Shown piece by piece: positions 1 through 64,000 of a DNA stretch of 64,000 nucleotides. The notes beneath the pieces are model-generated. The model saw nothing but the letters and a program-made list of their open reading frames with translations. It was not told the DNA's origin and ran no database searches. A program made the translations under genes and the position numbers. This DNA is from Mesaphorura yosii (Eukaryota > Arthropoda > Collembola > Poduromorpha > Tullbergiidae). Position 1 is the stretch's first letter; the number at the start of each line of letters is the position of its first letter. The stretch spans positions 62,001 to 126,000 of the forward strand of contig WIXG01000224.1 of the NCBI GenBank assembly GCA_009869945.1. Direction: 5' to 3'.

Positions 1-60
1 TGGTCTCAATTGTCATTGACCTTGTGCTCACATTTTAGAATCCTAGAAGATTACAAACTC

Positions 61-822
61 TTATAGCAAATTTATCGCCCCTTTCAGCCTAGGAATTTGT
101 AACCTGATCATATTCCTTAGCTTTTGTATTGCTATAGAATTAATTAGGCCAGAAAAAAAGCTTAATATATTCTCATTTAGGTTCAGCACCAGGAGGAGCG
201 TCCACTCCTTGTAAGCTTTCTGGTTCCACATGCACAAATTGCAAATAAAAGAGTCCCACTCGAGGAAATGTTCGTACTCTTCTTCAAGTTGCCGCACCGT
301 CAATATTTCAGATTCAAACCACCCCAGGGATCTTGCGTGAGTTTCAAATTCTGAATGATACAGATGAAGTAACTGCTTCTCCATTTCTGGCGTTAGTTCA
401 AACTGAAGACTTGTCCTGAAGAGGAAATGCAAGTTTAGCGCTCGCGACCCGGCTCGAACCATTTGAAAATCCACAAACATCACGCGAGTGGGCTGGTCAG
501 TCTCCTCATCGTACTTGTACAGCAGGATGTTGATCCAGTAGTCGCCATGACTTATGATAGGACAGATTGATGGTGTGCTCGTAAATTCATGCAGGCGCTT
601 CAAGATTTGGCGTGAACGCTTAAAGAGTTCTGTCAAAAGTAGTGCTTCCGCTTCATGACCAGCTTCGTGTAGTGCTGTCGAATAGGATCTCTCAGTTTGA
701 CTGATGTATGCCAATTGGTATTCGGTGACTTTGTCTGGGTGCACAAAAATCCGCTCGTGGTTAACCAATAGATAATCGGCAGTTATGGCTTGATAATTTC
801 GTCGATATGTTGCATATCGCAT
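61..822 (-). CDS. CHK-kinase-like (EcKinase/DUF1679) protein, 5'-truncated or incomplete
   Basis: The 253-residue product carries the C-terminal half of the CHK/ecdysteroid-kinase-like family, which phosphorylates small molecules such as ecdysteroids. Seen: HGDYW at residues 92-96 with Asn98 (catalytic loop HGDxWxxN), and VDFQ at 117-120 supplying the metal-binding Asp118, followed by the usual helical tail. Family members are about 400 residues with a nucleotide-binding N-lobe of some 150-200 residues first; that lobe is absent. An in-frame stop lies 18 bases before the ATG. On the same strand an open stretch ends at a good donor (GG, then GTGAGT, near 857), and an acceptor inside this ORF (CACCCAG before AC AAA GTC, near 731) matches it in phase, so the true start may be spliced. 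No N-lobe was found between 840 and 1500. It could be a truncated paralog, a pseudogene, or a gene with unrecognised 5' exons. The family call is firm; the start is not. Confidence 0.78.
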   Translation of the reverse strand: MRYATYRRNYQAITADYLLVNHERIFVHPDKVTEYQLAYISQTERSYSTALHEAGHEAEALLLTELFKRSRQILKRLHEFTSTPSICPIISHGDYWINILLYKYDEETDQPTRVMFVDFQMVRAGSRALNLHFLFRTSLQFELTPEMEKQLLHLYHSEFETHARSLGWFESEILTVRQLEEEYEHFLEWDSFICNLCMWNQKAYKEWTLLLVLNLNENILSFFSGLINSIAIQKLRNMIRLQIPRLKGAINLL

Positions 823-1497
823 ATTCTTGTGTTGTGTTTAGCGAGCAGCGAATTACTCACCCAGTAAAGTTGCGTTATTGTAAACATGGAATAGAAACGA
901 CTGACTCATAGAGGGTGGTTTGGGATTAGACATGAAATCAACAAACCACGAAAATGCAAACATTATTAAGTAGGTTATGGATTTTGATTTTGTCTGACAC
1001 AGACTGATAGCCGCTCACACTGGTTGACAATTCCTGACTTTGCCATCGCATTAGGGCTTGGAATTGTTCATGGCAAACACAGAAAATAGAAATGTGAAGA
1101 CAGCATGGAGCACAAGTAGATGACGAGCGTGCAATGAACCCGGCACTCTGTTGGGAAATCTGTTAGGAATCGGTTTCGGTATGCAATTAGTGATGTACGA
1201 CACGCATCTTAATGACCGGCGAAAAATTCTTGGCAAATCGATAAGGAGGTACGTTTCGTGAACTAAATTTTAATTAGCACACTATTAATGAGAGATAAAT
1301 GCCGCTGAGGCTGAGAGTCAGTGTTCAGGCAATCATCTACCAAAGACTTGCAGTGCCATTCCAAAACTTTTCATTCCATCCATTTATTGACAGAAGTAAA
1401 ATAGGTTGGAATTTCGTGCTTTAGAATTTGTGTTTATTAACGTATTTCATTGGACCTGCTGACGAAGCTGGTGTTTCTCGTACGCGTGATTTAAACG
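823..1497. other. Intergenic stretch between divergent genes
   Basis: This 0.67-kb gap separates the minus-strand kinase-like gene from the plus-strand cysteine-rich secreted gene, so it should hold both promoters. A TCAGT initiator-like word sits near 1317. The one open minus-strand frame (1051-1236) resembles no kinase N-lobe and reads as chance. Confidence 0.4.
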
Positions 1498-2608
1498 ATG
1501 ATATTTCTTTTGCCCTTGCTTTCAATTCTTGCCTGTGGTTCAAATGGAACTCCGGCGATTAGCATGGTTCCAGGAGTTGCGGAATCTGGCCAAAACGATT
1601 ATGACTACTCCGACTTTGACATCATCAACATTGGCTTTATCCCATGCGAAAACTTGGATAAACTCGGTAAGCAGAATACGCTGTAAAATTCGAACGATGA
1701 AATGGAACCGACGGTCTTTATTTTCAGAGAATTTCTTGAGCTTGTGTGATTACAAAAATTCCATCGAGCAGATCAACGAAGAGAAAGACGTTTTCTGCAA
1801 ACCCAATTTAAAAGAAAAATTGGGTATGAAATACTAATTCTCAGTTTGTAACAAGAAAGTTTAACCCATAGTACATACATTCTTGATTTTAGTGCTGCTG
1901 CTTCAAGATTGTCGCGATTTACACGATTTTGATCACGAAGCAATTCCCAACCCTGCCCGCCAAACGCGGCGTTTGCCATCTGCTCTGACACTTCCGGATG
2001 AAATTGATGACAGCGTAAGGAAATTTGCCTTCGGAGCGTTACAAAGTACAACCTGAATTTACTTACAGGATGAATGCGACCACGACTGCGATCTGGACAA
2101 GCATAAGCCAAACCGCAGGAAGTGCTGCCCTGGGTATCGCTGTGTTAGGAAGCACAAACAGGAGAGATATGAAGGAGAATGCGTGCGGAGCACCAGCGGC
2201 GGAGGGAAGCAACCCAAACCCAAGCCAAATCCACCGAAACCTATTCAGCCTGCCTGCGCTGAGACAGTTTGCGACGGCACAATTCCATGCTGCAGTGGCA
2301 ATTGTCTACCCAGTGTAGATGGTACTCGTGCGTGCACGAATATCATCGACTACTTCCCAAGTACACTATTGCCTGGCGGAATTAGTGGTGGTGAACCGTC
2401 TGAGTCCACGACGATTTCGACCACCACTTCAACTAGAATACCCAAGCCAGCCAAACCGCATAGGCCCAAGCCCACCTTGCCTACGACCACTGGACCATCT
2501 GAAGCCGGAGACACCCAAGTGCCAATCATTCTAGGAAGTACTACGACGAAGCCAGTCGGGGCCGGAGAGGAGAATGGCTTTGGTTCCCAGGACGGAAAGG
2601 AAAATTAG
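1498..2608 (+). CDS. Secreted cysteine-rich protein with two six-cysteine modules and a Thr/Pro-rich tail
   Basis: Four exons (1498-1666, 1728-1823, 1893-2014, 2069-2608) splice cleanly at GT-AG sites in phases 1, 1 and 0 to give 308 residues. The N-terminus (MIFLLPLLSILACGS...) looks like a signal peptide. A first region has four spaced cysteines (50, 63, 80, 94). Two modules with cysteine order C-C-CC-C-C follow: residues 132-167 (spacing 3, 11, 0, 4, 12) and 192-218 (spacing 4, 5, 0, 3, 9). A Lys/Pro linker joins them. Residues about 219-308 are rich in Thr, Ser and Pro, as in mucin-like O-glycosylated tails. The cysteine order fits a cystine-knot fold, which is inference. I do not recognise an orthologous family and assign no function beyond secretion. 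The initiating ATG is the first in the exon, and AATAAA follows at 2687. Confidence 0.72.
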
Positions 2609-2686
2609 TTACCCGTGCCGTTCTGGCAATTATGTAGTCTGCGAGCATCGTGTGTCGTATCTTTGTCTTCATTGCTCTCACGAGCA

Positions 2687-2692
2687 AATAAA
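2687..2692 (+). terminator. Polyadenylation signal AATAAA
   Basis: A canonical AATAAA lies 79 bases after the TAG stop of the cysteine-rich secreted gene and is the likely 3' end signal. Confidence 0.6.
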
Positions 2693-2699
2693 AATTATT

Positions 2700-5600
2700 T
2701 GTGGATTAGGCTCATTATGATAACAATTCCAAGAAATTGCTTATTGGGACACGATATCGGTGAGTCCTGGAACCAATATTGACATGGTCCACATATAACA
2801 AAAGAGTTTAGCGCTTGAATTCATTGAATTGTTCTGCGTTCTAGATTCTTTCACGATTTAATGATTCTTAACTCAATAATACTTTCTCACACAAAAGAAT
2901 CGTCACTGCTTGTCATTTATGATCAGAGAACAATGCGCACCTACGCACAAAAGAAATCTTCTTGTCCTTGCATCCCTGCTTGCTCCGAGCATAAAAATAA
3001 ATCTGCTTACTCCGTGGCTGAGAAGAATGAATTATGAATATAAGCCGTAGCCCTAAGCGGCTCAGGCTCAAAGGAGTGAGCATGTCGAAGCGGAAACAAT
3101 CAAATAATTTCTTCCTCAGAGATCCTTTCTTCCTTTTTTATTTCTCCGTGACGCGTTGCGAGTCAAAGATGTTTTCCTCTTTCTCCTCAATAAAAGTTGC
3201 AGTGAAAAGAAGCTACACTTTTTCCTACAGACTTGGGCGCCTGTGACCCTGCCACGCGGCCACGCCACGCCAGGCATCTGCCATTCATTCACACCAGTAA
3301 AAACACCTCGTCCACTGCGCATTTCAGTCGGACTGTAAACCCCTCATTTAAAATATGATATCACGCTTTAATTGTTATGCCTGTCATTAATTTGACTATT
3401 AAAAGATATCTACTCTTCGCGGGGAGCTATAATTAAATCGATTTGACTTTCTAGCGCCACATTCATTCATTCACATGGGGCCCTCCTTCCTGCGAGCAGT
3501 GCGGACAGAGTCGTTGCAATTATTACATTGGATTCTCGCTGAGCAGAATTGAATGGAAAGCTCAATTTCTTTTATGTTGTAAATTGCATTTTTTATTTCT
3601 TTGATTACCAGCTGGAAATATGTAAATAATGCAAGTGCTTGGATGCAGTGTTGAGTAAAAGTTCGTTGTCCCTGCTGATACCTTGGTCGCGTCTCGCGTG
3701 TCGTTCTTCTCTCCTTCCTTCCGTCATACTCGTATGTAACAATGGTCGAATTGTATTGACTTCTTTCATTGATTCATCCTGGGAACCGGGATCCAGCTTG
3801 CTGTGGGGAAAGGCGAGACTCTGAATGAGAGTACGCTCTCCCTCGTAATGAATTCAAGAAATTCTTGTCGTGAAGACTTCAGTTTAGATCTGTAAAGCTT
3901 TTCCCTTTCGGGATCTTTGTGAGACCACGGAGGCCGAATCTCGCAAGCTCAGTCAGCCAGCCGGCAAGTTTGGAAGAATGTCAACGAAGATAAATTGAAA
4001 AAACTTTTTCACACTCCAGCAAAAATACCAACTTCCATTTTTGCCACCCTTGCGTAAGAACAACAGAAATATTTACAGGAATTTATAAACTTTGTTCAGC
4101 CGTTATGCATTCATAAAACGCTGACACAAGTCCAATGAACAAAAGTTGCTAAAATGTCTCACAACAGAAGCGAATGAATGGCTGCCACTGGAAAAACAAA
4201 CTACAAAATTATGCTGCACGTGAATGCACGAAAATTCTACTTGTCTACTTGCGTTGGTGTTCCATGATTCGCTGTAGAGGTTGTTGCAATTGACTTCTGT
4301 ATAAGTTACCATTACCAAATGCATTCACATCCCAGCTCTCAGGTGAGGCTGGAGTGTTGAAACGTGTTATTTGTGGAGAATACTCCTCAGTTCTAACGAA
4401 AACTTGCAAAAGAAAAAAACAAAGAAATAGGGTTAATTCGACGTTGGGAGATAAATACGAAAATGACAGGCTCACTTCGGCTTGTGTTGCCAAAGTGTAC
4501 AAGGGCAATTAGGGCAGAACTAATTTGACGAAAGAAATTGGTCTCTTAATCGTACTCGCTAACGAACGCAAACGTAAGATGATGCATCATAGCCGTCAAT
4601 CGCCCATGACACGACCTGTCTAAGCCAAGGCTAATTCCTCAGCAGTAAGGCGGATTGCCAAATTTATCAAAGGAATATGACGCAATATTTGTATTTGCAC
4701 AGGCCAAATCCTGGACGAGCAGGAAGCTCTTGAAAAAGTGCAAAATTCGCAACTCGAAGTGGCCAAGCGCCTTCGCCGTGGAGAGTCCTTCAATCTGGTT
4801 ACAATTACGACAGTACGGTGCATATCATTAGCGCACACGAACTGAAGTTTAGAACCAATTACTTTACCGCACCATACAGCGCCTTTAACTCAAAGTGTAA
4901 ATAGAGTCACGTCACTTTCACTTGTCACTTGTCATCGCACTCACACGCACTTTCACGTTTTTGCTCCCTCCTAAGCAATAATGCCAATAGCATTTTTGCT
5001 TTTCATTCCACTCAGCCAGCTCTTTCATTTAGTCTAAGGTTGAATACTGAAAGCAACTTGCAACTGCCTAAACCAAGCCGCATTTGCATTGCGCGGTGGG
5101 GCTTTGCCCTTTTCGCTTCCATCGTGTCAGTCATTTTTGCTGCAAGTCGGCGGCTGCCAGCCAGCCCGCAGCCAGTATGGCCTGAGATTGTGACATTTGT
5201 CAAACGAAAAATATCAATATGCATATTAATCAAAATACGAAAAGTCAAGCCAGTATTTTCTTAGCTACTCTATGCGTACTATTTTAGGGGAAGATGAAAG
5301 AACGACCACAAAGGGGAAACAGAGTCAGATTTTTCCAATTTGACACTCTTAATTGTGAGCTTAGACGTTGGAAACTCGGTACGGGAAAAGTAGAGAAAAA
5401 TTGGCGTGATTGAAAGTTGGTTTGGGGTTCGATTTTCTTCAGCCGCATTTTTAAAATACGTATCGCCCTTTCCCTTGAGAAACCAAAATTGTATCGAGAA
5501 CCTTCAACTTGGAAAGGAAAGTTGGAGTCCCGCAGCGTAGCATGAAAATAGCATGCCAATGTTTATGTGTATGAAATAAAGTGCACAGAAGGGACTAGCA

Positions 5601-6006
5601 CAACTTTCAGTTTATCTTAAATCACTACTACTGGGTCATCCCACGTTCGTGTGCCAGCTTCGCTTTCTCTTCCCTTCACGGTGGTGGTGGTACTCTGAAA
5701 GACGAAAAGTTGGAGGTCTGCGTGCTGGACTCAAAATACAAACCAGTCGTGTTCCAGCTCTTTCTCAGTTCAGATCAATTCCATTCAAGTGCTCGAGCAG
5801 TGAAAGTCTCGGTCTCAGTTTCAACTCCAACTCCCTTCAGAGCGTGACGCATTTAACGTCCAGCTGCGTTAATCGCAAGGCGGATAACCAAAGAAGGCGC
5901 TGTCGACGGCAAACTTGCAGTGTGACCTCCGGCGTGCTTTCGTATGGATTTCGTGTATTATTTGCATGAGTGTAGCCCAGTTAACGGCTAGTTTGGTCTT
6001 CCGAAA
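2700..6006. other. Intergenic DNA, probable dpr promoter and 5' UTR at its right end
   Basis: No convincing gene was found in 3.3 kb; open frames on both strands are short and resemble no family. The last 350 bases before the dpr ATG are more G+C-rich and carry repeated initiator-like TCAGT words (near 5766 and 5815). This suggests the transcription start and 5' UTR of dpr lie there, though no TATA box is obvious. Confidence 0.35.
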
Positions 6007-9000
6007 ATGATTGAACAAACAGTATTAGTGTCCCGTCTTAGTTTTCTGCCCCTCATTCTCTTTGGTCTCATTCTCTTGGACCAGCCAACATGGAGCAAGA
6101 CCGGAATTGGAACGTCAGGTAAATACTACGTAATTATAAGTTCTACAGCAAAATATAATTGCCAGGTAGATCAAGTCTATTTACATGAACCAGTCATTTC
6201 CCTGCTTAATTGATGGTAATGAGTTGACCACGACCCACGACTTAATCATACGTAATGTGTTCATCGTGTACACAAATATTTGCATATTTGCTCAATCGAG
6301 TTTTGATAAAAACATGTTTTAAGCTATTTCGAAGGCTGAAGTAGAAATCAGAAAAACGAGCACCTACTTTAAAAGAACGAATAAAGCGATAATTCAAAAG
6401 TTCTCAGCGAGGTAGCTGCCGAACTGCTAATTACATTTCGAGTTTAATTCGTAGTTCTACCTTTGAGGAAGTACGAATGTTCTCAATACCCCGCCTTAGC
6501 CGAAAATGCAACGTGCCACACCGCGCTGGAAGGTTCTTGATTAAACTTAAATCAAGTGTGGCTTAATACTGCTGGAATGTGGTTTGCATGAAGCATTGAA
6601 CTTAATTTAAAGTGCCTTTGGAGTGAAACGAGAGACAAATGCCACTTGCAGGAACTTGCACAAAGTAGGCAAGCAAATTCTCGAGTTTAATGCCCTGACT
6701 CATCTTTTCAAAATGCTGTTCGTGATTTCCTTTCGATCCACCCATTAAAACCTTCATTTCAAAATAATGGAGAAGGACTGTTCTTTGTCTTACTCCTCTC
6801 CTTGCGTCTGTCTCTGAGTAAGGAGGAGAAAGTTCAGAGAAAGGAAAGTGTTGAGAATAAGAAAATGGAAATCCGGGAAATGTCTTGAGCATATGTTTCG
6901 GCTTTATTATTTTCTTTTCCACCCACATTCACTACTTTTTAATGTTACAATACAACAGCGGCAGCAGAAGGACGATGAGTTAGCGAAAGGACGTGACATT
7001 TCTGGAGTAGCATTAACGCATCACAATTCCTAAGCTAAACGCGGGGTTCCAAGCCTCAAAATATCACAAGAAGAATAACGCCACGGCAGGCACGATGATG
7101 ATGACAGAGCTTCGAAACTGTACTGTACAACAGTAGCAGTTATACAGCTTTTTAAAGATGTATGTCCTATGGTAACGCACCGTATGGCACTTGTCACTGC
7201 CACTGCCAATCCGCCTCGTTCCGCTTATTTGCTTCAATAGTAAGTTCCATATCAAGCTCGAGCTAAGTTAAATGACTTACCTTTTATTGCTGCTCACGCC
7301 GGTACGTATAAGATAATGACGGCGGTGACGGCATGAAGTGCTGCTGCTACAAGAGTACAAATTTCCTCAATAAAAATAATGATAGCAGTAATAATACTCC
7401 AGGAAGGAAGGAAACGCATCACAATAACGATCGAGTTTATGTCAACGCATTAAATAAAACACATTTAAAAGTCATTCGGCTGAATTTGGGCTCTTACGAC
7501 TGGGATTGACCAATAATGTCAACGGCCATTGCGTCAGAAGTTCGTTTGTGCCATTACGTGTGATTTTGTGGTGCGTAAATATTAAAGCAGTGTGCGCCTG
7601 TACGAAGCCAACTCATAACTTTCACCGAGGCAATTCGTTGCGCAAGGGAAAAGAAGTTCGCATTCATGTGAACGCAAAGCATTATGAACTGTGTTCCATT
7701 GTTAGCTTGTGGTTTGCTCCATGATACTTTTATTATGGAGTCGGTCCGCCCAAACGCCCATTATATCAAGCTCAAGACCAAAACTGGAATTAGCTGCGGC
7801 CAGGCTTGGGCATTAAGCGAGTTCGTGCTTTTGGTGCATAAAGTGAGTTATGAAATTGGAACGCTTTCAGCAATCTTGACTGCGGACTTGGGTATAAAAT
7901 ATTTCCTTCCTTTCCATGGTCAACGAAGCGGTGCTTTGCTACTTGGCATTGCATTGGCAGCCGAGCATTGCAGCCAGCCGAGAGTCCGTATCTGTATTCA
8001 ATGACTTCTTAATTCATGTTCTGAATTATTCCGAGCAGAGTCAAAAGGGTGGCCACAAATCTCAGCCCAGCATCACTTGATAATTGTAACATAACTTTAC
8101 CAACTTCAGCACGCGTAAACACATTTTCAGTAAAGGGTCCAATCTCCGTCCAATTCTTTCATCTTTCCATGGAAGTGCGACTTTTTTGTATTTCAATTTC
8201 CTTTCTATTAAATACATTTCCATTGCACTGCATTGACAAGACTGACGCGCGGGATGCATTTTGCGTTTTACGCATACGTTTGCTGTTTCTCTGACGGTGC
8301 TAAATTGAAGGGGAACCGATGCTTCTGCATTTCAGTCAATGGACGTTTTGTTTACTGGTGCTCTCCAGCATAGCATGGAACTCGAATTCAGTAGAGAATT
8401 GCTATCAAGCATTCACGCAACTCTGCAACTTGTACACCAGGCGAGATAAAAAGTGAAAAAATCTTTTGTTGTCTTCTTAAGTGCTTTTCATTCAATTACG
8501 ATTACCATTCACATTCACGACTGCACGCATTCAGCATTCACATTCGTGCTGTGCCGTGCACCCAAGTTCAATGCCATAATGCGTAATGCCATTACTCTGC
8601 CGCAGGTCTGTGATTATTTTGATGCGCCCAACGCAATTCTATTCAGTAATCGAATTGGTCGGGAAAAAATTACAGCCTTTCCGAAGCGAGGAAGCAGGCA
8701 AAGTGCAGAGCCCCGAATTTTTAGCGTTGTGGCTTTTATCTTTCATAAATTGTCCCGTAATTGAATGATTTACCGAGCCCGTACGCACTGAATTGATTTT
8801 ATGCGTTTTGCGGCCGCGGGACTCGCGGTTATGAAATTTAATTCCGAACGAACATATAATTGAATGCGGCAGTCGCAGTCTGCAGTTTACTCGGCGGTGT
8901 GATATGAATTACGAGCGTGGGCACATGAAAGGTAAAAATGCGTTGTCCTTCGTGCGTCAGATTCGTGATTGTAGATTGCACTTTCATTATTTGGAACGCA

Positions 9001-12000
9001 GGCCGTAATTTTCTCCATCGGCATACGCACGGTAGAAACGAGAGACGCAAAAGATCACAAAAGGCAGAGCAGGCAGGGGAAAAATGAGAGTGTGATTTAT
9101 GACTTTCGCAACGGAAGTTCAGCAACTCCTTTTTCTGAGTCATGAGCACCGTCTCCCAGTTTATAACCGCACATTTATAAAGTACACGACGACTGCATCG
9201 AACCACGATCACGAAAAATGATGAATTTTTTAAAAGGTTACGGGAAATGTCTTCCCGCTCAACATGCACGTATTAACTTCCTCCTGCATTCACTTCAACT
9301 TACGCAAATACGAACATAGAAGCAAAACATAGAAGCAGCCATGTTTACATTACATGGTCATGATCATGTAATGTAAACAGGGCAAGTACGAAGTTTGAAC
9401 TATTCAATGGTTTGTAATTGTGTCAGCTGTGGACTTCAGGCTGGAATACGAGACCAAATGAGAAATTATGCCATACCATAAATTAATTTCTGGATCATCC
9501 AAGGCGGGGCAGAAAAATATGCAGATTTTTGTTTTTGTACTCGTCGGTTTGTGTGAGAGTAGAATTAGTATGCAATGAGATGCGTACTGAATACGAATAT
9601 ATCAGTCCGTACTCATTTGTCAAACATATTACAGCTAGACAAACGAGAGATGCAATACAAATACGAGACGGGATTTCCATCCAGGTGCGGTCCGTGCGAT
9701 GGAGGCACGGCACGGCTGAGCTTGACTAATGTCATTCTCCGCCGCTGCCATTGAACTTTTGTGCGATCGGGAGATTATAAACTTTTCCTATCCGGACTAA
9801 ATGTGGCATGAAACGTGGAGCTAAACGGAAGCTGCTGCCTCGGTGGAAGATTTAATTTCGACGAGCGCCAGCCCTTCCTTGCCTGCAGTCAACATCGCAC
9901 GTGATCCGATCGCCAATCCGCATACACAGCGCACGTCGGCTATCATATTATTGTCAATCAAATTCGAATCGGATTTTTGATTATTGATATTCAAGTGAAA
10001 ATTTGACGTTGATGCAATAAGCAGTGCGCACGTCGAATATTTCCCCTTCTGCCTACCGTGGCAGAGATGTGCTGTGGTCTTTGTTGCGAGTAATCTCAGT
10101 GTAGCAGTTTAGTTCTCGGTTCTCGATTCTTCTCGTATTACTGAGAGTGTAATTCACGGGTCTCGTGCCATGATGAGTGGGGTGCATGTCGGATGCATAT
10201 TGCTTGCATCGCATTTGCAATGAATCGGAATCGTAATCCGATTTGAAACAAATCGAGCATTCATTCCAAAACCCTTTCGAAAGAGAATTTAATATTTAAT
10301 AGAACAAATCCAGACAAAGGTGGTTTAGTTTGGGTGATTCGGATCGCAATACTAAAATGCTAGTTTAAATGCGTCCTGGCTCTCTTCATCCAAAGCACAT
10401 AATTTGTATACTACAAGCTCTGCTCTAAGCTCAACAAATGAAGATGATTCCATTTCTGATTGCACGCTTTAATAGCATTTGCGTTAATCCCGATTGAGTC
10501 TTATAAAGAGGACTTAATCTTCAAACAAGGCTGCTTGGACTGGAGTGCAAACTGAAATCTGGGCCGTGTTGCGTGCGTTGTAAAGCACGGAAGTGAAATG
10601 ACTTTATTTCAACAACCGTGCCATGGTGTTCAGTTGTCTTGTTCTTAAGTCCAAGTTAATCCCATTCTGTGCCATTGTGTCGTGCCCTTTCCCTGTCGCG
10701 TCATCCGCACGTATAAATCTGTTCCGTGATTACATTCTCGGAGAACAAGTTCAATTAATTTCTTGCTTTCTCGTCCTTCCGCCTTTCCTTTTCATATGTT
10801 GAGTGTGATGAGTTCAAGACATTCGCATTGGTGCGCACTTTATTGTGCCTTCTTCCGTGCTGAGCCGTGCGTAGAACAAAGGAATAAACAAAGGCAAAAA
10901 ATTAATTAATCTTGTGAGACATCTTTTGTTTACATTTCTGTCACTTTGAAGAATTGTGAACGGGCAAGACAGACAAAAGCCAATAAAGTTCTTTATGTAC
11001 TGAAGCACACAAGTTCATCGGTTTGTGCCTCCAAAATCGAGTTTTTCGCCGTATTTCGATTTAGCGTACATGTGATTGTTTATGTTGTTACAAGCTCCAA
11101 CGCTGTTGTTGGGTCTCGAGTAGGAAAGTACAAATATAATTGAGAAAAAAGCAATTTTATGGCTTCTGACGATACTTCTTTCACTTTATGGTCTTAGCCT
11201 TTTCACCCATATTGCATAATTTATAGTGTCAACACATCGTCGTGGTCGAGTTGCAGAAACATGCTTCATTTTCTTGCTCGTTTTTGGTTTGGCTTCGGAT
11301 CAAAGATAGGAAACGTCGATTAGAAAGCATGCCGCATGGCCAACCGTTACTGACGGAAGTGGATTAGCGGGTCAGAGAAAGGTCGCGATACAAGTAATAA
11401 GTTCCTCAGGAGCATCACACAGAATCGTGTCGTTTCAAATTGTTCTTTCGTCGTTATTCCGAGTCGATTCATTGAGGGAATTCTTGAACCCTTGTTAAGC
11501 AGACCTCCGATCTCCAGTCTTCGTCTCTTAATGATATGCGGATTGCCAAACGAGAAGAGTCTTGCTCTTTGCTGCGTAGTTCGTAATTTGGAACCGTTTT
11601 GAACATTTCCTGCAGCCCGGTGCGGGCTGCTGGCACAGCGCACGGGATTATCTTATGTGTACAGGACTTACTAAACTAAAGTAACATACTTATTTTTTAT
11701 TAGCTGAATCTAGGACAAACGATTTGTCTTTCTGCAGTCTTTTATTCCCTTTCTCTCTTGCTACTTCTCTCCGGCTTCTCGCTGTGATCTCTTGGCGATC
11801 GCGATTCGCGATCTTTGTCTTCATCTCAGTGCTCTGTGATGCTACCGAGCTTTTCCTGTGAATGTGACTTGACTGTGTCCTCAAATGGTAGAGCGAGGCG
11901 TAGAATGCAGGCAGGCAGAGAGGGAGAAGAAGATGATAATGATCATGATGAGTTTGAAAATCTTTCTCTTCTATTTGTTTTGGGTTCTCGCTCGTCGCTC

Positions 12001-15000
12001 GGCTGCTCGACCTTTCTTTAAGACAAGACAAGCCAAGTCCGTCAAGTGTCGTCCTGCCGTCCGGGCCTTTGTCATTTCGTTACTTTCACTGAAGTTTAAC
12101 CATGGTGCATTTTTCTTCATGAAAAGTCCCAGAGGACTTTAGTCCAATATGTTGAACGATAGACAAAGAGAACTGAGAACTTCTTTCCGTTCCGTCTTCC
12201 TTCATTTCCTGCTGTCCTGATTGATGCTGATGAAACGAATACGGCCATGACCACATTCTGGCGACTCACACGTGTGCCTTGAACTCCTGTCCGCTATCCT
12301 CTGTTCCGCAGGATATTGATGACTACTGATGGTGGTCAATTTTTCAGTTCCAAAACCTCGCTTGAGCAGTGTCTTCTTTTGTGCTGTTGCAATGGTGTGA
12401 TATCGACCAAGAAGTGATTAAGCGATTGTGCTAAAACAAATAGCATATTGCGAGGATCTAATGTAAACTGCGGTGACAGTGGCAATTTTTATTCATTTCG
12501 ATTGAAAAGGGGAAAGTGGGACCATTCGGTAATGGGACAGATGAAGATTCAGGATTTGTTCAACGGTCGTAATTTTCTCACTGCTGCGTTAAACCTCGTA
12601 CGGCAAATCTGGACCCCTTTTGTGAGGTGGCCGAGTACGTGCACAACGATGATGATGATGAGACTGCCATAAAGGAACGCAAGTTTTCCAATTCAGCTAA
12701 TAGTTTAGTTTACTCAGGTTACAACCCAAACAGTTGAGCGCCTGTCTTGTGGCGTGACGGCGGTGTCTTGAAGAGGCCCTCGTCGTATAAAATCGACTTT
12801 CCGTGCACTTCTTTAGTTTACTTACTCAATTTCATTTTTTACACTTGGCGTAAGTTTATAAATCGATTTTCTCACCATTTTCTAAATTTTCTTGCCCGCC
12901 TCGCACCGCATCTCCTCAAAAGAAACATCATCATCGAAGACTCAAAATTCAACTCAGGAGGGTTTGTTTCAAACACACACAAAAACCTTTGCCGCCGTGG
13001 CATGTTATTTATTATTCCCTTGCCGCTGCTGCTCAGGCTTCCTCTGAGGCTCTTCCGCTGCTCCTGAAATATTGCCCGACTTTCTCCTGTCAAAGATAGG
13101 CCGTTTTGATCGACTTCTGCAGCACATTTTCCGGGCTTTCTGCTTTCACCTGAAAGGAATTGGGTGGTGTTCATAACCGTGAACCGTGCACGCTGTACGA
13201 GAATATGTAAATGACAAATATCAACTCATAGAAGTGTGGCACGCAATATGTGTAATTATAAAGCAATCAAATCATTCAACGCTCGTACAAATACATATAC
13301 ATTGTAAGAGGCGGGACGAGGTGAAATTCGAGCCGAGACAAAGAGAAAGTTACTCACTAGGCACTCATTTGATGAATGGCAGCTCGAGTCGACGAGTGAC
13401 TAGAATTTGCTATATGCAAATTAAGCTAATGCTAATGTCATTCGCCTCGAACTGCCTGACTATGAATTGACGTTCAATAGAATATGTCAGTGTCAAGCTT
13501 GCGAGTTGGCAGCCTGTTTGCATTGCGTAATGCATGCGAGGCCATTGAGTTCCATTTTTTGTGGAAATCCGCAACTTCGAAAGTCAGAACGAGATATGAT
13601 AATTTCTGAGTAAGGAAAATAAACTTTGTAAGTTACAATTCTATTATTAATCAGTCCCGCGCTCCAAGGTTCAGTGCTTAGCGTTGATTAACAGTCTTTC
13701 CATTAATTCAAATATTGAATTTTCTTTTGTCCAAATACGCCAAACGGTCAAAGAGGCAAGCGTAGTGGATTCCGTTACGAGGAGATCGTTATCCGAGCCC
13801 TGGGCATATTCTTTTCATTTGCCAACTCAAGGCGACCGGAAGGCCAGGAACGTTTCAGTAATTTTATGGTTTCTCTCATTAAAACTTTGAAATTAAGTCA
13901 ATAAATGGGAAGGAAGGCCAGACCAAGTAGAAGCCTGACAAAAATTCGCCGACTTTTTGATGCGTAGAACTTTTTGGCTTTCTGGGTGCAAAACAAATAC
14001 GCACCCGTACTATGGCCATGGTCGGGTTGGGAAACGTGAAGCCTGTAATTTGTTATAATTTCTTTCTCCCTACGTCTACGTCTACACCGCCATTCGTACG
14101 TCTGTGCTACGCCCAAAGATTAGGAAATCTGGAACCTGATCCTTTAATTTTCTCTCCGCACAAAACTTTGCATTCAGCGCAGCGAATGCAAAGCGAGAAC
14201 TTTTTTTTATTCATACAGGAAGCGAATGGCGAAGACAGAATCAATCAAGGGAAATGATTCTTCTGCTCATTCTTTCTTTTCTTACTCTTCGTATCTAGAA
14301 TGCAGATTCGGCGGAAGAATTTTGCATGCATTTGATTCCTGATCCATATGTAACTTTTTCTAGAGTCATATGCACGCTATTTTCAGGGCAGAATAAAGTA
14401 AAAAGAAATGGGCAAACCTCTGAGCGCAATCTTTCATGGTGCCTCCTCGAGTACGAAAAAGAGAAAAGACTCACGTCTGGCAGTTGGCGCAGTGTTTGTA
14501 TTGGAGTGCATTCGAGATGTAACTTTTTGCACCTTTCGAGAGCGAGCAATTCGTCAGCTCAGCTCGATTCAAGTTGAGTCTAGTGTTTGAAGAGTCTACG
14601 CCGACTGCCGCTTCTGAATTGCTCAATATTGATAGAATCGTAATTCGCTGGGCTTGAGCTCGGTTCTCATCCTTCGTTCCATTCCATGATAAGTTTGATT
14701 TTCGGTTTCTTCTTGACAAATTTCAATTCATCTTGCCTCGCTGTGTCTTGTATTGTATTGACATCCTATGTAAAAGATTGGATTCCACGCGAGAGATACA
14801 TGGAAGTAAAAATTCTCTTTTGACTTCAGCCCCGACTCTGCTGACACTGCTACATTTGTTAAGCTCTTTCAAAATGAAGCCACATCGATCAAATATTACA
14901 ACTCGAAGCATATGCGAACGAAGTACAGATCTAAATTGAAACGTTTTCTGTTTCCGTTTCCGTGAAAACACGTTGCGATGTGATTGATGAATAAGTTACA

Positions 15001-18000
15001 ATGAGGTGAGTTGCAGCAAGTACGCCGTAGACAATGGAATTTCTGGACCCATTTCTCAGTGCTGTGGCCTGCTTTTGCAAATTCTTTCCCGGAACAAATT
15101 TCGGTTAATCTGGATTCATACAAATTGTGAAAGTAGTTGTACTCATTTTCTGGCACACGCATGCACGAGGTTGTTAGTCAAACGCATTCAGTTGACCCTC
15201 CGAATAAAGTTCGCTCCTTAAATTAATTTCATTTTCTTGGAGCACATCCATGCGCCCGTTTCTTTCCTCCACAAGCTGGAACTCCTTCTTCGGCCCTCCT
15301 TTCGGCTCGTACGTCCGTCAGCACGATGATCGCCATCGTATAAGGAAAACAATAAGAAACTCTGAGATTAATATTCTGTTCACGCCGATGCGCCAATGCA
15401 ATGCAAGTGGAATTACTTTATGATGTAGTTTTCTGTTCTGATCTGTCGATGCACATTCACTTGCAGCTTCTCTAAGCGAGACTCACACAAACTCCAGTCT
15501 TCCTCCAGCACGGAGTGTCCTCTCCAGGGAATTTTAAGTATTTTTCCTCAAGTCTCGTATTTGTATTATTATTGTTGTGAGACTTTGCCAAAATCTATTC
15601 CGTCTCGAAAGTCTCTGCGCTTATCTCGAGCTTATTATTTTCGTCTGCTGCGAAGTTTTCCTTTCATGTGTCTCCTTTTAATCTGTTCATTGACTTTCTC
15701 CTCCACCGTTACGACGACGGATGCAGTAGATAAACTTCCCCACAATTTGGCCTGAGCGAACGAGAGATGACGTATAAAAATGTCTACAGGGGATTCCAAT
15801 TTGAGAGCATTTTATAAGCATAGTTATTATTTATCCTGAAAATCTAGATTTTCACTCACTAATCGATGTATGCTTGAAATAAGCAGATGCTGCCGTAACC
15901 TGGATTATTCCCTCTAAGCGCTTCGGTTAAAGCTTAACTCCCATTTCTTGAGAAGCTGTTTACGAATTTCAGCTCAGCTTTTCTCATAAAATTTAAAACA
16001 ATCCGTTAATAACCTGCTAACTTGTTTAGGCAGACTTTTCCATTTCATGTCAATTTGAAACGGTACGCAGGTAGCATTTTTACTATATACTTTTGTCCCT
16101 TCTATCATTACAGCAGAGAAATCCTCTGGGCATTTTTCTCACAATGCACTTAAAATCTTTTAATAATTAAATTTGCATATGATAATTATTGAATTTAATG
16201 CTTATAGCATAAACAAATCTGAAATCATTATCGAAAGCGTCAACATATGAAAGATGACTCTCTTTTATTCTGGCTCATTCGTAGACATCCGTGTACTGTG
16301 AAGTACTCACAATATCGAAAATTGAGTCAATGTACCCTTTAATTTCTTCAAATGTAATTTAATCTTCTCAAGTGGTACTTCCACGAGGAATGAAGTCATT
16401 TTCAAGAACAAAAGAGCCCGACGTCAGCGAACTTTGTAAGATAGAAAAGAAAAGATTCAATGAACTTTCGTTCAAATAGAAAAATAACCAGGAGAAACAT
16501 GAAAATGCACTTTTGACATCATAAATTGGGGCTTGCGCTCTTTTGTGTGTAGTGCGGGTAACTTTCTTGCTCCTGCTCTTCGCTCTCTTAATTTATAATT
16601 TAAAGAAACTGACACTGCCATGATTGAATGGTTTGGGGAAGTGCACAATGCGCGCTTTGATATACTGATATATCTGCTTAGCTTGCATCGCTGCTACTAA
16701 AACCAACTAACTGATTTTATACTGCCCTCTCAAAACGAAAATACGAAGGAAGCGGCGCCGCTCTCTTTAGACAAGTACGTTAAAAGCTGATTTCTGTTCT
16801 GGAAATAAAAGTCTGGGTACTGTCCATCATAAGGGTGATAAACTTCGGAAACTTTTGCACTAATGTACGTGGAACTTCGATGAGGCAAAAAGACTTGATG
16901 ACAGAGTCGAGCTTCGATTTCAGAACTTGAAGTGAGAATTTAAATTTCTAGTAATTATCTCTATCACTAAGAACTAATAAAATAAGAAATCTTTAGACGT
17001 TTAGCATTGCTTAAGTGGGCGAGTTCGAGTTCCAATGTTAATTCCCTTATTTTACCTTTTCGTCATGAGTGTAAGTGTAAGGGAGTTGTGTGGCGAGTCA
17101 GCACAGCACAATTCGGCAACGTCTGCGATAGATTCTTGATTTAATTTCGTTCGTAATTTTATTACCACCGGAGATTCTCAGTTTTCTCAGTTCGCTTTCG
17201 CTGAGAAGGAAACCGTAAAAATTTGTGCGAGCGCAATCGTTGGCACTTTTTTACCTATGCACAACCTAAGAGAGTGTGAGATCAAATCCCGTGGGCAATG
17301 CCAGCAAAGTGTAAAGTAAATTAGCGAAGAAAGTTGTTTCGCGACTCGAAGACTTTTCGTTTCTTGGGCTGCTCACTGTGCTATTTGCTCTCAGGAATAA
17401 AAGCAAGCAAAGTGGGCTTCTACTCATGGCTCGTAAACTTTATTACAAGAAATGTGAGTAGTGCGCAATGCCTTGCAGGTATCTGAATTTCTGTATCTTA
17501 ACTTCACCTGATTCCTGCCCGCTTGTGTGCATAGCGTGCCCGAAATGATGACGACGCACTGCCCGACTTTACTTAATAACATGAAACAGTCGTAAAGATC
17601 CACATTTTGTCATTTTCTCAGCAGATTTTTCTTAAAAGCATCATTGACCTGTCCGTAAAATGAGTTTTGGACTTTAAAAGCTTCCAGTTCCTCCTTCCCT
17701 TCCCTGCTTTTATGAAGAATTCCAGTATTTCGGACTTTGTTCGTTCAAATTGGCTATAAAATGCCCATAAGTAGGGAATAAAACCGAAGCACTACGCATA
17801 GGCACACACAGCAAATGGATTCCTGATCTGAGGAAGAAATTGGACTTGAAATCCCACCAGGCCACCCAAAGTGTTCAAAAACGCTGATGGCTCATTTTGA
17901 TTCTTGCTGTCGAAAAATCTGGGTCGCAGTTCTTACTGCCTCGTAATTCATAAATAAGGTCATGAGCTTCTGATGATCAGATCAAAAAACTGGTTCAACT

Positions 18001-21000
18001 GGAGTTGGAAGGTTTTCCGAGACCGAATACTGAAATGCAGAAAAGCCAAACTTCACTACGCATTAAACTAACCCAATTTACTAGTATGCATTGCACGAAC
18101 CGATATGACGCAGGACGCAGCAATGTGGCTGTGTTAACTGCGGCAGATCTAATTCTAGTGTGTCAATATTTGGAGACTCCAACTTGGATTTACCATATTA
18201 CGCAGTTTACACGACTGGCCGAACAGGCGAAAGAAGGCCTTCGTATTTACTTTGAATTCTACTTCACTTCTTTCCGTTTCTAGTTTATAGAGACCATAAT
18301 ATTTGTCTTATATATCTCATAATATGATCCAATCAGAAAACATACGCACAAGGGACACGTGTGTGGGTGTCTGTATGGCTTTTCTCTTTAATAAGTAAAC
18401 AAACACGAATTACTTTATAATTGCGCTTTATTATTAAAAACTCTACTCAAAGCCACAAAATGCCCGCGTCACGCCTTACAATATTCAATTTACGCGTAAT
18501 GTCCTGCCATTCGTGCTGCATTCAAATGACTCCTAATGCCACATGAATATTATTGAATTGACCTTGCTGTGGCAGTACAGCCCTTGGAATGCGAAAACCG
18601 GTAGGGTAATTCGCGTGCGTACATGCAAGAAGAGACTCTAGAACTTATTTGATGCGATGACTCAGGCTTCTGTTAATTGCAGCCATGCATTATACTTCTG
18701 CTGCAATTATTCTAAGCCCCACTCGACTTGGCCATTACGATGGCGAATCTTCTCCCGCACTGCGCCCGTATTCGCAATAATAATGACTTTATAATCTGTA
18801 TCTTGCATGTCGTAAATTGTTGTTGAATTACCAGCTTGGGCGAAGGCGAGGGTGGAGATGCATTAAAGTCATTTCAAGAAAATTCCTAATTGCACTTGGG
18901 GTCTGGACAAAATGTCCATGATTGCAATTCCAATTCGCGAGTTGTATACCAGATGAGACTCATGCTCAGCACTGTTTTGAGAGTCTTGAGACAATACGCG
19001 CAAAGCGAGGGCAAAAGAAAATGAGAAAGCACTTCTTCGTACGTGCACGGATACGAATGAGAATTTCGTCAGAGCAAAAAAGGTATTAACTTGAGAAACT
19101 TTCTTCGGAATGAGCGCATGCTATCAAATGCAAATAAAAATGAAAAATGCGTGAATGCGATTACAGACGCATCGCAATAAAATCGTGTTTCAAGTTGAGG
19201 TAAATGGTTTGGCACAAATAGGCTCTTCCCATCTCTCCTCCTGCGCCTTGTTTTGAGTTATGACGTATTTCGCATTAGTAATTGGAAACTTGGAGCTAAG
19301 AATGAGTATCTTTACCGCGTAGATTATCTTATATTGAAAACTTTCCTCACGCTTCAAGCACACCACACGATTTTTAAGAAGTCTTTTAATTCAAATTACC
19401 AGCAAATGGCAACCATTTTCTTTTTTATTCTCCAGTATCGGCGCTGTCAAGCGGCTCGCATAACTCAAACGCCAAATCCAGCCTAAGAAGCTACCATTCA
19501 TCCCTCGCCAGCAAGAACCTCAACAACAACAACGACGACAACGGATTCTGGGAACAACCCTTTGCCAAACCATATTTTGAGAATTCGACGAAGCGCGATG
19601 TGCTCGCCACAATTGGACAAACTGCATATCTCAACTGCCGGGTTCGGAAGCTGGGCGATCGAGCGGTAAGTCGGCCTAAATGCATTTATTGAATACAAGC
19701 AGAATACAATCGGCACGTCATACAATTTAATAATTTACAAGTCATCGACTTTAACGACAGCTTTTCCAAAGTTTTTACCCTGCAACATTTCGACAAAAGC
19801 CTTCGGTGCATGCTCGATCCCTTCAGTTACAGTTTCCTTGTATTTAATCGAGTCCGACCCCTTAGCCAGTAGTCCACTCAATGCTTTGATGGCCTGTGGA
19901 AGGTACTTTGGAGCATCGTCGGTCACCACGAACCCCTCCATACGAATTCTTTTCGTAATGACTTGGCTGAGGTTGTAGACCGCGTCTTGCTTGTCCATTT
20001 GATTGTACTGGGAAATCATCCCGCAGACAGCGATCCTTGCAAAATCATTCGCATTCAGCAGCACCGCGTCCAACATCTTCCCACCGACGTTCTCAAAGTA
20101 AATGTCGATTCCATCGGGACAGGTCTCCTTCAGAATCGCGTTGTAATCTTCGTACTTCTTGTAATTGAATGCTGCATCGAATCCTAGTTCTTTAACCAAA
20201 TAGTCGACCTTCTCCTCACTGCCAGCGGAGCCAACTACGCGTAGGCCAAGACTCTTGGCGTACTGACCAACAATGTGACCAACAGCTCCAGCCGCTGCCG
20301 AAACGTAAATAGTTTGCTGTTTTCCATCCGGGTGCTTCAATGGTTCGCATATTTTGTGTAAGCCGATGTAAGCAGTAAGGCCAGGCATGCCCAAAATACC
20401 TACAAAATGATTGGGTTCGGCTGGCTTTAGCTAAGTCTGCAATTTTATGAAGGAGTAATGCGTCAGCATCTTACCCAAATAATACGAAAGTGGAATTTGT
20501 GACTTCTTAGCATTTGGAATGACTTTGACTTCCATTCCACTCGCCGTGTTCACAACGGTGTACTGTTCCCAATTGGCAAAGGCCAAGACCACCTCTCCCA
20601 CAGCAAACTTTGCCGCATTGCTCCGTACAACCTCACCCACCACTCCGCCAGTCATTGGCTTACCCGGCTCGGCAGCTGGGAAGTACGATTTGACTGAAGG
20701 ATCCCGCAAGCGAGCCCTCATGTACGGATCCACGGAGATGTACAAGTTTCGAAGGAGAATTTCATTCAGCTTCAGCTCCACATCTTTTATAACGATTGTA
20801 GTCTTCTTGATTTCGAAATCCTTGTCCGGAACGGGCAGTCCCGTTGGGATTTTCTTATAAATGACTTGGACGTTCGTCTTAAACGACATGATTATAGAAC
20901 TGAGGTTTACGATTTAGAACAGTTGTTCGCAACGTTCTCCAAGAGAAAACTGATTAAGGCGTAGTGTTTCATTACATAATATATGAAACAATCACCAGGG

Positions 21001-23031
21001 TTGAAGTACTGTGGTTATCTTTTACAAGGCTTCCAACCAATGAAGTTCGTAATTCGACCAACATTGTACCAATCGAGAATAGCCTTGCACGATTGACCTT
21101 TAACTGTGTTCTTATCTCCTGTTCTCTCGTACCACGTATCATATGATCACCAACTCAAAGCTGACATTCCATTCTTTCAGGTCACCGTTTGTCAGCACAT
21201 AAATAATAATAGCAATTAATAATGACAAACTATGAACCGAAATATAGAATGCAAATATTCCTTGATAAATAATGATAAAGAAATCGTTTCTATGTAGGTG
21301 TCTTGGATCAGGAAGCGTGACCTCCATATTTTGACGGTGGGCGTGCTGACTTACACTGGAGATCAGCGCTTTCAGTCGTTACACTCAGATGGGTCAGACG
21401 AATGGACTCTGAAGATTAGTTCAGCGCAACTGAAGGATACTGGAACATACGAATGCCAAGTATGCTAACATTTTATGCAGTCAGCCCAAGTGCGGCGAGT
21501 TAAACAAATTCCTAGAATTGAGCATTATGTCACTTTATAGGTGAGCACGGAACCAAAAATCAGTATGGCATTTCATCTCAATGTTGTCGGTAAGTTCTGC
21601 TACTAAATCTTCGCTGCACCCAAATCAAGACATTTGCATTGTTTATAAAACGTCAATTTGTCAAATCAACTGCACCCACACTGCATTGAGGAATTAATTG
21701 CGATCCGGAGCCTGTTTCGACTCTTTACTGTCCAGACTGATGGCGCGTAATTAATCCTTTCTCGTAGTCCAAGTCCAAGATCTATAAACTGACAGGAGAC
21801 AAATTGCACTCTTTCAGTCTCATGCCACGACAGCGAACGCTAGACTTTAGCACCCAAGCCGAGGCCCGATGGTGCTAAATTTCGTCTTGTATTCTTGATT
21901 CCAGGATCCTACGCTCTATAAAATCGATTCATTCAAACCCAGCGCGAGAGGCAGGCGCCTTCTAATTCTATTATAAAATATCGTTCACTAATTCAATTTC
22001 CATCTCGTAGTCTCGCAGGCGGAAATTCTTGGTAATTCTGAACTTCATTTAAAATCTGGAAGTGACATCAATCTAACGTGCATTGTGAAGCAAATTCCCG
22101 AGCCACCAACGTACATTTATTGGTACCATGGCTCGACAGTCATCAATTATTCACAGCGTGGAGGTGAGTGGCCGTAGTTAACTTGAATAGCACGCGTACG
22201 CTCTGCAGCACAAGAAATTAATCAAACACTAACGTGACGGCGCGTTGCCTACAACGCACTTCATCTTTCTTCAATTTCCACTGAGTCAGTGTCAAGTGCA
22301 TTGGTTTTGCGGATACCGGGCGCATTACCCAACCGAGAACAGACCTCAGAGTGACAGCTTCCAATGTTCCCATGTCCAATACCGCAACTCACCGATGCGT
22401 CTGCATTGCACTGTACGCATTGTTTGAATTTGTCTGCAGGCATCAACGTGGTTACCGAAAAACAAACCCGAACTTCACGTCTCCTAATTTCAAAAGCTCA
22501 GCCCAGTGACTCCGGGAATTACACTTGTTCACCGTCAAATTCAGAGTCAGCGTCCGCTTTAGTCTACATACTCAATGGTAAGTGATAGTGATTTCTTGCT
22601 TTTCCCACTGCCTATGCCCATTTGTCCAAGTCCAGTTGTCCGTTGATGATGAATGTGAGCACGACCACAACAGACGTCGAAGGGAAAAGTCAGATGATGT
22701 CACGCCCGATTTTGTCTCCCCTAACTTCAAACATATGATGCACTTAATTTGAAATGACGTGTCCCACACTAATTCGCCCTTCGATTCTCCATGGCCCGTA
22801 ATCTCCACATATTTAATGCAAGATCAATTTCTTTGCTCTGCCGTAGGTGAACATCCAGCCGCCATGCAACATGGAAACAATCACGCGGTACCTTTGTCGC
22901 ATTCTTCGCTAATTGGAGCTCCTTCTATCAACAGCTGGGGTTTGCAGCAGGTTCTAGTCTTCACAGTATTAGCTGTAGTGCACTTTGTCAACAGCGGCAT
23001 AATCGCAGCAGAGTTTACAGAATGCAGGTGA
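6007..23031 (+). CDS. dpr: Defective proboscis extension response (dpr) family two-Ig cell-surface protein
   Basis: Seven exons (6007-6118, 19436-19665, 21298-21459, 21541-21589, 22011-22163, 22440-22577, 22847-23031) join in matching phases to give 342 residues. Residues 1-30 form a signal peptide. Ig1 spans about 90-185 (Cys105, VSWIRKRD at 115-122, YEC with Cys167). Ig2 spans about 186-283 (Cys208, Trp222, GNYTC with Cys265). A hydrophobic tail (about 317-336) suggests GPI or membrane anchoring. Dpr proteins bind DIP partners on neurons and help specify synaptic partners. The IRKRDLHILTVG stretch and the GEHPAAMQHGNN linker are hallmarks and look closest to the dpr8/9/21 type. N-glycosylation sequons include NST, NLT and NYT. 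Intron 1 is 13.3 kb. Intron 2 contains a reductase gene on the other strand. Assignment of exon 1 rests on its signal peptide and matching phase; extra 5' exons are possible. Confidence 0.9.
6119..19435 (+). other. dpr intron 1, 13.3 kb, non-coding
   Basis: The first dpr intron runs from GTAAAT at 6119 to a pyrimidine-rich acceptor ending CTCCAG at 19435. No exon resembling a known family was seen on either strand. It holds the perfect inverted repeat at 9342-9379 and a short (GAT)5 run near 12648-12662. Long first introns of neuronal adhesion genes commonly hold enhancers, but I cannot point to a specific one. Confidence 0.5.
9342..9379. repeat. Perfect 15-bp inverted repeat with 8-base loop
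   Basis: TGTTTACATTACATG at 9342-9356 is the exact reverse complement of 9365-9379, separated by GTCATGAT. Each arm contains TGTTTAC, the core bound by forkhead proteins. A short direct repeat (ACATAGAAGCA-like, twice within 9313-9337) lies just upstream. It lies in dpr intron 1. It could be a paired transcription-factor site, an RNA hairpin, or a remnant of a small foldback element. Confidence 0.75.
19685..19690 (-). terminator. Polyadenylation signal of reductase copy 1
   Basis: TTTATT on the plus strand reads AATAAA on the minus strand, 45 bases past the copy 1 stop codon and only 20 bases from the donor of dpr exon 2. Confidence 0.5.
19735..20889 (-). CDS. NADP-dependent alkenal / prostaglandin reductase-like protein, copy 1
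   Basis: Two exons (20889-20475 and 20399-19735) give 359 residues. The enzyme family (zinc-independent medium-chain reductases: PTGR1, 2-alkenal reductase, CurA) uses NADPH to reduce the C=C bond of enones and enals, so a role in clearing reactive aldehydes or eicosanoids is likely. Seen: DPYMRARLRDP near the N-terminus, the nucleotide-binding AAAGAVG, GSAGSEEK for the NADP phosphate, FENVGGKMLDAV, and CGMISQYN with the active-site Tyr. The single 75-base intron falls in the Gly codon of YYLG, as in the other two copies. The gene lies wholly inside dpr intron 2 on the opposite strand. The substrate cannot be read from sequence. Confidence 0.88.
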
Positions 23032-23513
23032 CAATTCAAATTTAGGACAAAAGTTCCGATAATAGATGACTGAACTGCTTTGGGTGGGACAAATGCTAGT
23101 TTTTAATTATATTTTTGTATTGAGACGTACGTTGTGTCATAGCTTAAGTATAGATTATAGGGCGATATAAATCAATCCATGAACTGGAAGGAATTCCGAT
23201 ACAGTTTTAGAAGTGGAGAATTCAATAAATAACAAAGACACTCCAAGAATTTAGACATGCTCAGACAGAATCTGTAATTTTCTCGTGTTCACGCTCACGG
23301 TCAGACCCAAGTCGTAGATTTCACTGGAAAATTTCTTTGTAGTACGTAATACGCAACCTAAATTCCAAAGTCACGGCTCAAAGTCAGAGAACGATGTCTT
23401 AATTCGTTTCATGCACTGGGGCAGAAATATTTCTAATTGTGTCCAATTCTCCGACTCGTTCATGCTCATTGTGAAATTCTTTGTTTTGAACGTATCATTT
23501 CACGAACCGTGTA

Positions 23514-23519
23514 AATAAA
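23514..23519 (+). terminator. Polyadenylation signal of dpr
   Basis: A canonical AATAAA lies 483 bases after the dpr stop codon. Another, earlier AATAAA occurs near 23223, so alternative 3' ends are possible. Confidence 0.45.
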
Positions 23520-23552
23520 ATCATGTACAAAGTACAAAAGACAATGGCTTGA

Positions 23553-23558
23553 TTTATT
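23553..23558 (-). terminator. Polyadenylation signal of reductase copy 2
   Basis: TTTATT on the plus strand gives minus-strand AATAAA 84 bases past the copy 2 stop. It faces the dpr signal at 23514 across 33 bases, so the two transcripts probably overlap at their 3' ends. Confidence 0.5.
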
Positions 23559-23641
23559 TCGTGATTACCGAACACTAATTCCTAATTGCAAATCGCGAAA
23601 ATAAAGAAAATCAAATCGACAGACCAAAACTTGAACGTGGT

Positions 23642-24800
23642 TCACAAATCTGCAATTTTAACCACAGCTTTACCGAAATTTTTACCCTGTAACATATCCA
23701 CGAGTGCTTTCGGTGCATTCTCCAGACCCTCAGTCACACTCTCCCGGTACTTCAGTTTCCCTTCTTTCAACAATGATGTCAGTGTTTTAATGGCATCTGG
23801 AACATACTTCTTTCCTTCATCAAAGACAATGAACCCTTCCATTCTGATGCGTTTCGTGATAAGAAAGCCCAGCCCGTAAATCGGCTCAGGATTGGTGGGT
23901 CGATTGTACTGAGAAATCATGCCACAAACAGCGATGCGTGCGAAATCATTCGCATTGGCAAGAACAGCATCCAGCATTTTACCGCCGACGTTCTCAAAGT
24001 AAATGTCTATTCCATTTGGGCAAGTCTCCTTTAAAATTGTCTTGAAATCGGTGTGCTTCTTGTAATTGAACGCTGCGTCAAAGTTCAGCTCCTTCAGAAG
24101 ATAGTCAACCTTGGCGTCATCGCCTGCTGAGCCGACCACGCGAAGACCGAGGCTTTTCCCATACTGGCCGACTACTTGACCCACGGCACCAGAAGCTGCG
24201 GATACGTAAAGAGTTTGCTGCTTGCCGTCCGGATGTTTCAACGGTTCGCATATTTTATGAAGACCAGTGTAGGCGGTGATACCTGGCATTCCAAGGACAC
24301 CTAGAGAGAAATGGAACGCGCGTAATTGAGCTATCAATGGAAATGGTAGCGTATAGAGTTAAATGAAATGCGAGCTTACCCAAATAGTAAGATAATGGAA
24401 CTTGCGAAGTACGAGCATTTGGAATGACTGTGACTGCATAAAATGCATCAGCACTAGCGTTCACAACAGAATAATTTTCCCAGCTCGCGTACGTGACGAC
24501 CACGTCACCTTCCTTGTATTTTGGATTGTTGGACTTGACCACTTCTGAGACGACACCTCCGAAAAATGGTTTCTGTAGTTCGGCAGCGGGAGCGTACGAC
24601 CTGATCTTCGGGTGTCTCATTCTTCCCCGCATGTATGGATCCACGGAGAGGTAAATGTTGCGTATGAGAAGTTCATCTTGTTTCAACACGACTTGCTTCA
24701 CATCAATAGTGGATTTCTTGATTTCGAACGTCTTATCGGGGTCAGGTTGGGCTCCAGGAATCTCCTTATAAATGACTTGGGTGTTTGGTTTAGCCGACAT
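23642..24800 (-). CDS. NADP-dependent alkenal / prostaglandin reductase-like protein, copy 2
   Basis: Exons 24800-24380 and 24300-23642 encode 359 residues beginning MSAKPNTQVIY. Seen: LSVDPYMRGRMRHP, the dinucleotide-binding AASGAVG, GSAGDDAK, FENVGGKMLDAV and CGMISQYN. Function is as for the family: NADPH-dependent reduction of activated C=C bonds. The intron position matches copies 1 and 3. A probable 5' UTR intron runs from GTAAGT near 24997 to TTCCCTGCAG ending at 24843. If that intron is retained, an in-frame ATG at 24884 would add 28 residues containing three Arg and no acidic residue. The 3' end converges with dpr. A 61-base stretch is identical to copy 3. Confidence 0.88.
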
Positions 24801-25071
24801 GACGATGGATGTGGTGATGAAGGATCTGCTGCGTGGTTGATTCTGCAGGGAATGATACGAGCCACGATAAATACACGATGGCATGGAATTTACAAGGAGA
24901 GTCCACAGTTTCTCCCCTTTCAAATTCAATTCAAAATTTTTGTGATGATAGCCCCTGCCCTGAACCTTTAAGTCACTGTGAAATTCTGCGTACTTACCTT
25001 GCTTTGGAATTGATGAATAAGTCGAAGCTCGCAACGGCAGCTGGACCTGGAAATTATTTTTTGCACTTCTG

Positions 25072-25678
25072 ACACTAGCACTGGACTGCGACGAAAGATC
25101 GATTGTGAATACATTTGACTGGCCGGGTTACACCTGCTAAGTTTTGTAAATATCCTAATTAGCTCGGCTTCTGCAAAGCAGCGCTCTCAAGCTAACAAGT
25201 TAACTGGCACGGGGCTTAAGTGGTACAACACGCGCTCTTGTCACAATTCATCAGTGAACACGAACCTCAGTGCACTCGCATCGCGATATTCGTTCGTGAC
25301 TGTTTTAATCTTTAGTTTGGACTGTGAACTTAGACTTTGCCCGTGCAAGCGACCGGAGTTGATAAATAATACCGGCGAACTCTTCATATGAGCTCCTGTC
25401 ACGTGAAATTGCTATACATTCTGCATTCTAGTAACTCTCTTCTATGTCATACACGTTCGAAAATGGCCTTGACTTTTGTTTTCTTTAAATACTCCAAATA
25501 GGCTATGCCATATGCGAGCCAGATGCATACAACTGTGAGGTTCTTAGCCACTAGCCGCTGAGAGAACACGTGCTGTGTTTATGCTATGTCCAGTGCACAA
25601 ATTAGTAGCTGCTGTCAGTCGTATCTGCTGAAAAGATATCAGACGTATGCAATTACGCGGCTCGTTCATCAACATTGA
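25072..25678. other. Spacer between reductase copies 2 and 3
   Basis: About 0.6 kb without a recognisable gene. It should contain the promoter of copy 2 and the 3' flank of copy 3. No clear TATA box was identified. Confidence 0.35.
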
Positions 25679-25684
25679 TTTATT
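25679..25684 (-). terminator. Polyadenylation signal of reductase copy 3
   Basis: TTTATT on the plus strand reads AATAAA on the minus strand about 100 bases past the copy 3 stop codon. Confidence 0.45.
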
Positions 25685-25784
25685 AAGCCGAAGGAATTAT
25701 AGCTAATTAATAATCAAAAAGCGATTTGTGCATAAATCTCTTAATACATCTCGAAATTTGTTTAATGGTAATAAATTGAATCCT

Positions 25785-26924
25785 TTACAAATCAGCAACT
25801 TTGACGACTGCCTTTCCCAAATTCTTGCCTTGCAACATCTCCACGAACGCCTTTGGTGTATTTTCAATACCTTCGGTCACAGTTTCTCTGTACTGCAATT
25901 TTCCTTCTCGAAGCAACGACCCAAACGTCTTGGTAGCTTCCGGGGCATATTTGTTGAGGTCATCCGATACAATGAAACCCTCCATTCTGATGCGTTTCGT
26001 GATAAGAAAGCCCAGCCCGTAAATCGGCTCAGGATTGGTGGCGCGGTTGTACTGCGAAATCATACCACAGACGGCAATGCGTGCGAAATCGTTCGCGTTG
26101 GCGAGCACAGCTTCCAGCATTTTACCGCCGACGTTCTCAAAGTAAATGTCTATTCCATTCGGGCAAGTTTCTTTGAGAATAGTCTTGAAGTCGTCGTACT
26201 TCTTGTAATTGAATGCTGCATCGAACTTCAGCTCGTTCAGAAGGTAAGCGACTTTGTCATCCTCGCCCGCTGACCCGACCACTCGTAACCCAAGACTTTT
26301 GGCGTACTGGCCAACCACAAGACCGACGGCACCGGCAGCTGCAGATACAAACAAAGTTTGCTGCTTTCCATCTGGGCGCTTCAATGGTTCGCATATTTTG
26401 TGGAGGCCGATGTATGCAGTTAGCCCCGGCATTCCAAGAACGCCTGCAATTAGCATATTCTAAACTTAGAACATTAGTTCATGAATTGCATGAATTCTGG
26501 ACTTACCCAAATAGTACGACAGCGGAACCTGCGATTTTCGAGCATCTGGTATCACTTTGACCTGGAACCGTCCTTCCGCGTTGCTGTCGACCACGGCATA
26601 TTCTTCCCAGCTTGCAAAGGTTACCACGACGTCACCCTCCTTGTACTTTGCACTGTTTGACTTGATGATCTCTGCGACAACTCCGCCAGCCATAGGTTTC
26701 CCGACCTCGGCTGCAGGTGAGTAGGATTTGATGGACGGATCTCTCATTCTTCCCCTCATGTACGGATCCACAGAGAGGTAAAGATTTCGGATGAGAAGTT
26801 GCCCGGGCTTCAGGTCGAAATCTTTCACAACAATGGTGGTCTTCTTCACTTCGAAAGCCTTATCAGGCACTGGAAGCCCAACGGGAATCTCTTTGTAGAT
26901 GATTTGAGTGTTTGTCTCTGACAT
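25785..26924 (-). CDS. NADP-dependent alkenal / prostaglandin reductase-like protein, copy 3
   Basis: Exons 26924-26507 and 26443-25785 encode 358 residues. Visible landmarks: LSVDPYMRGRMRDP, AAAGAVG at about 174-180, GSAG at 196-199, FENVGG at 241-246, and CGMISQYN with Tyr271 as the likely catalytic residue. Human PTGR1 is about 330 residues; these copies are slightly longer and contain the GIDIYFENVGGKMLDAV-type block, which to me looks nearer the plant/fungal double-bond reductases than vertebrate PTGR1. A minus-strand donor (AAACAG, then GTAAGATG near 27030) suggests a 5' UTR exon upstream. It is the first gene of the three-copy array and is divergent from the CorA gene. Confidence 0.88.
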
Positions 26925-28517
26925 TATGACGTTTGAGGAATGCTGTTGCGAGTATGACGATTACAAGTTGACAATTAAACAGCTAATTGCCAAAGACTGA
27001 AACAAGCTAATTTTGTCGTCATCTTACCTGTTTACTTTACTCGTGCTATCAATTCGGCTCACTTGCGGACAGGAATGGGTGGACGTGTGACGGCTAGAAG
27101 TTGTCTTTAATGGACTGCTGTGTTGATGATGAGGATCCACCCGGCAACTATACGGCTATTATATGACGGTTCACACCACGCGAAACGCTATCAGGATGGA
27201 CACAGCACAATGACAATGCAAGTACGTGCTTGCAAGCAGCCGGTATATGTAACCTTTGGTCGTACTCTCCGGACTCTTCCCCTGGCACTCATGCACTGAA
27301 TTTATTGTACAATATACAGTATTACATCATATTAACTAAAGCCCATGATTATATTATGGTATGCTCCAATGCAAAGTCCGACTTCATGAAATGAGCAGGT
27401 TTTTGTGTTGGTGACCTTGAGTTGCCTTCGCACGAGGCCAATGTATGCTACAAGATATCGTCTATGGTCTCATCAGAGCAGGTGCAGCAAAAATTATGTA
27501 CACGAGTCCAATAAACAAACTCATTGGTTAATTAGATGGAATCAATAAAATATTTCACGACAAATCATCGCACTCTCCTTCGACTTGCGTTGACCAACTG
27601 CCTGGCTAATAGACAAGCCTGGTCAATGAAAACAACTTTGATACTTAAATATTGGAACCAAATGGATTGCATTGCCCTTAATTTTGCCAGTTTCCGGAAT
27701 GGCTTTGTTGCGCCAGTCTCATGAAACGAGAAAAAAACGCTAATTTTAGAAATCGTGAGCTGTCAGAATTGAAACTGCTGCTGCTGAGATGTCTTGGGAC
27801 TCCTTTTTCGATGTGTACCATCGACATGAATTCGTTCCAGCGACCAATTTCCCTTGTCAATTTCGACTTTTCGACGAGGCTGTGGCACTTTGACGAACTG
27901 AACCTCGGTACCGCTACAGCTGTTAAAAATATACTGATAACTTCTTGATTCTCTCATCTTGCAAGCGGCGCCGGTTGATTCATAATTCATTCGCAATGGA
28001 TTCAACTAAACTTTCGTCAAAAGAATTTAGCATAAACGGAATAAACTGAAGCCTTATTACTAAACTGCTTTCTCATGGCCTCGATGCTCAATTTTAACGA
28101 TGGCTAATGGCTAATGCTATGTTGGAGCAAGTTTGACCTTATTCAGGACCGGGACATACACAACTCGAGCTGGACAAAGAAATCGATCGCCCAATGTGTA
28201 TCCTTGCATCCTTCATATTTTTGTGGGGATCATCTGTGTTTACATGCTCGTAAGAAACAAATGCCAACAACCCCAAAAATCCTCGAAACGCAAACGGGAG
28301 GTGTAAGAATCTTTTAAACAGTTACGTGATAATCTAGTCAGATAATTGCTGGGTCAGTCCATCACAGAGACAATCAGTGGAGTGCAGCGCACAACGTAAC
28401 GCAGCTATAGCCTTCAGTTATCAGTACAGTAAGAGGAAAAAATGTGAACAAGAATGGACTGATTGATTGACGGACCCTCACCTGGTCATCCGGACTTCGG
28501 ATTTCAGCTCCACCGAC
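26925..28517. other. Divergent intergenic region between reductase copy 3 and the CorA gene
   Basis: 1.6 kb with no recognisable coding exon apart from the likely 5' UTR exon of copy 3 near 27030. A TATA-like minus-strand word (near 27155) and an initiator-like TCAGT (near 28395) are weak promoter hints. Confidence 0.35.
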
Positions 28518-30375
28518 ATGATATTAAGAACTTTAGAAGCTGTACACTTGAGACTTGTGTGCCAAGGTGTATGTTTGACGTGTACCCGTCGTGTGTCCTC
28601 GTTAGAGCTGCCTCGGCTGACTGGAAGTCTCCGAAGAAGTACTGGTGGAGCAGCCAATGCCATTGGTACAAGGCATTTGAAAATATTCAGATCGCTAAAG
28701 ACCTGTTCGAGCTTAGGGAGGACTCAGACATCTACAACTGGTGTGGGATCAGGATCCGGTGGAAATGGCAGTGTCGGAGGTAAGCAGTATTTTAGAACAG
28801 GAACAGTATACAGGAACTAGGTATCGCCCTATCTTTGTGACCAAAAACAGAATCGTGTCCGAAACGAAGTTTTGTGCATTAACGTTACACGGCTTTTCAT
28901 GATGTAGATGGAGATGCCACTAAACAGAAAGATAAGGAGGACACCGCTTTATCCGAAATAATAACTATTTATGAGAGGATGACCAAGTCCAGAACCCAAG
29001 AAACAGAAGGACTAATTTTCAGACCGTCAAAGCATGGTGCGCCAAATAGGGCAGACCTACATCAGGTGGAAGAGGAGATGTTAAGCCTGGTCCCAACGTT
29101 TGACGAAATAGCCCAAATTACACGATCTCAGCAAGAACATGAAGAGAATGCCTTGAAATCACCAGCAGCGGCTAATGCTAGTCTCCATGATTTCCAATCA
29201 GTACCTGACCACCATCTTCTGGACTTCAACAAGTTCAGAAACTTTGAGTCAAAGCGGTACACGTTCTTTTCATCAGCCACCAACCTAATTCAATCCGATA
29301 CCCTAAGTTCGCTGTCCGCTGACTACGTTGGACTACTTAAATCAAAATCATATTGGCTGAATATCATGAATCCAACAGAAGAGGACATTCGAATTCTGCA
29401 CACTAGTTTCAACGTACATGATCTGACGCTTTCCGATGTTCGAACACCCAACTCAGAAGAAAAAATTGAAATCTACAAGCACTACACATTTGTATCCCTA
29501 AAATTGATGTGTGAGACTGCCGACGTCCACAGTCATCACCAGAAGCCATTCGATAATGACTTCAACATCCTGCTGTTTAAGGACTTTGTGATCACCCTTC
29601 ACAATACAGAATGGTCGGGTATTAGGGACATTCTTGGATTTCTTAATCTGCTCTGTGTCCGCACAAAGTCACCGCTTGAGTCACACTGGATTCTCTTCTC
29701 CGCACTGACAGAGTTGAAGCAAGATGCAAAATTCTTGTTTGACAAGATGGAACCAGAAATCAATCAAGTTCGCATCGCATCCAAGACTATGGTGGAATTA
29801 TCGGGAATCATGAAGCAAATATTCGACATGGAATTTCAAATTTACATCCTGAACCGGTTCATCAAGCCGAAAATTAATATTCTTAAGCTCCTTGAGACAA
29901 AATACGACAAAAGGTTGAACAGAGCAACAGCAAAACTTATCCGCGACATTCATGAAGACCTGAAAGACATCTCACATGAAATGGAAGTTTTCAGCCATAT
30001 TCTCGAGAGATCTCAAGACACCGTGCTGGGTCTGGTCAACGTGGAGAGATCAAAAGAAGCGAATGATGCAACGCGTGTGATGAATCGCCTGAGCCAGATT
30101 GCCATTGTATTCCTCCCAATACAAGGTAAATAATAGCAAGTCTGCTTCCATCACTTCCTCGACAATGTACTCTTATGCTTTTGTAATTCGCAGCTGTGGC
30201 AGGATTTTTTGGCATGAATGTGGAAGTACCTTTTCAACACGAGCATGGAACTTTCTCCTTCTGGGCAATCATATGCACTTCAACCATACTGGCGTTTACT
30301 GCATTTTTCTTAAGAAAATTCATTCTCCTTAAACAATTCGCGAAAGAAAGCCAGAAGCCAGTTACAATGAAATAA
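28518..30375 (+). CDS. CorA-type Mg2+/divalent-metal transporter, fungal Alr/Mnr2-like
   Basis: Three exons (28518-28779, 28908-30125, 30194-30375) join in phase to give 553 residues. Residues 1-110 are low-complexity and Ser/Arg/Gly-rich. A CorA cytosolic domain follows: KRYTFFSSAT, WLNIMNPTEEDI and the conserved HDLTLSDVRTPNSEEKIEIY block, then long helices. Transmembrane helix 1 is at about 482-499, ending in the pore signature GMN (500-502), and helix 2 at about 516-533. Such channels form pentamers that admit Mg2+ across a membrane. Animals normally carry mitochondrial Mrs2; this block order is that of fungal plasma-membrane/vacuolar Alr and Mnr2 proteins. Exon 1 was chosen because its frame and donor fit; translation could instead start at the in-frame ATG at 28979. 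The last intron separates the pore from the rest; if retained, a stop at 30131-30133 removes GMN. The family is firm; a fungal origin is inference. Confidence 0.87.
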
Positions 30376-30393
30376 TGAACTTGCCAAGAGAAT

Positions 30394-30399
30394 AATAAA
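30394..30399 (+). terminator. Polyadenylation signal of the CorA gene
   Basis: AATAAA begins 19 bases after the TAA stop of the CorA reading frame. Confidence 0.55.
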
Positions 30400-31432
30400 T
30401 TGCAATTGCAACGATATTAACAATTGCTTGTCTACAGTGCTTTAACTTAACTTTAGCTATTAGCTTTTTTAATAGTTCAGTGCTAAGAAGTAGAATTTGA
30501 CAGATGTCTTACTGACTAGAGAAAGCTCAGGATAAAGCCTTTTAAGCTTCGCTGTCTTCCTATTGCTCAGAAACTGTAAATATGTTGATGTTTCGCCAAT
30601 TTTATTGTGTTCCTTCGTCCTGCTTCACTTTCTTTGTCGAGCGAAGCAAAGTCGTCATTCTATTTCTAATTTTTAACATGTGCGTAAAACTCGAACAAAT
30701 AAAATTCTTCACTACCGAATCCATTGCATTTTGTATTGCCTCAATTCCATTTTTTATTCCACACGAAATTATACGATCAGTCAGCTAATAAAAGTTGGAG
30801 AATGCAGCCGTATAAATCATAATCAAAAACAAAAGCACTTGCACATAACCAGCACCAGCATCCAATTTCGAATACAGTTCTCAGCTTTTTTGAACACCAG
30901 TTCGCAAGTCAACACTCTAGCTCTCATATCGCATCAAACACCAAAGCTTCAGGAGAAAAGGCGAACCGAAATCTTGCGAAATTGTTTGCGATCTTGCCGA
31001 CATTTTATTTGTGCTGCATCGCCTGCTGATTATTCTCGGATAAATAAAAACGAAATGAAATGTTCCATTAAACTCTTATCTTGCGCGTAGCAATCTGCAT
31101 TTGGAATTCCCACGAGACCTTCCTCGGTCTGGCTCTCTATCTGTGCTGTCATTCAACGCTAAATTTATTTCCTCGAAAAATAATTCTGCAGAACGCACAT
31201 GTTTGGCACCGTGCATAAAGATTACAAGGCGGTGATTTGTGCAGTTGAAATTCTAGTTTTGCTACTCGACTCGACGCATTTTTAAGACCGAGACAACACA
31301 AGAAGAGTGAGACAAAGCTAAGAACTCGTAAAATGGATCTACAATAAGCAATCTAATAAAAGTTCTATTCGAAGACCGTCACAACGAATCCCGACTAGAG
31401 CAGACGTTTTGAACAGGTGCAAAGGCGATGAC
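30400..31432. other. Intergenic DNA between convergent genes
   Basis: About 1 kb between the CorA 3' end and the stop of the small secreted gene. The plus-strand open frame at 30680-31090 has no recognisable domain or splice support and reads as chance. Confidence 0.35.
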
Positions 31433-31915
31433 TTAATGCTTCTTATCGGCCTCGTCGCTCTCTTCGGATGAGTCATCGTCTTGTTCCAACGGTTGTCCTG
31501 ATGAGGCCGGCGGTGCGTTTGCAGCATCAACTGGGACGGGATTTAAAACTTCTTCTGGCTCCAAGGCAGCACTTCCAAAAGGTTCGTCACCGGTACCAAC
31601 TTGATTGTGTGAATGCGATGGTTGGGCTTCGACTTGGCTTTGAACCGGCTCCACTGAAGCCACAGTTGGAATTATTGGGCTTGGAGCAGGTGGGACGGAC
31701 GGTTCTGCGTCGGTCTCAGGCAGCAGCGGTGCAGATGGTGGCCCTGATGACGAATTCATACCTGTGACATCTAAAATCAATGATAGATCAAACCCAAGGT
31801 GCCCAGCAAACGATGGCTTACAATTATGGCTTCTAATACCTTTTACAATTCTTGCAAATGCTGCGTGCACCAAGATGATGAGACAGAAAATGATTCTGCA
31901 AGATTTACTTTCCAT
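31433..31915 (-). CDS. Small secreted Pro/Ser/Glu-rich protein of unknown function
   Basis: Exons 31915-31840 and 31770-31433 encode 137 residues. Residues 1-21 (ending LVHAAFA) form a clear signal peptide, and ATG 31915 was chosen because that peptide starts there. The mature part is disordered: Pro, Ser, Ala, Val and Glu dominate, with a SHSH cluster and a very acidic C-terminus (DDDSSEESDEADKK). It has no cysteines and no recognised domain. The 69-base intron is in frame with no stop, so retention would add 23 residues; I prefer splicing because both ends fit GT-AG and other introns here have similar length. A TATA box lies upstream. Composition suggests an extracellular, perhaps matrix- or mineral-associated, acidic protein, but that is only inference. 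Confidence 0.6.
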   Translation of the reverse strand: MESKSCRIIFCLIILVHAAFARIVKGIRSHNCKPSFAGHLGFDLSLILDVTGMNSSSGPPSAPLLPETDAEPSVPPAPSPIIPTVASVEPVQSQVEAQPSHSHNQVGTGDEPFGSAALEPEEVLNPVPVDAANAPPASSGQPLEQDDDSSEESDEADKKH

Positions 31916-32042
31916 AATTATTAAGATACGACAGAATTTCAACAGCGACTGACTTACCGAAAGTTCATTCTCGCTTCTGCCTTGTTCCTTTTGCGACAAG
32001 CACGAATCTCGGAAACTGATTCCAGATAATGTTTAGCATTGG

Positions 32043-32050
32043 ATTTTATA
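32043..32050 (-). promoter_or_regulatory. TATA box of the small secreted gene
   Basis: The minus strand reads GGGTATAAAATCC here, about 130 bases before the ATG at 31915. Position and orientation fit a core promoter. Confidence 0.5.
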
Positions 32051-34618
32051 CCCATTGGCTCTCGGTCTTTCATGCGTCATCACAGAACGAGATCATGTTA
32101 CTTCAGTTACTTGGCACCTCACGCTCGGCTTTCATTGTTAATGACTTTTTAATGAGTCAGGTACGTGTCGAGCGGAAAGTTAGTAGCGAACCATTCATAA
32201 CTGGTTAATTTCTTGCGCTCTTGAACTCATGAGCCTTTAGCTGCTGGATGATTCATTTCTGGTTTTCCGCTAATACTCACCAATTAACCAACTCCACCCT
32301 TGCCTTGGACGTGGCTGAAATGTCAACGATTACGAAAAATTTTGAAGATGTCTCGCCATTTCTGGGAACTCGAACGCTGTCGAAAACGAAAACTCCACGT
32401 TCTTACATTAAGATTAGAGATTAAAACTGTTTTTGCTGATTAGTATCTTTGTCGATTTATGTCTCGAGTCGCATTACATCAACACCAGACTTTTTATCCT
32501 GTCTTTCGTCAGTTGTCATCGTCAGCCAGGGTCTCAAAAGAAAATGTGCTTAATTGGTAGTTCACATGCAGTATTTCATTCGACATAAATAAAGATAAAT
32601 ACGGCGGCAGGTCAGTCGAGGCACAAACTTCGCTAATGCTCAAATAGAATTCTTAACTTTTTGCATGTTTTTGTGGAAAGTCTTGGAGGAACAACAACAA
32701 TGGAATGAGGTTAAATACATTCACCTCCAACTCACTCTGGCCAAGAGTATGAAATGTGGGTCTTGCAAAAAGTCGAAACAAAGCCACGCCGAGACTCGTT
32801 TTGGTTTGGTTCTTGTAATATTCATTCATTCGTACGTACGCGTATTCCGAGTAATTCCTTTGAGAGAGGTGCAAACAAAAGAATTTCTGTTTCTGCTGAG
32901 AGCAGCCGAAGGAAAAGAAAGTTTTAGAATTCTTATTTTCAAGATGCGGCGTGTATTTGTAGCTTCCAGCGTCTTGAGCCTGGATGGAACAGAGTCAGAG
33001 TCAGAAAGCGAGAGGCCGACTTACTTACTTCTTTGTTCTTGTTGTGTGCCTGTCAGGCGAGCGCAACGCCTGCCCTGCCCCGCCTGAGCCTGAGCTGTCA
33101 GTGGAATTGAATATTGAATTAAATTGAATATGCCATTGTTGCTTGGACTCCTTGCAGTAATCCCAGTCGGTTACAAGGAAAAGGCGAAAGGCGATGGCCT
33201 GAGCTTCCAAGAGCAATGGCCCACAGAAATGTTGCCGATGGCTCGGTCAAGTACTCCATTACAGGAGATGCAAACACAGCAACCAACCAGTTAAGATAAG
33301 ATTATCATACGCGTACGCTCTTTTCCCAGAAAATAAGAAGCTGTGCGTAAAGAATTCGCATCAAGGCTACAGGTGCTGTACAATTTTGCATTTTCCAGTA
33401 ACCCAAATTACGCGCCCTTTCAATAGATCAAATTGCACAGGTACAAGGTGGACCTCACAGGTCATTCTTGTGGTTTATTATTGTAGCAGTATTCGGTGAG
33501 ATGTTTCAAATTCAAAAGTAACTTTTCCCCGAGAAAGAAACACAACGCATTAACAATTCGCTGTGGATCATGGAACACGAGCACCACACTGCACAGAAAA
33601 GTTCCTTACAGCCTGCTCGTCGTACTCTCTCTCTCTCTCTCTCGCTCGGCTTGTACGGTGTTCCATGTGCGTACGGTGCGGTGTGGTGTTACTCGAAAAA
33701 GAAAGTCTTTCGGTCGTTGTCATGATCCGAGCTGATATTTGGCGTAGCGTAGCGGTGGTGGAAGTCGCTTGGTGTGGCAGTCAAACTTCAGTCTCATTCC
33801 TGCTCTTTGTTGGTTCAGACAGTCTGTCTCTCCGATTCCGGTTCATCTCATCTGGTTTCTCGTGCAAGTCGGCGTTTTTCCGCTGCGGAGTGTCTGCTCG
33901 CTTCTACTCAGTCAGTAAATTTGAGACAGAAATCTCATTATAATTAGTCACAGTTGAAAATCGAATTGTGAAGCTCTTCCGAAAAATTGCTCCAGTTAAG
34001 TCTCGGCAAGGCACGCTGAGACAAATTGTGTTCCAAATAGTGAACTTCGAGCCAGTGAACGTATTCCTAAAAATAAATAGGGCATCAGTCGAGTTTATGA
34101 GGAAGTTCCAAACTAGCTTGATTTTGTTGCTGCTTCGCGCTAAGAAAGTGTAAATGGAGTTTGGTTTTGTGACAAGTGAACTCGATTAAGGTTACTGAAC
34201 CAAAACCGAGCGCAAGAGACGTTGATTAAATATTTACATCTGCCAGTGTACGGTGAGAAGGAACAAATCACTCGAAGTGTTGCTAATGTCATTTCATTTT
34301 CTCAAATTATCATTTGCGGATTTGAAGCTGGTTGACTGACGGGAAGTGAGATTTATTCATAAGCACGCAGATTTCCTCGTCAAAAGGGATATTGCGATTG
34401 CTTTCGACTTTCACCGTTCGCTCGTGCGTGTGCATTGACCTCCAGGATGAAGACATTTCTCACCACCTCGCGTCTCGTTAGTGTCGCTCTTAAAGTCAAA
34501 ATTAGAGGACCCGAAGCAGGTTAATAGTTAACTTGGTTTGATTGGCTTGGCTGCCACACCGGAAACAGCATTTCACCACTGTCAATTACACTGCTGTTCA
34601 TTGTTAAACAGTCGAACA
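32051..34618. other. Intergenic DNA and probable upstream region of the gene starting at 34619
   Basis: 2.6 kb without a recognised gene. The right half contains a pure CT run and several TCAGT initiator-like words (for example near 33909), consistent with a promoter and 5' UTR for the exon at 34619. Confidence 0.35.
33625..33642. repeat. (CT)9 microsatellite, GAGA-type
   Basis: Nine uninterrupted CT units. On the minus strand this is GAGAGAG, the target of GAGA-factor-like proteins, and it lies about 1 kb upstream of the signal-peptide exon at 34619. Confidence 0.7.
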
Positions 34619-34739
34619 ATGGTGCAAGTTCCCAGAATCGTGAGAGGAGCAGCTCACGTGTTTGTACTCGCCCTGTCGCTTGCATTATTCAGTCCACTAA
34701 TGGAGCAGTGTGGAGCCAGTCCCGGAGGTTTGTCTTCAG
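34619..34739 (+). CDS. Signal-peptide first exon of a secreted or cell-surface protein (partial gene)
   Basis: The exon encodes 40 residues plus one base. A basic start (MVQVPRIVRG) leads into a hydrophobic core (VFVLALSLALF) and a cleavage-like QCGAS region. It ends TCTTCAG before GTAAGC, a strong donor. The phase is 1, the same as the signal-peptide exon of the dpr gene on the same strand, so a second dpr/Ig-family gene is possible. No matching Ig exon was found in the remaining 29 kb, so the rest of the gene probably lies beyond the window. The product is therefore not identified. Confidence 0.5.
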
Positions 34740-37700
34740 GTAAGCTTTGTTGATGTTGATACAGTTTCATAGTTCAGAGTCCAGTGACTCGAGACTCAAG
34801 GGTAAATTGCACGAGTCGCCAGCATTGCTATGCATCATGCATTTGTATTTTGTATTCATATTTGCGAACCATTATCTTTTGCTTCTGCGTATTCCTAAGG
34901 TCTTTGTCTTTGCCTTTGACTTGCCTCGAACTCAAACCACAAATTATGATATAATTTATTTACACACGGTATTATATGACTTGTCTTGTGCTACAGCACT
35001 ACAACCCGAGAATTTTCATAATCCATGATTCGAGTTTCTCTTGTAAACACCATCAAACAGATTCGGACGGCGATAAGAATGAATGGTATACACGCCTCGA
35101 CGGCTTGTAAACATTTCTTCGAAGGTGGAGGCGGATTATTGAGTCTTCTAAACAACTAAATGAATGTGCTACGATACCACTACCGATCGACGGTATGTCT
35201 TAATATTGTATTTAAGGTGTACGCTACGAAGGAAAGACGATCTGAACCGTTCATTAGGCGGCGACGGAGACCAGACACTAAATTAGCCGATTCTTCAGCT
35301 AATTAATTGTATAGTAGCAGTAGAATGTGCTGTAATCCAGGTTAGTTTTAGAACGGAAGTTTTAGTGTCGGAGATGAAATCGCGAATGGCACGTTTAAAT
35401 TACATGCTGCACAGCGCAAGCGCAGCAAGATTTACACACCTGATTTGATTGATAAGCAGCCACCAGCAGCGGGGCAATTACAGCATAAAGATGTGCGTCG
35501 AACACGGCACGTCGCAGCGCACTCGCAGGAATCCAAACTCAATTAAGTTTACTCATTTCCCATTAAAACCTATAAAAGCGACCGAACCACGTCGTGGAGG
35601 AGAAAGCTCGTTCATTTCATTTCATTTTCCCCAATTATTTCGTTGCATGTTTTATGGCAATTCTGCCCTAATGTAATTCTAGCACTGCAATATACACAAA
35701 AGAGATGTACTAGGCTTTCTCCTTCCTGCTCAACAATAATAGACTTCATGTTAATCGTTTTACGATAATCATGTTGCTGCCTCAGCTCAGCCGTGGGTCT
35801 ACCCCGTTTCCTGCCACACGGCCGCCTGACTTGTAAATGTTTAATTTATTGAGTAAAGAAAGGGTTCATCAGCGACCGGAATTTTATTGCCGCGCGTAAA
35901 CGAGAACGTAAACCATTTGTGGGCAGAGAGATAAATTCTGCTCTCGGCTGCAATATTAACTCGTATGCGCATGTAGTAAAGACGATTAGCAAATCGAGTC
36001 GAATCATACGAAAAGTCATAAAGTCGTTGTTATCAGGACACAAAAGTCATTTCCAGTGCACACTATTAAAAGTGGAGGGTGAATTTATTACAAAAGCCGG
36101 GGCAGAATTCTAAATGCTGCTTGTAAACAGGCGTGCATTCGTTTGCGTTGCTCTTCGCTGTGTTGTGCATATTTTGTATTTGTAATACAAATGCTAAAGC
36201 TAATACTTGTATTGATATTTGATATTGACAATAGTGCAAGTGCGAGATTAATCGAAAAGGTGGTGGATTTTCATTAGGGATATTACAAAATAGGGGCTGA
36301 TAATATTTCTGGTACGCGAAAGAACGCCAGGTCTTGGATTTTTTCCTACAATATCGCCAGAGCCATGTTGGTCGCTCACCAGAAACATCATTTCGATGCC
36401 GCACGTCTTGTAGTTTGATTGCTTTCGATATTGTTGCTAAATAATAAATGAACGATCAAAAACAGCAGCAGAAAACAAAACCAACCGTGAGCCGTGAGAA
36501 CGAGAGAACATGAACATTGAACACTGGCGACTGGCAATGTGTAATACATGGACAGTCTCCGGACAGAAATGAGTTTCGAATTGTACATCGCCCTGCCAAA
36601 CCACAACACGTACGAGGACTGCATGCACGTTCAATGACCAGTTCTCTGACTCTGGCCGGACCAAGTTTATTAAAAGTACATGACAACAATATTTTCTGAT
36701 TACTTGTGGAATTTTGTCCTCCACTTCACTCCAAATCCAATAACTTGCACCGCAGCAGCGAGCCCATTTCAGCGAACTTGAATCGTGCGTGGGCTGAGCC
36801 ATGAGCCCGGACTTCACAATTGGTATGTGCATGCTGTAGTGTTAATAATAATAAACGCCAAAGATTATAAACATTTTTATACTCTGCAATAACATTTATT
36901 GAGAGTATTATTGGCGGTGGTGAAAGTTGCCTTCAAATCCTGCCAAAAAGTGAAGCAGCGTGGCTGTGCTGTGGATCCGTTTGCTTTTCTGCTCTTGCTC
37001 TTGCACGCTTTTTGCTCTAAAAATGATGAACTGATACAGTAATGGCAATCATTGTCTGTAAGGGCACTCGTTCCTGTTGTTACTTTGTGCTCGCTCGCAT
37101 TGCGATTGCCTTTGCCAATGGCTGTGATCACTTACGACGGCCTCATAATACTGCCTGCCTGCCAGCAGAACGCCTACCGTATTATATCCCAATAAAACGT
37201 ACAAAAACAAAAACACACTCATGCGGTACTTAAAGCCAAAATTGGAACTATTTCAGTTTCTGAGGCGCCTCGTTGCACGTACGCGTACATAGCAAAGATG
37301 ACAGAGAGAATGAAAGAGCAAAGTGAAAGCGGAGACCAAGAAACAGAAATTTTCTCCGCCTTCTTCGTACACGTACGAAAATGGTGCGGGCGAAAGGAGA
37401 GCTGGAAAAAATGAAACATAAAATATAAGAAAAAATGGGTTCTTCCGGTTGCCTGGCTTTCTCCTTTATACTTTATTCGTGTTCTCAACTCACTGGCGAA
37501 ATTTACTGTACGCCTGTAATTTGGCATTCGATTTTTTCGAAGAGAAGTGAACAGCAGTTGAGTGTGATGTATTCTTCTGTAATCGTAATAATAATGGAAA
37601 GGTATAGCAGTATGACTTATTACAACGTGCCAATGCCAAACCCAAGCCTGCCAGACTCCACTGCACTGAAATAATTGTCCACTGCTGCAACGGTTCATAT

Positions 37701-40700
37701 TTCACGATTCTCGAGGCTGGCACGGCCGGATGGGATTGCGTGAGTGGGAACCGATCGCCCGTAGCCCGAGATTTGCACCTCTTCGTACGGCGAAATGGTT
37801 ACAGTGCGCTTGATGGTGCTGGCAGAGCAATTACGACGTGCTAACCTGAAATTCAGGTTAAAGGTGGCGAATCTGTCAACACATTAATAGCCAGGTACCG
37901 ATTTCGACTTCGATTCACACGAGCATTCAGCCTTTGCATTCAGATTTTTGGATGCAAATAATGGGCTATTACGAACCATTCACAATTCACAAAGAACCAA
38001 TTGTGCGAATGAACGCGACCATCAATTCCTCTGACTATCTTTTATTACTCCTGCGCGCAATTCGCACTCACATCGGTGCAAAATGCGAATTTTATACGGA
38101 GAGAGATTTCTTTATATGTGTCCATTAACGAGTCGTCCCGCGCCGAGTCACGAGTCCCCACCACGCCACGGCCTGGCGCTTCACGTACCAGGCTTCGCTG
38201 CACGGAGCATAATGACATGGACATGTGAGAGGAAGAAAGAGATTTCAGAAGTCTCCTTTTAGCGTTTGATTTATAACCGTGTGACGGAAGTCAACTCCCA
38301 GCAAACCTAGCAGCAAGCGAGTATGTAAAAGGAATTTCCATATCAGATTGCTGCTTGCCTGTGCGTGTCCACTCAACTGTGTGAATTTACATGCGCTTTT
38401 ACAACTCATGTTCGGAATGAATTGTTCATGCCTCGCTTGGGTTGCGCTACAAGGCCAAAATAACATGTAAACATGGCGTAATGGTTGCGGGACAGCCATT
38501 TAGTGGGACCCCGAATATAACAAATTCGAATTTACGGAATTCCATTGTCCGCTGAAATTATAATGTGGGAATGGGAACCGATCTTGGCAGGCCGGCCCAG
38601 CCAGCGCATTCGCATCGGACTGTTGTCCTACTTTCACGTTTAGTGTACAGATCTTATCCACATAGATTTTGTATTGTTTTCTCATCGCGCAATGGTAACG
38701 GGAATGAATATGTGAAAGTCGAAAGTGTGATCATTAAGGCTTAAGGCGAAGGCTGGTGACGAGCTCTGCTCTGCTGCGACATGGAAAGATTCCTCTCACA
38801 AGTTCAGAGGACGAACGTAGAATCAAATGAACTCATTTATCTTCTTCCTGAATGACAAGTTGCACTTTGCAGAAATTGCATTGCATTGTGCATGGCGCGA
38901 CGTGGCGTGGAAATGCCCAGCTGCTCTCATCATTCCGTTTTATTGTTCTTTTCTTTCGGCTTACCTCGGACACTGCTTACAGATAAGAGCGGGATCATCA
39001 AGGAGATCAAATGGCAGAGCAAAACCACCTCATCCATTTCACAGCAAAGCAAAGCAAAGGCCGGATGAGCACGGATAACGCGAAGAAAGTCATATTTCAA
39101 TTTTTAAAGTGTTATTGTTATAAATATTATAGTAGATTGCAGGCGGAGGCGGAGTGCAGGAGCACGGAACATGTCGCAGGATACGGAAAGTTGTAAGGAA
39201 TGATAAGATGATACAAGGAACCACGACCACAATTTACAATGTATTCAATGACATTTATTTGGTCAGACATTACCCCACGATGCGACGTGCACCCTACTCG
39301 TGTTCGATGTATCCCGCACTATCGCACATCGCCTTGCCGTCTTACTTGTACTGGAACACCGGTTTCCATTCTCTGCTGCTGTCTGAGTGCAAAAGCCATA
39401 AAATGTAATGTATACTCCCGTAATAATATAAAATGAAGGAAAGGGTTCTTCTTGGCCATGGCCACGGCACAGCATAAATTCATAACTTAAACTGCTTTCT
39501 ATAATATCGCGAAATTGTGAGATCGAGCGCTTTGGCGATTGCCAATGCCGATGCAATGGAAGGACAAAGCAAAGGCAACGGTAAAGGCGAGTGCAGATTC
39601 CAAAATCTCTGAATCCTGTGTAGTGCTGTGCTTGGAAGGAGGAAGTATAAAATTGCATGGAATAATATTGAAGAAGTGCTCTTGGTTCTTGGCAAGTGTG
39701 AGAAACCTGAAGCATCATAAAATTTTCAACGCGCTACACCCACCGCACCGCAATCCTGGGCCGTGCCGTGATTTGATGCTGCTATTATTAGGCACTATAA
39801 AATTTAATTCAGAAATAAGATTACATTACACGCCAAACCCAAAACCAAAGCCAATACGCCCGAGCAATTTTCTGACACTGGCATTTTTGGGGTTTCATTT
39901 TCCAACACTGATACGATTTAATTAGATTTTCTTGAACGAGATTGCTTTCTTAACGCAAGGCATTCACACTTGCCATGCACTTTCTCTTGCCGTCATTCAT
40001 CTTTCAATGTTCAATTTGCTTTCAACTGCACTGCGTTTTGCATAACGAATGAAATGAAGAGCATTATTTTGGAAAAATGGAAGCTTGTCAACTTATCCAT
40101 CCTCTGTTACATACAATACGAAAGTGCTCTTTCAGTGTGCATGTCATAAAATTTTGGCCCAACAGACTAGTAACTTCAAAAAGAGTTAAAAGCGAGCTGC
40201 TTCTGTCCGCCAAAAAGGCGAAAGTCAGCTTGGTTCAATATCAGCTCAAGAAATATGTCAACATGGCGTAACAAAGGGCGTAATGAGTCTGAAAACGGGT
40301 CGTCAATTTCTGAGGCCATGCACTGCAATGGCATCGGACAGAAGCACTGGTCTGGTCAGTTAACTAATACAGGAGTACGAGAGAGATGTAAGGATTCAGG
40401 TTGAATGCGCAATTTATATTTTTATGTTCGAAAGGGCAAAGCTTTTAAAATACTCGACTTGAAACTTTTGCTGCCGGCAACGTGAAGGATGATTTCTTCT
40501 TTCCGTTCCATTTCGGACGCTACTGCAGTAAATCGATGATGAAACGAAACATGTTTCTGGTACATGTCAAATTCAATTATGGCATGGCAGAACACTGTGC
40601 GGTGTTGTTAGTTTCACGTACAAGCTGCTGGTTTGAATTTGAGAATCTGGGCCAACAGGCGGATGGACAGCTTTAACTTTTATTGGTGTTGAGGCCCAAA

Positions 40701-43700
40701 CACAAGCCAAAAACCCCAGTTTGAAAAAACAATAATTTAACAACTTGTAAATTATAAATGACTGCAAGAGACTCTCGCTCGCTTGGTGTGAAATGAGGTT
40801 TTAATTGCTGCTAAGTAATATTCGCAGGCTACAGGTCGGGTGAAAATTATATGACGTTACCTCCAGTTTTTATCGAATTACATGGGCACACTTCCGCGTA
40901 CAAGCTACCAGTTTGGTTTTCCATAAAATTGTTGTTAACCTCGAACTTTATGAGCGTGTGTGTAAGTTTTACAACCATTTTCTCCTTGAATTGTAACAAC
41001 GACGTTGTAGTTTTATGCATGTCACAGTGGAATTCTCCTTTACTTTTCGTTTGCTTTCTTCTGGTCTGGAAATTCGACCTGCTAACGTCCAGGCCAGATT
41101 ACTGATGTATGCAGTCCGTCTGCTTTGTGTATCACTGGGTTACAGTTACTGGTACGGACATGAACGATGAAATCATGAGCGTCCATCAATCACTCCGTCC
41201 ATCTGATAGACATGATTCATATTTTATCAAGGCATTGCACTTGATAGCCATGATAGTTTGTCTCACGTGTTGAGACACGCCAGCACATGGCGAGACACCA
41301 GACTTCGTGCATTTACATTGCAATTTTAATGGTGCAGGAAGAATTAGCTTTACTCATGTTTCTGGGTTTGACTGCTTACGATTCGACAACAGAGTTCGTC
41401 GTTCGTCGCACGCCTGACCAGAGTCTTACAAGAAAGAACACTTTGAGAGAGTTCTTTTCGAGAGAGAGATTTACTTGAGCCATTTACAGGAGAGAGAAAG
41501 TGACAAATCTTTACTTATTGTCATTGCCATTGCTCAAGTGTTTAAGCGTGTCGTCCTTCTCAATTCGATTCTCGTGTTTACGACCAGACCAGCGATCGGC
41601 AGTCGTTGATAAATTCTTGAAGTGTAAAGTGGAAGCGAGTGTGTGCTCGTTCGCGTGGGTGCAGGGCCTGATGACAATGAATGTTGTTCCAGTTTCAAAT
41701 AATGCGTTAACTAAACAAGCACACACGCAGCTCGACCGCTCAAGTGGTGACAAATTTTAGGAGTCAGCTTTCTCTCGCTGCTGCTGCTGTTTGGCTGGCT
41801 GTGAGTTTCGTAAATCGATTTTCTCAATGTGATGCAGTGTGATACCTTGTTTGATGCACGGGCTGGTCTTACTTTATATTTTTACAATCCCATTCCCATC
41901 ACCATCGCCATCATCATCAAACAGGATGAGGCTAGTCTACGTCTCGGCGTAAGTGTAAAAAGTGAAAGCCCTTCCTGCTACCGCGCTTTCATTCGAGAAA
42001 TTCATTTGTTGTGTGTGCATCTCCACATGGTCGGACTAGTTTCTTTCTCGGGCCACGGATTTAAAGACTTCCAACTTAACTCCATTGCATCTCGCGTATT
42101 TTTCTCACTTGACTCTCCTCACAACATATTTCACCATTTCACCATTTGCCGTTCTTCCGTTGAAAACTTCAAAGCAATTAGGATTTAAGGGAAACGAGCG
42201 GCAGAGAGAAGTGCAAAGCTTGGGAACGGAAGTTTCCCTCCTTTACCGCCACACTACAACACAAAGCGAAAGCTGCTGCTGCTGTGCTATAAAAATAAAA
42301 GTGTTGTTGGATAATGTTTTCATGAGGACGAAGACGAATTCGCACTAATGCACATTAAAAGAATAAGATAAAGTGTTGCAGGGCCCATGTACAACCGGCG
42401 TGGCGTACAAAGGCGCGAATAATCAATACAACTTAATGCAACTCGGGGCAAGACAATGAATTAAAAAAGGCGAACAGCAGCTTTAAGCCAACGCTAAAGT
42501 GAAAGCTTTAAACTTTCGCTTTCACAGAACTTAAATCTTTAAATCTCCTTTTCGTCTGCGACGCTTTCACACTCACAAGACGAGACACGGTCTGCGCTGG
42601 TTGCTGCAGGCTGTAGACTACTCTCGCTTGCCGATGCTGATCAAATTGATACGGTATTTTAAAACAGTTTAGGAATTACACTTTGTAAAGAAAATTAGCA
42701 GAAGCACAGGCAGGGCACAAGCACGAGAAAAGTTTCGTTATAAGTTTATTAAAAGATTGAGAGAAAAAAGTTGGGAAAGATGAAGTGGAAAGGGCGTCTG
42801 GGTCTAGGCTAAAGTTTAATATTTATACCCGCATGTGGCACTTGCCAGATGGCAGGAATTTTATTAGGTTTATACTGTCTCCAATTTAAAGGAAATTAAT
42901 CATTTTACCAAAAGTTTGTCACTCATAAATAATACTGACGTGAGGCAGAGCTGGTTTATGGTTCGGTTCGGCTTTTTGTTTGCTTGACTTCGGTTGGCCT
43001 AGGCGGCAGTGCCGTGTATAATGAGTTAATTCAAGCCAGCGAGGGACAAAAATGAAATGAGGAAGTACACCATTGCTACTATGAAAAGAAGGCTTCCTAA
43101 CGAAGCCCGACAAATTCGATCAAGCCTTCAAGCTAGATTCAGGTGGCTGCGATTTGTCCAAACTCTCGGCATGACGCCTGAATGCGTGAACTGTGAACCA
43201 GGCTTTTAAGCCTGTCAAGCCTGATGTTGAAGCTTTTTCAACAATGATATCGTGCACGGGGAAATGAAGGGCTGACGAATAATTAATCAATATCTGTTGA
43301 AATAGAACAAGAAAATAGACGAGTAAACAATGAATTGCATAGTCCATTAAGTCCAGTCAGCATTGTTTAGATCCAATTCACGCTTCCACTTTTAATGTTT
43401 GCATAGCTAAGAGACAGCCACCGCATGCTATAAAGCTTAATGGCGACAGTATTTAACAGATTTTAATACGAGTCGCATAAAATGCCCAAAATGACCCAAT
43501 CAAATCATAAAAGGACAGTAATCAAATTTAATGACATATTGCACGATTCACGCAACGACTAGGGTTCATATCATGCGTGTGCTTTTGTGTTTTTATTTAG
43601 CAAAGATGAGGGCCTGCATATGGAACATACATCATTAAGGTTTTGTTTTTTAATTCCAAGTTCCTTCCTTCCTTTGTACAGTATTCCAAACAATATGCCA

Positions 43701-46700
43701 AGTTTGACAACGTGCCGTCTTATTATTCACTTTATTATCCCAACAAGTTTTTGCCAGTTCTTTGTAGTCAAACTCATACCCTCCCAAACTTTCTCCTCTT
43801 TTAACAAGCTAATTTACGCTTCAGAGTGAACAGTCGAAAAGAAGTTTAATCCCGGCGTTCCTTTCGCTCGAAGCCATTTCTCTTTGCTGGAAAGACGTTT
43901 TATGGAATGTTTAAGAAGTCTAAATATTTTTGCAACAAAGTTTGTGTACCACTCCGGCCTTACTATCAACATCAACAAATCTAAGATCTGCTTTCATTTT
44001 TAATACGATACACCAGCAGCATGAAATTTGAGTACCAAAGTTTGTGTTATGTCTTGCTGACCTTATTTTTAATTCGCAACTCGGATTTGCCAATCTCACA
44101 GCCAAAAAACCTGGTCTGGGTCGAGTTTATGCTTGCAAAGCATGCACAAGGCGTGGGCTTCACGAAGGAAGTCAAGCCGAATACAATGAAAAAGCGAGAG
44201 CCGAATGTGAATGGTGTCGAAAAAGGAAGACCGAGAAACTCCATTAACCACTTCCCGCTTTTTATTATCTCCCTAATCTTATTTGCATGTATTAAACATT
44301 AACGTAATCCACGCCAAGCGAATGAATCAAGGAAAAGCCAGGCCAGTCAGCCGCGTATTCTAGACACCAAATGCCGAAAAGGAGAATAGAGCGAAGATGA
44401 TTTAACTTGACTTGACTCAATAATTCACGCAAAAAACTCACCTTCCGTTTTCCCTTATCTGCAGGATGTTTGTCATTTGATACGCACTCATGTCGTGCCG
44501 CTGCAGGGCCGCTAGAAGTTGAGGAGAGTTCCTCTACCAACTAACACCAGCACGAGTAGTAAAACGCTACCGCACATTTCACTCTTCCTATTTCATAGGC
44601 CACACTACTGCTATACCGCCATGATGAGTATCATTAAAAGATTTCTCATTTCCCGTACCGGAGTTCAACGCCCAGCTCGGAACCACGAATCGAATGGAAT
44701 CCTGCATAATCCGGAATCCTTTCGGGTGCACGGCACGTGAGATTTCCAAATTTATACATACAGATTCGTCAATTTTAAAATCTCATTATCAAAACCATTA
44801 TGTCGTTTGCATTGGCATTTGCGAGTTGGGAGATTCGGCCTGCCGCATGCATTATCCCAGGCGCTGTAAAAATGACATACAAAATAAATTATTGAAGCAT
44901 CAAAATTGCAAGAATAATTCTGAGCTCAAGATTTGCTTCTGGAGAACATTTTTCGTCCTAATGCCATATTTTTGTATATAGGTCACGACTTCCAGATTCA
45001 AACAAAGAGCAGAAAGCAGAGAGAAAGTAAAACTGAAATTCAATTTCGCAAATACATCATCACAGTACAGAACCACAATTGATGTTGAAAAGTCATGAGC
45101 GTACGCTGTGTACATTAGGTTGTACTGTGCTGCACAAAATAAATGTGCGTAATAGAAAAATCCAAAACCACGAGCCACGAGCCGAAAGAATGGAAAAATG
45201 AAAAATAATTTCATAAAGGCCCACAGACACAGACGAAGTAGAAGTATTGAGGAGGAAACCGAAAAAGTAATCCATTTTTTATGGTTGCGAATGGCACATT
45301 CCGATGCTGTCTGCTGCCTCTGCCAAGAGCACAATAGGTGTGTGCATGGTGCACAGAAGCGGAAGCTGACCGACCGGGCATGGCCACGGCACGAGCATAA
45401 GAATTGCTTCATTTCGGGCTTCCTGGTGAACTTGAGCGGAATCACTCATACCATTCACCTTCAGTACTTTTACGCCCTGCAACTCTCGCCAACGATTCAA
45501 GGTGGCAAGCAACAATTTTGGGCACAAATCAGTTCGAAGCTCATCATTGGCGAAGACGCTCGGCTGTTGACTCTTACACAGTTTTCATTTGCTGCTTTGT
45601 GGATCTGTTGCGTTTTAATGGTTGATTTCTGGCTTGATGTTTCTGCAAAAATGTTCTGCCAGAGTTTCTGCAATTGAATGCAACATCTGCAGGCATCGCG
45701 GCACAAGAGAAATCCTTCACTACGTAGTTGTTCGATGCTCATTACACATTTCACGTATGATACGAAGTGATCGATCCAACAACTGGAAAGGTTGTTCCTC
45801 ATGTTGCATGCATTTCATTGCTCTGGGGAAGTCAAGTCAACAAAAGGCGCACGAATCGATCAATCATGAAATGTATAGGCATTATTTACAGTTACAATAA
45901 TTCGGAGTTCAGAAAGTTTCTGAGCTGGAGCGGGACCCAAAAATGCATAAGCTAAACTTTACTGAACTGGGAAGACGTCAATACAAATTGCGAAGCATGA
46001 AGACATGCATGATGTATCAGCAGAAGCCATCAACCCGGAAGTCAAGAAATCATATTCATATGGGTCCACAAAGTGAACTACATAGCTCAACAGAGGCACA
46101 CGCAGCCGACTAACTAATCAAAGCACAATTTAGGTGGTGAGCATACAGTTTGATGCTTAAAATGCTGTTTCGTGTGCGAAATGAAGCGGCGTCATTTTCC
46201 ATGAAACTCACCCAAGGTAATTGAGCTCAAAAACGAGCGTCAAACTGGCATGCCTAGAAAGTAGCCAATTACAGGATCAGTTTGTCAACTACCTCACCGA
46301 AACTGTAAATTGTAAATCTCTATTGTAAAGAGATGCAAAGTCTCAGCCATGCAGACTACATTGAACCATAACAAGATTTTGGTTTTCGATTCATGCCATT
46401 CCACCTGCCCAGCAGCAGTGGCAGTGCGTAAGTGCTATATAATGGAGCCGCGTGTTAGTTTACAATATAGATGTAATAATTCGGTTGTCAGTCCTCTTCC
46501 AAGCACACGTACCATTTTCAGATAAGGAGAAGAATAAATTGTTCCCGTGTAACAATAACAGTAGCAGTGGCTAGAGCAGTAATACAGCACAAGAGCTGAA
46601 AAACTTTCTCTTGTCTTTTCTGTGGCGTGGCTCGAGAGAAATGTGCACCAGCCGCCGTGCGTACGCATTTCCTTGAATAGAAATAGAAAGAGCAACGGGA

Positions 46701-49700
46701 AAACAGGAGCACTCAAGAGAAAGGAACGGGAGACACGAGACCATGCAACTGAGACGGGCAACGGCACGACTACCTGAAGCTTTCTAATTTTAGACTGGGA
46801 AAACATAAACCCCCGAACAGGAGTATTGTATGCATGAGAGAATTTGGTTGGAATTCGAATACAGAGGCATTCATAGGCAGTGCAGTGCAGTGGAATGGCA
46901 CATGGCGAAGCAGAGGTGCTTGACAGTTTTTCTTACAAATAAATTACTTTCAGCATGAATGAATACCGAATGTCAGGATTCCTTCACGACTCCTTTTGCT
47001 ACTGATTTTAGTTTCCCTTTCCGACATTCGAATCTCACGAATTCGAATGCATATTGTTGTAATTATCGCGGAATGGTGGAGTCGGTGTAACTCTATTGAC
47101 AATTTCTAGGTGTCATTTTGGAAACGAGTCCAAAAGAGAGCTGTCAATGGGACACGGGACATCAACGACATTTTATGGAGTCTATAACGAGTTGAGCTAG
47201 TTTATTGAGTATTCCCTTCGGCAGCAGCAGAAAGATCGGGAAGTTGTAAGTCCTTCCTTCCCAGCAGTACGCAGCCATTGTCTTCGAGCCAGGCCGTGGT
47301 CGTATTTGTGGTTGGTGAAAGTGAGGACACAGAAACACCAGAAAGAGAAATTAATATTCATTTCACGAAAAAGACACCAAAAATTATTTTTTGATGGTTT
47401 TTACTTTCCACACACACCGAGCACAACTCAGCTTGGCCCAGCAAAGACAAAATCATCTTTCGGCTTCTTATAATATTCTTGAGTCTCTTCCACGGAAGTC
47501 TCTCGGGACTCCCCAGTTTTTGTCCCAAACTCCTCTCCTTTTCACTCGCGTCGTCATCTTCGTCTCTCTGCTTCCTCTGCCGAATATTTTGACTCTCTGC
47601 CCGGTCTCCGACTGCTGACTGGCTTGTCATGGGACGAATGACTTTTGTGCGTATCATCGTCTTCTTATCTTTATCATTCGACGCTGCGATGGCTCGGCCT
47701 GGGGTTGGAGAGACTTGGAGCAACTGCAGAAGAAAAATTAGACGAAGAACAATAAAAGTCTCCGGAGAACACCAACACGATCTGTGCTACAGTAATAAAT
47801 GCGGTCTTAACCGCGTGGCATGGCCCCACTGCCTGCTCAAGAAATACACTTGCGTATTGTGCATAATATTATGAATTTTTCTAAAAGCAATTCCCAGTGG
47901 TCTCATTTGCTGTTTTGCTTGTCTTGCTCTTTGAATTTTTAACTCGCAGCTGTTTTGGGCCGTAACTGCTCCCGCATTGTTTACCCTACAAATGTCAACA
48001 AATTGTGCTATTGTTTCGAAAATCACTTTGCCTGTTTCAAATGGACAGAAAAGGCAGAAATGAGACCCTGATTTCTTTGCTGCCACGTGCCTCAAGTCTG
48101 TCTCATTTGAATAAATCCAAGTCAATGTCCCCGCCTGCTTGCCAGACGGTTCAGTCGTGTCGTCAGTCAGCCGCAGCGAATCACGAGATGAGCATAATTA
48201 ATTGGTCCTTTCCTTAAGCGCTGTTGACTTGGCCTATTTTATTATTCCAGGCAGCCACTGGAATTTATTTTAGGACTTGATCAAGTTGCGTGGCTGTGAC
48301 CGTGAGTCTTTTCCTTGCCTCACAGTTCAGCAAAGGAAAAAATTAAGAATAAAAATATTCGTCTTGTACAGAGTTTCTTTCCTTCTCTTCCGCAGCCGTT
48401 GCTCCACTTTGTCTATTTTTCATTTAGTAGATACAAAATCTGACAATGACAACGTAGCATATTTGCCAAATGCAAACAGCAAAAGTCAAGTCAAAGTTAA
48501 GTCAAACAGAAAAACCCACAAAACTCGACGCAGCAAGCATGCAGGCCAGGCAAGAGGCTTAGAAATCACTATCAACCTCATTTATTTAGGATGTGTATTT
48601 TGCGTGGCTGCACTTTGAGAAAGTCTGATGCAAGCCCTCATCGCAAGCCTAAGCAAGCATGGAGGCAGACTGGCTCGAAAAGGATTTGCGAAGAATAGGA
48701 AAAGTCAAATACCGTGAGTTACAACTTAAAAATCACAACTACGAACCACAGTCAGTGTACAAAAATCTCTTCTCAAACTTTTTGCACGAAAGTTTGGACG
48801 AGTTGACTTTTTCGTGATGCAACGAGAGCAAAGCAACATGGCGGAAAAAATTCAGGGAACAGAAGCAGAAGATTTTCAAGATACTTGAACCAACATATTT
48901 AAAGTCGAATACATCGCTACTGCAGTGAAGAGACAAACTTTGTTCGTTGCCTTGCTTTATTTAATCTTAATCTCGACTTGTATAATGAAATAATACATAC
49001 AATGAAAACTTTACAGAAAAACTTGAAACTCTGCTGCCTTGTCTCTAGTGAATCATGGCACGTGAAAGTGAAATCAGTGCAGGCAGAACAGAGTAGAGGC
49101 AAAGGCTGACATGCGGCATTTTATTGCAGTCAAATTCTTTGCTCCTTGCTCTTCTTTTTCCTTCTCCTTGACAAACTTTATTTTTATGTGTAGTTTGCTA
49201 CTTGAATTGACTGGAGAGCCAGGAACGAGAACAAATCAGCGCAGCGTACCACGTAAATTGTAAATTGTCAATGTTTATGTGACTGTACGAGCTTTCCTTC
49301 CCAAGTTCAGGAGTTTTACATGGAACTTTGTGTACTTGTGACTTGTGATCCTGAGTGCAGTCACTGCCTCCTATGCTCTGTTTTCCATTTTCCTTTCTCT
49401 TCTTACCGTCCTCCTTCTGTTGAATGATACCATTATAAATCTGCATAATGGGCCATCTCTTCAAAACCAGATAACGCAAGGCACGCAAAAAAGCTTCGTG
49501 GCTCGTAATTTTGCATGGTGGGACGAGTCAGGAAAATTCCATGCGGTGAACCTGCTCGATTTTAATAGTACGTCGAAGCCGTACTAAGCCTGGCCGTCCC
49601 ACTGACCAGACACCGTCAAATAAATCCATGATTCATGAAAGGCAATCACGTTCTCAAAAGTACGAACTCCCGCTTCATTAATTAATAATGAAATAAGTAA

Positions 49701-52700
49701 CGGCGGTGCGACCCAGACCAAGATTGTACCAAAATCTGCAGGATAAAAGCGTTCACGAAGTCCGTGTCCGCTCCACAGCACGACTCTTCGCTTTCTTTGG
49801 CAGCTTGGGATATAAAAAAGTTTTTAATTTGGTTTTTATTTCATTTTACAACTCGAAATGAAAAACTCATCACATTACTCACACATTTCACGGCTCGACT
49901 CGACTGCAATAAAGCACGGCGCGGCAAACTTCTTAGAGCCGGAATCGAACTAGCGTATGTCGCATGTATGCTGGCCTTTCTACTGAAGTGAATGAAGATC
50001 TTACTCGAGCCCTAATCTCCCGCTTTGCGAAAACACAAAGTTTGCGAGAAAAAATAGGCCGCTTGACTTGCGAAATTAAAGCAAAGCAGGGTGAAAGTGA
50101 AAGCGAGCGCGGTGAAAGTTTGCAACAAATCCATGCATAATGGAAAGTGAAAACAGAGCTCGCCGCCCTCACTCGCACTGCATGGACTCACGTAAATGTT
50201 GAGAGCGAGTCAACATGCAAACACTCGAATTCGAGATGCATGCACGACGAAAGCACGACACATATACAGCAATAAAATCCTGCCTGCGACTTGAATCTGA
50301 CTTTTGTTTACGCCTTTGCCTAATTACATTTGTATGCATGCATACTCGACATGGGTTCGTGGACATATGCAATGTGCAAGGCATTGCGTGGCATGTAGGC
50401 ATGAGGGCATGTGCCGTGCAAGTGTCTGGCCTGGACATGAAACCGTACCGCGCCGAAAGACCATTCAAGGCATTCATGCACATTACTCATGCGATGCGAC
50501 GCGATGTGATGCAATGTCTTAGAAGGAATCGAGTTGACAAATACGAAAAAACGCGTGTACGGGTGCACATGTGTTCTGAGGGCGAGCCACTTTCCACGAC
50601 ATGCCATGCCAAGCCGTTCGCCTGCCTTTTTCTTATATAAATTTATGAGGGTAAATATTTGTGCTTGCTAAAACTGAAAGAAGGCAGACACGCGGCAAGA
50701 AAAAGTTCAATGCTTTCACAAACAGGATAAACTTGGCGCTCGCTTGGTACGGCACGCCAAGAAAAAACATTTCTTTTTAATTTGAGCATGTCTTTAACAT
50801 AACACCAATGGCAAGTGACAAGTTTTCTTTCCAGTTCTTGCTCTATCAAAATCAGTCATTGTTCATTAATATTTGCTCGGCGCGATCAAACGTTAGCTGA
50901 GCTGAGCCGTGCGGGTTGCGAAATGCGAAACCAGTCGAGAACGTTTTCGCGTTCCAGGGTCGTTAATCCTTCCAGGAACGAGGAAAGAATAAGACATTGC
51001 CACATCGCATTGTGGCTTATATTTCATTCTGAAATTGGACGCCAATCCTACGACTGTAGCCTAATCCTTCGCCTACGTGCATTTATTCCGTATCGGGTCG
51101 ATGCGCCGTGTTCATGGAACATGAGACAGAAGTTCCAGGGAAATGACAACGGCACACGCCAATGCCAGGCCCAAGTCATAAGAGCACGTACGCAAACAGA
51201 CATCAACACACCCCGACAGCAGTCGCGAGTGACATTCCAATGCAATGGAAGGAAGGAATGCAGTATTGTTTTGTTGTGTAATTGTGTCTATTAAACCCCT
51301 TCCGTTTTCTTATCCATGACAGGCACGCGCACATTGTCCAGAGTTCATTCATCCAGTAATGGTCGTATCATTTTCCATTTCCGTTTGAGCACAATTCTAC
51401 TATTTCTGGGTCGTGCCTTGTCTCTTGTCCGCGGTTTACTTTACGGATTTAATCTAAAATTATTATGAAAAGGAAATGATGATGGACAAAAAAGCCGGAA
51501 AGTAAACAGAAAGTCGTACGAGGGCCAAAGTTTGTTTACATCCCGTATGATTGCGATACATACACAAAATTGCTGCCCACTTGCCATTATCGTTCATGTT
51601 GCCCATCGTATCCGTTGTGTTTGATATCAAACTGACTTTTGCAAATCTGCCGTCAGTCAGCCAGGATGCAGTTTGACTCGGATCAGAATAATCTCATGCG
51701 TATAATTACGTTGGTTGTCATAATTGGGTCACTGCTACCTCGAAAATTCAGATACGCTCATTTGTCAATTTTCTCTGCCATTCCACCTGAACTCAAAGTA
51801 CGTCAGCTTAGAGTTCGTTCGTAATTAGGGCACTCATCACCGTAGTCCTTTCCTCACGAATTCATTTGGAGCTTAATCTTCTAGCAAACTTAGTCTCTTT
51901 CGTCGTGAGTTTGAGGCCAAGCCCAACTGATGACAGTTGGAGTGAGTAGTAGAAGTAAGAATAATCCGAAATGCAAACACGAGTCTGCACCACAAACCAC
52001 GCGTTGCTGCACATTGTCATCATACATTAAACCGTGTGTAGTGCAAATTTAGGCTTCTTGCTTCATGGCAGCCTTCTGGAATTGATTTTGGAACAAAGTC
52101 AGCGTCTAATTCTTATCTCCATGCATACGCGGACGCGTGCTCTGATAATGGCAAGTGCGTACTCGAGAATGAAGGTTCAATTCTTTCTCAGGAAGGAAAG
52201 ACTCTTCGTCTTTTAAGATGATTCCGCGAAAATGGTGACAGCTCGGCTGCCTAAAGCTGAGAGAATAGCAATGGCTCCATGCCCGCCTGTTTCATTATGA
52301 TAATGAGCCAAACAGGTTTACGACCAACATTGTGGTTTTTGGCACTTGTCTTCACTGGGCTTGGCTAAACAGCCATTTGTATAAACATGCTAATGCAGTA
52401 GTAGCTTGGTGGTTTTCGAAGCTCGTATGCGTACAAACACAATTGTATCTTTATAATTGGATTAATCCTTCAAACTCCAAGTGCTCAGACTCCAGTGAGA
52501 ACACTCGAGTTTGTAAACATTTGCATTAGTCTGTCATAATGAAGGTAATTACAAGACACTGCGGCGAAATGGAGTCAGGAATCCTGGACTTAAATCTTCT
52601 TCTGAATTACTTGGAATGGGAGACATTCATTTAGTTAATACGATCATGTCCACGCATTAGAACATTAGCCGCATCAAAAATTACGAAATTATGCGCACAT

Positions 52701-54779
52701 TCAGTTATTAAAAATTACGACTCCTTAATTAAGAAAGTTTATTCGGTTTCTTCATCAGACCACGCCAAGCATGCCCATAAAAGGCTAATGTGATTACAAC
52801 ATTAGCCCAGTAAACCGTAAACGGAAGAAGTACGCAGTAAAAATTAAATGCTCGCTCATAAAAGTAGGTCTTCAGCGTACAATTAATTACATGATTACAT
52901 AACTAAACTTGGGTACGGACGACATATGACACCACGACACCAGAACTCCAGAACGAGAAAGCCGTGCACAGCTGAATAATTGCTTGATTTTCTTGCGAAC
53001 GAGGTCGGAATTTACGAGCTCGAATTCCACACCCACGAAGACAAATTCTTGCACGAGCGTAGTACGGATTTCTTGCACTCACAAGTTTCCCACTGCCACT
53101 CGAATAAAAGGAATTTGCAACTACTCATGCTTTCCATCACCTCTAATTTCCAATTCCATTTTGTATTTATATCTTCGAAATCAAAGTGTAATTCTAGAAC
53201 AATGCTGTATCTTCTCCTTAAGCCCACGTCTTAAGTGTGTGTGTAGTATTTTGATCTAATTTCACGTCAGCACTGCTGTGTGTTCATGTCTGCTCCTGTA
53301 AGAAGAATTAAGAAGATGGTCTGGTATTTGAAGTGATGAAATTCTTTTTACTTTCTCTCAGGCCCGCTCAGCAGCGATGTCATGCCATGTGCTTGCGCTT
53401 GAGCTCTTCTCTGCAAAAGTTTTCCCAAAACGACACCTTGAGGATTAGAGAAAATGTGTCGTTTAAGAAAAGTTTCGCCTACACTTTTCTTAGTGTCATC
53501 TCCCACACTTACTGCCTCTGGAATTCTGCAATGCACCATGCGAAGTTCGGCAAACTTTTTCTCTGGCTCGAGATTCTGTCCTGTAGCGTAGCCGTCGTGG
53601 CGTGAACCGAGAGCGTAGTCTTATTATTGAAAAGAAATGGCAATGGCAATCACATCACAGGCCGAGATACAGGCCGTGGCAGTACTTTATTTGTAAAGTA
53701 TGTACTTACAAAACAAATGACATACTTTTTCGAGAAATGAGTATCACAATTTCCATCCAACTTCAACTAAAACTCCTACACCACCGACACTTTTCCCTTC
53801 AGCGCACTTCGGTGAAGCCTTTCTGCCTTCGCCTTTGATATTCCATACTTCAACTTGAATCAAAGCGTGACTCTGGCTCGGGGTTAGAATTGAGTAGTTT
53901 GAGTTTGAAGACTTCCTGGAATAAAGCTCAGCAACGTATTTGCACAATAAGTGGAATGGGAACAGGAAATGGGAAAACAAGTTTTCAATCAGGCAATCAT
54001 GTCGTGATACAATGCAATGCAATGAAATCGATCCTGGCCTCTGATCGCAGACTAAATACAAATGTCTTTGATTTATTGGGTTGCATTGCTGGATTGCACT
54101 GCGGGCAAGGCATGCAACAGAGCAGCAGTAACAATATTTATTGGCGCTCTGCAGGAGGTAGGACACTGGAGAGACCACTGACTGGCGACCGGAAGCGTAG
54201 CCAGGCACGGCGTACAAAGCGTAGATTGGCCGGGCAGTTGCGATTGTCGTGATGCCCTCACGTGTAGTCAGCCGTCGAGCCGAGTCGAACTGCATCATAA
54301 TTTGATGTCAAAGTTGCTGCATGTGGTGACCCCGTGCAGCGCGGTACATCCATCCAGTGATGCAATTTTGAACTCGACTTGAATAAATATACGAAAATGC
54401 GAACGAATGGTACAAGGACACAAAGGCCTTGGCAGTGTCACATTGGAAAGGTGACAAGTACAAATTAGCGTGCGAGAATGATGGTGGTGGTGCGGCGGTG
54501 AGAAAGTTCGATTCCACCCTTGATTCTCAAAACTCAAATTCTCTAAACCAAGTTTATTTTTCTTAGGTTATTCTCTAAATCAATACCATGAAAAGGTCAG
54601 AAATTATGAGATTATAAACACTTTTCAATTCTTATGGCAAAGCATTCCGCAAGCCTAACCTAAATTAACCAGCATCGTGACTTTTGACCTCAAAACCTGA
54701 ATCAGAGGCGTTACCGAAAGTTCGCATGTGGGCACATGATAAAAGTGACAATATCATGCTTCGTGGTTCTAGCTAAATA
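34740..54779. other. 20-kb intron-like, gene-poor stretch
   Basis: No recognisable family exon was found. Open frames up to about 185 codons occur on both strands, often overlapping, and look like the random background of this low-stop sequence. Exceptions worth testing are the splice-supported minus-strand candidate at 43120-44540 and short signal-peptide-like frames at 37049-37222 and 47629-47874. A cluster of GCATG words lies at about 50190-50412. Confidence 0.4.
43120..44540 (-). CDS. Candidate two-exon end of an unrecognised gene
   Basis: An exon at 44540-44442 (33 codons, flanked by an acceptor ending GTGTTAG and the donor AAG/GTGAGT) and an exon at 43293-43120 (57 codons and TGA, preceded by a long pyrimidine tract ending TTTCAACAG) are both phase 0 and can join. 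The product would end with a soluble segment (HFPVHDIIVEKAS... SQPPESSLKA). No start exon was found upstream and no family is recognised. Splice sites are good, but the stretches are short enough to arise by chance. Confidence 0.22.
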
Positions 54780-54785
54780 TTTATT
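54780..54785 (-). terminator. Polyadenylation signal of acetyltransferase copy A
   Basis: TTTATT on the plus strand reads AATAAA on the minus strand, 30 bases past the stop of copy A. Confidence 0.5.
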
Positions 54786-54814
54786 CCTCGACGTGGTCAA
54801 GGCGTGCACCGTAA

Positions 54815-55572
54815 TTACAGCAATTTGGCCATTCCAACAGAAACCATTTCTGGTGTCGCCGTCGGGAAAACTCTTTCTCCTTTCTCATCCACGTGATCTT
54901 TGAAATACATTCTTCCAGTTTCTTCGAATCCAAGGTTGGCCACTGCCTTTCTCGTGTAAGGACTTGTAAACATACTTTGACAGAGTGGGTAGCCCCGCTC
55001 CTTCAGCAAGCCCAGACTTCGTTTGTACATTTCGGAGGCGAGACCTTGTCCACGAAATTCTGGGTCAACTGATTGAATGAGGAAGTTGGCAAAATATTCG
55101 ATCTCGTACTTTTCGAAAACGTTGCATTTTGCCTTTAGAGCGTTGACGAATCCAAGTACCTTAGTCATTTTTTCGGATAGACCCGTAGAATCTTCCTTTT
55201 TGTCGACCTTCGAAGCTTTGTAGGTAATCCGAACTCCGGCCACCTGAATTTAGAACTGGGTATGAATTCTTATTCAGTGTTCACGCAATTGGATTAATGA
55301 GTTAATTACTTGAGTATTGAGCTAACCTTCCCCGTCGTCTTATCCTCTGCGTAGAAGCTGATGTCATCATCTTGATTCAGGCACTTTTTAACGAAAGCGT
55401 CAAACGCTTTAAACTCCGTCTCCCCAAACTCTAGAAGTTTACAACCGAGCTCATCTTTGTAGAATGTTTTGTGAAGGTGTTCCAATATTTTCGGATGATC
55501 GTCGGGAGTGATTTGTTTGAAAACAAACTCTTTCCATGTGCCTTCCATATACTGGTCTAATTGACGCCCCAT
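54815..55572 (-). CDS. GNAT-family arylalkylamine N-acetyltransferase-like protein, copy A
   Basis: Exons 55572-55327 and 55243-54815 encode 224 residues. The family transfers acetyl from acetyl-CoA to amines such as dopamine, octopamine or serotonin and in arthropods serves amine inactivation and cuticle sclerotisation. Seen: an N-terminal FVFKQITPDDHPKILEHL block, YAEDKTTGK before the intron, and acetyl-CoA motif A (DPEFRGQGLA, about residues 142-151), followed by GFEETGRMYFKDHVD. Both copies have the intron after the same GK pair and second exons of equal length. A 5' UTR intron is likely (donor GTAAGT at 55928, acceptor TTAACAG at 55589). The start at 55572 is the first ATG after that acceptor. 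The substrate is unknown. Confidence 0.85.
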
Positions 55573-56106
55573 TTTTCTACTGAATGACCTGTTAACAAGT
55601 AAGCGTCTTGGGAAGCACAATAAACTAACTTGACACTTCGGCAGTTGAAATTAGAATGAACCAATTTATATTAAGGAAGAGATGGTCTTATTCATGTGCA
55701 CGATCCCACATTTAAATACAAGAAAATCAATTCAGCAGCGCAACACCACTAAAACCTCCACTCTGTCCAGTCAAAGAGCATTTGGCCAGGTTTGTATGAT
55801 TCAAGGACTTACGTAACGGGTGTATTATACAACCTTTATCATTATCACCTTCACAAACCGGTGAATCACGCAGATTCACTAACGAACGACGAAATAACGT
55901 TTAGTGAACATGTGCTCACTAAACTTACCTCACGATCGTAGCACGTCCCCCAATCCATCTTCTAGATAAAAATTGGTGAAACCAACTAAATTACAGTAAT
56001 AATTAGCCGCAGCATTATTGATACAGCCAGTACCGCGCGACATTCGCGAATTACTGAGCGTCATGTTACGATCAAGATGACACGTTAACAAATCGTTTAG
56101 CTTATT

Positions 56107-56116
56107 TTTATTTATT
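56107..56116 (-). terminator. Overlapping polyadenylation signals of acetyltransferase copy B
   Basis: TTTATTTATT on the plus strand gives two overlapping AATAAA words on the minus strand, 23-32 bases past the copy B stop. Confidence 0.55.
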
Positions 56117-56138
56117 GCAAAGTAACTTATAATACTAT

Positions 56139-56872
56139 TCAAATTAACTTGTAAGCCATCAGAGCAAAGTGCATATCAGGTTCGGCGTGAGGGAAAAACG
56201 CGTCGCCTTTCTCATTCTTCATATCTAGCATGTACATTTTGTCCAGCTCCTCAAATCCAAGGTTCCTCACTGCCCTTCTTGTGTACGGACTCGAGAAGAC
56301 GCTCTTGCAGACTGGATAGCCTTTTGCCTTGAGCAAAGCCAGACTTCGTCGGTACATTTCAGTTGCCAGACCCTTTTGCCGAAATTCCGGATCCACCGAT
56401 GCTACCCAGAAATCCCCGTAATGGTCCACTCCAAATCTTTCAAACAAGTTGCAGCGTTCATTTAGAAGCTGCACGAACTTTAGAACGACCTGTATTTTGG
56501 GTGTCCATTCAATGTCTGGTTCCTCTTCTCCTTTGACACATCTGGATGTTACTCGAACAGCCGCAACCTGCCCAAATACAAGTGGCCCACGATGTAGATT
56601 GCCAGTGTCAAGCATTGTTGAAGTCGCACTAAGCTTACCTTGCCACTGGCTTTGTCCTCTGCATAGAAACTGAGGTCGTAATTGCCGTTCAACTGTAGCA
56701 GAACGAATGTGTCCAAATCATTATACTCCGGCTCTCCAAGCTTGGACAACTTGCAAATGATTTCGTCCCGATAAAAGGTTTTTCGCAAGTGTGCCAATAT
56801 TTTTGGGTAGTCATCTGGAGTGATTCGTTTAAATTCAAACTGATTCCAGTGCCCAAGCACGTGCTCCTCCAT
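56139..56872 (-). CDS. GNAT-family arylalkylamine N-acetyltransferase-like protein, copy B
   Basis: Exons 56872-56639 and 56567-56139 encode 220 residues, a normal length for insect-type aaNATs. Landmarks: FEFKRITPDDYPKILAHL, YAEDKASGK at the exon junction, acetyl-CoA motif A DPEFRQKGLA (about 137-146), and SPYTRRAVRNLGFEE. It is a tandem paralog of copy A, the same strand and gene structure, with about 570 bases between coding regions that hold the copy A 5' UTR exon. Protein divergence is substantial, so the duplication is not recent. A cytosolic amine acetyltransferase role is expected; the amine cannot be predicted. Confidence 0.86.
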
Positions 56873-58145
56873 TTTGCTGAACTGAACTTTAATTTACGGG
56901 ATTCTGAGGCAGTATATTCAGTTGTGTCCACGAGCAGCACGAATTTTGGAGTGCAAACAAGTACAGCGTCGTGGCAGACAATTGCTAGACAACAAAATCG
57001 ACACGGTCATAATATTCAACTTCATATTAAAAAGTCACAAATATGAGACAATCTTTACAATGCTTGGTGACCTTCAGTATTAATGATTTGTCTGCTTTGA
57101 CTGCAAGATTGCTTGTACTTGTACGCAATGGATCTCACAACCTAGAGTAGAACGTACTAGTAATTGTGTCTTGTGTGTGGATTGAATCCCGAACCCAAAT
57201 CCATGCTGCTTGTGCCATATACACTAAGTAAAGCAAAGGTTGCATATCTGATGTCACTTGTGTATGTACACGTGTCCGGACCGATTGTTCCTAGAAACGA
57301 GCCTGTTAGCAACCTGACCTCTTGCTTGAATATTAAAATTAATTTTTTTATCCCAACAAGTCTCGCCTCATCGAATCGCATTGGCTTGCTGAGCTTGAGC
57401 TTCTCATGTCGGAGCTTGTGCTCGTCGTCAAATGTGAATGTGGAATACAAAGACAACATGTCCTTTGATTCCTCTTATGGCTCCTTTATTGGATTATTTT
57501 AGCATTTTGTCGTCAAAATAGTAATTAAATTTTTCTAGGGCGAGAAGCATAAACAAATGCAATGCGAAATGAAATGAAAGAGACGTTCTGCCTGCCGCTT
57601 CTGCTTTCTGTTCCCTTTTGCTCTGCAACTTCTTGTGTTCTGCATTGCAGTTCTAGTGCCACTCGGGCCACCCATTATAATAATTCATTTCTTGCTTTTG
57701 TTCCATATCGTGTACAAGTTTACGAATTAGTAAAGCATACACTCATGGAGAAAAATTGTCTCATTTCCTCCACCGCGCCACGCGGAATTGTCATAATAAA
57801 TATAATATATCTGTGTCATGTTTTTATTTATACCCGCTCGGAAAACACGAGACAATGCAGCCTGTGCCTGGATTGCTGGGCAAAAGAATCGGGCACAGAT
57901 TAGAGAGGAAACAAGGATTTTTAGATTACATATTGTACACTTTAATTTATTAACTTCTGGTCTCTTCTGCCGTTTGCTCTTCTTGCAAATATTTGTGTGC
58001 TTGTGTCCCATTAAAATTGCAGTTGGACCGAGTTTGCAACGGTTGGATGACCACGAGATTTATTTGCAAAAATCTGCATTCTATACTACGAATGTTATGC
58101 CATTGCATAATGCATGTGTAATGTAATTTATGGCGTCATTTGTAC

Positions 58146-58380
58146 TCACGAATTTGACAAGGATTTTAATGGTTCCTTTTGTGAAACGCGGACACAGATT
58201 CTGAACCTCCCATACGTAAGGTAATTTAGACGACCGGAAGTTGTACGGCACGACAAAAGATGCGACTTCAAATCGATGGTCTCCTTGACTCGGGTTTGGA
58301 ATCCAATTTTTGTACGCCTTGTTTCCTTTGTCATCTATATTTCTTTCATATAGATTTCTTATCTTCCCCGGTCGGAACAT
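58146..58380 (-). CDS. Candidate exon of an unrecognised protein
   Basis: About 78 codons from ATG at 58380, preceded in frame by a stop, run to AAATTC followed by GTGAGT, a strong donor. The peptide (starting MFRPGKIRNLYERN, containing HRFEVASFVVPYNF and KGTIKILVKF) has the balanced composition of a real soluble protein, and the plus strand is not open here. No partner exon was found nearby and no family is recognised. Confidence 0.28.
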
Positions 58381-61300
58381 AATTCATATTTGAAACACGA
58401 TTCCCATACAGGACAATGTAGCGCATTTCTTCGTTGGGCCCTCTTTCTTTTTTTCTCAATGCCGTCGGTTGCAAGCAATAATCATCAGATTCACATCAAC
58501 ACATCGCACCGCGCATCGCTTCCTTGCCTTTCTTTTCTTCGCTTCCTTCCACGACGACTTCTTTTCTCCGAACCTGGCTACGCTTGTTCACAGTGAAAAT
58601 GAGAAGCATTCCCGCTTGGCGCGACCCATTGTGCAGACTTCATAAATTTGTCGTTGTCACATTATTGTATTTCTCGATAACAAAATCAGTCCCGGATTTG
58701 CCATTGCTCCATTAAGTTTTTGAAGATGTGTACACTATCCGTGGAAAGACAAGTTCATGGAAAAGGCCACCTAGTCCAATGTTAACATGTTAACTCATTT
58801 CTCCTGCATCGCTGCAAAGATTAGCGACCAGCCGACCGCGACGGCTGGCCGACCTTTCAATCTCGAGTTAATTAAACCTGCCTGCCGGCCGCGGCTTTTG
58901 GGATCTGGGCCACTAGTTAACTACGTTCCAACCCATGTTAATAGGATTCGTATGTTTAACATCGTTTGTAGTCAATCTCGTTTGTTCTATAATTAAGAAT
59001 TTTCATGACTTCATAAAATCCTGGAGAAATATATCCTTTCGTTGCTGTAATTACGAGGCTCTCATCCTCCTCGCCTCTTTTACTCCACTGCTCGGTGGTC
59101 TTCTTTTCTCTGCACAGTACTGAAGCGAAGCAGCGAGGAGAATTTTTACTTTCAAGGTACAGACGATGATGACATGAAAAGGCTCTTTGTGTAATAACCC
59201 GCCAGTATCGTATCACATTTACTTGACAATGCAGGCGGCAACAGCAACTCATTAACTACAGCAGTCTATGCTTTTCTTACATTGCTCCAACATGACATGA
59301 CTCCAGGAACGAAATTTTAGACAGAGGAAATCATAAAAAGGAGAGTGAAATAAAATCCACTCTTGTTAGCAGTGAAACTCGTAAAAAGACACGCGAAACA
59401 CGAGAGCGGGTCCGGGCTCATTTTCTTCCAAATTTTGAATTAGTGCATATGTTCTTTCTGGTTGACATATTTCCTCCTTTGTACCAGTCTCCACGACTCT
59501 GCGTGTTGTTTCGTTCGTTGTGGATGGCTTGACACATTTTTATGCTTTCTGCCGTTGGCTGTAATTCATGATTACCGTGCAACGTTGTTTCTAGACTCAC
59601 AATGAAAGATATAAACATAAAACGAAGCGTGCTCGCACGCACTTCCATGCATGCAAACTTCAAAGTTTAATTTAGCAAATTCGGGACGGAGGTTTCACGT
59701 TTCATGTTACGTTCGCTCCTTCTCGTCTTGTGTGCGCGCTGTCACTGTGCTGTGCTTTGGAGTATAAACCGGAATCCGTCGCCCGCCTGCTCGTGGCACG
59801 GCCTCAGAATTTGTAAAGATTTGTCACTCATATGCACGCGTGTGCGTATGCAGGCGACTGAACCCGCGTGTCGTGTGCGTAAAACTTCACACAAAGTTTC
59901 CAACTAATTAATGCACACGACGCGATATGATTATAATTTTCGTGCGCCTGCTACGACCACGAGCTCATTCAACGAAGTATAAAAAGTTTGGAGATAATTC
60001 AGCGCAGGTTTCGAATCAATTCAACCTCGTTCTCGTCCAATTTTGCACCGAACCAGCGGTCCGGCGCCCGGGATACAGACTTGCATCTGTGTTGAACGCA
60101 ATCCTTTACACAGTCGTATATGCAGTGTTCAGGGTCTATTGTAAAAGGTTTCAAATGTCGAATTCGCGAAATTGGAAATGTTTTTGGCGTTTTGGGTTGT
60201 GAATGCAGTGCAGGCAGTTTTGCACTTATTTTGTATCTTCGGGTTCTCCGCTGCGGTGATGGCCCGTCGCAACCCGAAATTGGGTCAATCTAAAGTCTTT
60301 TCTCCTGTGTCGTGCTTCCTGTCATCTCAATCCCATTCTGTACACACAATGTACGCGCAGTGAAAGACCGACATGCCGAAGCGACGTGGTATGCCATGCC
60401 ATGCATGTGTTTAGAGTTTTTCTAGATTGAAGCTCATTCAACTTTCTCTTCTCACTCTCGTCCTCTTTTCCGCATTCTGTGTCATGTCTTGCTTGTACCC
60501 ACGGACCGAATACGTCGTACGGCCAAGCATGCATGCCTGGCAGTAGTAACCCATTCAAGTAGTTGCTGTTAGTAGTCCGATGGGAAACACTTTACGTCAA
60601 CCGTGATGATGCAGACGTAAAATATGAGTATGGTTTTGTATGCATCCACCACTACACTGCCCGTGCCCATCATGTCATTGTAATTCAGGCTCGTCCTGCC
60701 ATGCAATACCGCAGTGCCATGTGCTGGTGCTTGCTACGGCACAGCTCGCCGCTCGTACTGTCCTTCCATTTCACAAGGACAATCAAAATTCAACAATTTA
60801 ATGTCCAATTAGCTGAGACTCCATTCTGCAACGTCACAGTGCTGAGCTTGGCTGGCTGGATGAGCCTTGAGCAGCAGTCAGGCTGGGTTTGTCCTCGCCG
60901 TCTCGGTCGGTCTCTTGAGATTATTTAAAAATTAACTCTGAAAGCTTAGCCTGCCTTGCAACGTGCAAAAGCACAAAGCCAAACCAACGTGGCTTAAGCG
61001 TTAATGCGATTCGCTTTGACTTGACTCTTGGAACTCAAGTCTCATTCAAAGTCAAAGCAAAGCATCGCCCGATTGTAAGGTCGATGCACTATGCGTTGCA
61101 AAAAGTGGTGCTGGCCTTTGTTGCAAAATCGACAACAAAGGAGCGTTGGTAAATAGTTAATGAATAAATCCGGCTAGCAGCCGCAGGACAGGATGAGTGT
61201 TACAAATGACTCGTTTTGCACCTATAATTCGCCCATCGAGTGATTTGGCAATGCGAACAATGAATGGCAAATTAATCCAATAAAACGATTACCACATTCA

Positions 61301-62814
61301 GCAAAATTTCGCAACTTGAAGGCAATAAAAATCGCAGATAAGCAAATGCGACAATGTTCTAATTTAATTCAGGTGGTAAACGAATTTCGGAACAAAGGAA
61401 TGCAATTGTGAAATTGCGACGCAGCAATCTACGCATTCGCTGAAGCTCGGGAGATTCTGGCGCCTGGCTTGGGCCCGAGACTTCGCAACACTTTTATCTT
61501 TAATCTTTATGATGCGCTGTAATAGCTTTGTAAAAGCAATTTACAAGCCGTAGTGAAAATTAGGTTTTTATGAGCCCGTAAAATGGGTTAAGATTCTCTC
61601 AGCTTCTTGAGCCCCTTTCTATTTGCAAAGTCATGAGAAAGTCATTTTACTTACGCGAGCCAGGCCCGGTGATAAAAAGGGCTTTGGGATAGCATGCTAA
61701 GGCCACGCTGTGTGCGAGCAACGCATTTATCCGAGATACTAAAATTATGCCTCGGACCAACAGGCAGTCAGCAGCCTCGAATTTTGCACTGCAGGCGGCG
61801 ATTTTGTAGCCTACTTATTTCTGTCTCTCTTTATTTTCATTTTCCCGAACCCTCGCCAGTGCCAGACGACTCCTCTGTCACGCTTTCACAACCACTTTGT
61901 GCAATAAAGCAAAAATATTCAATAATAAAAGGGAATTTTCCCCTCGTCAGCAGATTTTCCATCTTTTCGCACTTACGCATGAACTGGCGCGCCTTGGCTT
62001 ATTACGTTCTAACTTGTACGTGTATTGTTATAAAGATAAGAGAGTGCGAACTCATTTTCACGTTCTCACATCGTCATCGTGTCACACGCAGCCGCACGTG
62101 GCGATTCACTTTGACCCAGGCTACAGATTTTCTACCAAGCCAAATTTTGCTGAATGCACTAGAAAATATTTTAAAGCTACTGATTTAAATAACCAAGTGC
62201 AAATATCTCGGGTTTTTGCACTGTTTTGTCAATTCCAAAATGACGCAATCGGGCTGGGAAAAAGGAGGAGAGTTAAATTCGACGCTGCAAAGGAGCTTTC
62301 CGTTGCAAAGTCAATGCAAAGAAGCAAGAAGCAAGAATTGTTCGCTCAAGCAAAGGAAGAATGGTCGGAGTGAATAATAATATTATGATTATGATGACGA
62401 TATAAGTTTAATCTAATGTGTGTTTCCTATGTAAAGTCCATGTCAAAAACCCACAGTCCCACTGGTCGCTTCGCTCGCTGATGTGCTTTGTCCCGTTGCT
62501 TTCTTTGTTCTGATTCCAGGAAAAGAAAGTGGGAATTCTTAATAAAAACTTAAATGGTAACGAGGAAACTTCTGCCTCTGCTGCAAAGTACAAAGAGATA
62601 GGAAAATGTTATGTGGGGGTTCCAAGACTACATTTTTTAACGCTTGACAAGATGGGGACGATAATACAATACAACCATAAACAAAGGAGGGAAGTTAACT
62701 CAAACACGAGCGTTGGCGTAGGTATCAGATTCTGGGAATCTGGGAAGTCGAGTTGGCTATTGAGTACTTCTACTTCACGAAGGAATTCTGGGGAAGTAAA
62801 TTGAATTGAGAAGC

Positions 62815-63175
62815 CTAGCAGTAGTGTGAAGAATGTATGGAATAATTGTATCCAAGGCGAATCAAATGCCGTGCCTCGTGTAGCTGATGGGCTTCTTCGC
62901 GTGTTGACCTCTTCAACTTCAGCTGAAGAGTGTCCCAGTTTCCAGAATGTTACCGTTAAGAAATGTAGGACATTATTCTTGTATTAATTCAATAAGTGCT
63001 GGTAATGACAGAATGTCGAATAAAAAGGGTTGGTCGCCACATCCTTGCTTTATTATCAACACGCTACCTTACTTACGAAAAGGAGGTGCGGACGTTCGTT
63101 CGCAGGCACGAGTCCGAGTTCCGGAAGTGGAGCGTCTGCTTCATCGAACTCCAAATCGGAATCTGTGGCCGACAT
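62815..63175 (-). CDS. Candidate small two-exon gene, unknown product
   Basis: Exon 63175-63077 starts ACACA-ATG after an in-frame stop, encodes 33 residues (acidic start MSATDSDLEFDEADAPLPEL) and ends at GTAAGTAAG. A 154-base intron with acceptor ACACTCTTCAG leads to exon 62922-62815 (35 residues and TAG, basic, LKLKRSTREEAHQLHEARHL). Phases agree (0/0), giving 68 residues with an acidic N-terminal and a basic C-terminal half. No minus-strand AATAAA was seen close behind. Splice logic is the only support, so it could be part of a longer gene or chance. Confidence 0.3.
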
Positions 63176-64000
63176 TGTGTTGCATTAATAAGAAGGCATT
63201 TGCATTCTGAGCAAAAGTTTCCGCAACTTGTGACTGTCAGCTCTCAATGCGATTCACGAAGGAAGGAATGCTGGCTTTAATAATGAGGAAAATGAAATTA
63301 TTAAACAATATGCCGAACGCTTGCCATCGGCTTTCAGACTCGAACACGGCGGGAATTCCGTCGGTTGAGAGCAAGAGTCGAAAAGTTATCAATTTTGATA
63401 TTCCTCGTCACAATGTGCCTTCTATAACTTTAAAGCCGGAACAGAATATGAAAGTGAAATATGGAATCGTGTTGGTTAAGGCATCATGTTCCCTTTGCAG
63501 CATGGCATACTTGGTAGCTTGGAAGTTGAAACTTTCTCTTCAGGTCTTGACAATACTCGCAAAATAATTTCAATGAATGAAATACGCACCAAAGTAAAAG
63601 CGGTCGAGACTTCCCTTTTGTAATCTTCACAAAATTCAACTGTGATGTGCTTTGAAAGGTGGGACTCTTCCAGTAAGGCAGCACGGGCTTGGAGAAAGTC
63701 AGGAAGTAGAATCAAGCGTAACAAGCCAAGCGTAAGAGGAGCAAGTTTAAAGAATCGACGAACCCTCGCACTCGCACGGACAGTCGTAGTCGTCGTTCTT
63801 TGTCCTCGCCTTAAATTTGTAACTCATCTACAAGACACTTCTCAAAATGTATTCTTCATCGGTGGACGATTATTTGTTAATCTATTCAAAGGCTTTATTA
63901 AGTATTCCGCGACTCACCTCAACACGTTAGAGCCATGCAAGAGAATACGGAAACTAGTACGAGTGTTACATTTTATCACGTCGCTAGCTCAGAGCACTTG

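Follow-up and report, generated by a model that had tools for sequence, protein, structure and literature searches.

CorA channels bind regulatory Mg2+ at D89 and D253 and are gated by M291, L294 and M302, and fungal Alr proteins probably resemble the proteins described below in the stretch before TM1 and in having a GMNVxVP loop. Passages of one source place the Alr1 group as a second major branch of eukaryotic CorA (PMC3125163), and the parts of another that deal with these transporters treat ALR/MNR2 as a fungal group (PMC13022745). A described fungal member, MoAlr2, has 622 aa with its CorA domain at residues 310-617, and the residue preceding GMN is F in ALR and W in MNR, according to the relevant sections of its description (PMC4945025). 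In the portion of a further account that concerns metazoa (PMC9276622), Mrs2 is the one member they keep, and no CorA of the plasma membrane is conserved among them. A literature search across listings and the beginnings of abstracts, with few subscription journals among them, brought up nothing on an arthropod CorA other than Mrs2, and CorA has no occurrence in the main text of a paper on HGT chimeras (PMC13389597).

The window analysed here, a stretch of 64,000 nucleotides from the collembolan Mesaphorura yosii (positions 62001-126000 of contig C224, in a genome searched over 93.0 Mb and 1127 contigs), carries such a gene. We consider it fairly probable that this gene is a member of a five-gene CorA (2-TM-GMN) family native to this arthropod's genome, one that is old in its lineage and probably falls in the Alr-like branch, and that it most likely encodes a pentameric, Mg2+-gated importer. 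The gene spans 28518-30375, where three exons joined across GT..AG introns give 553 aa between an ATG at 28518-28520 and a TAA stop at 30373-30375. The intron-containing gene of 553 residues that an earlier note on this DNA had read from the letters was thereby reproduced, with its GT-AG introns, its stop and a following AATAAA. Its features and its nearest recognised neighbour are as follows.

25788..26924, minus strand: nearest recognised neighbour, the last of three tandem prostaglandin-reductase-like genes, transcribed divergently from the CorA gene
28518..28779, plus strand: exon 1 (tentative), residues 1-87, with an Arg-rich N-terminus; a splice-compatible ATG exon
28780..28907, plus strand: intron 1, GTAAGC..ATGTAG, phase 1
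28908..30125, plus strand: exon 2, with the N-terminal block, linker, alpha/beta CorA domain, stalk helix and start of TM1
28937..28978, plus strand: conserved N-terminal block EDTALSEIITIYER, found in 5/5 paralogs by alignment
29345..30312, plus strand: CorA domain (PF01544), residues 234-533 by Pfam, split by intron 2
30008..30052, plus strand: RSQDTVLGLVNVERS, containing a 7-residue insertion before TM1 (host 5/5, prokaryotic and phage 0/96)
30126..30193, plus strand: intron 2, GTAAAT..TCGCAG, phase 1, directly before GMN; not in the four paralogs
30194..30375, plus strand: exon 3, with the end of TM1, the GMN loop, TM2, the C-terminus and the stop
30211..30237, plus strand: pore loop GMNVEVPFQ
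30394..30399, plus strand: AATAAA polyadenylation-type signal soon after the stop of the CorA gene

The CorA block order and GMN pore motif that had been recognised in this gene hold up, and they are those of CorA and not of Mrs2. The Pfam CorA model matches with an E-value of 4.5e-37 and 128.4 bits, far above chance and against a cut-off of 27; HDLTLSDV stands at residues 258-265 and GMN at 500-502 of the 553-aa protein, and a second hydrophobic segment follows GMN at residues 513-533, near the C-terminus. The predicted structure of 28979-30124 (mean pLDDT 74.4) has the CorA cytosolic fold, in a model whose alignment held the window exon and bacterial and phage CorA rows only and may therefore be biased towards CorA. 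The predicted fold is nearer to CorA than to the Mrs2 of yeast and human, and the MRS2-like Pfam family PF22099 matched none of the five host proteins at 1e-3. Against TIGR00383, the prokaryotic CorA equivalog, the five proteins score 42.6-68.0 bits, with the window gene represented by exon 2 only, and so fall below the cut-off of 200.75. The stalk helix (29777-30041) also has a weak likeness to tektin (PF03148 over residues 378-465, below cut-off; tektin-3 in the PDB), which probably reflects shared coiled-coil character.

Exon 3, over 92166-92339 of contig C224 (E 5.8e-10), and the N-terminal block, over 90934-91107 (E 1.9e-4), both have a match in a paralog; window positions are these minus 62000. 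Exon 1 is weakly supported. Its codon usage, at -0.365 bits per codon, is like that of non-coding DNA, for which window 33000-53000, assumed to be non-coding, served as reference (mean -0.237, sd 0.10); 33 of the 41 open stretches there equal or beat its score. Training of the codon-usage measure kept 11 of 13 pieces, the paralog G1 and one reductase half having been left out as out of frame. When 26950-28800 was searched for a donor of fair quality with a phase-compatible ATG, two candidates emerged, exon 1 and a shorter one within it. The protein is therefore uncertain up to about residue 89. A first exon of some form probably exists nonetheless, because otherwise residues 98-111, which hold the conserved block, would have no in-frame ATG ahead of them. 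In the reference region itself, some 20 kb long, no gene-like ORF was noticed in the ORF list.

Pfam and protein searches of the genome agree on five CorA genes on five contigs, of which the other four are called G1 to G4 here. All five proteins align over E[ND]T[TA]L[TS]E[IL]ITIYE, the CorA core and GMNVxVP[FY]Q, and in aligned codons the identity between the window gene and G1 to G4 is 45-53%, rising to 60% with G2 over the best core stretch. Compared with T. maritima CorA, the host proteins have roughly 160-230 extra N-terminal residues. The closest pair, G3-G4, is under purifying selection (dN/dS 0.117; 0.138 for G1-G2 and 0.153 for G2-G4). Values of dS already reach 1.9-2.7 for G1-G2 and G2-G4 and are saturated for the remaining pairs, including every pair with the window gene, so that selection on the window copy is read from its conservation. 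Among PHROGs, exon 2 of the window gene had no match and G2 had one weak match to an unnamed family.

Intron sites differ between the copies, lying just before GMN in the window gene, in TM2 in G1 and upstream of the N-terminal block in G3 and G4; on a reading of the sequence, the G3 and G4 intron is in phase 1 with a G|AT junction, like window intron 1, and precedes the same block. Apart from the G1 intron in TM2, the CorA cores of the four paralogs are open frames free of introns. The earlier note had pictured an acquired gene that gained introns and a low-complexity N-terminus. Intron gain is plausible within the family, the intron before GMN being missing from the four paralogs, but the N-terminus was not simply added, for one block of it is kept in all five proteins, and membership in a five-gene family had been missed. 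Being one of five paralogs, the window gene belongs to an old family of its lineage.

This setting leaves next to no room for the gene being a contaminant or an assembly artefact, and here the earlier argument stands: the gene has GT-AG introns, its base composition is similar to that of the rest of the window, a reductase gene lies 1.6 kb away on the opposite strand, and four paralogs are on other contigs, two of those with recognised neighbours. The three prostaglandin-reductase-like genes are in tandem at window 19738-26960 on the minus strand, with two ORFs apiece; for the one nearest to CorA, the C-terminal half (25788-26459) was scanned and the N-terminal half was assigned by ORF likeness to the scanned 20434-20913. 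A domain scan took in ten ORFs that flank or neighbour the CorA genes, one from the window and nine from three of the paralog contigs, C204 included, and gave Pfam matches on two paralog contigs, namely LRAT and Diedel on C298, and chitinase-type GH18 and glutamate-receptor-type domains (below cut-off) on C341. On C298, near G1, LRAT (PF04970) and Diedel (PF13164) occur in one open frame of 331 aa (L113:2613-3605), and we know of no such pairing elsewhere.

The hemocyanin/phenoloxidase and ecdysteroid-kinase-like families are arthropod markers. An ecdysteroid-kinase-like gene lies within the window, and 26 pieces of the genome match the hemocyanin/phenoloxidase family, some with internal stops or introns; this family appears expanded and spread over many contigs. 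When one such piece was compared with the PDB, two chains bearing the depositor's label 'TK receptor' came first, followed by arthropod hemocyanins and prophenoloxidases. Together with fatty-acid-binding proteins of the ordinary kind, the hemocyanin/phenoloxidase genes speak for an arthropod and against a tardigrade as host; COX1 had no match in the assembly. The window also holds two adjacent GNAT acetyltransferase-like genes (54818-56893, minus strand; below curated cut-offs), and tandem fatty-acid-binding-protein genes on contig C506 look intronless.

The earlier note's proposal of acquisition from a microbe has to be divided by age and donor. A recent transfer from a bacterium or phage is very improbable, although the loop motif is frequent in bacteria and large phages carry CorA. 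In a scan for the pore peptide GMN[VI]x[VI]P[FY]Q, 252 of the 299 bacterial stretches found encode a relative, and in the best 80 of the 252, mostly Bacteroidota and Bacillota, identity to the host over the last 60-70 residues reaches 29-46%. Over the core, however, identity to prokaryotic and phage CorA is about 16-25% (17-25% in the best BLAST rows, 16-24% in alignments), with values of 25-34% in shorter stretches of 67-138 residues. By tblastn, plasmids gave 453 matching records (the 40 listed being 19-24% identical) and phages gave 13 (18-23%). Two conserved host peptides, scanned against a single genome per species for 84,980 species, hit 166 stretches, none of them a relative.

All five host proteins have the 7-residue insertion between stalk and TM1. 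It is missing from each of 86 aligned prokaryotic and phage CorAs and from 10 further ones; 78 of these 96 were chosen for the loop motif (80 loci minus 2 under 300 aa); the other 8 of the 86 come from plasmids and phages, and the 10 are proteins of the Peribacteria phylum (12 loci minus 2 without a 250-aa open frame having GMN or GIN). The bacterial subgroup that has the GMN[VI]x[VI]P[FY]Q loop in common with the host (Chitinophagaceae, Heliobacterium, Geobacillus, Peribacteria) thus differs from it in core identity and in the insertion, and most of its full-length frames, at 310-383 residues, have no long N-terminal extension, unlike the host proteins.

Searches with a host profile were also made. 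Of the 379 genomes in the phylum to which the Peribacteria genome belongs, 18 pass 1e-12, with a best score of 77.6 bits that is also the highest of the prokaryote genomes searched; T. maritima CorA scores 61 bits. None of 395 Bacteroidota genomes reaches 1e-12, but this limit is strict, and of three known Bacteroidota matches just one would pass it. A host-profile scan of viral contigs found no relative; later scans of such contigs turned up a CorA on one phage contig, besides three pattern matches due to chance. The large phages LR756501.1 and IMGVR 3300028283 encode a CorA whose loop, GMNIKIPFQ, resembles that of the host. In a tree of 54 of the 91 rows, with Chitinophagaceae-type rows thinned, the five host proteins group as a single clade (100/100). 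The branch leading to it measures 4.47 changes per column, and its attachment point is unreliable because of long branches; within the clade the window gene splits first, and support for joining G1 to G4 is 89/57 (not starred). Low core identity, an insertion missing from 96 of 96 and a two-peptide scan without a relative together make a recent bacterial source unlikely.

Because many bacteria have GMN[VI]x[VI]P[FY]Q, the pore loop cannot serve as a mark of fungal descent. The layout of the gene product, a long N-terminal extension and a C-terminal CorA domain, does agree with MoAlr2 as portrayed in sections of its description (PMC4945025): the host domain starts at residue 234 of 553, about 89 of these residues being uncertain, and that of MoAlr2 at 310 of 622, and judged by this size the fungal Alr1, Alr2 and Mnr2 have a long extension like the host's. 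Against the F of ALR and the W of MNR before GMN, the host has F in the window protein, L in two of the others and M in two. No protein named as a fungal Alr appeared among 16 PDB sequence matches or the 50 fold-search rows listed. The family probably belongs to a putative eukaryotic Alr-like branch.

The CorA family is old in this arthropod lineage, and vertical retention and an ancient transfer from a eukaryote both fit; the claim of horizontal transfer is unproven. Under retention, opisthokonts would have had an Alr-like CorA from their common ancestor onwards, with loss in vertebrates and the model invertebrates and survival in the present arthropod lineage; we would put this somewhat short of an even chance. 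Five paralogs with a common N-terminal block and gene-specific introns speak for such a history, as do the treatment of the Alr1 group as a second major eukaryotic CorA branch in passages of PMC3125163 and the model set of PMC13022745, in which Drosophila melanogaster is the only arthropod named in the sections concerned; it needs, however, many independent losses. Unlikely, in our estimation, is an ancient transfer from a fungus or another microbial eukaryote, followed by duplication to five genes and intron gain. It would accord with partial accounts in which metazoa keep only Mrs2 (PMC9276622) and ALR/MNR2 is fungal (PMC13022745), and with the largely intron-free cores of the four paralogs. 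Yet other host genes are intron-poor too (the three reductases have one ORF break each, and the fatty-acid-binding-protein genes look intronless), so few introns do not decide the origin. Any transfer must lie far back, given the divergence of the paralogs and a dS that is mostly saturated.

The window protein may be compared with T. maritima CorA (PDB 3jcf/4i0u), with which the five host proteins share the predicted fold, the GMN loop, D89, D253, D277, M291 and P303, at about 15-20% identity and with added N-terminal residues and the insertion before TM1. At the aligned positions all five have L, V or I for L294, L for M302, S for E88, T or I for D175 and Q for T305, and N288 is replaced by T, S or G. 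Where T. maritima has the loop glutamate E320, each of the five has F or Y; the equivalent glutamate is called omnipresent in CorA/Mrs2 in passages of PMC11919701. The changes at the E88, D175, N288, T305 and E320 positions may alter selectivity or gating.

The protein most likely assembles into a pentamer, in which an alpha/beta funnel in the cytosol is followed by a long stalk helix, a pore-lining TM1, a GMN selectivity loop and TM2, and through which Mg2+, with some leak of other divalents, would enter the cytosol down the membrane potential. The channel would close when cytosolic Mg2+ binds between subunits at sites equivalent to D89 and D253 of Thermotoga CorA, and its selectivity is possibly changed at the loop and at the T305 position. 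The heptad insertion would extend the helix by some two turns just inside the membrane.

A different membrane is conceivable for the window paralog, which may be mitochondrial and replace Mrs2 while the other four act at other membranes, though we regard this as improbable. Its predicted first 72 residues contain 12 K/R and 2 D/E, compared with 5-11 K/R and 8-11 D/E in the four paralogs there, and an N-terminus as basic and as amphipathic was found in 1 of 28 open stretches at window 33000-53000. However, doubt attaches to exon 1 itself, and the hydrophobic moment is ordinary, being reached by 12 of those 28. Mrs2 is described as missing from most sampled non-vertebrate animal lineages in part of PMC13022745, and it had no match in this genome in an exon-by-exon search without a positive control; as that search matched no control genome either, we conclude no absence of Mrs2. 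CNNM matches are present in the host genome. More improbable again is the fuller proposal that the Mg2+ supply of this arthropod lineage runs via an expanded Alr-like CorA family in which the window gene, with a mitochondrial leader, has replaced Mrs2.

In summary, with five CorA genes in one arthropod genome, the statement in passages of PMC9276622 that metazoa lack a conserved plasma-membrane CorA is contradicted as a general rule. The family also makes it testable whether this branch was retained or regained. If confirmed, it would mean that this arthropod group depends for part of its magnesium physiology on a type of channel that vertebrates lack.
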